Positions 1 through 43,560 of a stretch of DNA of 43,560 bases are shown here, one piece after another. The notes below the pieces were generated by a model. It was not told where the DNA came from, made no database searches, and worked only from the letters and a program-made list of their open reading frames with translations. Source of the stretch: Cryomorphaceae bacterium (GTDB lineage: Bacteria > Bacteroidota > Bacteroidia > Flavobacteriales_D > Sanyastnellaceae); NCBI GenBank assembly GCA_016124575.1, contig WGNM01000040.1, forward strand, positions 1-43,560, read 5' to 3'. The number at the start of each line of letters is the position of its first letter. Positions within the stretch are counted from its first letter, which is position 1. The position numbers were made by a program, and so were the translations under genes.

Positions 1-267
1 GAGCATCATGAAAAAAATCATCATCAACCAATCGCGTTCAGGCATTTTGCTGTTTTCCATGAAGGTTCCCACCTTCACCGACATGCGGTGTCGACAGCTT
101 AAACACTGCCACATCTTCTTTCTCTCAATCCACTTATGTCCGGAGGAGCCACAATCGCGACAGTACAACCCTTGCTGTTCTCGTAGGCACTTGAAATAAT
201 GAACAGCAGATTCATTGGTTGGGAAAATGAGGTCAAACTCTGCCAATTTGGAGGTGTTCTTGCACAT
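1..267 (-). CDS. IS1595-family transposase, N-terminal part (runs off the window)
   Basis: The minus strand is open from an ATG at 267 to the left edge, 89 codons, with no stop. The peptide has an N-terminal FPTNESAVHYFKCLR segment, then a zinc ribbon with CRDC and CLSC pairs about 19 residues apart, followed by a segment ending in GTFMENSKMPERDW. This arrangement is the N-terminal zinc ribbon of IS1595/ISXO2-type DDE transposases, which usually run 280-330 residues; the catalytic domain would lie outside the window. Family assignment rests on the ribbon and the spacing of these motifs, recognised by eye. Whether the element is intact cannot be judged. No convincing terminal inverted repeat was found between 268 and 524. 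Confidence 0.72.
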   Translation of the reverse strand, partial: MCKNTSKLAEFDLIFPTNESAVHYFKCLREQQGLYCRDCGSSGHKWIERKKMWQCLSCRHRMSVKVGTFMENSKMPERDWLMMIFFMML

Positions 268-322
268 GTTTTTAGCTTATGTTACTTCGAACATACTGGC
301 TAGAAACACTGATCCGACAACG

Positions 323-356
323 ACTTTGTGGGTGCTAGCTATAACTTTGTGGATGC
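323..356. repeat. two 13-bp near-identical direct repeats upstream of the transposase
   Basis: ACTTTGTGGGTGC at 323-335 and ACTTTGTGGATGC at 344-356 differ by one base and are 21 bp apart, so they sit on the same helix face. They lie 56-89 bp upstream of the transposase start and could be transposase-binding or promoter sites near an insertion-sequence end. The rest of 268-524 contains only an A+T-rich 8-bp inverted repeat (403-425) and nothing else I can name. Confidence 0.35.
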
Positions 357-524
357 CGTTTTTCGGGGTCAGGAAGCTTTGCGGATAATCAATCTATAAA
401 ATTAAAATTCTAAACTTGAATTTTATTAATCATCCAACGAAGTTGAAACCGAATTCATTTGATAATAATTCGAAAAAAGGAAGCCCATTACTGCTTTTGA
501 AAGGAGCAAAAAGAATATTCCACT

Positions 525-1286
525 TTACTTATCTAGCCATGCTCTAAAATCTCGTGCCCGTTGTCGACTAACACTGATTTCTTCTCCTGCATGTGGCCGC
601 AATTCCAGAAATAGTCGCTGACTTAGGTGTGGCTCTATGCGTTGAATTGCGTTTGCTGCAAGAATGCATTTACGGCTCACCCTGAAGAACTCGTCGGGGT
701 GCAATTCGTTTTCAAGCACGTCGAGAGTATGCTCGACCATGAACCTTTCGTTGCTATGAGTAATCAGAAATGTAGTTCCTGAAGTACTCAAGAAATAAGC
801 AACATCTTCAACTGAAATGTGCATCAAGCCATTTCCGGAACGCACCATAAATCGCTTCCGATACGAGCGGTCTGATTGAAAATCCTTCAACATCTGCCGC
901 AAGGCAAGAAGATCATTCTTAGGTTTACTTTGGGCGTGATACTTTTCGAATTTTTGAATCGCATCCGACAATTCATCAGCTCCAATTGGCTTAAGCAGAT
1001 AATCGATGCTATGTTGTTTGAAGGCGCGGAGTGCGTACTCGTCGAAAGCAGTTGTAAATATTACAGGACACTCTACCTCAATGTGTTCGAAGATCGAGAA
1101 GCTCAAACCATCGGCCAGTTGGATGTCCATAAGTATCAAATCAGGCCTGCTTGCCTTCAAATGCGCCACTGAATCTTCAATGCTTTCGAAAACACCATCG
1201 ACAATAAAGTCAGGTCGTAACAGCTTCACCATCCGACGCAGTCGCTCAGCAGCATGGCCTTCGTCTTCAACGATGATTATGTGCAC
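525..1286 (-). CDS. LytTR-family response regulator
   Basis: A 253-residue two-domain regulator. Residues 1-120 form a receiver: acidic pocket E7/D8, phospho-acceptor D54 in LILMDIQLADG, T79 and K99 in YLLKPI. Residues about 145-250 are a LytTR DNA-binding domain, with the typical segments FMVRSGNGLMHISVEDVAYF and FFRVSRKCILAANAI. Family knowledge: such proteins bind paired direct repeats and act with membrane kinases of the LytS/YehU type. The kinase gene is directly upstream and overlaps it by 20 bp, so the two are almost certainly translated together and form a cognate pair. The downstream 257 bp before the insertion sequence contain no clear terminator. Target genes are unknown; the TonB-dependent receptor at the head of the operon is the obvious candidate for linked function. 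Confidence 0.93.
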   Translation of the reverse strand: MHIIIVEDEGHAAERLRRMVKLLRPDFIVDGVFESIEDSVAHLKASRPDLILMDIQLADGLSFSIFEHIEVECPVIFTTAFDEYALRAFKQHSIDYLLKPIGADELSDAIQKFEKYHAQSKPKNDLLALRQMLKDFQSDRSYRKRFMVRSGNGLMHISVEDVAYFLSTSGTTFLITHSNERFMVEHTLDVLENELHPDEFFRVSRKCILAANAIQRIEPHLSQRLFLELRPHAGEEISVSRQRARDFRAWLDK

Positions 1287-2325
1287 GATTTGGAATTTTG
1301 ATTAGCGGTAATGTTACTTTGAAAAGGCCATCTTCTTCAATCACAGTGATTCGCTTTCCGGTGGCGATTGTATACCGACTGTCTATATTTTTCAAGCCAA
1401 GACCGGTTGATTCTTGCTCTTGTTTTTTTCGTTGCAAGTTATTCGCAATGATTAAATTTTCGCCTTGATTCGAAATGTTGATTTGCAGTGGATTTTTGGA
1501 CGATACAATGTTGTGTTTTATAGCGTTTTCAATGGTCAATTGCAATGAATAAGGCACGACATAGCTGCTGAGAACGTCGGGGTCAATCTCGACGTGTATG
1601 TTGAGCTTGTCTTCAAATCGGGTTTCTAAAAGAAAAACATAGTGGTTGAGCAGTTCCATTTCTTTTTGAAGGGTCACCAAATCTGTTTCGTGGACATCGA
1701 GCAATTTGCGGTACATGTTGCCCATGTGGCGGACGAATGCTACGGCTTTATCGGGATGTTCGTGAATGATTGCTGTAAGCGTGTTGAGACTGTTGAACAA
1801 GAAATGCGGATTGATTTGATTGCGCAGCACTGTGAGTTGGCTTTGTAAATTCTCTTTTCTCAAAAGTGTAGCTTCGAGGCGAGCTGCTTTCCAGCGCGCA
1901 GTATACCATATAGTTTCATAGATTGTCGCTACGAAGAGGGTAATAAAAACACTCGAGTATATTCCGGGAATAGCAAAGTCTGGCACTTCATGCGGGCGAA
2001 ATATCAACCCCAAAAGGGTAACAATATTAACTCCCAGAGTGAATGTCATTACCCCGAAGAACTCTGCCAGGATCCTTTTTTTATCATCTTCTGCCGATGG
2101 CAATTTTTTGCGAATACGCACCATGATCTCCCTGTTTCCAAACCACATAAGGGTGGTGAAAAACAATGCGCGACTTAGCGTATCGCAGTATACTTCTGCC
2201 TTTATTGAAACGTTCAAACCGAAGAAAACAGGGGGAATGATAATCGCAACGAAGGGTATGCCCAATAACAACAACCAGGTGTCGTTGAATCCCAAATACT
2301 GCGAACGTTTCAATTTTTGCCTCAT
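1267..2325 (-). CDS. LytS/YehU-type sensor histidine kinase
   Basis: A 352-residue membrane kinase. The first 145 residues hold about four hydrophobic segments (near 18-40, 50-62, 88-110, 120-142) with no large periplasmic sensor domain. Residues 150-240 contain the His_kinase (PF06580) signature LRNQINPHFLFNSLNTL, with H174 as the likely phospho-acceptor. The ATPase part follows, with an N-box ending in IENAIKHN and a glycine box in STGLGLKNI. It lies 23 bp downstream of the TonB-dependent receptor gene and overlaps the LytTR regulator by 20 bp, giving the order receptor-kinase-regulator on one transcript. The signal is unknown; sensing within the membrane, or through a partner protein such as the receptor, would fit the missing sensor domain, but that is inference. 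Confidence 0.92.
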   Translation of the reverse strand: MRQKLKRSQYLGFNDTWLLLLGIPFVAIIIPPVFFGLNVSIKAEVYCDTLSRALFFTTLMWFGNREIMVRIRKKLPSAEDDKKRILAEFFGVMTFTLGVNIVTLLGLIFRPHEVPDFAIPGIYSSVFITLFVATIYETIWYTARWKAARLEATLLRKENLQSQLTVLRNQINPHFLFNSLNTLTAIIHEHPDKAVAFVRHMGNMYRKLLDVHETDLVTLQKEMELLNHYVFLLETRFEDKLNIHVEIDPDVLSSYVVPYSLQLTIENAIKHNIVSSKNPLQINISNQGENLIIANNLQRKKQEQESTGLGLKNIDSRYTIATGKRITVIEEDGLFKVTLPLIKIPNRAHNHR

Positions 2326-2348
2326 AAGCCTGTTAACAGTCCGAAATA

Positions 2349-4703
2349 TCAGAAATAGATGCGATACTGCACGTCAGGAAAGAAGCCCATTTGGTAGCGC
2401 GTTTCAATTTGTTGGTTCAAAGCGTTGTATGTCTGCATGAAAATATTCTGATGATTGGTAACATTGCGCAAATCGACACTCCATTGTTGTGCAATTTTTT
2501 TACCGTTCGTTCTAAACGTAATTTTGAAATCCCATCTGAAATAGGGGGCATATTGGTCACCAAAAGCGGTGTTTTCTGGACGAATTTCTTGGTTATTGGC
2601 AATGCTGTTTTCAACATCTATAGGGGAGTACCAACGTCCGCCAGCCAAGGTTACTTTGGTGTCGAATGAGAGGGTTTTGTTTTCTTTGATCGCGAACTCT
2701 CTTCCACCGAGTAGGTTGTATACATATCGTCCGTTGAAGGCTGTAGATCGCGTTATGCCATCACTTCCGGTATAGTTTGATTCGAAAATAGAGGCTGTAG
2801 CAAGCACATAGAATCCGCGATTAAATGAACGTTCGAGGGTAAGTTCAAAACCTAAGTTCTCACCTGATCCTTTGTTCACCAAGTCTCCATTGTCGGGCAT
2901 GTTGAAGTCGGCGCCGACATTGAGCATGGAGAATGAAGAACTGTCGCGATCCACCGCTACGTTATATAGATATTGGTAATACACTTCTGATTGGATTCTA
3001 AAATACTCTGTCACCTGCCAATTGTGTCCTACAACCGCGTGCAATGCTTTGTTAAAATCGAGCTTGTCGTTATTCAAAACGGAAGTTGTTAGCGACAAGC
3101 GTTCGCGCGTAAAATACACGGGTATTGGTTGTAGCTGACTGTGCATGCCCGCACCGAGCGTTAAGGCATGTTGCTGATTCACTTGGTATTTATAGCCAAT
3201 TCGTGGCTCAACCGCAGAGCTGTTGTTGAGCAGAAAGTGTTGGAGGTGCATTCCGGCCGTGAGGGTGCTTTTTTCATTCGGCCGGTATTGCCAGCTCCCA
3301 TTTGCTTGCAATAAGGTCGCATTGCCATCGAAATCTGATTGTGTGAAGTATTCACCTGGTGCGAAGAGAACAGAGTCTTTCAAAGAGAATGCATTCACAT
3401 CAGCTTGGGCTCCTGCGCGAATGGTATGTTTTGCGCTAAGCTTGCTGTTTACCGATAATATTGCGGAGTATTTATCTTGTCGGTTCGCTACTCCGAAAAT
3501 GCGGGTAGGCGAATCATTTATTGTTGAAAGAGAGTCAATAAAACCATCGATGCCGGAAGTAGAAGCAGCGACAACAAAATTACTACGCGTCTTCTCATTG
3601 AAGAAATATTGGTGCGTAATACCTGTCCACCCCGTTGTTGAGCCAAACTGGGAGTTTTCTCTTTCGGCGCTGAAAAGGTTGTTTTCGGTAGCGTCTTCTG
3701 CAAGGAATTCAATGAAGCTCGTCCCACCCACGCCGAACACGCCGAAGCGCCCTGCTTTTTTGGTAGGGAAATCGAGCTTAAAGGTGAAATCTTGGTATTG
3801 AGGCACGGCCGATCCGGTTCCGAACTCCAGACCCATGGCATTAAAAATAGCGAGTGTTGAATATCGGTAGTTGAAAAGGAAACTAGCGTTTTTCCCTTTT
3901 TTGAACGGACCTTCGGCACCAATCTCAAATCCATTAAAGCCAAGTTGTCCGAGGAATTCATGGTTTTGTTTGTTTCCGCTGCGCAGACGTAGATCGAAAA
4001 CACCCGCTAGCGCATTCCCGTAATCGGCAGGAAAAGCAGAAGTAAGAAAGTCGCTGTTAGACAAGTTGTTGATGTTGAGCATCGATACAGGTCCGCCTGT
4101 TGTACCGAGGGTTGAGAAGTGGTTCGGACTTGGGATATCAACACCTTCCATGCGCCACAGCACCCCAGAAGGCGAGTTTCCTCGAATGATGATATCGTTT
4201 CTGTCGTCGCTTGCATTGCTTACTCCGGCGTAGTTTTGCGCCATGCGAGAGGGGTCTTGCAGCGACCCGGAGTATCGCATCGCTTCTTCAACAGTGAACG
4301 AGCGTGCACTCACAGTCGACATGTCGTTTTTTGGTTGGTTTGACTTGTCTTCAGCAACAATTTCTGCAGCATCTAAATTCATTACCGACTCTGTGAGAGA
4401 CATATTCACCTCCAAATCTTTACCACTGAAGACAAGCACATTCGATACATACCGCGTTTCGTATCCAATATAGGAGAACTGCAGGGCATTGCGACCAACA
4501 GGTACATTTTTTAGTAAAAACTGTCCATCGATGTCTGTTGACGCACCTATTATAGAGTCAATGCCTACCACCAGCACCGTAACTCCAGGAAGTGGAAATA
4601 GACTTTGAGCGTCGGTAACAACCCCCCGAATATTCGAAGTGTTTGATTGAGCTGTCGCCATCGTTGCCGCGAGCAACACGAAGAAAATGAAAATAGCACG
4701 CAT
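2349..4703 (-). CDS. TonB-dependent outer-membrane receptor with N-terminal carboxypeptidase-regulatory-like domain
   Basis: 784 residues. A signal peptide (1-18, ending ATAQ) is followed by a beta-sandwich domain of the CarboxypepD_reg-like type (about 22-105, VRGVVTDA..PGVTVLV pattern), a plug domain (about 125-235, with RNDIIIRGNSPSGVLWRMEGV) and a long beta-barrel to the C-terminus, which ends in an aromatic residue (RIYF) as outer-membrane barrels do. No SusD-like partner is nearby, so a glycan-utilisation role is not supported; the substrate is unknown. It is the first gene of an operon with a LytS/LytTR pair, 23 bp upstream of the kinase. TonB-type energy is needed; a TonB-like gene lies at 7521. 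The ATG at 4703 gives a complete signal peptide, which supports this start. Confidence 0.92.
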   Translation of the reverse strand: MRAIFIFFVLLAATMATAQSNTSNIRGVVTDAQSLFPLPGVTVLVVGIDSIIGASTDIDGQFLLKNVPVGRNALQFSYIGYETRYVSNVLVFSGKDLEVNMSLTESVMNLDAAEIVAEDKSNQPKNDMSTVSARSFTVEEAMRYSGSLQDPSRMAQNYAGVSNASDDRNDIIIRGNSPSGVLWRMEGVDIPSPNHFSTLGTTGGPVSMLNINNLSNSDFLTSAFPADYGNALAGVFDLRLRSGNKQNHEFLGQLGFNGFEIGAEGPFKKGKNASFLFNYRYSTLAIFNAMGLEFGTGSAVPQYQDFTFKLDFPTKKAGRFGVFGVGGTSFIEFLAEDATENNLFSAERENSQFGSTTGWTGITHQYFFNEKTRSNFVVAASTSGIDGFIDSLSTINDSPTRIFGVANRQDKYSAILSVNSKLSAKHTIRAGAQADVNAFSLKDSVLFAPGEYFTQSDFDGNATLLQANGSWQYRPNEKSTLTAGMHLQHFLLNNSSAVEPRIGYKYQVNQQHALTLGAGMHSQLQPIPVYFTRERLSLTTSVLNNDKLDFNKALHAVVGHNWQVTEYFRIQSEVYYQYLYNVAVDRDSSSFSMLNVGADFNMPDNGDLVNKGSGENLGFELTLERSFNRGFYVLATASIFESNYTGSDGITRSTAFNGRYVYNLLGGREFAIKENKTLSFDTKVTLAGGRWYSPIDVENSIANNQEIRPENTAFGDQYAPYFRWDFKITFRTNGKKIAQQWSVDLRNVTNHQNIFMQTYNALNQQIETRYQMGFFPDVQYRIYF

Positions 4704-4723
4704 GTTTCAAAAGTTTGAGGGTA

Positions 4724-4731
4724 CAAAGATT
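4724..4731 (-). promoter_or_regulatory. candidate -7 box of the receptor operon
   Basis: Read on the minus strand this is AATCTTTG, seven of eight matches to the Bacteroidota TAnnTTTG -7 consensus. It lies 20 bp upstream of the ATG at 4703, which would give a leader of about 12-15 nt. No -33 TTTG stands at the right distance, so the call is tentative. Confidence 0.4.
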
Positions 4732-4819
4732 CATTGATCAAGTGCGAGAAAAAAGGCGTTTCGGCTGAACTGTCGAAAATCGAGGTTGAATTGACTAAAG
4801 GTTGAAATAGGCGAAAACA

Positions 4820-4853
4820 AAAAGAGACAATCTAAGTGTAGGTTGCCTCTTTT
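4820..4853. terminator. hairpin in the 369-bp divergent intergenic region
   Basis: 14-bp arms 4820-4833 and 4840-4853 pair with one mismatch and one G-U around a 6-nt loop. On the minus strand the stem is followed by TTTTTG then TTTTC, as in a rho-independent terminator; on the plus strand the arm itself ends in four Ts. No gene on either strand needs terminating here, so it may be an attenuator in the receptor-operon leader, the end of an unannotated small RNA, or a leftover of a lost gene. The rest of 4704-5072 holds a 12-residue mini-frame at 4917-4955 and the promoter of the next gene. Confidence 0.45.
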
Positions 4854-5041
4854 CAGTGTTGTTTCGAAATAGGTAATCAAGCTGTTAGCTATAGAAGACC
4901 TTTAACCTAAATAATCATGAGATGGTTCTTCGTTCAGAATCCATGTCAAAAGTAGGTGGTTAGAGACGAATGATGTGTTAATACGCGGTTAACACATGTT
5001 AAAAAAAGTCAACCCTTATGCAACGACTTTGAAGTATGGGG

Positions 5042-5049
5042 TAACTTTG
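5042..5049 (+). promoter_or_regulatory. -7 box (TAACTTTG) of the RprX-like kinase gene
   Basis: TAACTTTG matches the Bacteroidota TAnnTTTG -7 consensus exactly. Transcription would begin near 5055-5057, leaving about 17 nt before the TTG start at 5073. This position helps decide the start, because no in-frame ATG exists between the box and the coding region. A -33 element is not evident. Confidence 0.6.
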
Positions 5050-5072
5050 GGTGCTCAAAGCAATCCAATACA

Positions 5073-6563
5073 TTGAAGCAAAAGTACATTCAACTTCTGG
5101 TCGTTACCATATCTACTGCCTTCATTGGTTTGGTGGCGATTCAGATCTATTGGATTAACAATAGTATTTTGCTTCGCCAGCAGGAGTTTGAGCACAACGT
5201 GCAATTGGCGCTTGTTGAAGTGGCGAGTGAGCTCGATCGCGATGCATATTTTGTAGATGCTTTTCCAGCAGCAGCAGATGCCCGACTGAAGCTTTCGCGC
5301 GAGGGTGATGAGCTGCACATGGACTTTGATGCAGGCAAAAACCACGATCAGCTAGACCTCGACTCGAACCTAAGACCAGAAGTGCGGGATTCAATTCTGT
5401 ACAAGCAATGGGGCAGTTATGGGCTTGAGACTGGGAAGATTTTGGAGCAGAGTGGTTTCATGGATGATTTAATGGAGGGTGCTGTAGACATTGATATTTA
5501 CCGCGATCTCCGCGAGTTACGTCCGGCTTTTCTCGACTCCCTCATCAAGCGACAGCTGCACTCTCATGGCATTTCAGCCAAGTATTTTTTTGGAGTCTTC
5601 AACCGTTATGATCAACCTGAGATTTTAGAAGAAGAGGCAGAAAAGTACAGGGATGACTTTAAAACCTTGGGGCATAACATCGAGTTGTTTCCGGGCGACG
5701 CTATTCGTGAGACATACCATTTGCGTATCTTTTTCCCACATCAACGCAGCTACCTGTTGCAAACCATGTGGCTTATGTTGTCGATATCGGCGGTGCTCAT
5801 CATCGTTATTTTTGCGGCCTTCACCTACACCATCACCACCATTTACCGTCAAAAGAAGTTGGGAGAGATCAAGAATGATTTCATCAACAACATGACCCAC
5901 GAGCTCAAAACTCCCATTTCGACCATCTCGCTGGCATGTGAGGCGCTGAACGATCCCGACATGCGAGGCAGCGAGGCACAGATGCGATCTTTTATCGGGA
6001 TGATCAATGAAGAGAACAAGCGCCTAGGGATTTTGGTAGAGAACGTTTTGCGATCGGCCATTCTAGATCGTGGCGACATGACCTTGAGTGTTGAGCCATT
6101 GAATTTGCACGAGATCTTGAAGGGAGTGATTAAGAACATCGCCATACAGGTCAAAAAGCGCGGCGGCAGCATAAAGCTTGAGCTTGAAGCCTCAGACCCA
6201 ATTGTGAAAGGAGATGCCGTTCACCTTACCAATTTGGTATACAACCTGATCGATAACGCAATCAAATATTCTCTTGAAGAACCCGTTTTGGTTGTCGGAA
6301 GTCGAAATGTTTCTGGAGGTCTTGAAATCACCTTCAAAGACAACGGAATAGGAATCAGCAAGGAGAATCAGCAGAAAATATTTGATAAATTATACCGAGT
6401 TCCAACAGGCAACATTCACAACGTAAAGGGTTTTGGTTTGGGTTTGAGCTACGTGCGAAACGTACTTGAAAAACATCATGGCTCGATACGTGTGGAGAGT
6501 GAATTGAAAAAAGGAAGCACGTTTTACGTTTTTATACCAGCAAAATATGAAGAAAGCCACTAG
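5073..6563 (+). CDS. sensor histidine kinase, RprX-like
   Basis: 496 residues starting at TTG 5073; no in-frame ATG precedes the first transmembrane segment and a -7 box lies just upstream. TM1 is about 8-28, a periplasmic domain spans 29-228, and TM2 is 230-256. HisKA follows, with H276 in NDFINNMTHELKTP. The ATPase domain has the N-box NLIDNAIKYS (391-400), DNGIGIS (423-429) and the lid/G2 stretch VKGFGLGLSYV (451-461). The C-terminal sequence around HNVKGFGLGL is typical of Bacteroidota kinases of the RprX type. The next gene, an OmpR-type regulator, overlaps it by 17 bp, so they form a cognate pair. The periplasmic domain matches no fold I recognise and its signal is unknown. Confidence 0.93.
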   Translation: MKQKYIQLLVVTISTAFIGLVAIQIYWINNSILLRQQEFEHNVQLALVEVASELDRDAYFVDAFPAAADARLKLSREGDELHMDFDAGKNHDQLDLDSNLRPEVRDSILYKQWGSYGLETGKILEQSGFMDDLMEGAVDIDIYRDLRELRPAFLDSLIKRQLHSHGISAKYFFGVFNRYDQPEILEEEAEKYRDDFKTLGHNIELFPGDAIRETYHLRIFFPHQRSYLLQTMWLMLSISAVLIIVIFAAFTYTITTIYRQKKLGEIKNDFINNMTHELKTPISTISLACEALNDPDMRGSEAQMRSFIGMINEENKRLGILVENVLRSAILDRGDMTLSVEPLNLHEILKGVIKNIAIQVKKRGGSIKLELEASDPIVKGDAVHLTNLVYNLIDNAIKYSLEEPVLVVGSRNVSGGLEITFKDNGIGISKENQQKIFDKLYRVPTGNIHNVKGFGLGLSYVRNVLEKHHGSIRVESELKKGSTFYVFIPAKYEESH

Positions 6564-7242
6564 AATATTGTTGTGCGAAGATGATCCCAATCTTGGCACT
6601 TTGCTTACAGAATATCTGAAAGCCAAAGGTTTTGAGACCACGCTTGCAGTAGATGGTGTTGAAGGTTTAAAACTGTTCCGCCGCGAGCATTTCGACTTCA
6701 TCATCCTCGATGTCATGATGCCAAACAAAGATGGTTTCACCGTTGCAGCCGAGATCCGCGAGCAAGACCGCCACATTCCCATCCTCTTCCTCACCGCGAA
6801 GAGCATGAAAGAAGATACGCTAACTGGTTTCAAGGCTGGTGCCGACGACTACATGACCAAGCCTTTCAGCATGGAAGAGCTCATGGTGCGCATCAACGCT
6901 ATTTTGCGCCGCGCCGCTGCCCTGCCAGTTGAAGGCGAAGAGGTGACCGACTACGAGGTTGGCGAATACAAATTCGATTACAACAAACAACGTCTGCTTC
7001 ACAACGGCGTGGAAGATAAGCTCACCACCAAAGAGAATGAATTGCTCTTTTTGTTGTGCAAACACAAGAATGGTTTGCTCGAGCGGAATTACGCATTGAA
7101 TGCCATTTGGGGCGACGATAATTACTTCAACGGACGAAGCATGGATGTTTACATCGCAAAGCTTCGGAAGCATCTAAAAGAAGACGCCCGCGTGGAAATC
7201 ATAAACGTCCACGGCAAGGGTTTCAAGCTCTTAGCACCGTAA
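6547..7242 (+). CDS. OmpR-family response regulator, RprY-like
   Basis: 231 residues with two domains. The receiver (1-120) has E11/D12/D13 in the acid pocket, D55 in FIILDVMMPNKDG as acceptor, T83 and K105 in DYMTKPF. The effector (about 130-230) is a winged helix of the OmpR/PhoB type, with LTTKENELLFLLCKHKNGLLER and the recognition-helix region GRSMDVYIAKLRKHL. Its ATG lies inside the 3' end of the kinase gene (17 bp overlap), so translation is coupled. Transcription ends at the hairpin at 7269-7305. RprY-like regulators in Bacteroides and Porphyromonas have been linked to stress and sodium/oxidative responses; here the regulon is unknown. Confidence 0.93.
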   Translation: MKKATRILLCEDDPNLGTLLTEYLKAKGFETTLAVDGVEGLKLFRREHFDFIILDVMMPNKDGFTVAAEIREQDRHIPILFLTAKSMKEDTLTGFKAGADDYMTKPFSMEELMVRINAILRRAAALPVEGEEVTDYEVGEYKFDYNKQRLLHNGVEDKLTTKENELLFLLCKHKNGLLERNYALNAIWGDDNYFNGRSMDVYIAKLRKHLKEDARVEIINVHGKGFKLLAP

Positions 7243-7268
7243 TAAAACACTCTTTATTTAGTCTTTTT

Positions 7269-7305
7269 GGGCGTAACCCTGAACCAGGTGTTGCGCCCTT
7301 TTTTT
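7269..7305 (+). terminator. rho-independent terminator after the two-component pair
   Basis: GGGCGTAAC (7269-7277) pairs with GTTGCGCCC (7290-7298), nine base pairs with one G-U, followed by seven Ts (7299-7305). It stands 27 bp after the stop codon of the response regulator. Confidence 0.85.
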
Positions 7306-7310
7306 ATCTC

Positions 7311-7402
7311 CCCGTCAGGGTCGGTCTCCGCCTGCAAGTCCTCGCTGCGCTGCGGGCTTTCCGTCTGCGCCCTTACGCAATCGTCTGCCCAGCCTATATG
7401 TC
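7311..7402. repeat. candidate dispersed intergenic repeat
   Basis: This G+C-rich, non-coding stretch between the terminator and the next gene has a CTCGCTGCGCTGCGGGCTTT core. It looks like the short dispersed extragenic repeats I recall from several Bacteroidota genomes. Only one copy lies in this window, so repeat status rests on recollection, not on comparison within the sequence. Confidence 0.3.
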
Positions 7403-7485
7403 GGCAGCACGTTGCTTCCCATCTCTAGAACTGCGATTTATTTCGGTTTAAGATGAACCAAAACACAATGTCGCGTGTACAGTGC

Positions 7486-7503
7486 GGTTATGAGTATATA
7501 ACC
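7486..7503. promoter_or_regulatory. short inverted repeat upstream of the TonB-like gene
   Basis: GGTTAT (7486-7491) and ATAACC (7498-7503) are perfect complements around six bases, 17 bp before the ATG at 7521. Its position would suit an operator or leader hairpin. No TAnnTTTG box is evident here. Six bases per arm is short and chance is possible. Confidence 0.25.
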
Positions 7504-7520
7504 CACTAAAATCAAATCTT

Positions 7521-8240
7521 ATGTCAAAGCGAAAATCAAAAAATGCAGATTTGGAAAGCAAGCGCGGCGTGTTTTTCAAAATCGGACTGGTGGTGACCCT
7601 TTCCATGGTGCTCATTGCCTTTTCAATAACCACCACTGTATACGGTTCACGTCTCAATTATCTGAGCAGCGCGAACTATTTAGAATCAGAAGAGGCACCA
7701 CTTTTTAAGATTGAGAAAGTGCAGCAGCAAGAAAAGAAGACATATTCGAAGCCTATTCCAGACTTTGTCCCTGAAGTTGTCCCAGATGTTGAAGGAGAAG
7801 TTGAACCAGAAGATGAATTCAAATTGCCATTTGACCTCGACGACCTAACGGTTGGCGACAAAGAGGTGGAAGGAGATCCTGCAGAACTGCTACCGTACGG
7901 AAGGGTAGAGGTACTGCCATATTTCATCGACTGTGAAAACGTGTTGAATCGCGAAGAGCAGCGTTTGTGTTCGGAGGGTAAGCTACGCAACTTATTGGTG
8001 TCTAAAATTCAATATCCGCGCGATTTGGTAGGCGTAATATCAGGCACGGTATGGACCAGCTTTGTGGTTAACGAATTTGGTCAGATAGAGGATGTAAAGA
8101 TAGAACGCGGACTGCACAAACGCATTGACGAGCAAGTATTGCGCAGTTTTGAAGATTTACCAGCAATGGTTCCTGCCAGTCAGCAAGGCAAAAAAGTACG
8201 TGTGATGTACTCCATGCCGTTCAAATTTGAGACGAAATAA
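7521..8240 (+). CDS. TonB-like energy transducer
   Basis: 239 residues. A short basic cytoplasmic tail (KRKSKNADLESKRG) is followed by one transmembrane segment (about 21-42), a Pro/Glu/Val-rich linker (about 73-110, PEVVPDVEGEVEPEDEF) as in periplasm-spanning TonB proteins, and a C-terminal domain (about 155-238). The latter has the TonB_C pattern: ISGTVWTSFVVNEFGQIEDVKIERG, a central helix and a final MPFKFE strand. The YP preceding this domain (YPRDL) is also typical. It would pass energy from an inner-membrane ExbB/ExbD complex to outer-membrane receptors; no exbB or exbD lies next to it. The two cysteines flanking the linker's end (C134, C147) could form a disulphide, a feature I have not seen described. 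The gene stands 27 bp before dnaG, which has its own promoter box. Confidence 0.75.
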   Translation: MSKRKSKNADLESKRGVFFKIGLVVTLSMVLIAFSITTTVYGSRLNYLSSANYLESEEAPLFKIEKVQQQEKKTYSKPIPDFVPEVVPDVEGEVEPEDEFKLPFDLDDLTVGDKEVEGDPAELLPYGRVEVLPYFIDCENVLNREEQRLCSEGKLRNLLVSKIQYPRDLVGVISGTVWTSFVVNEFGQIEDVKIERGLHKRIDEQVLRSFEDLPAMVPASQQGKKVRVMYSMPFKFETK

Positions 8241-8255
8241 GAATTTGAACTTCGT

Positions 8256-8263
8256 TACCTTTG
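8256..8263 (+). promoter_or_regulatory. -7 box (TACCTTTG) abutting the dnaG start
   Basis: An exact TAnnTTTG match ending 4 bp before the ATG at 8268. Transcription would start within a base or two of the initiation codon, implying a leaderless or nearly leaderless dnaG mRNA unless read-through from the upstream gene dominates. No -33 box is at the standard spacing. Confidence 0.6.
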
Positions 8264-8267
8264 GAGC

Positions 8268-10214
8268 ATGATTCCAAGGGAGGTCATAGATCAAATAATG
8301 CACATCACCGTCATCGAAGACGTGATAGGTGATTACGTGCAACTGAAGAAGGCGGGCTCTGCTTACCGTGGACTTAGTCCGTTCACGAATGAGAAGACCC
8401 CGTCTTTTTACGTCATCCCCTCCAAAGGCATCTTCAAGTGCTTTTCATCGGGCAAGGCGGGCAACGTTGTGACCTTTTTGATGGAGCACGAAAAGCTTTC
8501 GTATCCCGAGGCATTGAAAATGCTGGCTCAGCGCTACAACATTGAAATTGTCGAAGAGCGTCCAAGCGAGGAGGCCATGCAGGAGCGTTCTGAGCGCGAA
8601 TCATTGCTGGCCGTTTCGCAATTTGCCAACGAGTTTTTTCAGCGCTCGATGTGGGATGATGAAGACGGACAGGCCATTGCACTAGCGTATTTTCAGGAGC
8701 GTGGTTTTAGAGACGATATCATACGCAAGTTTCAACTGGGCTATTCACCCGATAGAAGTGATGCCTTGCTCAAGGCAGCGCAGCAAGCAGGCTTTGAAAA
8801 AAAATGGCTCGTAGCAGCGGGATTGGTGAAAGAAGGTGAGCATGGAGCCTTTGATTTTTTCAGAGGTCGTGTCATGTTTCCTATACGCGACGTTTCAGGA
8901 CGAGTGATAGCGTTTGGCGGACGAACACTGCGTACCGATAAGAAGATCGCGAAGTACTTCAACAGTCCGGAAAGTGCCCTGTACAACAAATCGCGAGTGC
9001 TTTACGGCATCCATTTGGCCAAAAACCAAATGGTGAAAGAAGACCGCTGTTATTTGGTTGAAGGGTATACCGACGTTGTTGCCATGCACCAGGCGGGCGT
9101 TGAGAACGTGGTAGCGTCCTCAGGAACCTCGCTTACCGAAGATCAGGTGCGATTGATCAAGCGGTACACACCTAACATTGTTGTGTTATACGATGGAGAT
9201 CCGGCAGGAATCCGCGCATCGTTCCGAGGAATCAACCTCATTTTAAAAACCGGGTTGAACGTACGTGTAGTGCTGTTTCCAGACGGCGACGACCCCGATT
9301 CATATTCGAAGAAAGTATGTTCTGAAGAGTTTAGAAGCTACATTGCTGAAGCGTCGAAAGACTTTATTTCATTCAAGACAAGCATACTTGCTGAAGAGGC
9401 AGCAGGCGACCCCTTGAAACGAGCAGCCATGATTACCGATGTTGTTGAATCGGTGGCTATGATACCCGACGCAATCAAACGCAGCGTGTACATACAAGAG
9501 TGCAGCAGCTTATTGGGCATTGATGAGCAGGTCTTGTTGATTGAGACCAACAAACATTTACGCAAGCAAACCAAAGAAGGAGGAGCACCGCAACAAGATG
9601 TCCCCCCGATTGATTTGCCGCCCGTTATTCAACCGCGCGACCGGGAATTGGAGGTGAGCGCTTTGGCGCAGGAACGCGATTTGGTGCGGTTGATATTGAA
9701 CTATGGCCGATTGCCTGTAAACATCGAGCTACACAACATTGTATCAGACGAGCTAGAATCAAGTCAGATCACTGTTGCGGAGTATTTGCTTTTTGAGTTG
9801 CAAGACGAAGCCATGGAGCTGCACGACCCCGTTTTGAGACGTTTGACGCAGGAGTATGCGCGTGAGTTGCTCGACGGACAGTTGCCACATGACCGGTTTT
9901 TTTCGCAGCATGCCGATCAAGCCCTCGCTCAGTTGTCGGCCGAGTTGCTCAGTTTCCCTTATACTGTAAGTGAGAATTGGACCCTGCGACATAACATCTA
10001 CCCAGAAACTGAAGACATGAACTTGGGCAAAGCGGTAAAAGATTGCATTTACCGATTGAAACTAAGGCATGTAATGGTTATGATCCACAGCATCGAAGAA
10101 GAGTTGAAAGCTTGCAGGGAGAACGAGCGCATCAACGAGCTTTTTCAGGAAAAATTACGTCTAGATCACGTGAAGATGCAACTATCACGCTATTTTGGCA
10201 GTACTATACTCTAG
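8268..10214 (+). CDS. dnaG: DNA primase DnaG
   Basis: 648 residues, the usual length. It makes RNA primers for lagging-strand replication together with the DnaB helicase. The N-terminal domain (1-100) aligns with the CHC2 zinc-finger fold, but the ligand positions read LSPFTNEKTPSF and FKCFSSGKAGN: three of the four Cys/His ligands are replaced by Ser/Thr/Ser. I recall this loss as common in Bacteroidota, so it need not mean inactivity. The catalytic core follows (about 120-320), with the TOPRIM glutamate E265 in YLVEGYTDVVAM and D309/D311 in VLYDGDPAG. The C-terminal helicase-binding region (about 450-648) is divergent, as is usual. The ATG at 8268 is fixed by the -7 box and by the conserved MIPREVIDQI start. 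Confidence 0.97.
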   Translation: MIPREVIDQIMHITVIEDVIGDYVQLKKAGSAYRGLSPFTNEKTPSFYVIPSKGIFKCFSSGKAGNVVTFLMEHEKLSYPEALKMLAQRYNIEIVEERPSEEAMQERSERESLLAVSQFANEFFQRSMWDDEDGQAIALAYFQERGFRDDIIRKFQLGYSPDRSDALLKAAQQAGFEKKWLVAAGLVKEGEHGAFDFFRGRVMFPIRDVSGRVIAFGGRTLRTDKKIAKYFNSPESALYNKSRVLYGIHLAKNQMVKEDRCYLVEGYTDVVAMHQAGVENVVASSGTSLTEDQVRLIKRYTPNIVVLYDGDPAGIRASFRGINLILKTGLNVRVVLFPDGDDPDSYSKKVCSEEFRSYIAEASKDFISFKTSILAEEAAGDPLKRAAMITDVVESVAMIPDAIKRSVYIQECSSLLGIDEQVLLIETNKHLRKQTKEGGAPQQDVPPIDLPPVIQPRDRELEVSALAQERDLVRLILNYGRLPVNIELHNIVSDELESSQITVAEYLLFELQDEAMELHDPVLRRLTQEYARELLDGQLPHDRFFSQHADQALAQLSAELLSFPYTVSENWTLRHNIYPETEDMNLGKAVKDCIYRLKLRHVMVMIHSIEEELKACRENERINELFQEKLRLDHVKMQLSRYFGSTIL

Positions 10215-10321
10215 TTGGCTAAATTGTTGAAATCAACGTACAATCGTTGGCATCACAAGGATTGCTTTGAATAATTTTCAACATCCGTGTAAGAAGTTGT
10301 ATCTTCGAACTCCGATTTATT

Positions 10322-11290
10322 ATGTATCACATGAAACAGACACACATTCTACTAGGTTTTGTCATGGTTTTTTTCACCTCTTTTTTCATGGCATCTTGCC
10401 TGAATGAAGACAATAAAATTCCACCAAACTGTTACGATGGATTATTGAACAATGGTGAGGAACGCATTGATTGTGGAGGTGTCAACTGTCCCCTTTGCGA
10501 CCCTTGCGAAAACTTCATTTGGGAGCCAGAATTGGGCGAGCAGTGGGTTGACTGTGGAGGAGAATGTGAGCCATGTTTGGCGAGTTTTAACGGGCAATTG
10601 GATCCAGGTGAAGAAGGGATTGACTGTGGTGGCGACACCGAAGTTGATTGTGGACAATTGTGTGGAGATGGATTGTTGAATGGTAACGAGGAAGAAATCG
10701 ACTGCGGCGGACCGGATTGTGATCCTTGTCCGACCTGCGTAGACCTCATGATGAATGGCGACGAGCAAGGTATTGACTGTGGTGGAGAAGACTGTGATCC
10801 TTGTTCTACAGGTGGAGACTGCACCAACGGAGAAATCGACGGAGATGAGCAATACATCGACTGTGGAGGTACTCACTGTCCGCCTTGCGTTGGCTTCCTT
10901 TCATGGAAAGCAAACGGACAAACCCACGTAGCTGATTTCTCAACCAGTGCTTCAATGGCCGGTTCATCTATACAGATTGGTGGTGTAACTCTGCAATCAG
11001 CGGGATTTGCTGCTACCATACCTGAACCGCTTGTTGTTAGCTGGATTGCGGGTTCTACTTCAACCGTTAACACAGCAAACTTCCCCGCAGGTCAGGCGCT
11101 ATACAGCAGTCCGACAGCGATTACTTACTCAACCCAATTTGGCACAGCGCAAATAACCTTTAACATCGAGTATGTGAACCCTGTATCAGGCGGCTTCATC
11201 AAAGGAACCTTCTCAGGCTCATTGGTTGATGCAACAGAAACCGATCAGGTGAACATTTCACAAGGACAATTCTCGCTTCCTATTAACTAA
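10322..11290 (+). CDS. Lipoprotein with six Cys-rich DCGG repeats
   Basis: 322 residues (or 319 if the second ATG at 10331 is used). A lipoprotein signal peptide ends at MASC (C26). Residues about 37-195 carry six copies of a unit of the form NG-E--IDCGG--C-PC (the six DCGG cores read RIDCGG, WVDCGG, GIDCGG, EIDCGG, GIDCGG, YIDCGG), rich in Asp and Glu and likely disulphide-bonded with calcium-like acidic loops. The C-terminal part (200-322) is a Cys-free, beta-rich domain beginning FLSWKANGQTH, resembling small lipoprotein domains common in Bacteroidota. The reading frame on the other strand is open through the repeats but is only a shadow. The role is unknown; a surface-exposed anchor or binding protein is a guess. 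A TATCTTCG box lies at 10300-10307 and a terminator at 11314. Confidence 0.8.
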   Translation: MYHMKQTHILLGFVMVFFTSFFMASCLNEDNKIPPNCYDGLLNNGEERIDCGGVNCPLCDPCENFIWEPELGEQWVDCGGECEPCLASFNGQLDPGEEGIDCGGDTEVDCGQLCGDGLLNGNEEEIDCGGPDCDPCPTCVDLMMNGDEQGIDCGGEDCDPCSTGGDCTNGEIDGDEQYIDCGGTHCPPCVGFLSWKANGQTHVADFSTSASMAGSSIQIGGVTLQSAGFAATIPEPLVVSWIAGSTSTVNTANFPAGQALYSSPTAITYSTQFGTAQITFNIEYVNPVSGGFIKGTFSGSLVDATETDQVNISQGQFSLPIN

Positions 11291-11313
11291 GGAAAGCGAT
11301 TGCAATAATTGAG

Positions 11314-11342
11314 GGGCTGCCATTTTGGTGGCCCTTTTTTTT
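11314..11342 (+). terminator. rho-independent terminator after the Cys-repeat lipoprotein
   Basis: GGGCTGCCA (11314-11322) pairs with TGGTGGCCC (11326-11334), two G-U pairs, three-base loop, followed by eight Ts. It lies 24 bp beyond the stop codon. Confidence 0.85.
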
Positions 11343-11513
11343 GTCTATACTATTGGCAAAGTGTAAAGCTGATTGAGATGAGTCTTAAAGGGAATTCATT
11401 GCACAAGGCACATTGACAGAAGCCGATACTTTGCTTTACAAAGTCTGTATGCAGCCCAATTACGGGCATTGAAAGGTGATTACAAAATGGTGGGGTTGAT
11501 TTTTATAGCAAGA

Positions 11514-11540
11514 AAAAGGCCATCCAATGGATAGCCTTTT
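11514..11540 (-). terminator. rho-independent terminator of the minus-strand OmpA lipoprotein gene
   Basis: Arms 11514-11525 and 11529-11540 pair over 12 bp with one mismatch around three bases, ending in TTTTTCTT on the minus strand and TTTTC on the plus strand. It stands 53 bp past the stop at 11594 and faces the plus-strand terminator at 11314, so it probably works in both directions. The 171 bp between the two terminators contain nothing I can support. Confidence 0.75.
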
Positions 11541-11593
11541 CTTACAATTAAAACCCCTGTGGAACTTGCAGGTTCACCGAAAGGGAAGTTGGG

Positions 11594-12583
11594 TTATGGG
11601 TTATCGATGATCTCGAAAAGCTCGTTTAAATTCGGAGAGATAATGATTTCGATACGGCGGTTGCGCGCCTTATCTTCTGGGTCAACAGGATGGAACTCAC
11701 TGCGGCCTGAAGCAGAGAGTATCAGTGGTGACACCTTACTATTTTCAGTCATAATCTTCACAACGGCCGTAGCGCGAAGCACGCTGAGTTCCCAGTTGTC
11801 GCGAGGAATAGATGTGCTGCGCAGCGCATCGGTATCTGTGTGGCCTTCCACAATGATCTCCATATCACTTTGACCTTCAATCGCATTGGCAAGGTCAATC
11901 AAGGCGCGTTTTCCTTCAGCATCAATCACAGTGCTTCCCGATGGGAAAAGGAGTTTAGCCTCGAGGCTTACATACACCTTTCCATTTTTTTGTTCGATGG
12001 TCAAGCCTTTGTCTTTAAAGCCTAGCAGCGCATCTGCAATTTTATTTTTTAACGCAGTAGCAGCATCTTGTTGACGAGAAAGTAGGTCTTGCAGTTCGTT
12101 CACCTTTTGCTCTCTCGACATCAATTCACTGTTTATAGAATCGAGGTTTGCTTCCTTCGCGTTGAGTTCATTTTCGAGGGCGCGCAGGGCGTCTTCTTTT
12201 TCGATGAGCTCTTGACGGGTGGTTTGAAGGTCAGTGAGAAGCTGACGATTTTCCGCATTCATATCGTTGAGCATTTTGGTGTTTTTATTCATCAAAATGT
12301 CATTCAACTCATTGATTTTATCATATTGGTCGCGGAGGTGGCGGTTGGCATTTCCAAGCAACGTAGTATCGGCTTCCAGACCTTCTAATCTTTTCTGGTA
12401 ATCAGCGTTTGCCGCGTTCAGGTCGTTCGCTTGAGCTTTGAGTTGGTCGGTGCTTTTTTTCAGCTTGTCGTTTTCAGTCTGGTATTCGTTTTTCCTGGTC
12501 TCAAGCTCTTCGTATTGACGTGCAGTTACGCATGACGCCAACGTTATCACAATCGATAAATAAAACAAGACAATCCTAGCCAT
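11594..12583 (-). CDS. OmpA-family lipoprotein with long coiled coil
   Basis: 329 residues. A lipoprotein signal ends at LASC (C18). Residues 22-190 are an almost continuous heptad-rich coiled coil (many Glu, Lys, Leu, Asn; few Gly and no Pro), followed by an OmpA-like peptidoglycan-binding domain (about 200-320) with LFPSGSTVIDAEGKRAL, IIVEGHTDTDAL and NRRIEIII. The conserved Asp and Arg that hold diaminopimelate in this fold are present in the HTD and RNRR segments. It should be anchored in the outer membrane by lipid and hold peptidoglycan, the coiled coil acting as spacer. Monocistronic: a CAACTTTG box lies at 12602 and a terminator at 11514. Confidence 0.88.
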   Translation of the reverse strand: MARIVLFYLSIVITLASCVTARQYEELETRKNEYQTENDKLKKSTDQLKAQANDLNAANADYQKRLEGLEADTTLLGNANRHLRDQYDKINELNDILMNKNTKMLNDMNAENRQLLTDLQTTRQELIEKEDALRALENELNAKEANLDSINSELMSREQKVNELQDLLSRQQDAATALKNKIADALLGFKDKGLTIEQKNGKVYVSLEAKLLFPSGSTVIDAEGKRALIDLANAIEGQSDMEIIVEGHTDTDALRSTSIPRDNWELSVLRATAVVKIMTENSKVSPLILSASGRSEFHPVDPEDKARNRRIEIIISPNLNELFEIIDNP

Positions 12584-12601
12584 AGTGCAATAATTTCAGC
12601 G

Positions 12602-12609
12602 CAAAGTTG
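12602..12609 (-). promoter_or_regulatory. -7 box (CAACTTTG, minus strand) of the OmpA lipoprotein gene
   Basis: On the minus strand this reads CAACTTTG, one base from TAnnTTTG, and would start transcription about 12 nt upstream of the ATG at 12583. The same octamer stands before the T9SS cargo gene at 27087-27094. Confidence 0.5.
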
Positions 12610-12672
12610 GAGAAAGAAAGTTAGGCATTGCCGACACTCCAATATTCTTATGCACAGAAGCAGGTGGAAAGG

Positions 12673-13668
12673 TTATTTCGACATGTCGGCAACGATACGC
12701 CCTGTGGTTTCACCATTTAACATGCGCGCCATGAGATCAGGTATTTCTTCGAGCGAAACAAATTGAGAAGCACTTTCGGGCAATGCAAAACGCCACTTAG
12801 CAGCTAGTTTTCGCCATATTTCATGTCGCAAAGCGACGGGTGTTTCAGCAGAATCGACACCCAAAAGATTGATGCCATTGAGGATGAAAGGGTAAACCGT
12901 AGTGATTAGTTCCGGACTTTTAACTAGTCCGATAGTGGCTACAGAGCCATTTCGGTCGCACGCTTTCAGTAAAGTGCTTAGCACATTGCCACCAACATTA
13001 TCGATTGCTCCGGCCCATTTTGGACGCAAGAGCGGACGTCCGCTTTGATCATCTACATCTTCGCGCGAAACGACTGCTGTTGCGCCGAGATTTTTTAAAT
13101 ATTCATGGTGATCAGACTTGCCAGAGGCCGCGTGTACTGTGTAGCCCGCGTGACTTAGCAAAGCCACAGCCATGCTACCTACTCCGCCACTTGCGCCGGT
13201 AACCATGATCGGGCCCATTTCGGGTGATTGACCACAAAGCTCCATTTTATGCAAAGCAAGTGCTGCTGTGTAGGCTGCTGTGCCGTATACCATGCTAAGA
13301 GGCATCGACATCCCCGCTGGTAGCGGGATAAGCCATTTGGCGGGCACACAGATGTACTCAGCGAAACCACCGTTTGTATTCATGCCAAGGTCGAAAGAGG
13401 TGCAGATCACCTCTGTTCCTGGCATGAAGATGCCATTGTTGTCGCGCACCACCACCCCGGCAGCGTCTACACCAGGCGTATGCGGATATTCACGGGTGAT
13501 GCCGGTATGTCCGTTACCCGACAGCGCATCTTTATAATTCAGCGCCGCGTAATGCACCTTGATGAGCACCTCATTTTCGGGTAAAAAGGCGAATGGTACC
13601 GACTCGATTTCAGGAGAAACCGTTCCATTTCTATCGCGTGCCACTACGGCTTTATAAGAGTCCATCAT
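12673..13668 (-). CDS. YhdH/AcuI-type zinc-free MDR oxidoreductase (acrylyl-CoA reductase family)
   Basis: 331 residues from the ATG at 13668; an ATG at 13683 gives five more, but the family begins near MDSYKAVV. The N-terminal GroES-like domain has NYKDALSGNGHTGI and the PHTPGVDAAGVV motif. The Rossmann part has TGASGGVGSMAVALLSHAGY with the NADPH-binding AASGK turn. These match the YhdH/YhfP/AcuI branch, NADPH-dependent 2-enoyl (acrylyl-CoA) reductases with no catalytic zinc. In DMSP- or propionate-using bacteria AcuI detoxifies acryloyl-CoA; no such pathway genes are nearby, so the physiological substrate stays open. The start overlaps the 3' end of the deacetylase gene by 17 bp, so the two are co-transcribed. 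Confidence 0.88.
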   Translation of the reverse strand: MMDSYKAVVARDRNGTVSPEIESVPFAFLPENEVLIKVHYAALNYKDALSGNGHTGITREYPHTPGVDAAGVVVRDNNGIFMPGTEVICTSFDLGMNTNGGFAEYICVPAKWLIPLPAGMSMPLSMVYGTAAYTAALALHKMELCGQSPEMGPIMVTGASGGVGSMAVALLSHAGYTVHAASGKSDHHEYLKNLGATAVVSREDVDDQSGRPLLRPKWAGAIDNVGGNVLSTLLKACDRNGSVATIGLVKSPELITTVYPFILNGINLLGVDSAETPVALRHEIWRKLAAKWRFALPESASQFVSLEEIPDLMARMLNGETTGRIVADMSK

Positions 13669-14290
13669 TGTTTTTTCGTTCATCCAAGATACACGAATGC
13701 CACCCCATATCGTTCAAGAAGCGCAAGAAATCAGGCAGCACCGATAAAACATTGTCTTTCGCTTTGAGGCTATCATGAAACACAATGATAGAGCCCGGTC
13801 GCGTGTTTTCGGTCACATTTTTCAGACATTGAGAGCGGGAGATGTTCGCGTCGAAATCGCCACTTAAGACATCCCACATAATCAGCGAGAAACGCTTTTT
13901 CAACGCATCTGCTTGTTGTTTGGTGATGCGGCCGTATGGCGGGCGAAACAGCGAACAGTTGAGCAGTTCATCGGTTTGCATCACACTTTTCAAATAGCTG
14001 AATTGCGACGTTTTCCATCCATTTTCATGTGCCCACGTATGGTTGCCGATGGCATGTCCTTCATTCAACAACCGCTCCAGCAAACCGGGGTGTTTTTCAG
14101 CATTCGCACCAACGCAGAAAAAAGTTGCTTTAGCATTGTACTCCGCCAGAATATCTAAGACATAGGGCGTGACCTCCGGAATGGGTCCATCATCAAACGT
14201 GATGAACACCTCATTGACCACATGAGGGATATCCCAAATGAAGCTTGAGGCCAAAGGTTTTAATATTTCTGGAGTTTTAGAGAGATACAT
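13652..14290 (-). CDS. NodB-type polysaccharide deacetylase
   Basis: 212 residues, a single NodB homology domain with no signal peptide visible. All five catalytic motifs are present: TFDDGP (D33 as base, D34 as metal ligand), NHTWAH (H84 and H88 as metal ligands), RPPYGR (116-121), the WDVLSGDFD segment (139-147) and IIVFHD (H172). These enzymes remove N- or O-acetyl groups from chitooligosaccharides, peptidoglycan or exopolysaccharide. Without a signal peptide the enzyme may be cytoplasmic or exported otherwise; the substrate cannot be told. It is first in a two-gene unit with the MDR oxidoreductase and is divergent, 61 bp apart, from the next MDR gene. Confidence 0.9.
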   Translation of the reverse strand: MYLSKTPEILKPLASSFIWDIPHVVNEVFITFDDGPIPEVTPYVLDILAEYNAKATFFCVGANAEKHPGLLERLLNEGHAIGNHTWAHENGWKTSQFSYLKSVMQTDELLNCSLFRPPYGRITKQQADALKKRFSLIMWDVLSGDFDANISRSQCLKNVTENTRPGSIIVFHDSLKAKDNVLSVLPDFLRFLNDMGWHSCILDERKNNDGLL

Positions 14291-14351
14291 TCAGATGAAT
14301 CGCTGCGGAATTTGTAAAATCGCTGTCTAAGGAATAAAAAAAACAAGCACC

Positions 14352-15386
14352 ATGAAAATGAAGGCAGCAGTTTTGGTAAAACACGGCCACGCAGAAGAAG
14401 CATTTGAGCTGAGAGAGATTGACCGCAAAGAGCCTGGCAGCAGGGAAGTGAGCGTAAAAGTTGAAGCCTTCGGACTGAACTTTGCTGACGTCATGGCCCG
14501 CAAAGGATTGTACCGAGAAGCACCGCCCTTGCCCTCTGTTTTGGGATATGACCTATGCGGGATAGTAGATCAAGTAGGAGCAGGAGTATCAGCCGATTGG
14601 CTCGGGAAGCGCGTTGCTGGCATGTCGCGATTTGGAGCCTATGCCGAATATTGCGTCACCAACATCAACGGTTTGACAGCCATAACAGCCGACTTAGACC
14701 CCATTTCAGCCACCTCATTGGGCACACAATGTTGCACCGCTTACCATGCAGCCTTTCAAGCCACCAACATCTACCCCGGAGAGCGCGTTTTGATTCATGC
14801 CGCCGCAGGAGGTGTGGGATCGATATTGGTACAGCTAGCCTTGCACCACGGGTGTGAAGTATTTGCCACCGCCGGTAGCGATGAAAAGCTCGAGAAGTTG
14901 CGAAAAATGGGTGTGCACCATGCCGTGAACTACAAATCACACGACTACGAAAGTGCCTTGCTGCAGATTTTGCAAGGCGAGCGCATCGATGCTATTTTCA
15001 ACGCCATTGCCGGGAGTACCTTTAAAAAAGACCAACGCCTGCTTGGCGCAGGAGGGAGGAACGTTATTTACGGAGCAGCAGAGCGAACAGGCATGAAAGG
15101 AGGAAAGATTGCCACCTTGCGCATGATCAACCGCATGGGACTTTTGATACCCATTTTGCGCATGGCCAAAAGTCAGTCGCTGGTTGGGGTCAACATGCTG
15201 AAAATGGGAGATTACAAGCCAGAACGCATCGCTTCAGCGCTCGCTGCCTGTGCACATCTGATGGAAACCGGGGTTATTTCAAAGCAAGAAGGCGGACTAC
15301 TTTTCGGAATCGAAGACCTTGCAAAAGCGCACCGCATGTTGGAAGAGCGAAAAACAACAGGTAAGATTGCCATTCGGTGGGATTGA
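14352..15386 (+). CDS. Quinone oxidoreductase-like MDR protein
   Basis: 344 residues. The GroES-like N-terminal domain contains FGLNFADVMARKGLY and the PSVLGYDLCGIVDQVG motif; the Rossmann domain has IHAAAGGVGSILVQLA, a nucleotide-binding TAGSDEKLEKL stretch and AVNYKSHDY. This pattern fits zinc-free quinone oxidoreductases of the VAT1/QOR branch of the medium-chain dehydrogenase/reductase superfamily, probably NADPH-dependent. Substrate unknown. It is not closely similar to the AcuI-like neighbour at 12673, so recent duplication is unlikely. The stop is 54 bp before the leuS start, which has its own promoter box. Confidence 0.87.
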   Translation: MKMKAAVLVKHGHAEEAFELREIDRKEPGSREVSVKVEAFGLNFADVMARKGLYREAPPLPSVLGYDLCGIVDQVGAGVSADWLGKRVAGMSRFGAYAEYCVTNINGLTAITADLDPISATSLGTQCCTAYHAAFQATNIYPGERVLIHAAAGGVGSILVQLALHHGCEVFATAGSDEKLEKLRKMGVHHAVNYKSHDYESALLQILQGERIDAIFNAIAGSTFKKDQRLLGAGGRNVIYGAAERTGMKGGKIATLRMINRMGLLIPILRMAKSQSLVGVNMLKMGDYKPERIASALAACAHLMETGVISKQEGGLLFGIEDLAKAHRMLEERKTTGKIAIRWD

Positions 15387-15411
15387 GTCTACGTGTTCGG
15401 TTGGAATTGGC

Positions 15412-15419
15412 TAATTTCG
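15412..15419 (+). promoter_or_regulatory. -7 box (TAATTTCG) of leuS
   Basis: TAATTTCG differs from TAnnTTTG at one position. Transcription would start near 15425, about 16 nt before ATG 15441. This supports 15441 rather than an in-frame start at 15393, which would lie upstream of the box. Confidence 0.5.
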
Positions 15420-15440
15420 CCGTGCAAAATACTGTTGGCA

Positions 15441-18400
15441 ATGGAATACGATTTTCAGGAGATAGAAAAGAAGTGGCAAAAACGCTGGAGAGCGCGTGGA
15501 TCATATAAAGTAGAGGAGGTTCAGGGCAAAGAGAAGTTTTACGTTCTCGATATGTTTCCTTACCCATCAGGGGCGGGGTTGCACGTAGGTCACCCACTTG
15601 GGTATATCGCCAGCGACATTATCGCCAGATATAAGCGCCACCAGGGGTACAACGTATTGCACCCTATGGGGTATGATTCATTCGGACTACCCGCAGAGCA
15701 GTATGCCATTGAAACCGGTCAGCACCCGGCTATTACCACCGAGAACAACATCGCCCGCTATCGCCAACAGCTAGATCAGATAGGGTTTTGCTACGATTGG
15801 GATCGCGAAGTGCGCACCAGTGAGCCATCGTATTACAAATGGACACAGTGGATTTTTTCGGAGTTGTTTGAGTCGTGGTACAACCTCGATACCGATAGAG
15901 CAGAGCCGATCAGCAGTTTAGAAGAGAAGTTCACTACCAATGGAACATACAACGTAAATGCCGCCATTGATGAACACTGGTGGAAGTTGCTTACAAAAGA
16001 AGAGTTCCCGTTTTTCAGTGAGCATTTTTCAGGAGAATTCACCGCTACCGATTGGAAATCGCTTACCGACCGACAGAAGCAGCTCATCCTCATGCATTTC
16101 CGTCTCACTTATTTGGCCGACTCATGGGTGAACTGGTGTCCGAAACTCGGCACCGTGCTCGCCAACGACGAAGTGAAAGATGGGCGATCGGAGCGAGGCG
16201 GACATCCCGTTGAGCAGAAGCTCATGCGCCAGTGGAGCATGCGCATCACGGCTTATGCCGACCGCTTGTTGAGGGGGTTAGACACCATCGACTGGTCAGA
16301 CTCAATCAAAGAGATACAACGCAATTGGATAGGCAGAAGCGAAGGAGCATCGATTGTTTTCCAAGTCGACAGCAGCGATGCCACCATCGAAGTATTTACA
16401 ACCCGTCCTGACACCGTTTTCGGAGTGGCCTTTGTGACCTTAGCACCCGAGCACGGCTTGGTAGATGCAGTTACCACACCCGATCAAAAAGGGGCGGTGA
16501 CGGCCTATGTGAATGCCACAAAGTTGAAAACCGAGCGCGACCGACAATCTGAGCAGAAATCGACAGGAGTATTTACAGGAGGATATGCCGTGCATCCGCT
16601 AACCGGAAAACGCATTCCGATTTGGATTGGCGACTATGTCTTAGCATCATACGGAACAGGAGCAGTAATGGCCGTGCCGGCGGGAGACCAGCGCGACTGG
16701 GATTTTGCCAAGACATACAACATAGCCTTTACCAATATTTTTGAGGGCGTGAGCGTTGATGAAAGCGCACATACAGAGAAAACCACCCCGCTGCGCGAAT
16801 CATCTTTTCTTGATGGCACATGCGGAAAAAAAGCGACACAGCTCGTTGTTGCCAAACTGGAAGAACTGGGCGCTGGAAAAGGCAAAGTAAACTTCCGATT
16901 GCGCGACGCGGTATTCAGCCGCCAGCGCTACTGGGGTGAGCCTTTCCCGATTTTTTATAAAGACGGATTGCCGTATGTGGTTGACGGACAGCAGGTAACA
17001 TTGCCCGACGTAGACAAGTACCTACCTACGGAAGACGGTCAGCCACCGTTGGCAAGAGCAAAGAAAGAAGATTGGAACGTGTTTTTAGGCGACCACATGG
17101 AGTTTAACACCATGCCCGGCTGGGCAGGATCGTCGTGGTACTTTTTGAGGTACATGGACCCGAAGAACGACCAGACCTTTTGCGCCAAAGACAAAGCAGC
17201 GTATTGGGGACAGGTTGACCTGTACATGGGAGGAGCGGAACATGCCACCGGACATCTATTATACAGTAGGTTTTGGACCAAATTTTTGTTCGACCGCGGT
17301 TACATAGCATTTGATGAGCCATTCAAAAAAATGGTCAACCAAGGGATGATACTGGGTAGGTCGAATTTTGTTTATAGGGTGATTATTGATGTAAAGAAGG
17401 TTGATGAATCCATTTCAGACAAAGAAGAGTGGGCTGCTTCAAAAGAGATGGAAGGTTTTAAGAGAATGGATTGGGCAATGAGAATGAACGACACAATCAA
17501 TAGCTATTGTGTATCTAAAGAATATGTTAGCGACATTGAAGGAAGTTACGTGCTGTCTGAGGATGTATATTTGAAAATCAATCAAGACTTAGAGAAGTAT
17601 AACTTAGCCTTGAGAAGTATTAATCGATCACTTTGCATTTCTCAAATAATAAGGCCAAATATCGATATATCGTTTGTCGATAACGATGTGCTGGATGTTG
17701 ATAGCTTCAAAGAAAAAAAAATACAATTCAAAAATTCTAAGTTCATACCAGGTCCAGATGGTAAGTTTCGATGCAGCAACGAAGTTGAAAAAATGTCGAA
17801 ATCGAAATACAACGTACAGACGCCTGACGAGTTGGTAGAGCGTTACGGAGCCGATACCCTGCGTTGTTACGAGATGTTTTTAGGTCCACTTGAGCAGCAC
17901 AAACCGTGGGACACCAAAGGAATAACTGGAGTGCACGGATTCTTACGCAAATTGTGGCGATTGATGCACGACCAAGACAACAACTTGCGTGTTACTGATG
18001 AGGCAGCGAGTGCCGACGAATTGAAAGCTCTGCACAAAACCATTCGCAAAGTAACCGAAGACCTCGATCGCTTATCGTGGAACACCGTTGTAAGTGCCAT
18101 GATGATAGGTGTGAACGAACTGACAGATTTGAAGAGCAGCAAACGCAGCATTCTTCAACCGTTGGTTGTTTTGCTTTCACCTTATGCCCCGCACCTTGCC
18201 GAAGAGCTATGGGAGCGTTTGCAAGGGGAAGGCAGCGTGATGGATCAGATGTGGCCAAAGTGGGAAGAGCAGTACCTCGTAGAAGCGAATTTCACATACC
18301 CCGTTTCTTTCAATGGGAAGGTGCGCTTCAAGGTCGATTTGCCTGCCGACATGAATGCAGCAGAGGTTGAGAAAGCCGTAATGGACAATGAGAAAACACC

Positions 18401-18473
18401 ACAATACTTAGAGGGCAAAGCGCCGAAAAAAGTGATTGTGGTGCAAGGTCGTATCGTCAATATCGTTCATTAA
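15441..18473 (+). CDS. leuS: Leucyl-tRNA synthetase
   Basis: 1010 residues from the ATG at 15441 (MEYDFQEIEKKW, the standard N-terminus). It charges tRNA-Leu. The HIGH-type motif is HVGH (48-51) in YPSGAGLHVGHPLGY, the editing domain has FTTRPDTVFGVAFVTLAPEH and YGTGAVMAVPAGDQRDWDF, and KMSKS is at 784-788. The protein is longer than most bacterial LeuRS (about 860-940). Part of the excess is the usual Bacteroidota insertion at about 150-210, but a further stretch at about 640-770 (DNA 17360-17760) is unusually long, A+T-rich and uses AGA/AAA/ATA codons rather than the CGC/AAG of the flanks (see findings). The stop is only 3 bp from the end of the convergent PorE-like gene. Confidence 0.97.
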   Translation: MEYDFQEIEKKWQKRWRARGSYKVEEVQGKEKFYVLDMFPYPSGAGLHVGHPLGYIASDIIARYKRHQGYNVLHPMGYDSFGLPAEQYAIETGQHPAITTENNIARYRQQLDQIGFCYDWDREVRTSEPSYYKWTQWIFSELFESWYNLDTDRAEPISSLEEKFTTNGTYNVNAAIDEHWWKLLTKEEFPFFSEHFSGEFTATDWKSLTDRQKQLILMHFRLTYLADSWVNWCPKLGTVLANDEVKDGRSERGGHPVEQKLMRQWSMRITAYADRLLRGLDTIDWSDSIKEIQRNWIGRSEGASIVFQVDSSDATIEVFTTRPDTVFGVAFVTLAPEHGLVDAVTTPDQKGAVTAYVNATKLKTERDRQSEQKSTGVFTGGYAVHPLTGKRIPIWIGDYVLASYGTGAVMAVPAGDQRDWDFAKTYNIAFTNIFEGVSVDESAHTEKTTPLRESSFLDGTCGKKATQLVVAKLEELGAGKGKVNFRLRDAVFSRQRYWGEPFPIFYKDGLPYVVDGQQVTLPDVDKYLPTEDGQPPLARAKKEDWNVFLGDHMEFNTMPGWAGSSWYFLRYMDPKNDQTFCAKDKAAYWGQVDLYMGGAEHATGHLLYSRFWTKFLFDRGYIAFDEPFKKMVNQGMILGRSNFVYRVIIDVKKVDESISDKEEWAASKEMEGFKRMDWAMRMNDTINSYCVSKEYVSDIEGSYVLSEDVYLKINQDLEKYNLALRSINRSLCISQIIRPNIDISFVDNDVLDVDSFKEKKIQFKNSKFIPGPDGKFRCSNEVEKMSKSKYNVQTPDELVERYGADTLRCYEMFLGPLEQHKPWDTKGITGVHGFLRKLWRLMHDQDNNLRVTDEAASADELKALHKTIRKVTEDLDRLSWNTVVSAMMIGVNELTDLKSSKRSILQPLVVLLSPYAPHLAEELWERLQGEGSVMDQMWPKWEEQYLVEANFTYPVSFNGKVRFKVDLPADMNAAEVEKAVMDNEKTPQYLEGKAPKKVIVVQGRIVNIVH

Positions 18474-18476
18474 CCG

Positions 18477-20741
18477 TCATTCTTCGACGTCTGTAAACAC
18501 CTCCGGTTCTTCGCTTTTTGCGCTGACTTTGTGGTTGGTATCTCGCACTTCGAATTCAACCCTGCGGTTGCGTTGATGCTGTTCTTCTGTGCAAGAGTAT
18601 CCGTCAATGCACTCATTGAGTAGTTTGGCTTCTCCAAATCCACGGGCAGTGAGTCGATCAGCAGCAATACCGTTTTCGATGAGGTATTGTCGCACAGCAT
18701 CAGCCCTGCGTTGTGAAAGGGCATAGTTGTACTTGTCGCTGGCTCTGCTATCGGTATGGGCAGATATTACACCAGAAACACCGGGATTTTTACGAAGCAC
18801 ATCCAAGAATGTCAACAAATCGGGCATAGCGTCGTTGCGCAACTCCGACTTGTCGCGATCAAAGTACACATGGTACAGCTCGATGACCATGCCCGGCTGC
18901 ACGCGTATTTCGGGCGAGAGCATAGGAGGCATCACCTTTTTATCGGGCTGCATCGCAATTTCGAGGGCATAGCATTGATCTTCACTCTTCACAACCTGAA
19001 GGTTCGTTTTATACTCTTCGAAAGCAGTGCGAGAAACAGTTACTTCCACATCCTCACCGTTGGTGAGCGGAATGAAAAAGGAGCCCAAACCTGAAGTTGT
19101 GAACTCAAATTCTTGATCAGCACCTTGCACGCACACCTGCACTTCCGAAAGAGGGTTGCCGTATACACCATGCCAAATACGTCCGCACAAAAACGCCTGT
19201 TCAAGTTGAGCAGCTTCAAGTGGACTCAGCGCCAATGCGGTTTGTAATGTTTGTCCGTCGAGCATGCCCATCGTCGTCAGCTCCAAGTTGCCCGAGCAGC
19301 CGTCATCGGCCGTGTACAAATCGTGTTTTGCTACCAATTTAAAATTTGCCTGAGTAAACGTTGTATATGTGTAGCCACCGAGCGAATCGGTGAAAGCAGT
19401 CGCCACGAAATTATCATCACCAAGCAGATCGATGCGGGCATTAACAATTGGCAAGTGCGTGAAACAATCGATCAGCGTTCCAGCGATGTGGAAGCCCGTT
19501 TCTTGCGTGAAATACAAGACATCGTCTTTCTGGTTGTTGTTTCGGTTGGATGTAAAAAAACCAGTGCGGCCATCGGCATTAAAGCACACGCCAAAATCAT
19601 CTTTCGGACTATTGAGGGGCAGACCAGCGTTTTCGGGAATCCCGTCGCCATCGAGCGCACAGTGAAACACATCCAAGCCACCAAAGCCGGGCATATAGTC
19701 TGAGGAAAAAAAGAACACCTCACCATTGAAAGAAGGAAAGACCTCATTGCCAGGAGTGTTGATTCGTTTTCCTAGGTTTTCAGGCTTTCCCCAAGTGCCG
19801 TCGCTGTTTTTACGACAACGATAGAGGTCCATTTGACCTTCACCGCCCGGCATATCTGACGAGAACACAAGCGTTTGCTCGTCAGGGGAGAGAGCTGCGT
19901 GGGCGATGTTATAGTTGTTGTTGTTGAACGACAAAGCTTTTGTTTTTTTCCATTCTCCACCTTCACGTGTGAGGCGTACAAGTTTCAATCGTGTATTGTT
20001 TTGATCATCGAATCCGCGTTTGCCTGAGGCAACATCGGTTGTTGTCATGTACGCTTCGGTACCGGCGGCATTGATGAAAACAGGGCCATCGTGATAAACG
20101 GTGAGTGGAAATTCTTGTGCTGGTATCGGTTCTGAGAACGATTGGCCGTTCATTTCAACCACAAACAGATCGGTAAATCGATCGTTTGTCCATGGGTCAT
20201 TCTCACCAGATTTCTTCATCGCACCTTTTCGGTTCGAGCTGAAGTACAGCTTGTTACCAGCAATAAACGGGGCGAAATCGAGGTCTTCGGAGTTAAAATT
20301 CAGTGGTGAGACCTTGTATTTCTTTTTCGAAAGCGCTCCAGAGGCAATGCCTTTTGTCCATGCCAATAGCTGACTTGCGTGATTTGTCTTCTCTACGTTT
20401 GTTTCGGCTGCGATGTACTTTTCTAGCCATGATGCAGCGTCATTGTATTTTTCGTTTGCGATAAGCACTTGGCTATACCACAGCTTTACAATGGGGTCTT
20501 CATTCATGAGGGCAGCCCGTGTGAACCAGTATTCGGCCTCGGCAAAACGGTTTGTTTTCCAGAAACACAGTGCCAAATTGGTGATGGCTCTGTCGTTATC
20601 GAGGTCTTTTCGAATCGCCTGTTCATACAACTCAATGGCTTCATCGTAGTGGTGATGTTCAAAAGCTTCGTCGGCTTTTTTCATCTGCGCAGTTGCGCTT
20701 AGGGCAAAGAACAGAAACGGGAGTGCAAACAGTTTGTTCAT
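18477..20741 (-). CDS. PorE-like OmpA protein with TPR, PD40 propeller and OmpA domains
   Basis: 754 residues. A signal peptide (1-18, SATAQ) has no lipobox. The order is TPR-like helices (about 20-110, AIELYEQAIRKDLDNDRAITNLALCFW), a WD40/PD40-like propeller (about 150-400, with repeated LYFSSNRKG, TLVFSSDMPGGEGQMDLYRC and FFSSDYMPGFGGLDVFHC blades), a carboxypeptidase-regulatory-like region (about 415-600) and an OmpA domain (about 635-745, HVYFDRDKSELRNDA, ISAHTDSRASDKYN, NRRVEFEV). This TPR-PD40-regulatory-OmpA order is that of PorE, a T9SS-associated peptidoglycan anchor. It is the last gene of the operon with a PorP/SprF homologue 12 bp upstream. Likely role: hold the outer-membrane partner complex to peptidoglycan. 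Confidence 0.9.
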   Translation of the reverse strand: MNKLFALPFLFFALSATAQMKKADEAFEHHHYDEAIELYEQAIRKDLDNDRAITNLALCFWKTNRFAEAEYWFTRAALMNEDPIVKLWYSQVLIANEKYNDAASWLEKYIAAETNVEKTNHASQLLAWTKGIASGALSKKKYKVSPLNFNSEDLDFAPFIAGNKLYFSSNRKGAMKKSGENDPWTNDRFTDLFVVEMNGQSFSEPIPAQEFPLTVYHDGPVFINAAGTEAYMTTTDVASGKRGFDDQNNTRLKLVRLTREGGEWKKTKALSFNNNNYNIAHAALSPDEQTLVFSSDMPGGEGQMDLYRCRKNSDGTWGKPENLGKRINTPGNEVFPSFNGEVFFFSSDYMPGFGGLDVFHCALDGDGIPENAGLPLNSPKDDFGVCFNADGRTGFFTSNRNNNQKDDVLYFTQETGFHIAGTLIDCFTHLPIVNARIDLLGDDNFVATAFTDSLGGYTYTTFTQANFKLVAKHDLYTADDGCSGNLELTTMGMLDGQTLQTALALSPLEAAQLEQAFLCGRIWHGVYGNPLSEVQVCVQGADQEFEFTTSGLGSFFIPLTNGEDVEVTVSRTAFEEYKTNLQVVKSEDQCYALEIAMQPDKKVMPPMLSPEIRVQPGMVIELYHVYFDRDKSELRNDAMPDLLTFLDVLRKNPGVSGVISAHTDSRASDKYNYALSQRRADAVRQYLIENGIAADRLTARGFGEAKLLNECIDGYSCTEEQHQRNRRVEFEVRDTNHKVSAKSEEPEVFTDVEE

Positions 20742-20753
20742 ATTGCGAAAGGG

Positions 20754-21680
20754 TTAGAAGAAGCGCGGGTGGTAGTACCCATCGCGCTTTTTAATGAGGT
20801 TGAAACCAAGGTATAGTTCATGAGAACCGAGGTGGTTTTGAATTTTTGTAATGGTAAAGTCGTAGGCGTAGCCGACCTTCAGTGACTTTGTGATTTCGTA
20901 GCTGAAAATCGCACTGAACGAGTCGCCCAGGCGGTACGATGGTCCCACCCACATGGATTTGTTGACATAGAACAAAACGCCCAGATCTGCCTGCAAAGGC
21001 GCGCCTTCAACGTGCCGCAACATGGCTATGGGGTGGAGGTAGGTGTTTTGAGAGATGCGGAACAATGCCCCACCAGTGAGGTGAACGTGCCGTTTATTTT
21101 GGTACGAAGCGGCTTGCAAGTTGTCGGTATTAGCGAACATAGATCGCGTTTCGAGCAGCCGAGGGGCAGACAATCCGACGAAGAATTTTTCATTTCGGAA
21201 ATAGGTACCAAAGCCGAAGTTGTAAAAGGCTTCGCCGATGTTGGCAACAGGAATCGCCTGATCGCCTGCTGTTGATGGGTTGGCCATGGTCCAGTCGATA
21301 TGGGTGTTGCCGTATTCAGCCGACAGACCGAACGAGAGCGTTCCGTTTTGCATGCCCAAATGATAGGCAAACGATGCTTGAACAGCCGATGTAGACGTAA
21401 ATCCAAGTCGGTCGCGCATTACGTTCAATCCCACTCCGAAAGAACCGTGTGAGAGTGGCGCATGCACAAAAGCGTTTTCTGTGCGGGGAGCACCTTCAAA
21501 ACCGGTCCATTGGTTGCGGTAAAACAACCCTGAGCTGAGTCCGTCTTTTGACCCCGCCACTGCCGGATTAAAAGACAATTGGTTCCATAAGAATTGCGTG
21601 TTACCAGCATATTGCTGGGCATAAGTGGCAATTGAGCTTATGAAGAATATAACGAGCGCGATATACTGTTTCAATTTCAT
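20754..21680 (-). CDS. PorP/SprF-family type IX secretion membrane protein
   Basis: 308 residues. A signal peptide (1-21, ATYAQ) is followed by the conserved start QFLWNQLSFNPAVAGSKDGLSSGLFYRNQWTGFEGAPRTEN, typical of PorP/SprF proteins, and beta-barrel strands to the C-terminus (YLGFNLIKKRDGYYHPRFF). Family knowledge: SprF in Flavobacterium johnsoniae is needed for export of the adjacent type-B-CTD adhesin SprB, and such proteins also help attach cargo at the outer membrane. Here the upstream gene, 8 bp away, encodes a giant protein with a type-B CTD, and the downstream gene encodes a PorE-like protein, the same sprB-sprF-like arrangement. The likely job is dedicated export or tethering of that protein. 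Confidence 0.92.
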   Translation of the reverse strand: MKLKQYIALVIFFISSIATYAQQYAGNTQFLWNQLSFNPAVAGSKDGLSSGLFYRNQWTGFEGAPRTENAFVHAPLSHGSFGVGLNVMRDRLGFTSTSAVQASFAYHLGMQNGTLSFGLSAEYGNTHIDWTMANPSTAGDQAIPVANIGEAFYNFGFGTYFRNEKFFVGLSAPRLLETRSMFANTDNLQAASYQNKRHVHLTGGALFRISQNTYLHPIAMLRHVEGAPLQADLGVLFYVNKSMWVGPSYRLGDSFSAIFSYEITKSLKVGYAYDFTITKIQNHLGSHELYLGFNLIKKRDGYYHPRFF

Positions 21681-21688
21681 GTCGCTGT

Positions 21689-24600
21689 TTATTGGTGTAT
21701 GGTGATGTAACCGTTTTGAAGGGTTTCGCCAGTTTCTGTGTTTTCAAGTACGTAGAAATACGTGCCATCAGGCAGTGGTTTTCCGTTCCAGGTGCCGAAC
21801 CAATCGTTTTGGTAGTTCTGTGTTTGATACACTTCTGCACCCCAGCGGTTGTACACGGTAATTTCGTTGGAAAGGAAACGCTGAATGCCTTCAATCTCAA
21901 GGGCGTCGTTCACGCCATCGCCGTTGGGAGTGATGATGTTTGGGACATCCAAGTACGGATAGATTTCTAGCTTTAATGTTGCCGTAGTGCACATGTCTGG
22001 ACATCCCGCAAGGCACAATTCATAGGTGATTTCATCTGGTCCGGCATAGCCCTCTTCAGGCAGGTACTCAATGATATCTGAACCGCTAACCTGGGCTGTA
22101 CCGTGGTCAGGCAGGTCGATCAGCGTTATTGCGTAGCTCACACCTCCGGTTTCGTCGTTGCTGGTGACGTTGATGTCGGCTGGAGTGCCTTCAACAAGAT
22201 CGTGCTCATCATTCACTGCAGTTGGCGGAAAAGGGGCGTAAACAGCCACTTCATCGGTAGAAAATGTACCGCAGCCTTCGTTGTGCAGCGACCATGTGAA
22301 AAGGTAGGTATTTCCAATTTCGGCGCCTAACACGGCGGATGATGCCTGGTTTGGACTGACGATTTGCAATGATTCGTCGTCGGTACTCCAAAAGCCATTC
22401 AAGGTATTTGTGTTTTGTGCTTGCAAATCAAAGGGTTGATCGGCACATGCTACGATGCTCACTCCTGCATAGGCCTGCTCGGCGGGAACGACGTCGATTT
22501 GGACGTTTTCTACCAGCGATGGTCTGCTCCAGCATACGCCGTCGAAAATTTGCAACAAGTAGTTACCCGCGTTTGATGTCTGCGTTTCAGCTATGGCGTA
22601 TTGGTTCGATTCGTTGGTAACTTGTGTGCCATCGGGAAGTGTCCATGTGTAAAAGGTCGCTTCCGCGGATGTTGAGAGGTCGAGGGCATCGCCGAGGCAT
22701 ATCGGACTGTTGCTGAGCAGGCCGGGGGTTTGTGGCAGCGGCAAGACATCTACATCTAGCGTGAATGGAGAAGATTGACAGGCGCCATTGGCCACAACCA
22801 ATGTATATGTTCCTTCTCCGAGTACGGTTATTGATTCGATTGCTGGGGGGGAAGATGATTGACCGGAATAACCATTAGGCCCCGTCCAAGTATACGATGC
22901 TGCCGCCACAGGTGTCGAGAAAGTGAGTGTTTCACCTTCGCAAATGTCGACTGTGTTGACTGAGAATATGGCATCTGCCGGACTTTGCGATACCGTTACT
23001 TGCACGGGCACAGAAGCCTCAGAAGCGCAGCCATCAATAACAACGTAAACCGTTACATCGCCACTTTCTCCAAGATTTGGTGTCCATTCAACAAAGTTCT
23101 GATTGGTCACAAACTGTCCGGATGGTGTGCTCCAATGGTATTCAGGATTTCCTTGATATGCAGTTGCTGAAATCAAGGCGTCATCGCCAATGCACAAGCC
23201 GCTGCTCCCAGAAATTACGGGTGCAACAGGCTGAGAGGTGATGCTCACCAGTGTTTGCACAATGGGCGATGCGCAGCCAAATACATCGGTTACTTGCAGT
23301 GTATACACGCCCTGGTCTTCTGGCAATGCGTTTTCAATAACGGCGATGCTGTCTTGCGAGAAATAATTGTTGCTGTTCCACGAAAAAGTGAATGGACCCG
23401 TTCCTGAATTTACAATTGGCTCAATTAGCAGGTCATCCGCGCCGTTGGCGCAGGGAAGAGAGGCGTTAGAAACCGCCACAGTAGGGTTAGGCTTCACATT
23501 CAAATCGAACGGCGCCGATGGTTCAGAGTAACAGTTCCCAATTTGCACCATGACTTGGTAAGAGCCGGTCATATCGGTATTTGCCTGAGGTAAGGTCCAA
23601 TTGTAGTTGTTAAACCCGTCTTGAATACCAGGCCCCGACCACAAGTAGCTCACACCAACACCTTGGTATTGGTTGATGAAGAGGTTGAGGGGTTGTCCGG
23701 CGCAGACATCTCCTGCGCCATAAATGGTTGGTGTAGAAATGGTTGGTGACACCACTTCAACCTCGCTGCATCGGCTGGCGTTGTAATCATTTAGTCCGAT
23801 GGTAGTACCTGTTCTCTCTACTCCAAGCGGATTTAGAGGTCCGTAAGAAAGTGTATCGAGGTGTGTGTTCCAACAGCTAGAGAACTTCAGCGAGGTGCAA
23901 TTTTCAGCGAAGGTGCACGGCGGAAAAGACTCTTGGGCTTGAATGGTGTAAACCAGTTGGCACGATACTCCGAGTGGTATACTGTCCCACATGGCTGAAA
24001 TAGAACCGAAGGTGGTTACAGGAGTGCCAGCCAAAAGGTCTTCACATTCGGTGAGCATCGATCCCGATACGAATTGCAGTCCGATGGGTAAATCGTTTGT
24101 CAGATCTACATCGAAGGCTGTGCCTGTTGAAGTAGGTTTATGGCTCACGGTAAGCGTAACATATGTTTGATCGCCAGGCAGAATTTGATCGTTGAAGAAA
24201 GCGATGTCGACATCGAGCTCGGGCTCCAGCACTTCAAGTGTATGCGTGCCGGTGCGTGTTGTAAGCGCAGTAGATACGGGGTTGCGGTATTGCAGCGTTA
24301 CCGTATGTCCGAGTTGATATCCATTTTGATTGACCGCAGTATTCAGCACTGTAGCGCTATACACCAGGCGGATGTACTCTTTTTCATCGTTGTCTGACGC
24401 GGCATTGGTGATTACCCCAAGTGGAAGTGTAATCATGCGGTTCGTGTTTTCTGTGCCAGAACCGATGTTGGTGATGTTCAAACCTGCGAGCACTTGGTTG
24501 GTAGAGCCAACAGAGAATGAGATTTCTTGCGGACGCTCAAAAGATATAAACTCTTCCAGTGAAAGTCCTTCAGGCAGCACACAGCTAAATGTGCCATCCA

Positions 24601-27076
24601 ACGTTTTTCCTTCAGGTATTTCGATGAGGGCTTCGTAAGTAATTACCTCACCAATGTGGACACCGTTTCCACTGCCATAGCCCGGTTGGATATCGAGCAC
24701 ATTCACCTCAATTTCAGGTCGTTCAAAAAATACGATAGACGTTTCAAAGAGCGGGTCAAATTGTTGAGCGCTTCCAGGAGCTGCTGCCCACGTGGCTTGG
24801 GCTTCGTTTGTTATTTGGTTTTGCGCTTCTATGTTGCCTTGAACACGGCATCTGTATTCAATGTATACCTGATCTGAAAGGTTAGCCAAGTTGTTTTTTG
24901 GAATGGATGATACGACCATTCCGGCACCAAAAAGGTTTCCTGAATAGGGCACGTCTACAGACATTCCATTTTTTACGCTCAACACCGAGCAGTTGCCCAG
25001 TTGCGGAGTTGGTGGGAAGTCGTTCACGATGACGTCATAGGCTGGCGCATCGCCGATATTCGATAGCGTCAAACGCCACGTAACCCAGTCCCATGCGTCG
25101 ATGCGACTTGCGTTAGCATTCACCGGAATCATAACAGGAGAGTAGGTGGCATTTGGTTGGTCGGTTGTCAGAACACCTTTTACGAAGGTGAGCATTGGCG
25201 CTCCAATTTCGATGCTTGTGAGTGCCAAGCTAGCGGCGGTTTGCGCGGCTGAATTGTCGTACATAAACCGTCCGAAGTTTGTATGTGTCAACCCGTCGGC
25301 AAATGGCGCCGATGAAATGGGGATGGTGATGTCTATGGCAATTACCAAGGCATTGCCATTGCTTGTCGACGACACATCACCCCAATCAACAATGAGCTTG
25401 TTTTTGGCCGCGTCAATGCTTATGCTTTGAGGTGTTAGCCCGGCGTTGTCGTTGGGAGCTAGCACGATGTCGGTTCCAAAGGTCAAATCGATGTCTGTAA
25501 CATCGTGGACGGGTATTGGAAACAGGTCTTCAAAAATCACATTGCCAGCGTCTCCCGTTGGAATTTCAGCAGTAAGGCGGTAGGTGATGAGCTCACCCGG
25601 TACGTAGTTGATTCCATTTCCTGGGGCGGTTACAATTTCTTTCAATACCACCAGCGGGTCGAGGCTGTATTCCATGCTGAAAGGTTCGGTGCAGCCGCTT
25701 GTTCCGTTCACAATATCGTACGTAACGGCGCCAACAGTAATCAATTGATCACCCGCCGCAACGATGCCGCCACCGGCGTAGTTTTCGAGAATCAGTGCTT
25801 CAAAAACCAATGTACCAACATCGCAAGGCTCGAAATCGCTGCCGTTGGCAGCACGTAAATCGAACGATAGATCGGTAGTTCCATCGGGATTATTGGTTAC
25901 AACGGCGGGTATGTTTCCACCGTTTAGATATGCTGCATTGAGGTACTGCAAGCCATTTGGCAGTTGGGTTGAAAAACTGAGTTCGCTCAACCCGTCTACA
26001 AACATTGAAACGCTATAATCGAAACCAATTGAAACTGTATTTCCGGGTATAACATCCGACGAAGGCGAAATGGGTTTGAAGGTCGCATGATAGCCCGTTA
26101 TGCCCGTAAGCGCTGTAACCGGTGTAGGCTGTTGGTTGGAGGTCACGTTGGCACTTGAAGTAACCAAGATGTTTCCGCAAACAGCATCGTTTAAAACGTC
26201 GCCAACGGTGGCTAAGAAGCTGATTTTTACGTCTTGTGGTACATCGGCACCAACCACATTGTTGCACTGCACACCAATGGTGCCTGAGCTACCCAAAGCA
26301 GGCTCTTGTGTTACAATGCACCCTGGGGTAATTGAAATGATGTCCCAATATTTTAGCGTTGATGGCACCGGTGCATTGATCACCATGCCGTTCACAACCT
26401 TCAGATTAGCGATGTCTATAATGAGGTCGTAGGTCAGGTATTCACATTCTCCGGTTGCAATTTTTGTTATATCGGCACTGTAGGTGAAGTAATAGAGTTT
26501 TGGGACAAGGCTGCCCGCGAGCACATCGCCCGCAATGGAGCCGTTTGTGCCAATGGGTGTGTCGCCATAGCGATATATGGCTTGTGTGTTTAAAACCACA
26601 GCTTGATCAGCTACTACGCCTGGGCCTGAAAGGTCGGCGCAAATGGTTACAAGCAATTCGACACCTCCGTTGATAAGAGAACCAATGGGCAAGTTGATGT
26701 TCAGATACGAATACCCCGCAGTTCCCGAGACCAGGTTGTTTGGGTCGGTATCAGGCAGGTTTGGATCGTCGAGTGTGCCGCCAGAAAATACGCCAACTAA
26801 AACGATGTCAGACACTGGTTGAGAGAGTAAATCGACCTCTACCGTAGCTGCTGATACCTGCGGAGGCAAGAGCAAACGAAGGTAAGGCTGATAACCCGTG
26901 TTACCTGCGTTCGACAATGTTACCTGCATGCAAAAATTCTCATTGATGAGATTATCCGCCGGCACATTGAATGTGGCTTCAAGCGTTTGGGCTGATACTA
27001 GGACACTAAAAGCTGCGGCCAATGCGGTAAGCACGAATTTGTAGACAAAGTTGTAGTACGTCATAACAGTTTTCAT
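21689..27076 (-). CDS. Giant secreted protein with type-B T9SS sorting domain (gliding-motility-associated CTD)
   Basis: 1795 residues. A signal peptide (about 1-29, VLVSAQ) leads into a long adhesin-like chain: several DUF11-type repeats in the first 1000 residues (for example YVPGELITYRLTAEIP and the segment around YDVIVNDFPPTP), Ig/PKD-like domains rich in VSYLWSGPG, FTFSWNSNNYF and HWSTPSGQF patterns (about 1130-1600), a cadherin-like repeat (about 1605-1700, AVNDEHDLVEG and DEITYELC), and the C-terminal domain (about 1705-1795, VPNIITPNGDGVNDALEI, ITVYNRWGAEVYQ, LPDGTYFYVLE). The CTD is the type-B signal (TIGR04131 kind). Exported by T9SS with the SprF-like partner downstream; it may be an adhesin for gliding or biofilm. 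The ATG at 27076 sits 11 bp from a -7 box, so the leader is very short. Confidence 0.93.
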   Translation of the reverse strand: MKTVMTYYNFVYKFVLTALAAAFSVLVSAQTLEATFNVPADNLINENFCMQVTLSNAGNTGYQPYLRLLLPPQVSAATVEVDLLSQPVSDIVLVGVFSGGTLDDPNLPDTDPNNLVSGTAGYSYLNINLPIGSLINGGVELLVTICADLSGPGVVADQAVVLNTQAIYRYGDTPIGTNGSIAGDVLAGSLVPKLYYFTYSADITKIATGECEYLTYDLIIDIANLKVVNGMVINAPVPSTLKYWDIISITPGCIVTQEPALGSSGTIGVQCNNVVGADVPQDVKISFLATVGDVLNDAVCGNILVTSSANVTSNQQPTPVTALTGITGYHATFKPISPSSDVIPGNTVSIGFDYSVSMFVDGLSELSFSTQLPNGLQYLNAAYLNGGNIPAVVTNNPDGTTDLSFDLRAANGSDFEPCDVGTLVFEALILENYAGGGIVAAGDQLITVGAVTYDIVNGTSGCTEPFSMEYSLDPLVVLKEIVTAPGNGINYVPGELITYRLTAEIPTGDAGNVIFEDLFPIPVHDVTDIDLTFGTDIVLAPNDNAGLTPQSISIDAAKNKLIVDWGDVSSTSNGNALVIAIDITIPISSAPFADGLTHTNFGRFMYDNSAAQTAASLALTSIEIGAPMLTFVKGVLTTDQPNATYSPVMIPVNANASRIDAWDWVTWRLTLSNIGDAPAYDVIVNDFPPTPQLGNCSVLSVKNGMSVDVPYSGNLFGAGMVVSSIPKNNLANLSDQVYIEYRCRVQGNIEAQNQITNEAQATWAAAPGSAQQFDPLFETSIVFFERPEIEVNVLDIQPGYGSGNGVHIGEVITYEALIEIPEGKTLDGTFSCVLPEGLSLEEFISFERPQEISFSVGSTNQVLAGLNITNIGSGTENTNRMITLPLGVITNAASDNDEKEYIRLVYSATVLNTAVNQNGYQLGHTVTLQYRNPVSTALTTRTGTHTLEVLEPELDVDIAFFNDQILPGDQTYVTLTVSHKPTSTGTAFDVDLTNDLPIGLQFVSGSMLTECEDLLAGTPVTTFGSISAMWDSIPLGVSCQLVYTIQAQESFPPCTFAENCTSLKFSSCWNTHLDTLSYGPLNPLGVERTGTTIGLNDYNASRCSEVEVVSPTISTPTIYGAGDVCAGQPLNLFINQYQGVGVSYLWSGPGIQDGFNNYNWTLPQANTDMTGSYQVMVQIGNCYSEPSAPFDLNVKPNPTVAVSNASLPCANGADDLLIEPIVNSGTGPFTFSWNSNNYFSQDSIAVIENALPEDQGVYTLQVTDVFGCASPIVQTLVSITSQPVAPVISGSSGLCIGDDALISATAYQGNPEYHWSTPSGQFVTNQNFVEWTPNLGESGDVTVYVVIDGCASEASVPVQVTVSQSPADAIFSVNTVDICEGETLTFSTPVAAASYTWTGPNGYSGQSSSPPAIESITVLGEGTYTLVVANGACQSSPFTLDVDVLPLPQTPGLLSNSPICLGDALDLSTSAEATFYTWTLPDGTQVTNESNQYAIAETQTSNAGNYLLQIFDGVCWSRPSLVENVQIDVVPAEQAYAGVSIVACADQPFDLQAQNTNTLNGFWSTDDESLQIVSPNQASSAVLGAEIGNTYLFTWSLHNEGCGTFSTDEVAVYAPFPPTAVNDEHDLVEGTPADINVTSNDETGGVSYAITLIDLPDHGTAQVSGSDIIEYLPEEGYAGPDEITYELCLAGCPDMCTTATLKLEIYPYLDVPNIITPNGDGVNDALEIEGIQRFLSNEITVYNRWGAEVYQTQNYQNDWFGTWNGKPLPDGTYFYVLENTETGETLQNGYITIHQ

Positions 27077-27086
27077 TCTGCAATGG

Positions 27087-27094
27087 CAAAGTTG
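27087..27094 (-). promoter_or_regulatory. -7 box (CAACTTTG, minus strand) of the T9SS cargo operon
   Basis: CAACTTTG on the minus strand, one base off TAnnTTTG, ends 10 bp before the ATG at 27076, so the leader would be a few nucleotides. It drives three genes in a row (27076 down to 18477) with gaps of 8 and 12 bp. Confidence 0.5.
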
Positions 27095-27185
27095 TGGTGA
27101 ACGGTGTTGCTGCTGCGTAAGGAGTTGTCTTACAAACGTGTAGGAAGTGTCAGAAACTTCATGTAGTCCGCTGGTTCATTTCAAT

Positions 27186-27217
27186 TTTGTACCTCCTCAA
27201 AACAAGGCCTATCTTCA
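27186..27217 (+). promoter_or_regulatory. -33/-7 promoter of the beta-helix protein gene
   Basis: TTTG at 27186-27189 and TATCTTCA at 27210-27217 are separated by 20 bp, the spacing known for Bacteroidota sigma-ABfr promoters, although the -7 box departs from TAnnTTTG at two positions. Transcription would begin near 27223, about 10 nt before ATG 27233. Confidence 0.55.
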
Positions 27218-27232
27218 TCAAAAATTTGAACC

Positions 27233-28579
27233 ATGAAAACCTGGATTGTTGTCGTTTTTGCCCTGTTTTTTTCGCCTTACGCGGCGGATGCCATAACCTT
27301 GAAGCCTGAAGATTTTGGAGCGGTGGTAGATGACGGAAAGTCGGATGCTGCGGCGTTTCAAGCGATGTTCAATGCTATACCGGCATTAGAACGCAACGTG
27401 TACATTGTACTTGTTTCGGGGGAGTATTTGTTTGATAAAACTGTTTTCTACCCCAAATACAACCGTCGGCGGATGCTGATAGAAGGAAACATGGCGAGCA
27501 TAAAAGCGGTTGGAAACGCTTTCGATTTACTGACTCCCGCGGGCATTGAGGGAGAACCGGTTTCAAAAGCGCTTGAGTCCATTGACCAATTCATCATCCG
27601 CAATTGTTCGTTTGAGGGTGGCGACACCCAGTTGCGCATAGCAGCGACGTTGAACAGTGAGGTTTCGAACTGCGAATTTGTAGGCGGCATGTGCGGTGCA
27701 GATTTGGTGTTTTGTCTGATGGCGCGGGTCATCAACTCACAATTCACTGTTTTTCGAAGAGAAGGCTTGTTGGTACGATCGGGGCAGGGAGATAACGTTA
27801 CCAACGACGGCAAGTACTTCAGCAATGCCACCGGTTCAAACAGTCAGTCGAATGTCGTTACCATCGATGGCTGCCGTTTCTTCTCGGCCAATCACGCCCA
27901 CGCAGGAGTCCGCAATTACGCCTCCAACAGCATGAGTATTTTAAATACTGTTTTTGAAGGTTTGCCATCTAAGTTTTGTGTCGACTACCAAGACCGCAAC
28001 TCAACCACGTGCACATACATGTACATGCACAACATCCACATCGAGCATCCCACCGATACTGCATTTACTCAATCTTTGATTCGCGCTGAACAAAGCGGTG
28101 GCATCGTGCATTTAGACGGTATTTATAGTCAAACCGGACGTGTGGTGCAGGTAGAAGCGGGAAGATCGGTGGTTAAGATTTCGAATTGGGCATATTTTCC
28201 TGGAGCGTCAAAGTTTAAAGCCAATGGCGGTGGTGAATGGATATTTGAGGAGAACAGAGGATTGGCAGGTATTGACTTGGGAGATCCCGCCGTTTGGGTT
28301 GGAAAACCACCTTATTACATTGGAAGCAGATTTGCGACTACCTTGGAAAGTTACAGCGGCTGGTCGCCAACCTTAAAGAATGGAGCCGACTATTTGTCGC
28401 TCACCCCAGGTCGGTTGCTGCAAACCTATGATTCTTTCTTCGATCAGAAGAATGAACCCTTCAAAACACCTTTGGATTTGAGTAAATATGAGATTGCCGA
28501 CCTGAAAACGTTCATTATGACCGATCCGGCGACGGGAAAACCCTTAAGTTTCTATTTGCCGATTCTGAAACAGAAATAA
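27233..28579 (+). CDS. Secreted right-handed beta-helix protein (pectate-lyase-superfamily fold)
   Basis: 448 residues. A signal peptide (1-21, PYAADA) precedes KPEDFGAVVDDGKSDAAAFQAMFNAI, the hallmark N-terminal turn of the Pectate_lyase_3/beta-helix superfamily. The middle (about 80-330) has repeated short beta-turns such as FIIRNCSFEGGDTQLRI, ATLNSEVSNCEFVGG, NVVTIDGCRFFSANHAH and MSILNTVFEG, as in parallel beta-helices. The C-terminal part (about 335-448) is unique. There is no visible T9SS CTD, so it is probably periplasmic or exported by other means. The fold includes polysaccharide lyases, glycoside hydrolases and phage tail spikes; catalytic residues cannot be assigned, so substrate is unknown. 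Confidence 0.72.
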   Translation: MKTWIVVVFALFFSPYAADAITLKPEDFGAVVDDGKSDAAAFQAMFNAIPALERNVYIVLVSGEYLFDKTVFYPKYNRRRMLIEGNMASIKAVGNAFDLLTPAGIEGEPVSKALESIDQFIIRNCSFEGGDTQLRIAATLNSEVSNCEFVGGMCGADLVFCLMARVINSQFTVFRREGLLVRSGQGDNVTNDGKYFSNATGSNSQSNVVTIDGCRFFSANHAHAGVRNYASNSMSILNTVFEGLPSKFCVDYQDRNSTTCTYMYMHNIHIEHPTDTAFTQSLIRAEQSGGIVHLDGIYSQTGRVVQVEAGRSVVKISNWAYFPGASKFKANGGGEWIFEENRGLAGIDLGDPAVWVGKPPYYIGSRFATTLESYSGWSPTLKNGADYLSLTPGRLLQTYDSFFDQKNEPFKTPLDLSKYEIADLKTFIMTDPATGKPLSFYLPILKQK

Positions 28580-28586
28580 AAAAAAA

Positions 28587-28612
28587 TGAGTTGGATAAAA
28601 ACATCCAACTCA
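28587..28612 (-). terminator. bidirectional rho-independent terminator
   Basis: TGAGTTGGAT (28587-28596) pairs perfectly with ATCCAACTCA (28603-28612) around AAAAAC. On the minus strand the stem runs into nine Ts (from 28586 to 28578), ideal for ending the tRNA transcript; on the plus strand it follows the beta-helix gene by 7 bp but has only a C/T tract. Confidence 0.85.
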
Positions 28613-28623
28613 CTCTCTCTTCG

Positions 28624-28694
28624 TTGCCCCACAAGGATTCGAACCTTGACAAACAGAACCAAAATCTGACGTGCTACCGTTACACAATGGGGCA
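28624..28694 (-). tRNA. tRNA-Gln (anticodon UUG)
   Basis: On the minus strand the 71-nt cloverleaf is complete. The acceptor TGCCCCA pairs with TGGGGCA over seven bases, with discriminator A73. The D-stem is GTGT/GCAC; the anticodon arm TCAGA/TCTGT has one T-T mismatch at its base and encloses TTTTGGT with TTG at 34-36. The T-arm is CAAGG/CCTTG around TTCGAAT. CCA is not encoded (CGA follows). The anticodon UUG reads CAA and, by wobble, CAG. It lies 18 bp before the terminator on the same strand and is isolated from other tRNAs. Confidence 0.95.
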
Positions 28695-28789
28695 ATCGCA
28701 CTTCCTATTTATTCAATAGGGCTGCAAATTTAATAATATTTCAGTTTCGCTCCAACCAATGATTTAAATTTCCCTTGTGATGAATTCTG

Positions 28790-28797
28790 TATTTTTG
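28790..28797 (+). promoter_or_regulatory. -7 box (TATTTTTG) of the aldehyde dehydrogenase gene
   Basis: TATTTTTG matches TAnnTTTG exactly and lies 14 bp before ATG 28812, so the leader is about 8 nt. There is no clear -33 element. Confidence 0.5.
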
Positions 28798-28811
28798 TCG
28801 AAACAGCCATT

Positions 28812-30260
28812 ATGAAGCGCATTTTAAACTACATCGACGGTAATTTTTGCGAACCTATTTCGGGTTCCTGGATCGACAATATTGCTCCAGCAACAGGAAA
28901 AGTGTACAGCCAGATACCTGATTCTGGCGCCGCAGATGTTGAAAATGCGTATCAAGCGGCTGCAAAAGCGTTTCCAGGATGGTCTACGACGTCTTATACT
29001 GAGCGTTCGCGCATCATGAGTCGTCTGGCTGATTTGATAGGCGAGAATTTAGAGGCGTTGGCGTTGGCAGAAAGCATCGACAATGGAAAGCCAGTTAGTT
29101 TGGCGAAAACGGTAGACATTCCGCGAGCTGAATCGAACATTCGATTCTATGCCACAGCGATCATGCATTTTTCTTCAGAGGCGCACATCATGGAGAATGC
29201 GGCGGTGAACTACACCAACCGCAAACCAATTGGCGTAGTGGGGTGCATCTCACCGTGGAACCTCCCTTTGTATCTGTTTACATGGAAGATTGCTCCCGCC
29301 CTGGCATCTGGCAACTGTGTTGTTGCCAAACCTTCAGAGGTAACGCCAATGACGGCTTTTATGCTCTCTGAGCTGTGCACCAAGGCAGGTTTGCCAAAGG
29401 GGGTTTTTAATATTGTTCATGGCTTGGGCACCAAAGCTGGCGACGCCATCATTTCTCACCCCGAAATAAAAGCGATTTCTTTCACAGGAGGAACTGCAAC
29501 AGGAGCATACATAGCCTCAAAGGCTGCGCCGATGTTCAAGAAGCTATCACTTGAGTTGGGAGGCAAAAACCCAAATATCATTTTCGACGACTGCGATTTT
29601 GATCGCATGCTAACAACTACGGTGCATTCGTCTTTCGCTAACCAGGGACAGATATGCCTGTGCGGCTCCCGTATTTTTGTCCAACGCGGCATATACGACC
29701 GTTTTAAAGCGGCTTTTGTTGAGAAGGTGAGTCGCATGGTGCCCGGACATCCACAAAATCCAGATACCAAGTTTGGTGCTTTGGTGAGTAAACCACACAT
29801 GGAAAAAGTGCTGGAGTACATTGAGCTGGCGAAAAGTGAGGGCGGAACAGTGCTATGTGGTGGTACCAAGTTCGACCCTGCTGACGACGAATTAAAGGGT
29901 GGATACTATGTTTTACCTACCGTTATTGAAGGCCTGCATTACGCTTGCCGCACCAACCAAGAAGAAATTTTTGGCCCCGTGGTTACCATCACCCCGTTCG
30001 ACACCGACGAAGAAGTTTTAGTGATGGCCAACAGTGTGAAGTATGGGTTGTCGGCAACGGTGTGGACAACAGACTTAAACCGTGCGCATAAGTTTTCAGG
30101 ACAATTGGAAACAGGCATTGTGTGGGTGAACTGCTGGTTGGTGCGCGATTTGCGGACGCCTTTTGGAGGGGTGAAAGCGTCTGGCGTTGGAAGAGAAGGG
30201 GGCTTTGAAGCCCTTCACTTCTTTACTGAACCACAAAACGTGTGCATACAACTGCACTAA
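28812..30260 (+). CDS. Aldehyde dehydrogenase, ALDH8-like (2-hydroxymuconate/2-aminomuconate semialdehyde type)
   Basis: 482 residues with all ALDH landmarks: N150 in SPWNLPL, the Rossmann turn FTGGTATG (224-231), the general-base E248 in LELGGKN, and catalytic C282 in NQGQICLCGSR, with a second Cys two residues on. The C-terminal NCWLVRDLRTPFGGVKASGVGREGG is typical of the branch that includes 2-hydroxymuconic and 2-aminomuconic semialdehyde dehydrogenases (ALDH8A1), hence a likely role in aromatic or kynurenine/tryptophan breakdown. No other pathway genes lie nearby, so the substrate is inferred from branch signatures only. It uses NAD(P). It stands alone, 117 bp after tRNA-Gln, and ends 15 bp before a convergent micro-ORF. 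Confidence 0.9.
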   Translation: MKRILNYIDGNFCEPISGSWIDNIAPATGKVYSQIPDSGAADVENAYQAAAKAFPGWSTTSYTERSRIMSRLADLIGENLEALALAESIDNGKPVSLAKTVDIPRAESNIRFYATAIMHFSSEAHIMENAAVNYTNRKPIGVVGCISPWNLPLYLFTWKIAPALASGNCVVAKPSEVTPMTAFMLSELCTKAGLPKGVFNIVHGLGTKAGDAIISHPEIKAISFTGGTATGAYIASKAAPMFKKLSLELGGKNPNIIFDDCDFDRMLTTTVHSSFANQGQICLCGSRIFVQRGIYDRFKAAFVEKVSRMVPGHPQNPDTKFGALVSKPHMEKVLEYIELAKSEGGTVLCGGTKFDPADDELKGGYYVLPTVIEGLHYACRTNQEEIFGPVVTITPFDTDEEVLVMANSVKYGLSATVWTTDLNRAHKFSGQLETGIVWVNCWLVRDLRTPFGGVKASGVGREGGFEALHFFTEPQNVCIQLH

Positions 30261-30274
30261 AAAAAACAGCATGC

Positions 30275-30373
30275 TCACTGCATACTGTCTTTGTTACCAT
30301 TGGTGAAAAACCAGCCGAAACGGAGGTTAAACCAATCCTCTAAAGCGTTAATCTTTTGCATAAACTCATTCAT
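30275..30373 (-). CDS. Small (32-residue) putative protein
   Basis: Minus-strand frame from ATG 30373 to TGA 30277-30275. The peptide is amphipathic and aromatic-rich: MNEFMQKINALEDWFNLR, then FGWFFTNGNKDSMQ. The INxLEDWFN...RFGWFFTNG pattern is one I recall from short, conserved Bacteroidota proteins, though I cannot verify that here. It fits neatly between the end of the convergent ALDH gene (15 bp away) and the next plus-strand operon. No promoter or Shine-Dalgarno site is obvious upstream. Possible roles include a membrane-binding micropeptide; this is speculation. Chance coding cannot be excluded at this length, but the composition (four Phe, two Trp in one short helix) is not random-looking. 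Confidence 0.5.
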   Translation of the reverse strand: MNEFMQKINALEDWFNLRFGWFFTNGNKDSMQ

Positions 30374-30489
30374 CACAATAGCTGTTAGGGGTTTAAGTTA
30401 ATAACATACGTCGACGTCGAATTATTGTTCCCAAAATGTGGGATGTGTTGTAGGACGACTGCAAGGGGCATTTATTAAACGCAGACCAT

Positions 30490-30543
30490 GCCGCAAACGT
30501 CAATATCCACTAATGTTTCGCAGCTTGTGCCGCAAATGTTAAT
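30490..30543. repeat. two 15-bp direct repeats upstream of the signalling operon
   Basis: GCCGCAAACGTCAAT (30490-30504) and GCCGCAAATGTTAAT (30529-30543) match at 13 of 15 bases and are spaced by exactly 39 bp. They lie about 140-190 bp upstream of the response-regulator start at 30681 and could be regulator-binding sites. The rest of 30374-30680 (307 bp) contains a hairpin-like ACACC/GGTGT at 30583-30596 and no convincing coding frame. Confidence 0.35.
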
Positions 30544-30680
30544 TTTCCTTATTCTGCTTCATTTTTTACCGTTGCGTAAAAACACCAAAGGGTGTCAGAA
30601 ACTTCCTACATCTGCTTCGGTGCTCACCCTACTCATTTACATGAAAGGCGGGTATACTTTTACCATCTCACAACGCCCTA

Positions 30681-31052
30681 ATGAAAACAAAGCTGTTACT
30701 GATCGACGATGAGGTGATTACCTTGAAGATGACGCAGATGTTGCTCGATCAGCACAACTACGATGTTGAGATCTGCCTCACTACTTCAGAGGCAATATCT
30801 GTCCTCACATCGTCTCAAATAGATCTGATATTACTCGATATAAGTATGCCAACAATAGATGGTTTCGATTTCGTGAAACTGATGAAATCGCTGCACATCA
30901 ACGTACCTGTTGTATTTCTTTCGAATAAAGATGATGAATTCACGCTTAAAATGGCCGCCTCAGAAGGCGTCAAAAGGTGCGTGAGCAAATTGCGAGAAAT
31001 CGCTCAATTGCCGCAAATAATCGCCGAAGTTCTTAACGATAATAGTTTGTAA
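30681..31052 (+). CDS. Single-domain response regulator (CheY-like)
   Basis: 123 residues comprising only a receiver domain: acidic pocket D9/D10 in LLLIDDE, acceptor D53 in LILLDISMPTIDGF, S81 replacing the usual Thr in VFLSNK, and K103 in VSKL. With no output domain it would act as a diffusible phosphoryl carrier or bind a partner protein. It is first in a three-gene unit, 2 bp before the kinase at 31055, so the three probably form one phosphorelay. No clear -7 box could be placed. Confidence 0.9.
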   Translation: MKTKLLLIDDEVITLKMTQMLLDQHNYDVEICLTTSEAISVLTSSQIDLILLDISMPTIDGFDFVKLMKSLHINVPVVFLSNKDDEFTLKMAASEGVKRCVSKLREIAQLPQIIAEVLNDNSL

Positions 31053-31054
31053 TC

Positions 31055-31780
31055 ATGCAAAAACAAACGAACACCATCGAATCAAGATCCAACAAAGTAC
31101 TCGCCGAGCCAACTGGCGACTACGAACGCTTTCTTTATTCTGTCTCGCACGACCTGCAAGAGCCACTCCGCATGGTGAGTTCTTTCTTGAAGCTTTTTGA
31201 AGCAAAAGCCGGCGATAGCGTATCTGACGAAGCCAAAGAATACCTCAATTATTGTCTGCAAAATGCCGATCGCATGAAGCGCATGATGAGTGCTTTGGTT
31301 GACCTCTCTCGCATCAACCGCAGTCAGGAAGAAATCGTTTCTGTTGATCTCAATGGGATATTGAATGATCTTTTTTCGATGTACTCTAACGAAATACGCC
31401 TCAATGAAGCTGTGGTTGAGTACGATGAATTGCCGGCGGTTATGATGGCACCCGGACAAGCGGTATTGCTGTTCAAAACAATCGTCCAAAACTGCTTCGA
31501 TTACCGCTCTGATCGTCCGCTGCGGATAGAAGTCCGCACTGCCGACAAAGGAGATTTTTGTGAGATAACAGTGAAAGACAATGGCAAAGGCATAAATCCA
31601 TTATATTTAGACAAGTTGTTCGAGATGTTTAAGCGTTTCGGACAAGGAAATGACCGCACCGGAGCCGGACTTACCTTGGCGAGAGAAATAGTGAAAAGAT
31701 ATGGAGGAACCATATCGCTCGACTCGAAAGAAGGGGAGTGGACAGCGGTGAAATTTACTTTGCCAAAAGCCGTGATATGA
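31055..31780 (+). CDS. Soluble minimal histidine kinase
   Basis: 241 residues with no transmembrane segment and no sensor domain. It consists only of a HisKA-type dimerisation helix pair (H32 in FLYSVSHDLQEPLRMV) and an ATPase domain. The latter has a degenerate N-box (TIVQNCFDYRSD; the Asn N145 is kept but the usual NLIxNAIKF is altered), DNGKGI (174-179) and TGAGLTLAREI. The sequence belongs to the phytochrome-type kinase family (SVSHDL-EPLR). With no sensor it may take signals from the receiver-GAF protein downstream, whose ATG overlaps its TGA. Confidence 0.88.
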   Translation: MQKQTNTIESRSNKVLAEPTGDYERFLYSVSHDLQEPLRMVSSFLKLFEAKAGDSVSDEAKEYLNYCLQNADRMKRMMSALVDLSRINRSQEEIVSVDLNGILNDLFSMYSNEIRLNEAVVEYDELPAVMMAPGQAVLLFKTIVQNCFDYRSDRPLRIEVRTADKGDFCEITVKDNGKGINPLYLDKLFEMFKRFGQGNDRTGAGLTLAREIVKRYGGTISLDSKEGEWTAVKFTLPKAVI

Positions 31781-33951
31781 GCTATCTGAAAACGCGCATC
31801 CTCATTGTAGAAGATAACCTTCAGGATTTCATTATTTTCAAAGAGGTACTCAGTCAGATTCGCGATTTCTTCATTCATATTGAACACGCAGAAGACCTGC
31901 AATCGGCCATTGAGAAAGCTACTGAGTTTGAGTTCGACATCGTGTTTCTCGATCTTTTTCTTCCTGATAGTTTCGGACAAGAATCGTTTATAGCGTTGCG
32001 ACAGGTGGTGAAAGCCCCAATTGTTATTCTTTCGGGTTTAAGCGATGAAAGCATCGCCCTCGACATCGTGAAACAAGGAGCGCAAGATTACATCGTAAAA
32101 GGTGAGTTCGATGCCAATTTGCTTGAGAAAACAGTCGTATACTCCATTGAGCGGAAAAAATACCAAGAGATTCTTGAAGAGTCAGAACACCGCTACCGAA
32201 CCATCATTGAATCGGTTTCTATCGCCATTGCTGAATACGACTATTCTGAACTGCACGATTACCTTGAATCGCTGCGCAGCGATGGAGTGATTGATATTTT
32301 AGATTACTTGAAATTAGACATGGCCAAAGTGAAGGCCTTGCGAAAGAAGATCAGAATCACCAACATCAACCCCGTGGGTTTGCAATTGCACGCGTGCGCT
32401 AGCATGAGTGAGTTTGAGAAATATTCAACAACGTTTTATCTGCCTGAAATTGTTCGTTACTACGAAGGATTTGTAAGTGCTATTTGGAACCGTCAAGAGA
32501 CATTTAGCTTTGAGTTGCCGTTTCTAAACCGCGCCAATGGGCTGATTTACACCCTGAAACGTTGGAAGTTTCTGGGTAACCAAGCAGGGTTTTACCGGAT
32601 GCTGATCAGTACCGAAGATGTTACTGCGCTCAAAAACAAAGAGGCCGAACTAGCGCACAACGGTGAAGTAATGCAGGCGGTAGCCGGCGCAGCATCTATT
32701 CTTCTCAACGAAGGTGTTTTAGAAGAGAAGATTGACCTCGCCATTGAAAAAGTTGGATTGGCTACCCTGGCTGATAAAATGGCTGTTTTCCTTCTACACC
32801 CGCAAGAAGATGGAAGCATCAAATATACCCGTTCGGGATACTGGGATGTCGATAGCCGAGAATACCAAGGTGCTATGGATGCGAACATCAACGATCTCGA
32901 TGTGTCGGAAACATTGAGCACCTTGCTTGAAGGTAAGATTTTCGTCTTGGAGCAAAAAATGACGTCGAAATCGGTCAGTGGTTTGCTTGCAAAACACGGG
33001 TTGCAGAAAGCTGTGCTGTCGCCCATGACCATTACGGGCAATGTCAGTGGATTGTTGATTTACGGGTTAGACAGGTCGCGAACCATTCCCAATTACATCT
33101 TAAACGCGCTGCTAACACTATCGGGAAACCTGGGCTCAGCCATCGCGAATGCCCTGGCGAAGGAACAGTTGAAAGATATCAATGAAGACCTTGAGAAGCA
33201 CGTTCTCGACAGAACAACGAAGCTGCGACAAGCCATCAGTGAGTTGGAGTCGTTCAGCTACTCGGTTTCCCATGATCTACGCGCTCCTTTGCGCGCAGTC
33301 AGCGGTTTTACGGAGGTGCTGTATGAGGAATATTCAGAAAATCTCGATGAGATGGCGCAACACTACCTCACTCGCATCCGCGCTGGCGCTCACGAAATGT
33401 CGGAACTCATCGACGACCTGCTCGACTTCTCCCGCATGGGTCGCAAGCAACTGGTTGCTACCGAGGTAACGATGGCACAGCTTACAAACGAAGTGGTGAA
33501 TGAGCTGAAAAATCAAGTGCCCTCTCGAGAAATCAAATTCACCATCGACGTGTCACACAACTGCCAAGGCGATGCCTCAATGATTCGCCAGGTTTTGGTA
33601 AACCTCATTTGGAATGCCATCAAGTTCACGGGAAAAACCACGGAAGCGCAGATATCAATTCAAAGCACCGACCAAGGTGATTTTATTGCATATAGCATTG
33701 AAGACAATGGAGTAGGGTTCGACATGGCGTATGCCGACAAATTGTTTGGTGTTTTTCAACGGCTTCACCCACATGAAGATTTCGAAGGCACGGGTGTAGG
33801 ACTTGCCATTGTTCAGCGCATTGTGTCGCGTCATGGCGGCAAAGTTACACCGCATGGGGAAGAAGGCAAAGGCGCTCGATTTGAGTTCACCTTGCCAAAA
33901 CACATTTCTTCTGTACCGGTAATTAGCGATTTAGCCGCGTATTCTGCGTAG
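31777..33951 (+). CDS. Hybrid receiver-PAS-like-GAF histidine kinase
   Basis: 724 residues from the ATG at 31777, which overlaps the upstream TGA (ATGA), a classic sign of coupling; a GTG at 31738 would give 13 more residues but is unlikely. Domains: N-terminal receiver (1-120; D59 acceptor in FDIVFLDLFLPD, S86, K108), a PAS-like region (about 130-290), a GAF-like region (about 300-455) and a phytochrome-type kinase (490-715) with H499 in FSYSVSHDLRAPLRAV, N-box NLIWNAIKFTG, DNGVGFD and GTGVGLAIVQRIV. No transmembrane segment is seen, so it is cytoplasmic. An N-terminal receiver suits a kinase that is switched on or off by phosphorylation from the small kinase or regulator upstream. Its 3' end is 2 bp from the convergent DUF349 gene. 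Confidence 0.9.
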   Translation: MSYLKTRILIVEDNLQDFIIFKEVLSQIRDFFIHIEHAEDLQSAIEKATEFEFDIVFLDLFLPDSFGQESFIALRQVVKAPIVILSGLSDESIALDIVKQGAQDYIVKGEFDANLLEKTVVYSIERKKYQEILEESEHRYRTIIESVSIAIAEYDYSELHDYLESLRSDGVIDILDYLKLDMAKVKALRKKIRITNINPVGLQLHACASMSEFEKYSTTFYLPEIVRYYEGFVSAIWNRQETFSFELPFLNRANGLIYTLKRWKFLGNQAGFYRMLISTEDVTALKNKEAELAHNGEVMQAVAGAASILLNEGVLEEKIDLAIEKVGLATLADKMAVFLLHPQEDGSIKYTRSGYWDVDSREYQGAMDANINDLDVSETLSTLLEGKIFVLEQKMTSKSVSGLLAKHGLQKAVLSPMTITGNVSGLLIYGLDRSRTIPNYILNALLTLSGNLGSAIANALAKEQLKDINEDLEKHVLDRTTKLRQAISELESFSYSVSHDLRAPLRAVSGFTEVLYEEYSENLDEMAQHYLTRIRAGAHEMSELIDDLLDFSRMGRKQLVATEVTMAQLTNEVVNELKNQVPSREIKFTIDVSHNCQGDASMIRQVLVNLIWNAIKFTGKTTEAQISIQSTDQGDFIAYSIEDNGVGFDMAYADKLFGVFQRLHPHEDFEGTGVGLAIVQRIVSRHGGKVTPHGEEGKGARFEFTLPKHISSVPVISDLAAYSA

Positions 33952-33953
33952 TA

Positions 33954-35648
33954 TCAGATCTCGTTGAACAAGCGAAGCTTTTGCTTGATCTCTTCAATCT
34001 CCTCATAGGTAGCGCGAATCTTCTTCTCGATGTCTTTCTTGAGATCGTCGGCACCCGGACCAGTGAAAATACTCATGTTGTTTTCGTACTGGAGGACATG
34101 CTGTTTCAAGCGATCGATTTTTTCGCGTAGCAACGTTTTCTCGCGCTTTACCTGGCGATCACCACCGTCACCACCTTTCATGTTTTCTAAACGGTCTTTG
34201 TAAGCATCTACCGACCGCTCACGACGCTCCATCTTCAAAGCGCTGTAGTGCGCATCGACGGCAGCATAGTAGCGATCCTGAATGCTCTTCATGACCTTTC
34301 TCGGAACGTGGCCAATGGCTGACCATTGCTGACCAAACTCACGCAACTTGGCAACATCCACATTTTGTGAACCCGATGGTTGAAATGCTTCAATCTCGGC
34401 CAACAATGCTTCTTTCATCTTCTGATTCTCAGCCTGACGGTCGTCCATGCCTGCAAAATGCTCTTTTTTCGCATTGAAAAAATGATCGCACGCCTCGCGG
34501 AATTTCTGCCACAATTTGCGCTCTTCAGCAGGCGCACAGGCACCTACAGCTTTCCATTCTTCTTGCAGCTTGATGATCGATTCAGTTGCTTTTTTCCAAT
34601 CTGTACTGTCTTTCCACTCATTGGCTTTCACTAGCAAAGCCTCTTTCTTCGACTGATTGGTTTTTTGATCGCCCTTGCGAGCGTTGTAATAGTTGTTTTT
34701 CTTTTCGAAGAATTGATCGCAGATTCCGCGGAATTCCTGCCACACTTCTTCATTTTCTTTCTTCGGCCCGTACCCAATTACTTTCCACTCTTTCTGAATG
34801 GCCAATATCTCCTCCGTCTTCTTGGTCCATGTTCCGTGATTGGTGATCTCCAAAGCAGCAATTTGACGTACTTTGTCTACCAAAGCTTTCTTCAGGTTGA
34901 GATTCTCCTCAAGGCCTGATTTTATTTCATCGTAGTGCGCTTGTACTTTCTCATACCCCGCGCGGACATGTCCAAAAAAGGTATCTCCTAGCTCTTTATA
35001 CGTCTCTCGTGGCGACGGACCAATCTCTGTCCACTGCTTCTGGTACGAACGTGCAAGAATCTCAATTTCTTTGATGTTCTCTTCTTTATGAAGCTCGGCC
35101 GCAAGGGCTATCAACTCTTCTTTCTTCTTGAGGTTCACTTTTAAATCGTGATCCTGAAGTTGCTTGTAGATATTGATGTTGTAATAAAACTCATCGTGCA
35201 AACGCGAATACGAGTCTTGCACTTCTTTGTACTGATCACCCGGTACTTCGCCAATGGTTTTCCATTTGTCTTGCAGCTCTTTCAAAGTTGCAAAAGCTTT
35301 TCCGACGTTTTCTTCGGTTTTGATCAATCCATCGAACTCAGCTAGAATGGCCTTTTTAGCCTCCAGATTCGCTTTTTGCTCTTCCGCGATCTTTCTTCCC
35401 AGCTCTTTGATGCGCTCCGAATAGGTGGCGTTCAAGGCTTCAAAAGCTTCGTCTTCAGCGGCTGGCTGATATTCAAACATTTCACCTTCTTCGTGCTCAA
35501 GCTCATTCCACGCAGCTTCTTGATCTTGTCGATCTTTCGTTGTTATGGCGTTGTACTCAGCACGTACATTTCTTACATCTTGTTTGATAGATGCAAGTTC
35601 TTCAGTTTGCAACAGCTCTTCGAGCTTCTTAACGAGTTCAGATTTCAT
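33954..35648 (-). CDS. DUF349-repeat protein
   Basis: 564 residues from the ATG at 35648; an AAAGGAG-type ribosome site 4-5 bp upstream fixes this start over an in-frame ATG at 35681. It holds five tandem DUF349-type repeats of about 75 residues, recognisable by the W--IG--P core: KWKTIGEVPGDQYKE, QWTEIGPSPRETYKE, EWKVIGYGPKKENEE, EWKAVGACAPAEERK and QWSAIGHVPRKVMKS. The C-terminus (about 480-560) is a Lys/Glu-rich helical tail. DUF349 (PF03993) has no settled function; proteins of this type are highly charged, helical and common in Bacteroidota. A TACCTTTA box is at 35671-35678 on the minus strand, 23 bp from the start. Confidence 0.82.
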   Translation of the reverse strand: MKSELVKKLEELLQTEELASIKQDVRNVRAEYNAITTKDRQDQEAAWNELEHEEGEMFEYQPAAEDEAFEALNATYSERIKELGRKIAEEQKANLEAKKAILAEFDGLIKTEENVGKAFATLKELQDKWKTIGEVPGDQYKEVQDSYSRLHDEFYYNINIYKQLQDHDLKVNLKKKEELIALAAELHKEENIKEIEILARSYQKQWTEIGPSPRETYKELGDTFFGHVRAGYEKVQAHYDEIKSGLEENLNLKKALVDKVRQIAALEITNHGTWTKKTEEILAIQKEWKVIGYGPKKENEEVWQEFRGICDQFFEKKNNYYNARKGDQKTNQSKKEALLVKANEWKDSTDWKKATESIIKLQEEWKAVGACAPAEERKLWQKFREACDHFFNAKKEHFAGMDDRQAENQKMKEALLAEIEAFQPSGSQNVDVAKLREFGQQWSAIGHVPRKVMKSIQDRYYAAVDAHYSALKMERRERSVDAYKDRLENMKGGDGGDRQVKREKTLLREKIDRLKQHVLQYENNMSIFTGPGADDLKKDIEKKIRATYEEIEEIKQKLRLFNEI

Positions 35649-35772
35649 AATCTCCTTTAATAAGAGGATGTAAAGGTACAAAAATCAACAGCCTGTTGAT
35701 AAGTTTTGAGTGTCTGAACGGACAATCAATAAAAAAGTTGCGAAAACTTAACCTTCATTGCAACTTGCGCAA

Positions 35773-36255
35773 ATGAAAAGGGTTGACCAAGAAGATAAGA
35801 AACCACTAGATTTCAATGCTAAGTTGGAGGCACTTAGGTATTTCTGCGCCTATCGGGAGCGGACTCAAAAGGAAGTAAAAGAGAAGGCAATGGGCCTTGA
35901 ACTTTCCGACGATGAGTGGCAGCGCGCCATAGCGGAGCTGCAAGAAGGGGGGTATCAAGACGATGAACGGTTTGCGGCGGCTTATGTAAGCGGACATTTC
36001 CGCATCAAAGGGTGGGGGCGAAATAAAATCCGACATGGATTGAAGTTCTCGGGCCTCACAGAAACTACCATCCGCGCAGCGATAGAAAAAAACATTGACG
36101 ACGCTGAATACCTGCAGAAACTCACTGAAGTGCTGCGCAGCAAAGGCAGTGAGCGCATAAAGTCGGCGAAGGAACGCGACAAATTAATTCGCTTTGCGCT
36201 GCAAAGGGGCTATGAATACGAAGCAATCAGGCACTGCCTCAATCAAGACGTTTAG
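35773..36255 (+). CDS. recX: RecX-family regulatory protein
   Basis: 160 residues from the ATG at 35773 (a TTG at 35758 adds five). The three-helix repeats of RecX are visible: ALRYFCAYRERTQKEVKEKAM, ELQEGGYQDDERFAAAYVSGHFRIKGWGRNKIRHGL and the C-terminal RFALQRGYEYEAIRHCLN. RecX binds RecA and limits filament growth. recA is not next to it here, as often in Bacteroidota. Its last 17 bp overlap the convergent membrane-protein gene at 36239. Confidence 0.92.
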   Translation: MKRVDQEDKKPLDFNAKLEALRYFCAYRERTQKEVKEKAMGLELSDDEWQRAIAELQEGGYQDDERFAAAYVSGHFRIKGWGRNKIRHGLKFSGLTETTIRAAIEKNIDDAEYLQKLTEVLRSKGSERIKSAKERDKLIRFALQRGYEYEAIRHCLNQDV

Positions 36256-37006
36256 TGCCCGAACCGAACACGTGAAGGTAGGCACCAAGTTTTACCAACT
36301 CAGCAAGCGGAAGGGTGAAGAAAAGACCAATGTAACATGCTATAACACCCGTTTGGGCGACGATAGAAGCTACAAAAGAATACAGCAAGATCCACCAAAA
36401 ATTCTTTGTCGCAATTTTAAACGCCCAACCAATGGCTTCAGTTGTGCCGAGTTTACCGATTACTATCAAAGGAAGGGCGAAAATGGCGATAACCTGAATA
36501 AACAAGCCCACAACAAAGCTCAATAAAAAAGTTGGCATCATACTGTCGTTTATACTTCTTTGAAAAGCATACGGATCGTTCTCTGCCATCTCAATCATGC
36601 CGTTGAAGTCGTTGATGAAAGGCATGAACATCGGCAAAACAAAAACCAACGAGATGAGCATGTACAATAAGAAGTACCCAAGCAGCGGCCCGAAGCGCGA
36701 AAAGCCCCCGAAAAAATCGTTAAAACTGTAGGCTTCTTTTCTGTAAATTTTTGTCCCCACAATCAAATACCCAGCAAAGAGCGGCATGGCAATTAAAAAC
36801 GGACCAATCAGCGTGATGCAGCTAACAATGAGAAGGAGCATGGCAACGAAGAAAAACCCAATGAAACTACCCATGTTTTCTCTGAAAATGGTCCAACCGA
36901 TTTCGAATGCCTTTCCGAAATCGAAAACATAACCCTCATTTTCTAAAGTCGCCAATGATGGTCCATCAATCACCTCATGTTTGCGCTCATCGTCTAAAAT
37001 TTCCAT
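36239..37006 (-). CDS. Multi-pass inner-membrane protein of unknown function
   Basis: 255 residues from ATG 37006 (MEILDDERKH); an in-frame ATG at 37033 adds nine. About six hydrophobic segments: near 45-75, 78-95, 113-135, 150-175, 183-205 and 218-245. The start is acidic and soluble (VIDGPSLATLENEGYVFDFGKAFEIGWTIF). The FDFGKAFEIGWTIFRENMG...FIGFFFVAML pattern is shared by a widespread unnamed Bacteroidota family that is sometimes mislabelled as a carotene monooxygenase. I see no catalytic motif. It is convergent with recX and divergent from prfB. Confidence 0.72.
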   Translation of the reverse strand: MEILDDERKHEVIDGPSLATLENEGYVFDFGKAFEIGWTIFRENMGSFIGFFFVAMLLLIVSCITLIGPFLIAMPLFAGYLIVGTKIYRKEAYSFNDFFGGFSRFGPLLGYFLLYMLISLVFVLPMFMPFINDFNGMIEMAENDPYAFQRSINDSMMPTFLLSFVVGLFIQVIAIFALPLIVIGKLGTTEAIGWAFKIATKNFWWILLYSFVASIVAQTGVIACYIGLFFTLPLAELVKLGAYLHVFGSGTKRLD

Positions 37007-37094
37007 GTCTATTTCTTTGCGGTGAAGATGCAAAAAATTCTTTAATCATCGCTTTCAACCGCATGGGCGATGTCTAACAACACAAATATTGAAT

Positions 37095-37102
37095 TACCTT
37101 TG
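37095..37102 (+). promoter_or_regulatory. -7 box (TACCTTTG) of prfB
   Basis: Exact TAnnTTTG match ending 7 bp before ATG 37110, so prfB mRNA should have a leader of only a few bases. Confidence 0.6.
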
Positions 37103-37109
37103 CGCCCTT

Positions 37110-38223
37110 ATGATAACAGTAGAACACGTACAGGAACTGTACAAACGCCTGGCTGCGTTGAGGGGGTACCTTTGACGTCGATCGCAAGTTAGTTGAGATC
37201 GAAGAAGATGAAAAGCATACCCTGGATCCAGAGTTTTGGAACGATTCAAAACGCGCGGAACAGATCATGCGACGCATCAGAGCAAAAAAAATGTGGACCG
37301 ATAGCTTTGATTCATGCAGCACCGCGGTAGAAGACTTGCAGGTGATGTATGACTTTTTCAAAGAAGGCGAATACTCGGAACAAGAGGTCATGGCGCAGTA
37401 CAAAAATGCTGCCGATGCCATCGAAAACCTCGAATTCAAAAACATGCTATCAGCAGAAGAAGATGCCCTCAGCGCCGTGATGCAAATCACCTCCGGTGCC
37501 GGTGGTACTGAAAGCTGCGACTGGGCCTCCATGCTCATGCGCATGTACATCATGTGGGGTGAGAAAAGCGGATACAAAGTGAGCGAGCTCGACATGCAGG
37601 AGGGCGATGTGGCTGGTATTAAGCAGGTTACGCTAGAGTTCGACGGTGAATTCGCCTTCGGAATGATGAAAGGGGAGAACGGTGTGCACCGCTTGGTTCG
37701 CATCTCACCCTTCGATTCCAATGCGCGCAGGCATACTTCTTTTGTGTCGGTGTACGTTTACCCACTGGTCGACGACTCCATCGCCATCGATATCAACCTT
37801 TCCGACATCACCTGGGAAACCTTCCGTTCAGGAGGTGCTGGTGGTCAAAACGTAAACAAAGTTGAAACGGGTGTCCGCCTGCGACACAAGCCTACCGGCA
37901 TTGTTATCGACAACACCGAAACACGCTCACAGCTTCAAAATAAAGAGAAAGCATTGCAGTTGTTGCGCTCACAGCTTTATGAGATGGAGCTCGACAAACG
38001 CAATGAGGCGAAAGCAGAAATTGAAGCAGGCAAGAAAAAAATCGAGTGGGGATCGCAAATCCGCTCATACGTTATGCAGCCATACAAACTGGTGAAAGAC
38101 CTGCGCAGCGGGTATGAGACGTCGAACGTTGACGCCATTATGGACGGTGACCTCGACGACATGTTCAAAGCGTATCTGATGCGCGAAGGCAGCGGAGCAA
38201 AAATCGAAATCGATGACTTCTAA
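37110..38223 (+). CDS. prfB: Peptide chain release factor 2 (programmed +1 frameshift)
   Basis: 370 residues if the frameshift is read. The first 21 codons ([21 protein letters not shown]) lie in one frame and end at an in-frame TGA (37173); the rest is in the +1 frame, from GAC at 37174 to the stop at 38221-38223. The joined product has the RF2 landmarks: SPF in [12 protein letters not shown] for reading UGA/UAA, and GGQ in [21 protein letters not shown] for peptidyl-tRNA hydrolysis. RF2 level controls its own frameshifting, because slow termination at the UGA favours the shift. This is a normal gene, not a pseudogene. The arsC-like gene overlaps its 3' end by 11 bp. Confidence 0.96.
37161..37176 (+). 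promoter_or_regulatory. prfB +1 programmed frameshift signal
   Basis: AGGGGG (37161-37166), an internal Shine-Dalgarno-like site, precedes the slippery CTT TGA C (37170-37176). The classic bacterial signal is AGG GGG TAT CTT TGA C; here the codon before CTT is TAC. After CTT the ribosome skips T37173 and reads GAC. Confidence 0.93.
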
Positions 38224-38563
38224 ACTGCTCTACCTCCACAATCCGAAATGCAGCACCAGTCGGAACGGACTGGCCTTGTTGCGCGAAAAAGGAGTGGAGG
38301 TCGACATGCAATTGTACCTTGAGCATCCCCTATCGGCTGAGCAAATTGAACGTCTGGTGCTTGCCAGCGGCAAGGATGTGGAAGCCCTCGTAAGAACGAA
38401 AGAAGCGCAATACAAAGAGGTGATGGGCATCAAAAACCTCACCCCAAAGCGAGCCATAAGGCTCCTGACCAAATACCCTCAACTGATGGAGCGGCCCATC
38501 TTGCTCACCGATCAGCAGCACGCTGTGGGCCGACCAATTGAAAACCTATTGACCATACTGTAA
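38213..38563 (+). CDS. ArsC/Spx-family arsenate reductase-like protein
   Basis: 116 residues with the ArsC thioredoxin-like fold. The catalytic-type motif [10 protein letters not shown] (C13) is at the N-terminus, and the conserved arginine is present in the MERPILL segment, as in glutaredoxin-dependent arsenate reductases of the R773 ArsC/YfgD kind. It might reduce arsenate or act as a redox-type regulatory protein; no ars operon or ArsR is nearby, so detoxification is not proven. Its ATG overlaps the end of prfB by 11 bp and it is 10 bp before fumC, suggesting one transcript. Confidence 0.85.
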
Positions 38564-38573
38564 ATCTGCAAAC

Positions 38574-39962
38574 ATGTCATACAGAATCGAAAAAGATACC
38601 CTTGGAGAAGTTCAAGTGCCAGCCGACAAATATTGGGGTGCACAAACCGAACGTTCTCGCAACAACTTTAAAATCGGACCTGTGGCTTCCATGCCTGTTG
38701 AAATCATTGAAGCGTTCGCTTACTTGAAAAAGGCTGCCGCTTATACCAACTGTGAATTGGGAGTGCTTGATGTCAGCATACGCGACCTCATCGGCGCCGT
38801 GTGCGACGAAATACTCGCAGGCAAGCTAGCCGACCAGTTTCCGCTTGTGATATGGCAAACAGGATCGGGAACGCAGAGCAACATGAACGTGAACGAAGTG
38901 GTTGCTAACCGCGCCCACGTGATTGCTGGTGGTGTCTTGGGAGAAGGTGCCAAACCGGTACACCCCAACGACGATGTCAACAAATCACAATCATCGAACG
39001 ACACCTACCCAACTGCCATGCACATTGCAGCCTATAAAATGGTGGTAGAGACCACCCTACCGGGGGTGCAGAAACTAAGAGATACGCTAGAAGCTAAGAG
39101 CAAAGCCTTTGCCGACGTCGTGAAGATTGGTCGCACCCACCTGATGGATGCCACGCCACTAACCCTCGGACAAGAATTCAGTGGCTATGTTGCGCAGCTA
39201 GATCACGGCATGCGTGCTGTGAGAAACACCCTGCCGCACCTCAGTGAAATGGCCTTGGGCGGCACAGCAGTGGGTACCGGCATCAATACACCAGCGGGTT
39301 ATTCAGAGGTCGTAGCCAAGTACATTGCGCAGTTTACCGGACATCCATTTGTAACAGCACCGAACAAATTTGAGGCATTGGCGGCTCATGACGGCATTGT
39401 AGAAAGCCATGGCGCTTTGAAGCAATTGGCAGTGAGTTTAAACAAAATTGCCAACGACATCCGCATGATGGCAAGCGGTCCGAGAAGCGGAATTGGCGAA
39501 ATCATTATTCCAGCCAACGAGCCCGGGTCGAGCATCATGCCCGGCAAGGTAAACCCAACCCAATGTGAAGCCTTGACCATGGTTTGCGCGCAAGTGATGG
39601 GTAACGATGTAGCGATTACCGTAGGGGGCACGCAAGGACATTATGAGCTGAACGTTTTCAAACCCATGATGGCTGCAAATTTCTTGCAATCAGCTCGTCT
39701 GTTGGGCGACGCCTGCATGTCGTTCGACGAGCATTGCGCCCAAGGCATAGAGCCCAACTACCCGCGTATGGAAGAGTTGCTGAACAACTCATTGATGCTT
39801 GTAACAGCACTCAACACCAAAATTGGGTATTATAAAGCCGCTGAAATTGCCAACAAAGCCCACGTAGAAGGTACCACCCTCAAACAGGCAGCCCTCACCC
39901 TTGGGTATGTAACCAGCGAAGAATACGACCAATGGGTAGACCCACGAAAGATGATAGGGTAA
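38574..39962 (+). CDS. fumC: Class II fumarate hydratase
   Basis: 462 residues. It interconverts fumarate and L-malate in the TCA cycle. The fumarase/aspartase signature [11 protein letters not shown] covers S319/S320 (the catalytic Ser of the mobile loop), and H189 in [11 protein letters not shown] is the other active-site residue; positions agree with E. coli FumC numbering within one residue. [12 protein letters not shown] is the usual substrate-binding stretch. The C-terminal domain ends [12 protein letters not shown]. It is 10 bp after the arsC-like gene and is closed by the hairpin at 39993. Confidence 0.96.
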
Positions 39963-39992
39963 TATACTGACAGAGAAGTAGATAAGTTTGCT

Positions 39993-40040
39993 TTAAGCGG
40001 CAACAGCATACAATACAACGTATGGTTTGTTGCCGCTTAA
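39993..40040 (+). terminator. fumC terminator-like hairpin
   Basis: TTAAGCGGCAACA (39993-40005) and TGTTGCCGCTTAA (40028-40040) are perfectly complementary over 13 bp, with an inner 4-bp ATAC/GTAT stem in the loop. The plus strand then has TTTCTTTC. It stands 30 bp after the fumC stop and could also act in the reverse direction. 40041-40140 holds nothing I can support. Confidence 0.7.
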
Positions 40041-40218
40041 TTTCTTTCGGAACATGTGTTTTGTACGCGGCATGCCTCCAGAATGATGGATTTTTTTGTC
40101 GGATGTATTGCATGTACGTTTTGGTCAATTCATGTGTTGAATAGTTCTGCCAAACTGGCAAAAAACTTACTATATTCGAGACGCATCAGGCAATGCCCTT
40201 ACACACTACACACGCACC

Positions 40219-41343
40219 ATGTCGGCCACATCACCCACCACCACCCCTCATTTCCACCGTACCCTCGGCCTAAAAAACTACGAAATCAGCAACCATCCCG
40301 CACGAGCGGGACAAGTGTTGGGCAATGTAACAGCCACCGTAAGCGATGCCAAAACAACTACCTTCAATGGCGAAGTGGGCTACACCACGCGCATCAACAC
40401 CTTAACCGATTACTACCCCTTTGGGATGATGATGTCGGGCAGAAGTTTTGATGAGGCGGGGTATGGGTATGGGTTTCAGGGGCAGGAGACTGATGACGAG
40501 ATCAAGGGTGAAGGGAACTCCATCAATTATAAATACAGAATGCACGATGCACGGATAGGGCGGTTTTTCGCGGTGGATCCGTTGGCTGCAAGTTTTCCGT
40601 GGAATTCGAGTTATGCGTTTAGTGAGAATCGGGTGGTGGATGCTGTGGAGTTGGAGGGGTTGGAACAGGTATCTTTCCACCAAAAATCTTGGACTGATTC
40701 AGATGGTAATCGCCAATCATCAACAACTGAAAGAGGTACGAACCATGAAGGACAGGGCAATGAAGGCTTCTATGGCAGTCAGATAATCACAAATGATGAT
40801 GGGACAACTTTTTCAGCCGGTAGCTATTTTCCTCCTGTGGAGATTTCAATAGAAAAGGATCAAAATCTAATTACACAAAATGGAATAAATAATGAGGTCT
40901 TAAATGCTATACTAAGCTTCCCGTTAGATCACTATGTTGGCGGATATGCCGAAATACCAATTCAAACAGCGTTTGCTGGAACTTCATTCGGAATCATTGC
41001 CACTCGAAATGGTGTAGATGGCTATGTCACAACTAGAATGCCCGATCATGGACAGGGTTTTCAATTTGAAGTAGCTTCATTTGGAATTGAACTAGGCAAT
41101 GTTTGGAGCACGGGCGACGCCTCTGCAGTCACTTTAGAAAACTTCAGTGGTGATATGGTAACAGCAGAAGTAAACATGAGCTTGGTGATAATTGATGGGG
41201 GAGTAACCATAGGAGTTTCAGAAAAATACAACGAAAAGGATCGTTTAATTTTTATAGGTAGGCAATTGAGTGTTGGAGCGGCACCCCCTGGTTTTTCTGG
41301 GGGATTTTCTTCAGATTCAAAAACAGAAGTTTATGATTGGTGA
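40219..41343 (+). CDS. Orphan Rhs C-terminal end with unknown toxin-like domain (cassette 1)
   Basis: The frame is open from 40141, with Rhs-like residues before the first ATG (TYYIRDASGNALTHYTRT at 40165-40218), so the true 5' part of the Rhs gene is missing and the start is uncertain. Residues 50-135 are the RHS repeat-associated core: LTDYYPFGMMMSGRSFD, YGFQGQETDDEIKGEGNS, YKYRMHDARIGRFFAVDPLA and NRVVDAVELEGLE. After this the composition shifts abruptly: residues about 140-374 are an A+T-rich-coded domain, rich in Gly, Ser and Thr and beta-prone (for example GGYAEIPIQTAFAGTSFGI), with no catalytic motif I know. In Rhs proteins this is where the toxin sits. The following gene overlaps the stop by 11 bp, as toxin/immunity pairs do. 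Confidence 0.8.
   Translation: MSATSPTTTPHFHRTLGLKNYEISNHPARAGQVLGNVTATVSDAKTTTFNGEVGYTTRINTLTDYYPFGMMMSGRSFDEAGYGYGFQGQETDDEIKGEGNSINYKYRMHDARIGRFFAVDPLAASFPWNSSYAFSENRVVDAVELEGLEQVSFHQKSWTDSDGNRQSSTTERGTNHEGQGNEGFYGSQIITNDDGTTFSAGSYFPPVEISIEKDQNLITQNGINNEVLNAILSFPLDHYVGGYAEIPIQTAFAGTSFGIIATRNGVDGYVTTRMPDHGQGFQFEVASFGIELGNVWSTGDASAVTLENFSGDMVTAEVNMSLVIIDGGVTIGVSEKYNEKDRLIFIGRQLSVGAAPPGFSGGFSSDSKTEVYDW
40267..40460. repeat. Rhs core segment, copy 1
   Basis: This stretch is homologous to 42154-42355, sharing blocks such as CATCCCGCACGAG (40294-40306 and 42180-42192) and the coding motif DYYPFG followed by GRSF. The copies diverge at most third positions, so this is an old duplication or independent capture, not a recent tandem copy. 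Confidence 0.75.
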
Positions 41344-41761
41344 ATTTGTATATTGTTGTAAAGTGCCTATTTCAGAAGAAGTAGACCTCACAACACTTCT
41401 CAACGATAGGTGGTTTAACTATTCATTTGAGGGATTTGTAAGTTGCGATAAAGTGGATGTACAAGGTGATTTTTATGGAATTCTTCCAAAAAATCACATG
41501 ATCCCCACAACTCGAATTGTGATTTGCAAAATCGAAAATAACATCTTGGTAACTATAAAACCTTTGAAATACGTAATCAACGGACATTTAATTGTTGCTT
41601 CAATATTAGTTATACAGGGTTTTTTATATGAAACAGGTTTAGAATACTTTCTCATAGGTTCTTTTTCATGGTTGCTGTTGATTTGGTTGCTCTTTTTCTT
41701 CATTTTCGAATCCATATGTAAGCGAATTAGGAAGAATCTTTTACATAAAGCAAATCTATAA
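41333..41761 (+). CDS. Small two-TM membrane protein, candidate immunity protein of cassette 1
   Basis: 142 residues from the ATG at 41333, which overlaps the Rhs stop by 11 bp; this overlap and the short gene length are typical for immunity genes. The N-terminal 85 residues are soluble (MIGEFVYCCKVPISEEVDLTT...FVSCDKVDVQGDFYGILP). Two hydrophobic stretches follow (about 93-112 and 114-136), ending in a basic tail CKRIRKNLLHKANL. No family is recognised. The coding region is A+T-rich, like the toxin domain before it. A membrane-bound partner points to a toxin that acts at or through the membrane, which is inference only. Confidence 0.6.
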   Translation: MIGEFVYCCKVPISEEVDLTTLLNDRWFNYSFEGFVSCDKVDVQGDFYGILPKNHMIPTTRIVICKIENNILVTIKPLKYVINGHLIVASILVIQGFLYETGLEYFLIGSFSWLLLIWLLFFFIFESICKRIRKNLLHKANL

Positions 41762-41927
41762 TCCAAACTAATTCCACGATTCTCAAATTGACATTTCGAA
41801 AAGAATACTTGATTCTATAGGTTACATTCAACATGAAATAGTCGGGTTTATTTAGACAACTTCAACTTCACATCCCTCACAAAAACCCACTACCTTGGGA
41901 ACGCCGCAGGCGCATTACACGCAAACC

Positions 41928-43271
41928 ATGCCTAACACCACCACCCACCTCACCCAAACCTCCGTCGATATCTACGGAGCGGCGCGGTTAGGAGCTGCAT
42001 CGCTGGTACGTGAGGTAAGTGCAGTATTATCAAACATCACGTTTGTGGGTGTGCCGGTGTACGATTCATCGGTTATTGATCAGCGCATTGCATCGGCCAA
42101 CTATGCCTTGAGCCAACTGCCGGTAGAGCCCGCAGTGCATGCGCGTTGGTTGGGGTATAAGCAGTATGAACTAAGCAATCATCCCGCACGAGTGGGACAC
42201 GTCTTGGGCAACGTAACCGCCACCCTCTCCGACGCTAAATCCACTCAATTTGATGGTGCAGTGCACTACACCCCGCGCATAACATCGCTTACCGACTACT
42301 ACCCGTTTGGAGCGGCCATGCCGGGGAGGAGTTTTAGTGAGGGGGAGTATAGGTATGGGTACTGGTTCTTATACCAAGGGAGCGAGAAAGAAAATGAGAG
42401 CGCAGGTGATGCAAATGTTTATTCTACCTTTTACAGGATGTTGGATGTACGTGTTGGAAGATGGTTGAGTGTGGATCCGGTATTGCACCCGTGGCAGTCA
42501 ACGTATACGAGTATGGATAATAATCCGGTATTGTACAATGATCCGATGGGAGATAAGATTCGTGGTAATCTAAAAGGTGTTGTGCGCTTCTACAAACAGT
42601 ATTTTGAATTGACAAGGTTACAAAAGGAGTTGTCATCAAAATCATTACAAGATACTCCACGAGCTAGAGATGTTGCAGCTCAAGTACGCGCTATGGAAGA
42701 CTTACGAGGATCAGATGTCATTTTTGCTTTTGTTGCAGAACATAAAACTGGAGGTTCAAAGTCACCCCGAAACCAACAATTCTCAGTGCAAGTCGATCAA
42801 AGAAAGAGTGCTTTTGCAGGAGATCGCGTAGGCAGATTGAAGATCACATTTTACAACGGTGATAATTATGAAGGTGTACTAGCTTCAGGCATCGCCAAAG
42901 CTCATTCGTTTGAGAACGGGGAACTTGATATGCTGGAGAACCCAAGTCGTCCATACAGCTATGATGGAGGTCATATTTACGATTCTCCGGATGTTCGGAA
43001 AATATCTGAATTTCGCACCTTTTGGGAATATGGGGCTGATCAAGTTAATGAAAGAATAGATGCAATAGAGAAAGATGTTGATCGAGCCATACAGAGCGGT
43101 AAATCCCCGAACCAATTAAGATTAGAAACTCCGGCAGGGCAAAATGACGACCCTCCTCTTGATGACGATGCTCCAACAGAATATAATCGAGAATCTAATA
43201 TCGACAGGTCTACAGCTAAATCTTGGGTGAGAGGAAAAGAAGAAATCGAACTAAAAGGTCGAGAACGATGA
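41928..43271 (+). CDS. Orphan Rhs C-terminal end with a second unknown toxin-like domain (cassette 2)
   Basis: Two frames are joined here. In one (41837-41935) there is Rhs-like sequence RVYLDNFNFTSLTKTHYLGNAAGALH; in the other, from about 41910, the core continues as HYTQTMPNTTTHLTQTSVDIYGAARLG. The 5' part is therefore frameshifted and incomplete, and the ATG at 41928 is only a possible start (a TTG at 41895 is an alternative). Residues 110-205 form the RHS core: LTDYYPFGAAMPGRSFS, YWFLYQGSEKENESAGDAN, FYRMLDVRVGRWLSVDPVL and NPVLYNDPMGDK. The C-terminal 240 residues are different from cassette 1 (no shared motif) and match no toxin I know; they are charged and helical at the end (QVNERIDAIEKDVDRAIQ). 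The next gene starts at the stop codon. Confidence 0.7.
   Translation: MPNTTTHLTQTSVDIYGAARLGAASLVREVSAVLSNITFVGVPVYDSSVIDQRIASANYALSQLPVEPAVHARWLGYKQYELSNHPARVGHVLGNVTATLSDAKSTQFDGAVHYTPRITSLTDYYPFGAAMPGRSFSEGEYRYGYWFLYQGSEKENESAGDANVYSTFYRMLDVRVGRWLSVDPVLHPWQSTYTSMDNNPVLYNDPMGDKIRGNLKGVVRFYKQYFELTRLQKELSSKSLQDTPRARDVAAQVRAMEDLRGSDVIFAFVAEHKTGGSKSPRNQQFSVQVDQRKSAFAGDRVGRLKITFYNGDNYEGVLASGIAKAHSFENGELDMLENPSRPYSYDGGHIYDSPDVRKISEFRTFWEYGADQVNERIDAIEKDVDRAIQSGKSPNQLRLETPAGQNDDPPLDDDAPTEYNRESNIDRSTAKSWVRGKEEIELKGRER
42154..42355. repeat. Rhs core segment, copy 2
   Basis: Counterpart of 40267-40460 with an offset of 1886 bp at the CATCCCGCACGAG block. Similarity stops just after the core, where each copy takes its own C-terminal domain. 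Confidence 0.75.
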
Positions 43272-43447
43272 AGAAATCATTAATTATCATGAGTATCGGC
43301 GTTTTGCTGATTAATATCTTCGGATGCAATAAAAGGTTTTACTACATCAATCGTGCTAATGGCGAACCTTTTGGTGACAATGAACAATTTGGTTTTGCTG
43401 ATTTCTTGAATGACTCATTATTACGCGTTGTGCTACTGAATATATGA
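43268..43447 (+). CDS. Small lipoprotein, candidate immunity protein of cassette 2 (possibly truncated)
   Basis: 59 residues from the ATG at 43268, which shares ATGA with the Rhs stop. The signal peptide ends in a lipobox, IFGC (C20). The mature part has only about 39 residues (NKRFYYINRANGEPFGDNEQ...), short even for an immunity protein, so the gene may have been cut by an insertion just downstream, where an inverted repeat and a new frame begin (43465, 43527). Role inferred from position. Confidence 0.5.
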   Translation: MKKSLIIMSIGVLLINIFGCNKRFYYINRANGEPFGDNEQFGFADFLNDSLLRVVLLNI

Positions 43448-43464
43448 ATAAATAAATGATGAAA

Positions 43465-43537
43465 AGGTCGTGCAATGTATTGGTATTCAGTATTTTAAAG
43501 GTACGAAAATCAAAACATTGAGCACCATGCACGACCT
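43465..43537. repeat. 10-bp perfect inverted repeat near the right edge
   Basis: AGGTCGTGCA (43465-43474) and TGCACGACCT (43528-43537) are perfect complements, with CAATGT/ACATTG further inside the arms. It could be an end or regulatory element of an insertion sequence starting here; the right-hand arm lies inside the first codons of the partial frame at 43527. Confidence 0.35.
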
Positions 43538-43560
43538 GAGAGCAATGTACGAAAAGACTC
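43527..43560 (+). CDS. 5' end of an unidentified reading frame (runs off the window)
   Basis: From ATG 43527 the frame reads MHDLRAMYEKT and is open to the edge, 11 codons. Too short to recognise. The adjacent inverted repeat and the cut-off look of the upstream lipoprotein suggest a transposase, but nothing in the peptide proves it. Confidence 0.25.
   Translation, partial: MHDLRAMYEKT

Follow-up and report, generated by a model that had tools for sequence, protein, structure and literature searches.

The leucine-specific (LS) domain of the leucyl-tRNA synthetase (LeuRS) encoded in the window, i.e. the whole stretch of 43,560 nucleotides that was analyzed, is an AT-rich segment of about 133 residues that stands in place of a different, shorter segment in a genome of the same genus. 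From comparisons of LeuRS sequences we conclude that the LS domain has been exchanged repeatedly by recombination across relatives. It is probable, in our judgement, that the window carries a swapped LS domain from a hypervariable pool, whose diversity would be kept by selection and is likely to reflect escape from a docking antagonist.

The leuS gene and its AT-rich segment

leuS is located on the forward strand at positions 15441–18473 and starts with an ATG at 15441. An open frame extends from a GTG at 15393 to 18473 without an internal stop codon. The product matches TIGR00396 (leuS_bact) at 934.3 bits, which is above the curated cut-off of 548.4, and Pfam finds the LeuRS editing domain and class I synthetase domains. 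The HVGH and KMSKS motifs and the editing domain are all present, with KMSKS at positions 17790–17804, in agreement with the preliminary description of an open frame with intact catalytic motifs. In a search of the window genome this is the only LeuRS found; three other matches, short and weak ones, fall in two frames (714 and 881 residues) that are taken to be other class I synthetases.

The conserved left boundary (GRSNF) is at 17355–17371 and blastn similarity to the same-genus genome stops at 17371. The LS domain cassette, as delimited by codon alignment, blastn and GC content, is at 17372–17771. The conserved right boundary, defined by blastn and alignment, is at 17772–17804 and leads into the KMSKS catalytic loop; all three features are on the forward strand. 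The cassette is in frame and directly before KMSKS, which is the site of the LS domain. Predicted structures of the whole enzyme and of the LS domain have mean pLDDT values of 37.8 and 49.8 and are too weak to use.

The segment is as AT-rich as first described: GC content is 0.345 over positions 17355–17765 and 0.343 over 17372–17771, compared with 0.476 for the whole leuS gene. Only 35 of the 4316 sliding 400-bp windows of the whole stretch have a GC content as low as that of the cassette or lower, and among the windows listed these are at the cassette or near 41.5 kb. The proposed shift in codon usage is present in part. AGA represents 3 of 7 arginine codons in the cassette and 5 of 46 in the rest of leuS, and ATA represents 5 of 14 and 9 of 34 isoleucine codons, respectively; CGC makes up 23 of the 46 arginine codons outside. 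The lysine codons do not display the pattern that had been proposed, i.e. AAA in the block and AAG in the flanks, as AAA is 8 of 14 in the cassette versus 41 of 58 outside, where AAG is 17 of 58. The encoded residues Asn, Asp and Ser are all enriched, as had been stated, but so are Ile and Lys.

Two other regions of the window may be mentioned. A second strongly AT-rich stretch, with GC content down to 0.302 per 400 bp, is at positions 41131–41970 and spans the end of the open reading frame 40219–41343 and sequence beyond it. This open reading frame and the one at 41895–43271 are presumably RHS-type proteins with variable tips, judging by motifs; Pfam shows no family for either. Downstream of leuS, on the other strand at 18477–27076, are an OmpA/TPR protein, a PorP/SprF type IX secretion protein and a CHU_C protein of 1795 residues.

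Replacement relative to a genome of the same genus

G001 (loci L005/L064) is the sole other genome of the window's genus in the searches. Blastn of the window with L064 gives two blocks, 9419–17371 (87.6% identity) and 17772–24467 (88.1%), and positions 17372–17771 are unmatched. The two genomes are colinear over about 15 kb at approximately 88% DNA identity and the 400-bp LS stretch is the single break; the edges of the replacement are sharp. The segment between MVNQGM and KMSKS is 86 residues in G001 and 158 in the window, which bears out the extra length originally noted. The 86-residue segment of relatives is taken to hold the usual LS domain.

The alignable remains of the LS domain display 25–45% protein and 47–58% DNA identity between the window and G001 (an LS window in which just one codon aligns is excluded), while 25-codon windows elsewhere in leuS show 83–97% DNA identity. 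Because alignable LS sequence remains at low identity and blastn similarity breaks off at the domain, the LS domain has been replaced and not inserted into. Of two origins put forward in the preliminary description, the young in-frame insertion is therefore set aside, since by codon alignment and blastn with G001 the domain is exchanged and not interrupted; the recombinant LeuRS-specific domain fits the replacement.

Synonymous differences near the edges of the window's cassette are not clearly above the gene background, thus no extended imported tract is claimed around it. In the stretches compared by blastn, no neighboring gene changes along with the cassette. The window's LS domain would have been imported by recombination from another, probably AT-richer lineage and joined in frame between GRSNF and the KMSKS loop, and the conserved flanks may have provided the homology arms for the exchange.

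Distribution of short and long segments

A conserved segment of 85–87 residues is found in many relatives, and versions of 117–166 residues are found in scattered species. Across the order, 365 of 399 genomes show a strong LeuRS match and at least 42 of these, the window's included, match across the block in one piece, a count that, among the matches listed, is a lower bound for long forms since some of them match in two pieces. All 42 display a long segment when read. Among 43 genomes of the window's own family that were read, 36 have a short segment, six a long one and one a segment of 100 residues. The possibility that all close relatives carry the same block is thus not borne out, as G001 and most of the family are short.

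A class-wide sample consists of 296 genomes, of which 269 matched. The 24 loci of other families that were read come from the best-scoring matches and are therefore an enriched set; 20 were parsed in full (127–159 residues), two are long by eye with an incomplete parse and two have no segment. In the order and class-wide sets together, long forms are found in 20 families. Long and short forms are present side by side in six genera (g1, g8, g45, g50, g54 and g56). A core tree (FastTree, 111 rows) requires at least 17 changes between segments of 87 residues or fewer and others; besides sequences omitted from the statistical set described below, it lacks L136 and L153, with segments that are parsed incompletely but long by eye, as well as L152 and L155, for which there is no segment. 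The tree (cut-off 87) counts segments of 88–89 residues with the others; the GC test and the comparisons of window identity and of synonymous differences near the edges (cut-off 89) treat them as short.

At the right edge of the LS domain, several lineages, e.g. L008, L009, L018, L128 and L130, have KMSKR in place of KMSKS.

Third-position composition

Statistics are based on 91 LeuRS sequences enriched for long forms: 50 with segments of 117–166 residues, two of 100 and 39 of 85–89. The set omits the duplicates L130 and L131, L067 (whose segment is that of L085), L119 (without a segment), L023, and 19 more short segments of the window's family. The GC test assigns the two 100-residue segments to neither group.

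The third-position composition of long blocks is unlike that of the rest of the gene. GC3 is 0.293 in long blocks versus 0.418 in the core and is lower in 48 of 50 (Wilcoxon p 1.6e-12), and in short blocks it is 0.422 versus 0.441, lower in 24 of 39 (p 0.08); the GC3 difference separates the two groups (p 2.6e-8), but all of these p values are optimistic because related genomes are not independent. The slope of block GC3 on host GC3 is 0.44 for long and 0.93 for short segments. Short LS blocks follow host composition; long ones are AT-richer than their gene. The block is AT-richer in all 22 parsed loci of other families, and two high-GC class-wide loci have core GC3 values of 0.92 and 0.88 with block values of 0.47 and 0.44 (the 0.92/0.47 locus is G447).

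Variability between close relatives

In 36 close pairs the LeuRS cores have an identity of 0.88 or more, and 31 of these pairs include a segment longer than 89 residues. In the 31 pairs, 20-residue windows of the LS domain have average identities of 0.22, 0.48 and 0.41, and the two windows that flank it 0.87 and 0.86. Identity is also low at the extreme N-terminus, in a window that lies in part before the start (0.57), at residues 6–25 (0.73) and at 766–785 (0.77). In the five pairs where both segments are 89 residues or shorter (one pair is of the 88-residue class), LS windows show 0.77–0.90. Residues 306–325 (G001 numbering), at the start of the editing domain, display 0.66 in the long-containing pairs versus 0.97 in the five short pairs, and are a second, weaker variable spot.

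Even where the rest of LeuRS is 90–97% identical between two species, their long versions can often scarcely be aligned. L065, L066, L067 and L069 have cores that are 95–97% identical (for L067 the twin L085 is used), and their segments measure 139, 132, 161 and 86 residues. Sharp breaks in colinear, similar DNA, as seen between the window and G001, are also found by blastn in five more pairs of named loci, at the LS domain only; the flanks of L066/L069 are 93.6% and 92.9% identical. L065 and L066 show DNA identity of 85.4% to the left of the LS domain and 92.1% to the right, as if a larger exchange had ended near the same place. The L066 record is titled as a Chitinophaga pinensis MAG, a doubtful label because its LeuRS core is 95–96% identical to those of Flavobacteriales MAGs.

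Some LS versions are shared. One LS class spans families, f4 (G039, G050) with f9-g67 (G308, G317), at 51–58% protein identity, and is seen in DNA too (120–153 bases at 71%). The close pairs G308/G317, G016/G033 and G057/G145 each keep one LS class. In blastp of the long blocks, G038 has no match and G312 one weak match. For 46 long blocks with both genera coded, the best match is in another genus in 32 and in the same genus in 14, counts that are weak evidence since some genera are represented by one row only and the match often depends on the conserved C-terminal part. The hypervariable long versions would form a pool whose members replace one another, and the short version, again and again.

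Probable exchange among short segments

G031 and G012 belong to the same genus and both have 86-residue segments. Between them 39 of 68 LS codons differ, versus 131 of 844 elsewhere, and dS is 1.77 in the LS domain versus 0.27 outside. Where the amino acid is the same, 19 of 48 codons differ in the LS domain versus 114 of 827 elsewhere. The synonymous excess is about three-fold by count and about six-fold by dS, and this raised synonymous divergence points to import. The change in the segment includes KMSKS to KMSKR. Control pairs show no clear codon excess, i.e. G313/G289 (10 of 68 versus 141 of 852) and G020/G035 (26 of 68 versus 290 of 843), although dS on 60–120 codons is noisy, as the latter pair has 2.28 in the LS domain versus 0.85 despite the lack of a codon excess.

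Searches for a donor, a mobile element and an antagonist

A search of viral contigs, which covers close relatives only, shows no donor, and none is found in plasmids. In the window's own genome, the only match besides the gene itself is at 14.2 bits (E 0.108). When 113 LS segments are compared as DNA, those of the matches listed that join distant genomes are mainly in the conserved C-terminal part. A check for relics of mobile elements in the block, as first suggested, gives none: PADLOC shows no family for the block alone, Pfam gives one match, which is below the cut-off, and the search of the genome shows no further copy. A mobile element or intein in leuS is rejected, there being no element domain above the Pfam cut-off. 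A solved-structure search with the block gives nothing meaningful.

LeuRS-like matches are present in 56 phage records, all less than 60% identical, and three of the 20 listed are annotated as LeuRS; these records are suspected to be bacterial contigs. No candidate antagonist of the LS domain was identified. Among the matches listed in open PMC, no literature on hypervariable or exchanged LeuRS LS domains was found.

Discussion

The LS domain of the usual bacterial LeuRS is in the same place as the cassette, directly before the KMSKS loop; the window's segment differs from it in its length, in its AT-richness and in belonging to a hypervariable set. The domain is reported to buttress the mobile KMSKS loop and to help guide tRNA, and it is described as not strictly needed; the LeuRS of B. 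subtilis, M. mobile and H. pylori, and AgnB2, are without it (PMC5059758).

Hypervariable cassettes are found in conserved proteins such as type I restriction specificity subunits, the tips of polymorphic toxins and surface antigens. These likewise display a constant core, sharp edges, an exchanged module and turnover of alleles that is faster than speciation. LeuRS is an essential cytoplasmic housekeeping enzyme, unlike these surface and defense proteins.

Selection to alter the surface next to the KMSKS loop may keep the LS domain diverse. As the domain is beside the active site and can vary without stopping catalysis, it would be a place where the enzyme could change its surface and evade a binder. 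The likeliest cause would be evasion of something that docks at the LS domain, such as a phage or competitor protein or, less likely, a small-molecule LeuRS inhibitor, with the core held constant. More tentatively, the LS domain could be the contact surface of a widespread antagonist, either a phage takeover protein or an interbacterial LeuRS-binding effector, and the conflict could have made it an exchangeable recognition cassette; this further step is possible but on balance doubtful.

The strongest rival is neutral tolerance of exchange: the LS domain is partly dispensable, and diverged segments recombine in and drift with no selection for difference. The existence of LeuRS enzymes without the domain (PMC5059758) is consistent with this, and conserved flanks would suffice for exchange. 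We regard it as unlikely, because the short LS domain stays fairly conserved between close relatives, and because replacement recurs at one site of an essential gene while the compared stretches of six pairs contain no further break. Within-class dN/dS also argues against it where computable, being 0.07 in G016/G033 (dS 3.95), 0.12 in G294/G323 (dS 0.99) and 0.21 in G245/G249 (dS 2.30), values read with dS near or at saturation; three more long-form pairs gave no dS. With saturation kept in mind, the ratios suggest that LS blocks may be working domains rather than debris.

Less probable still is that LS versions are resistance alleles against small-molecule LeuRS inhibitors of the TM84 (agrocin 84) type. 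AgnB2, a plasmid-encoded LeuRS for immunity to agrocin 84/TM84, is also altered at the LS site; AgnB2 has no LS domain, whereas the only LeuRS found in the window genome carries an enlarged one. The paper on AgnB2 names the LS domain among possible determinants of inhibitor sensitivity, and reports that its addition to an AgnB2 triple mutant gave a larger inhibition zone and a TM84 IC50 34-fold below that of wild type AgnB2 (PMC5059758). The adjacency of the domain to the KMSKS loop and the variation of the last KMSKS residue in several sequences fit such an escape. Against it, the same paper reports that H. pylori LeuRS, which is without the domain, is still inhibited by TM84 and that the bioassay showed no change when the domain was added to wild type AgnB2 (PMC5059758). 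The number of dissimilar versions also seems to be beyond the need of one drug site.

Fast evolution in place, in which the resident LS domain gains insertions and accumulates substitutions at a higher rate with no import, is very improbable. G245 and G249 are of the same LS class and have a block protein identity of 0.50 versus 0.92 for the core; blocks outpace cores even within a class, thus not all change is import. In-place change does not account well for the sharp edges, for unmatched sequence at 93% flanking DNA identity, for the synonymous divergence of G031/G012 or for the third-position AT shift. An assembly or binning artefact is hardly credible, for although several genomes are many-contig MAGs and the label of L066 looks wrong, the window gene is stop-free, long forms are present in the single-contig assemblies G196, G210 and G568, and the pattern recurs in 20 families.

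Aminoacyl-tRNA synthetases are usually regarded as slow, constant housekeeping enzymes. Turnover of the LS domain between species far exceeds that of the rest of the enzyme, which points to a strong unseen pressure on LeuRS. LeuRS is a drug target as well, and the LS domain may offer a handle for finding what exerts this pressure.
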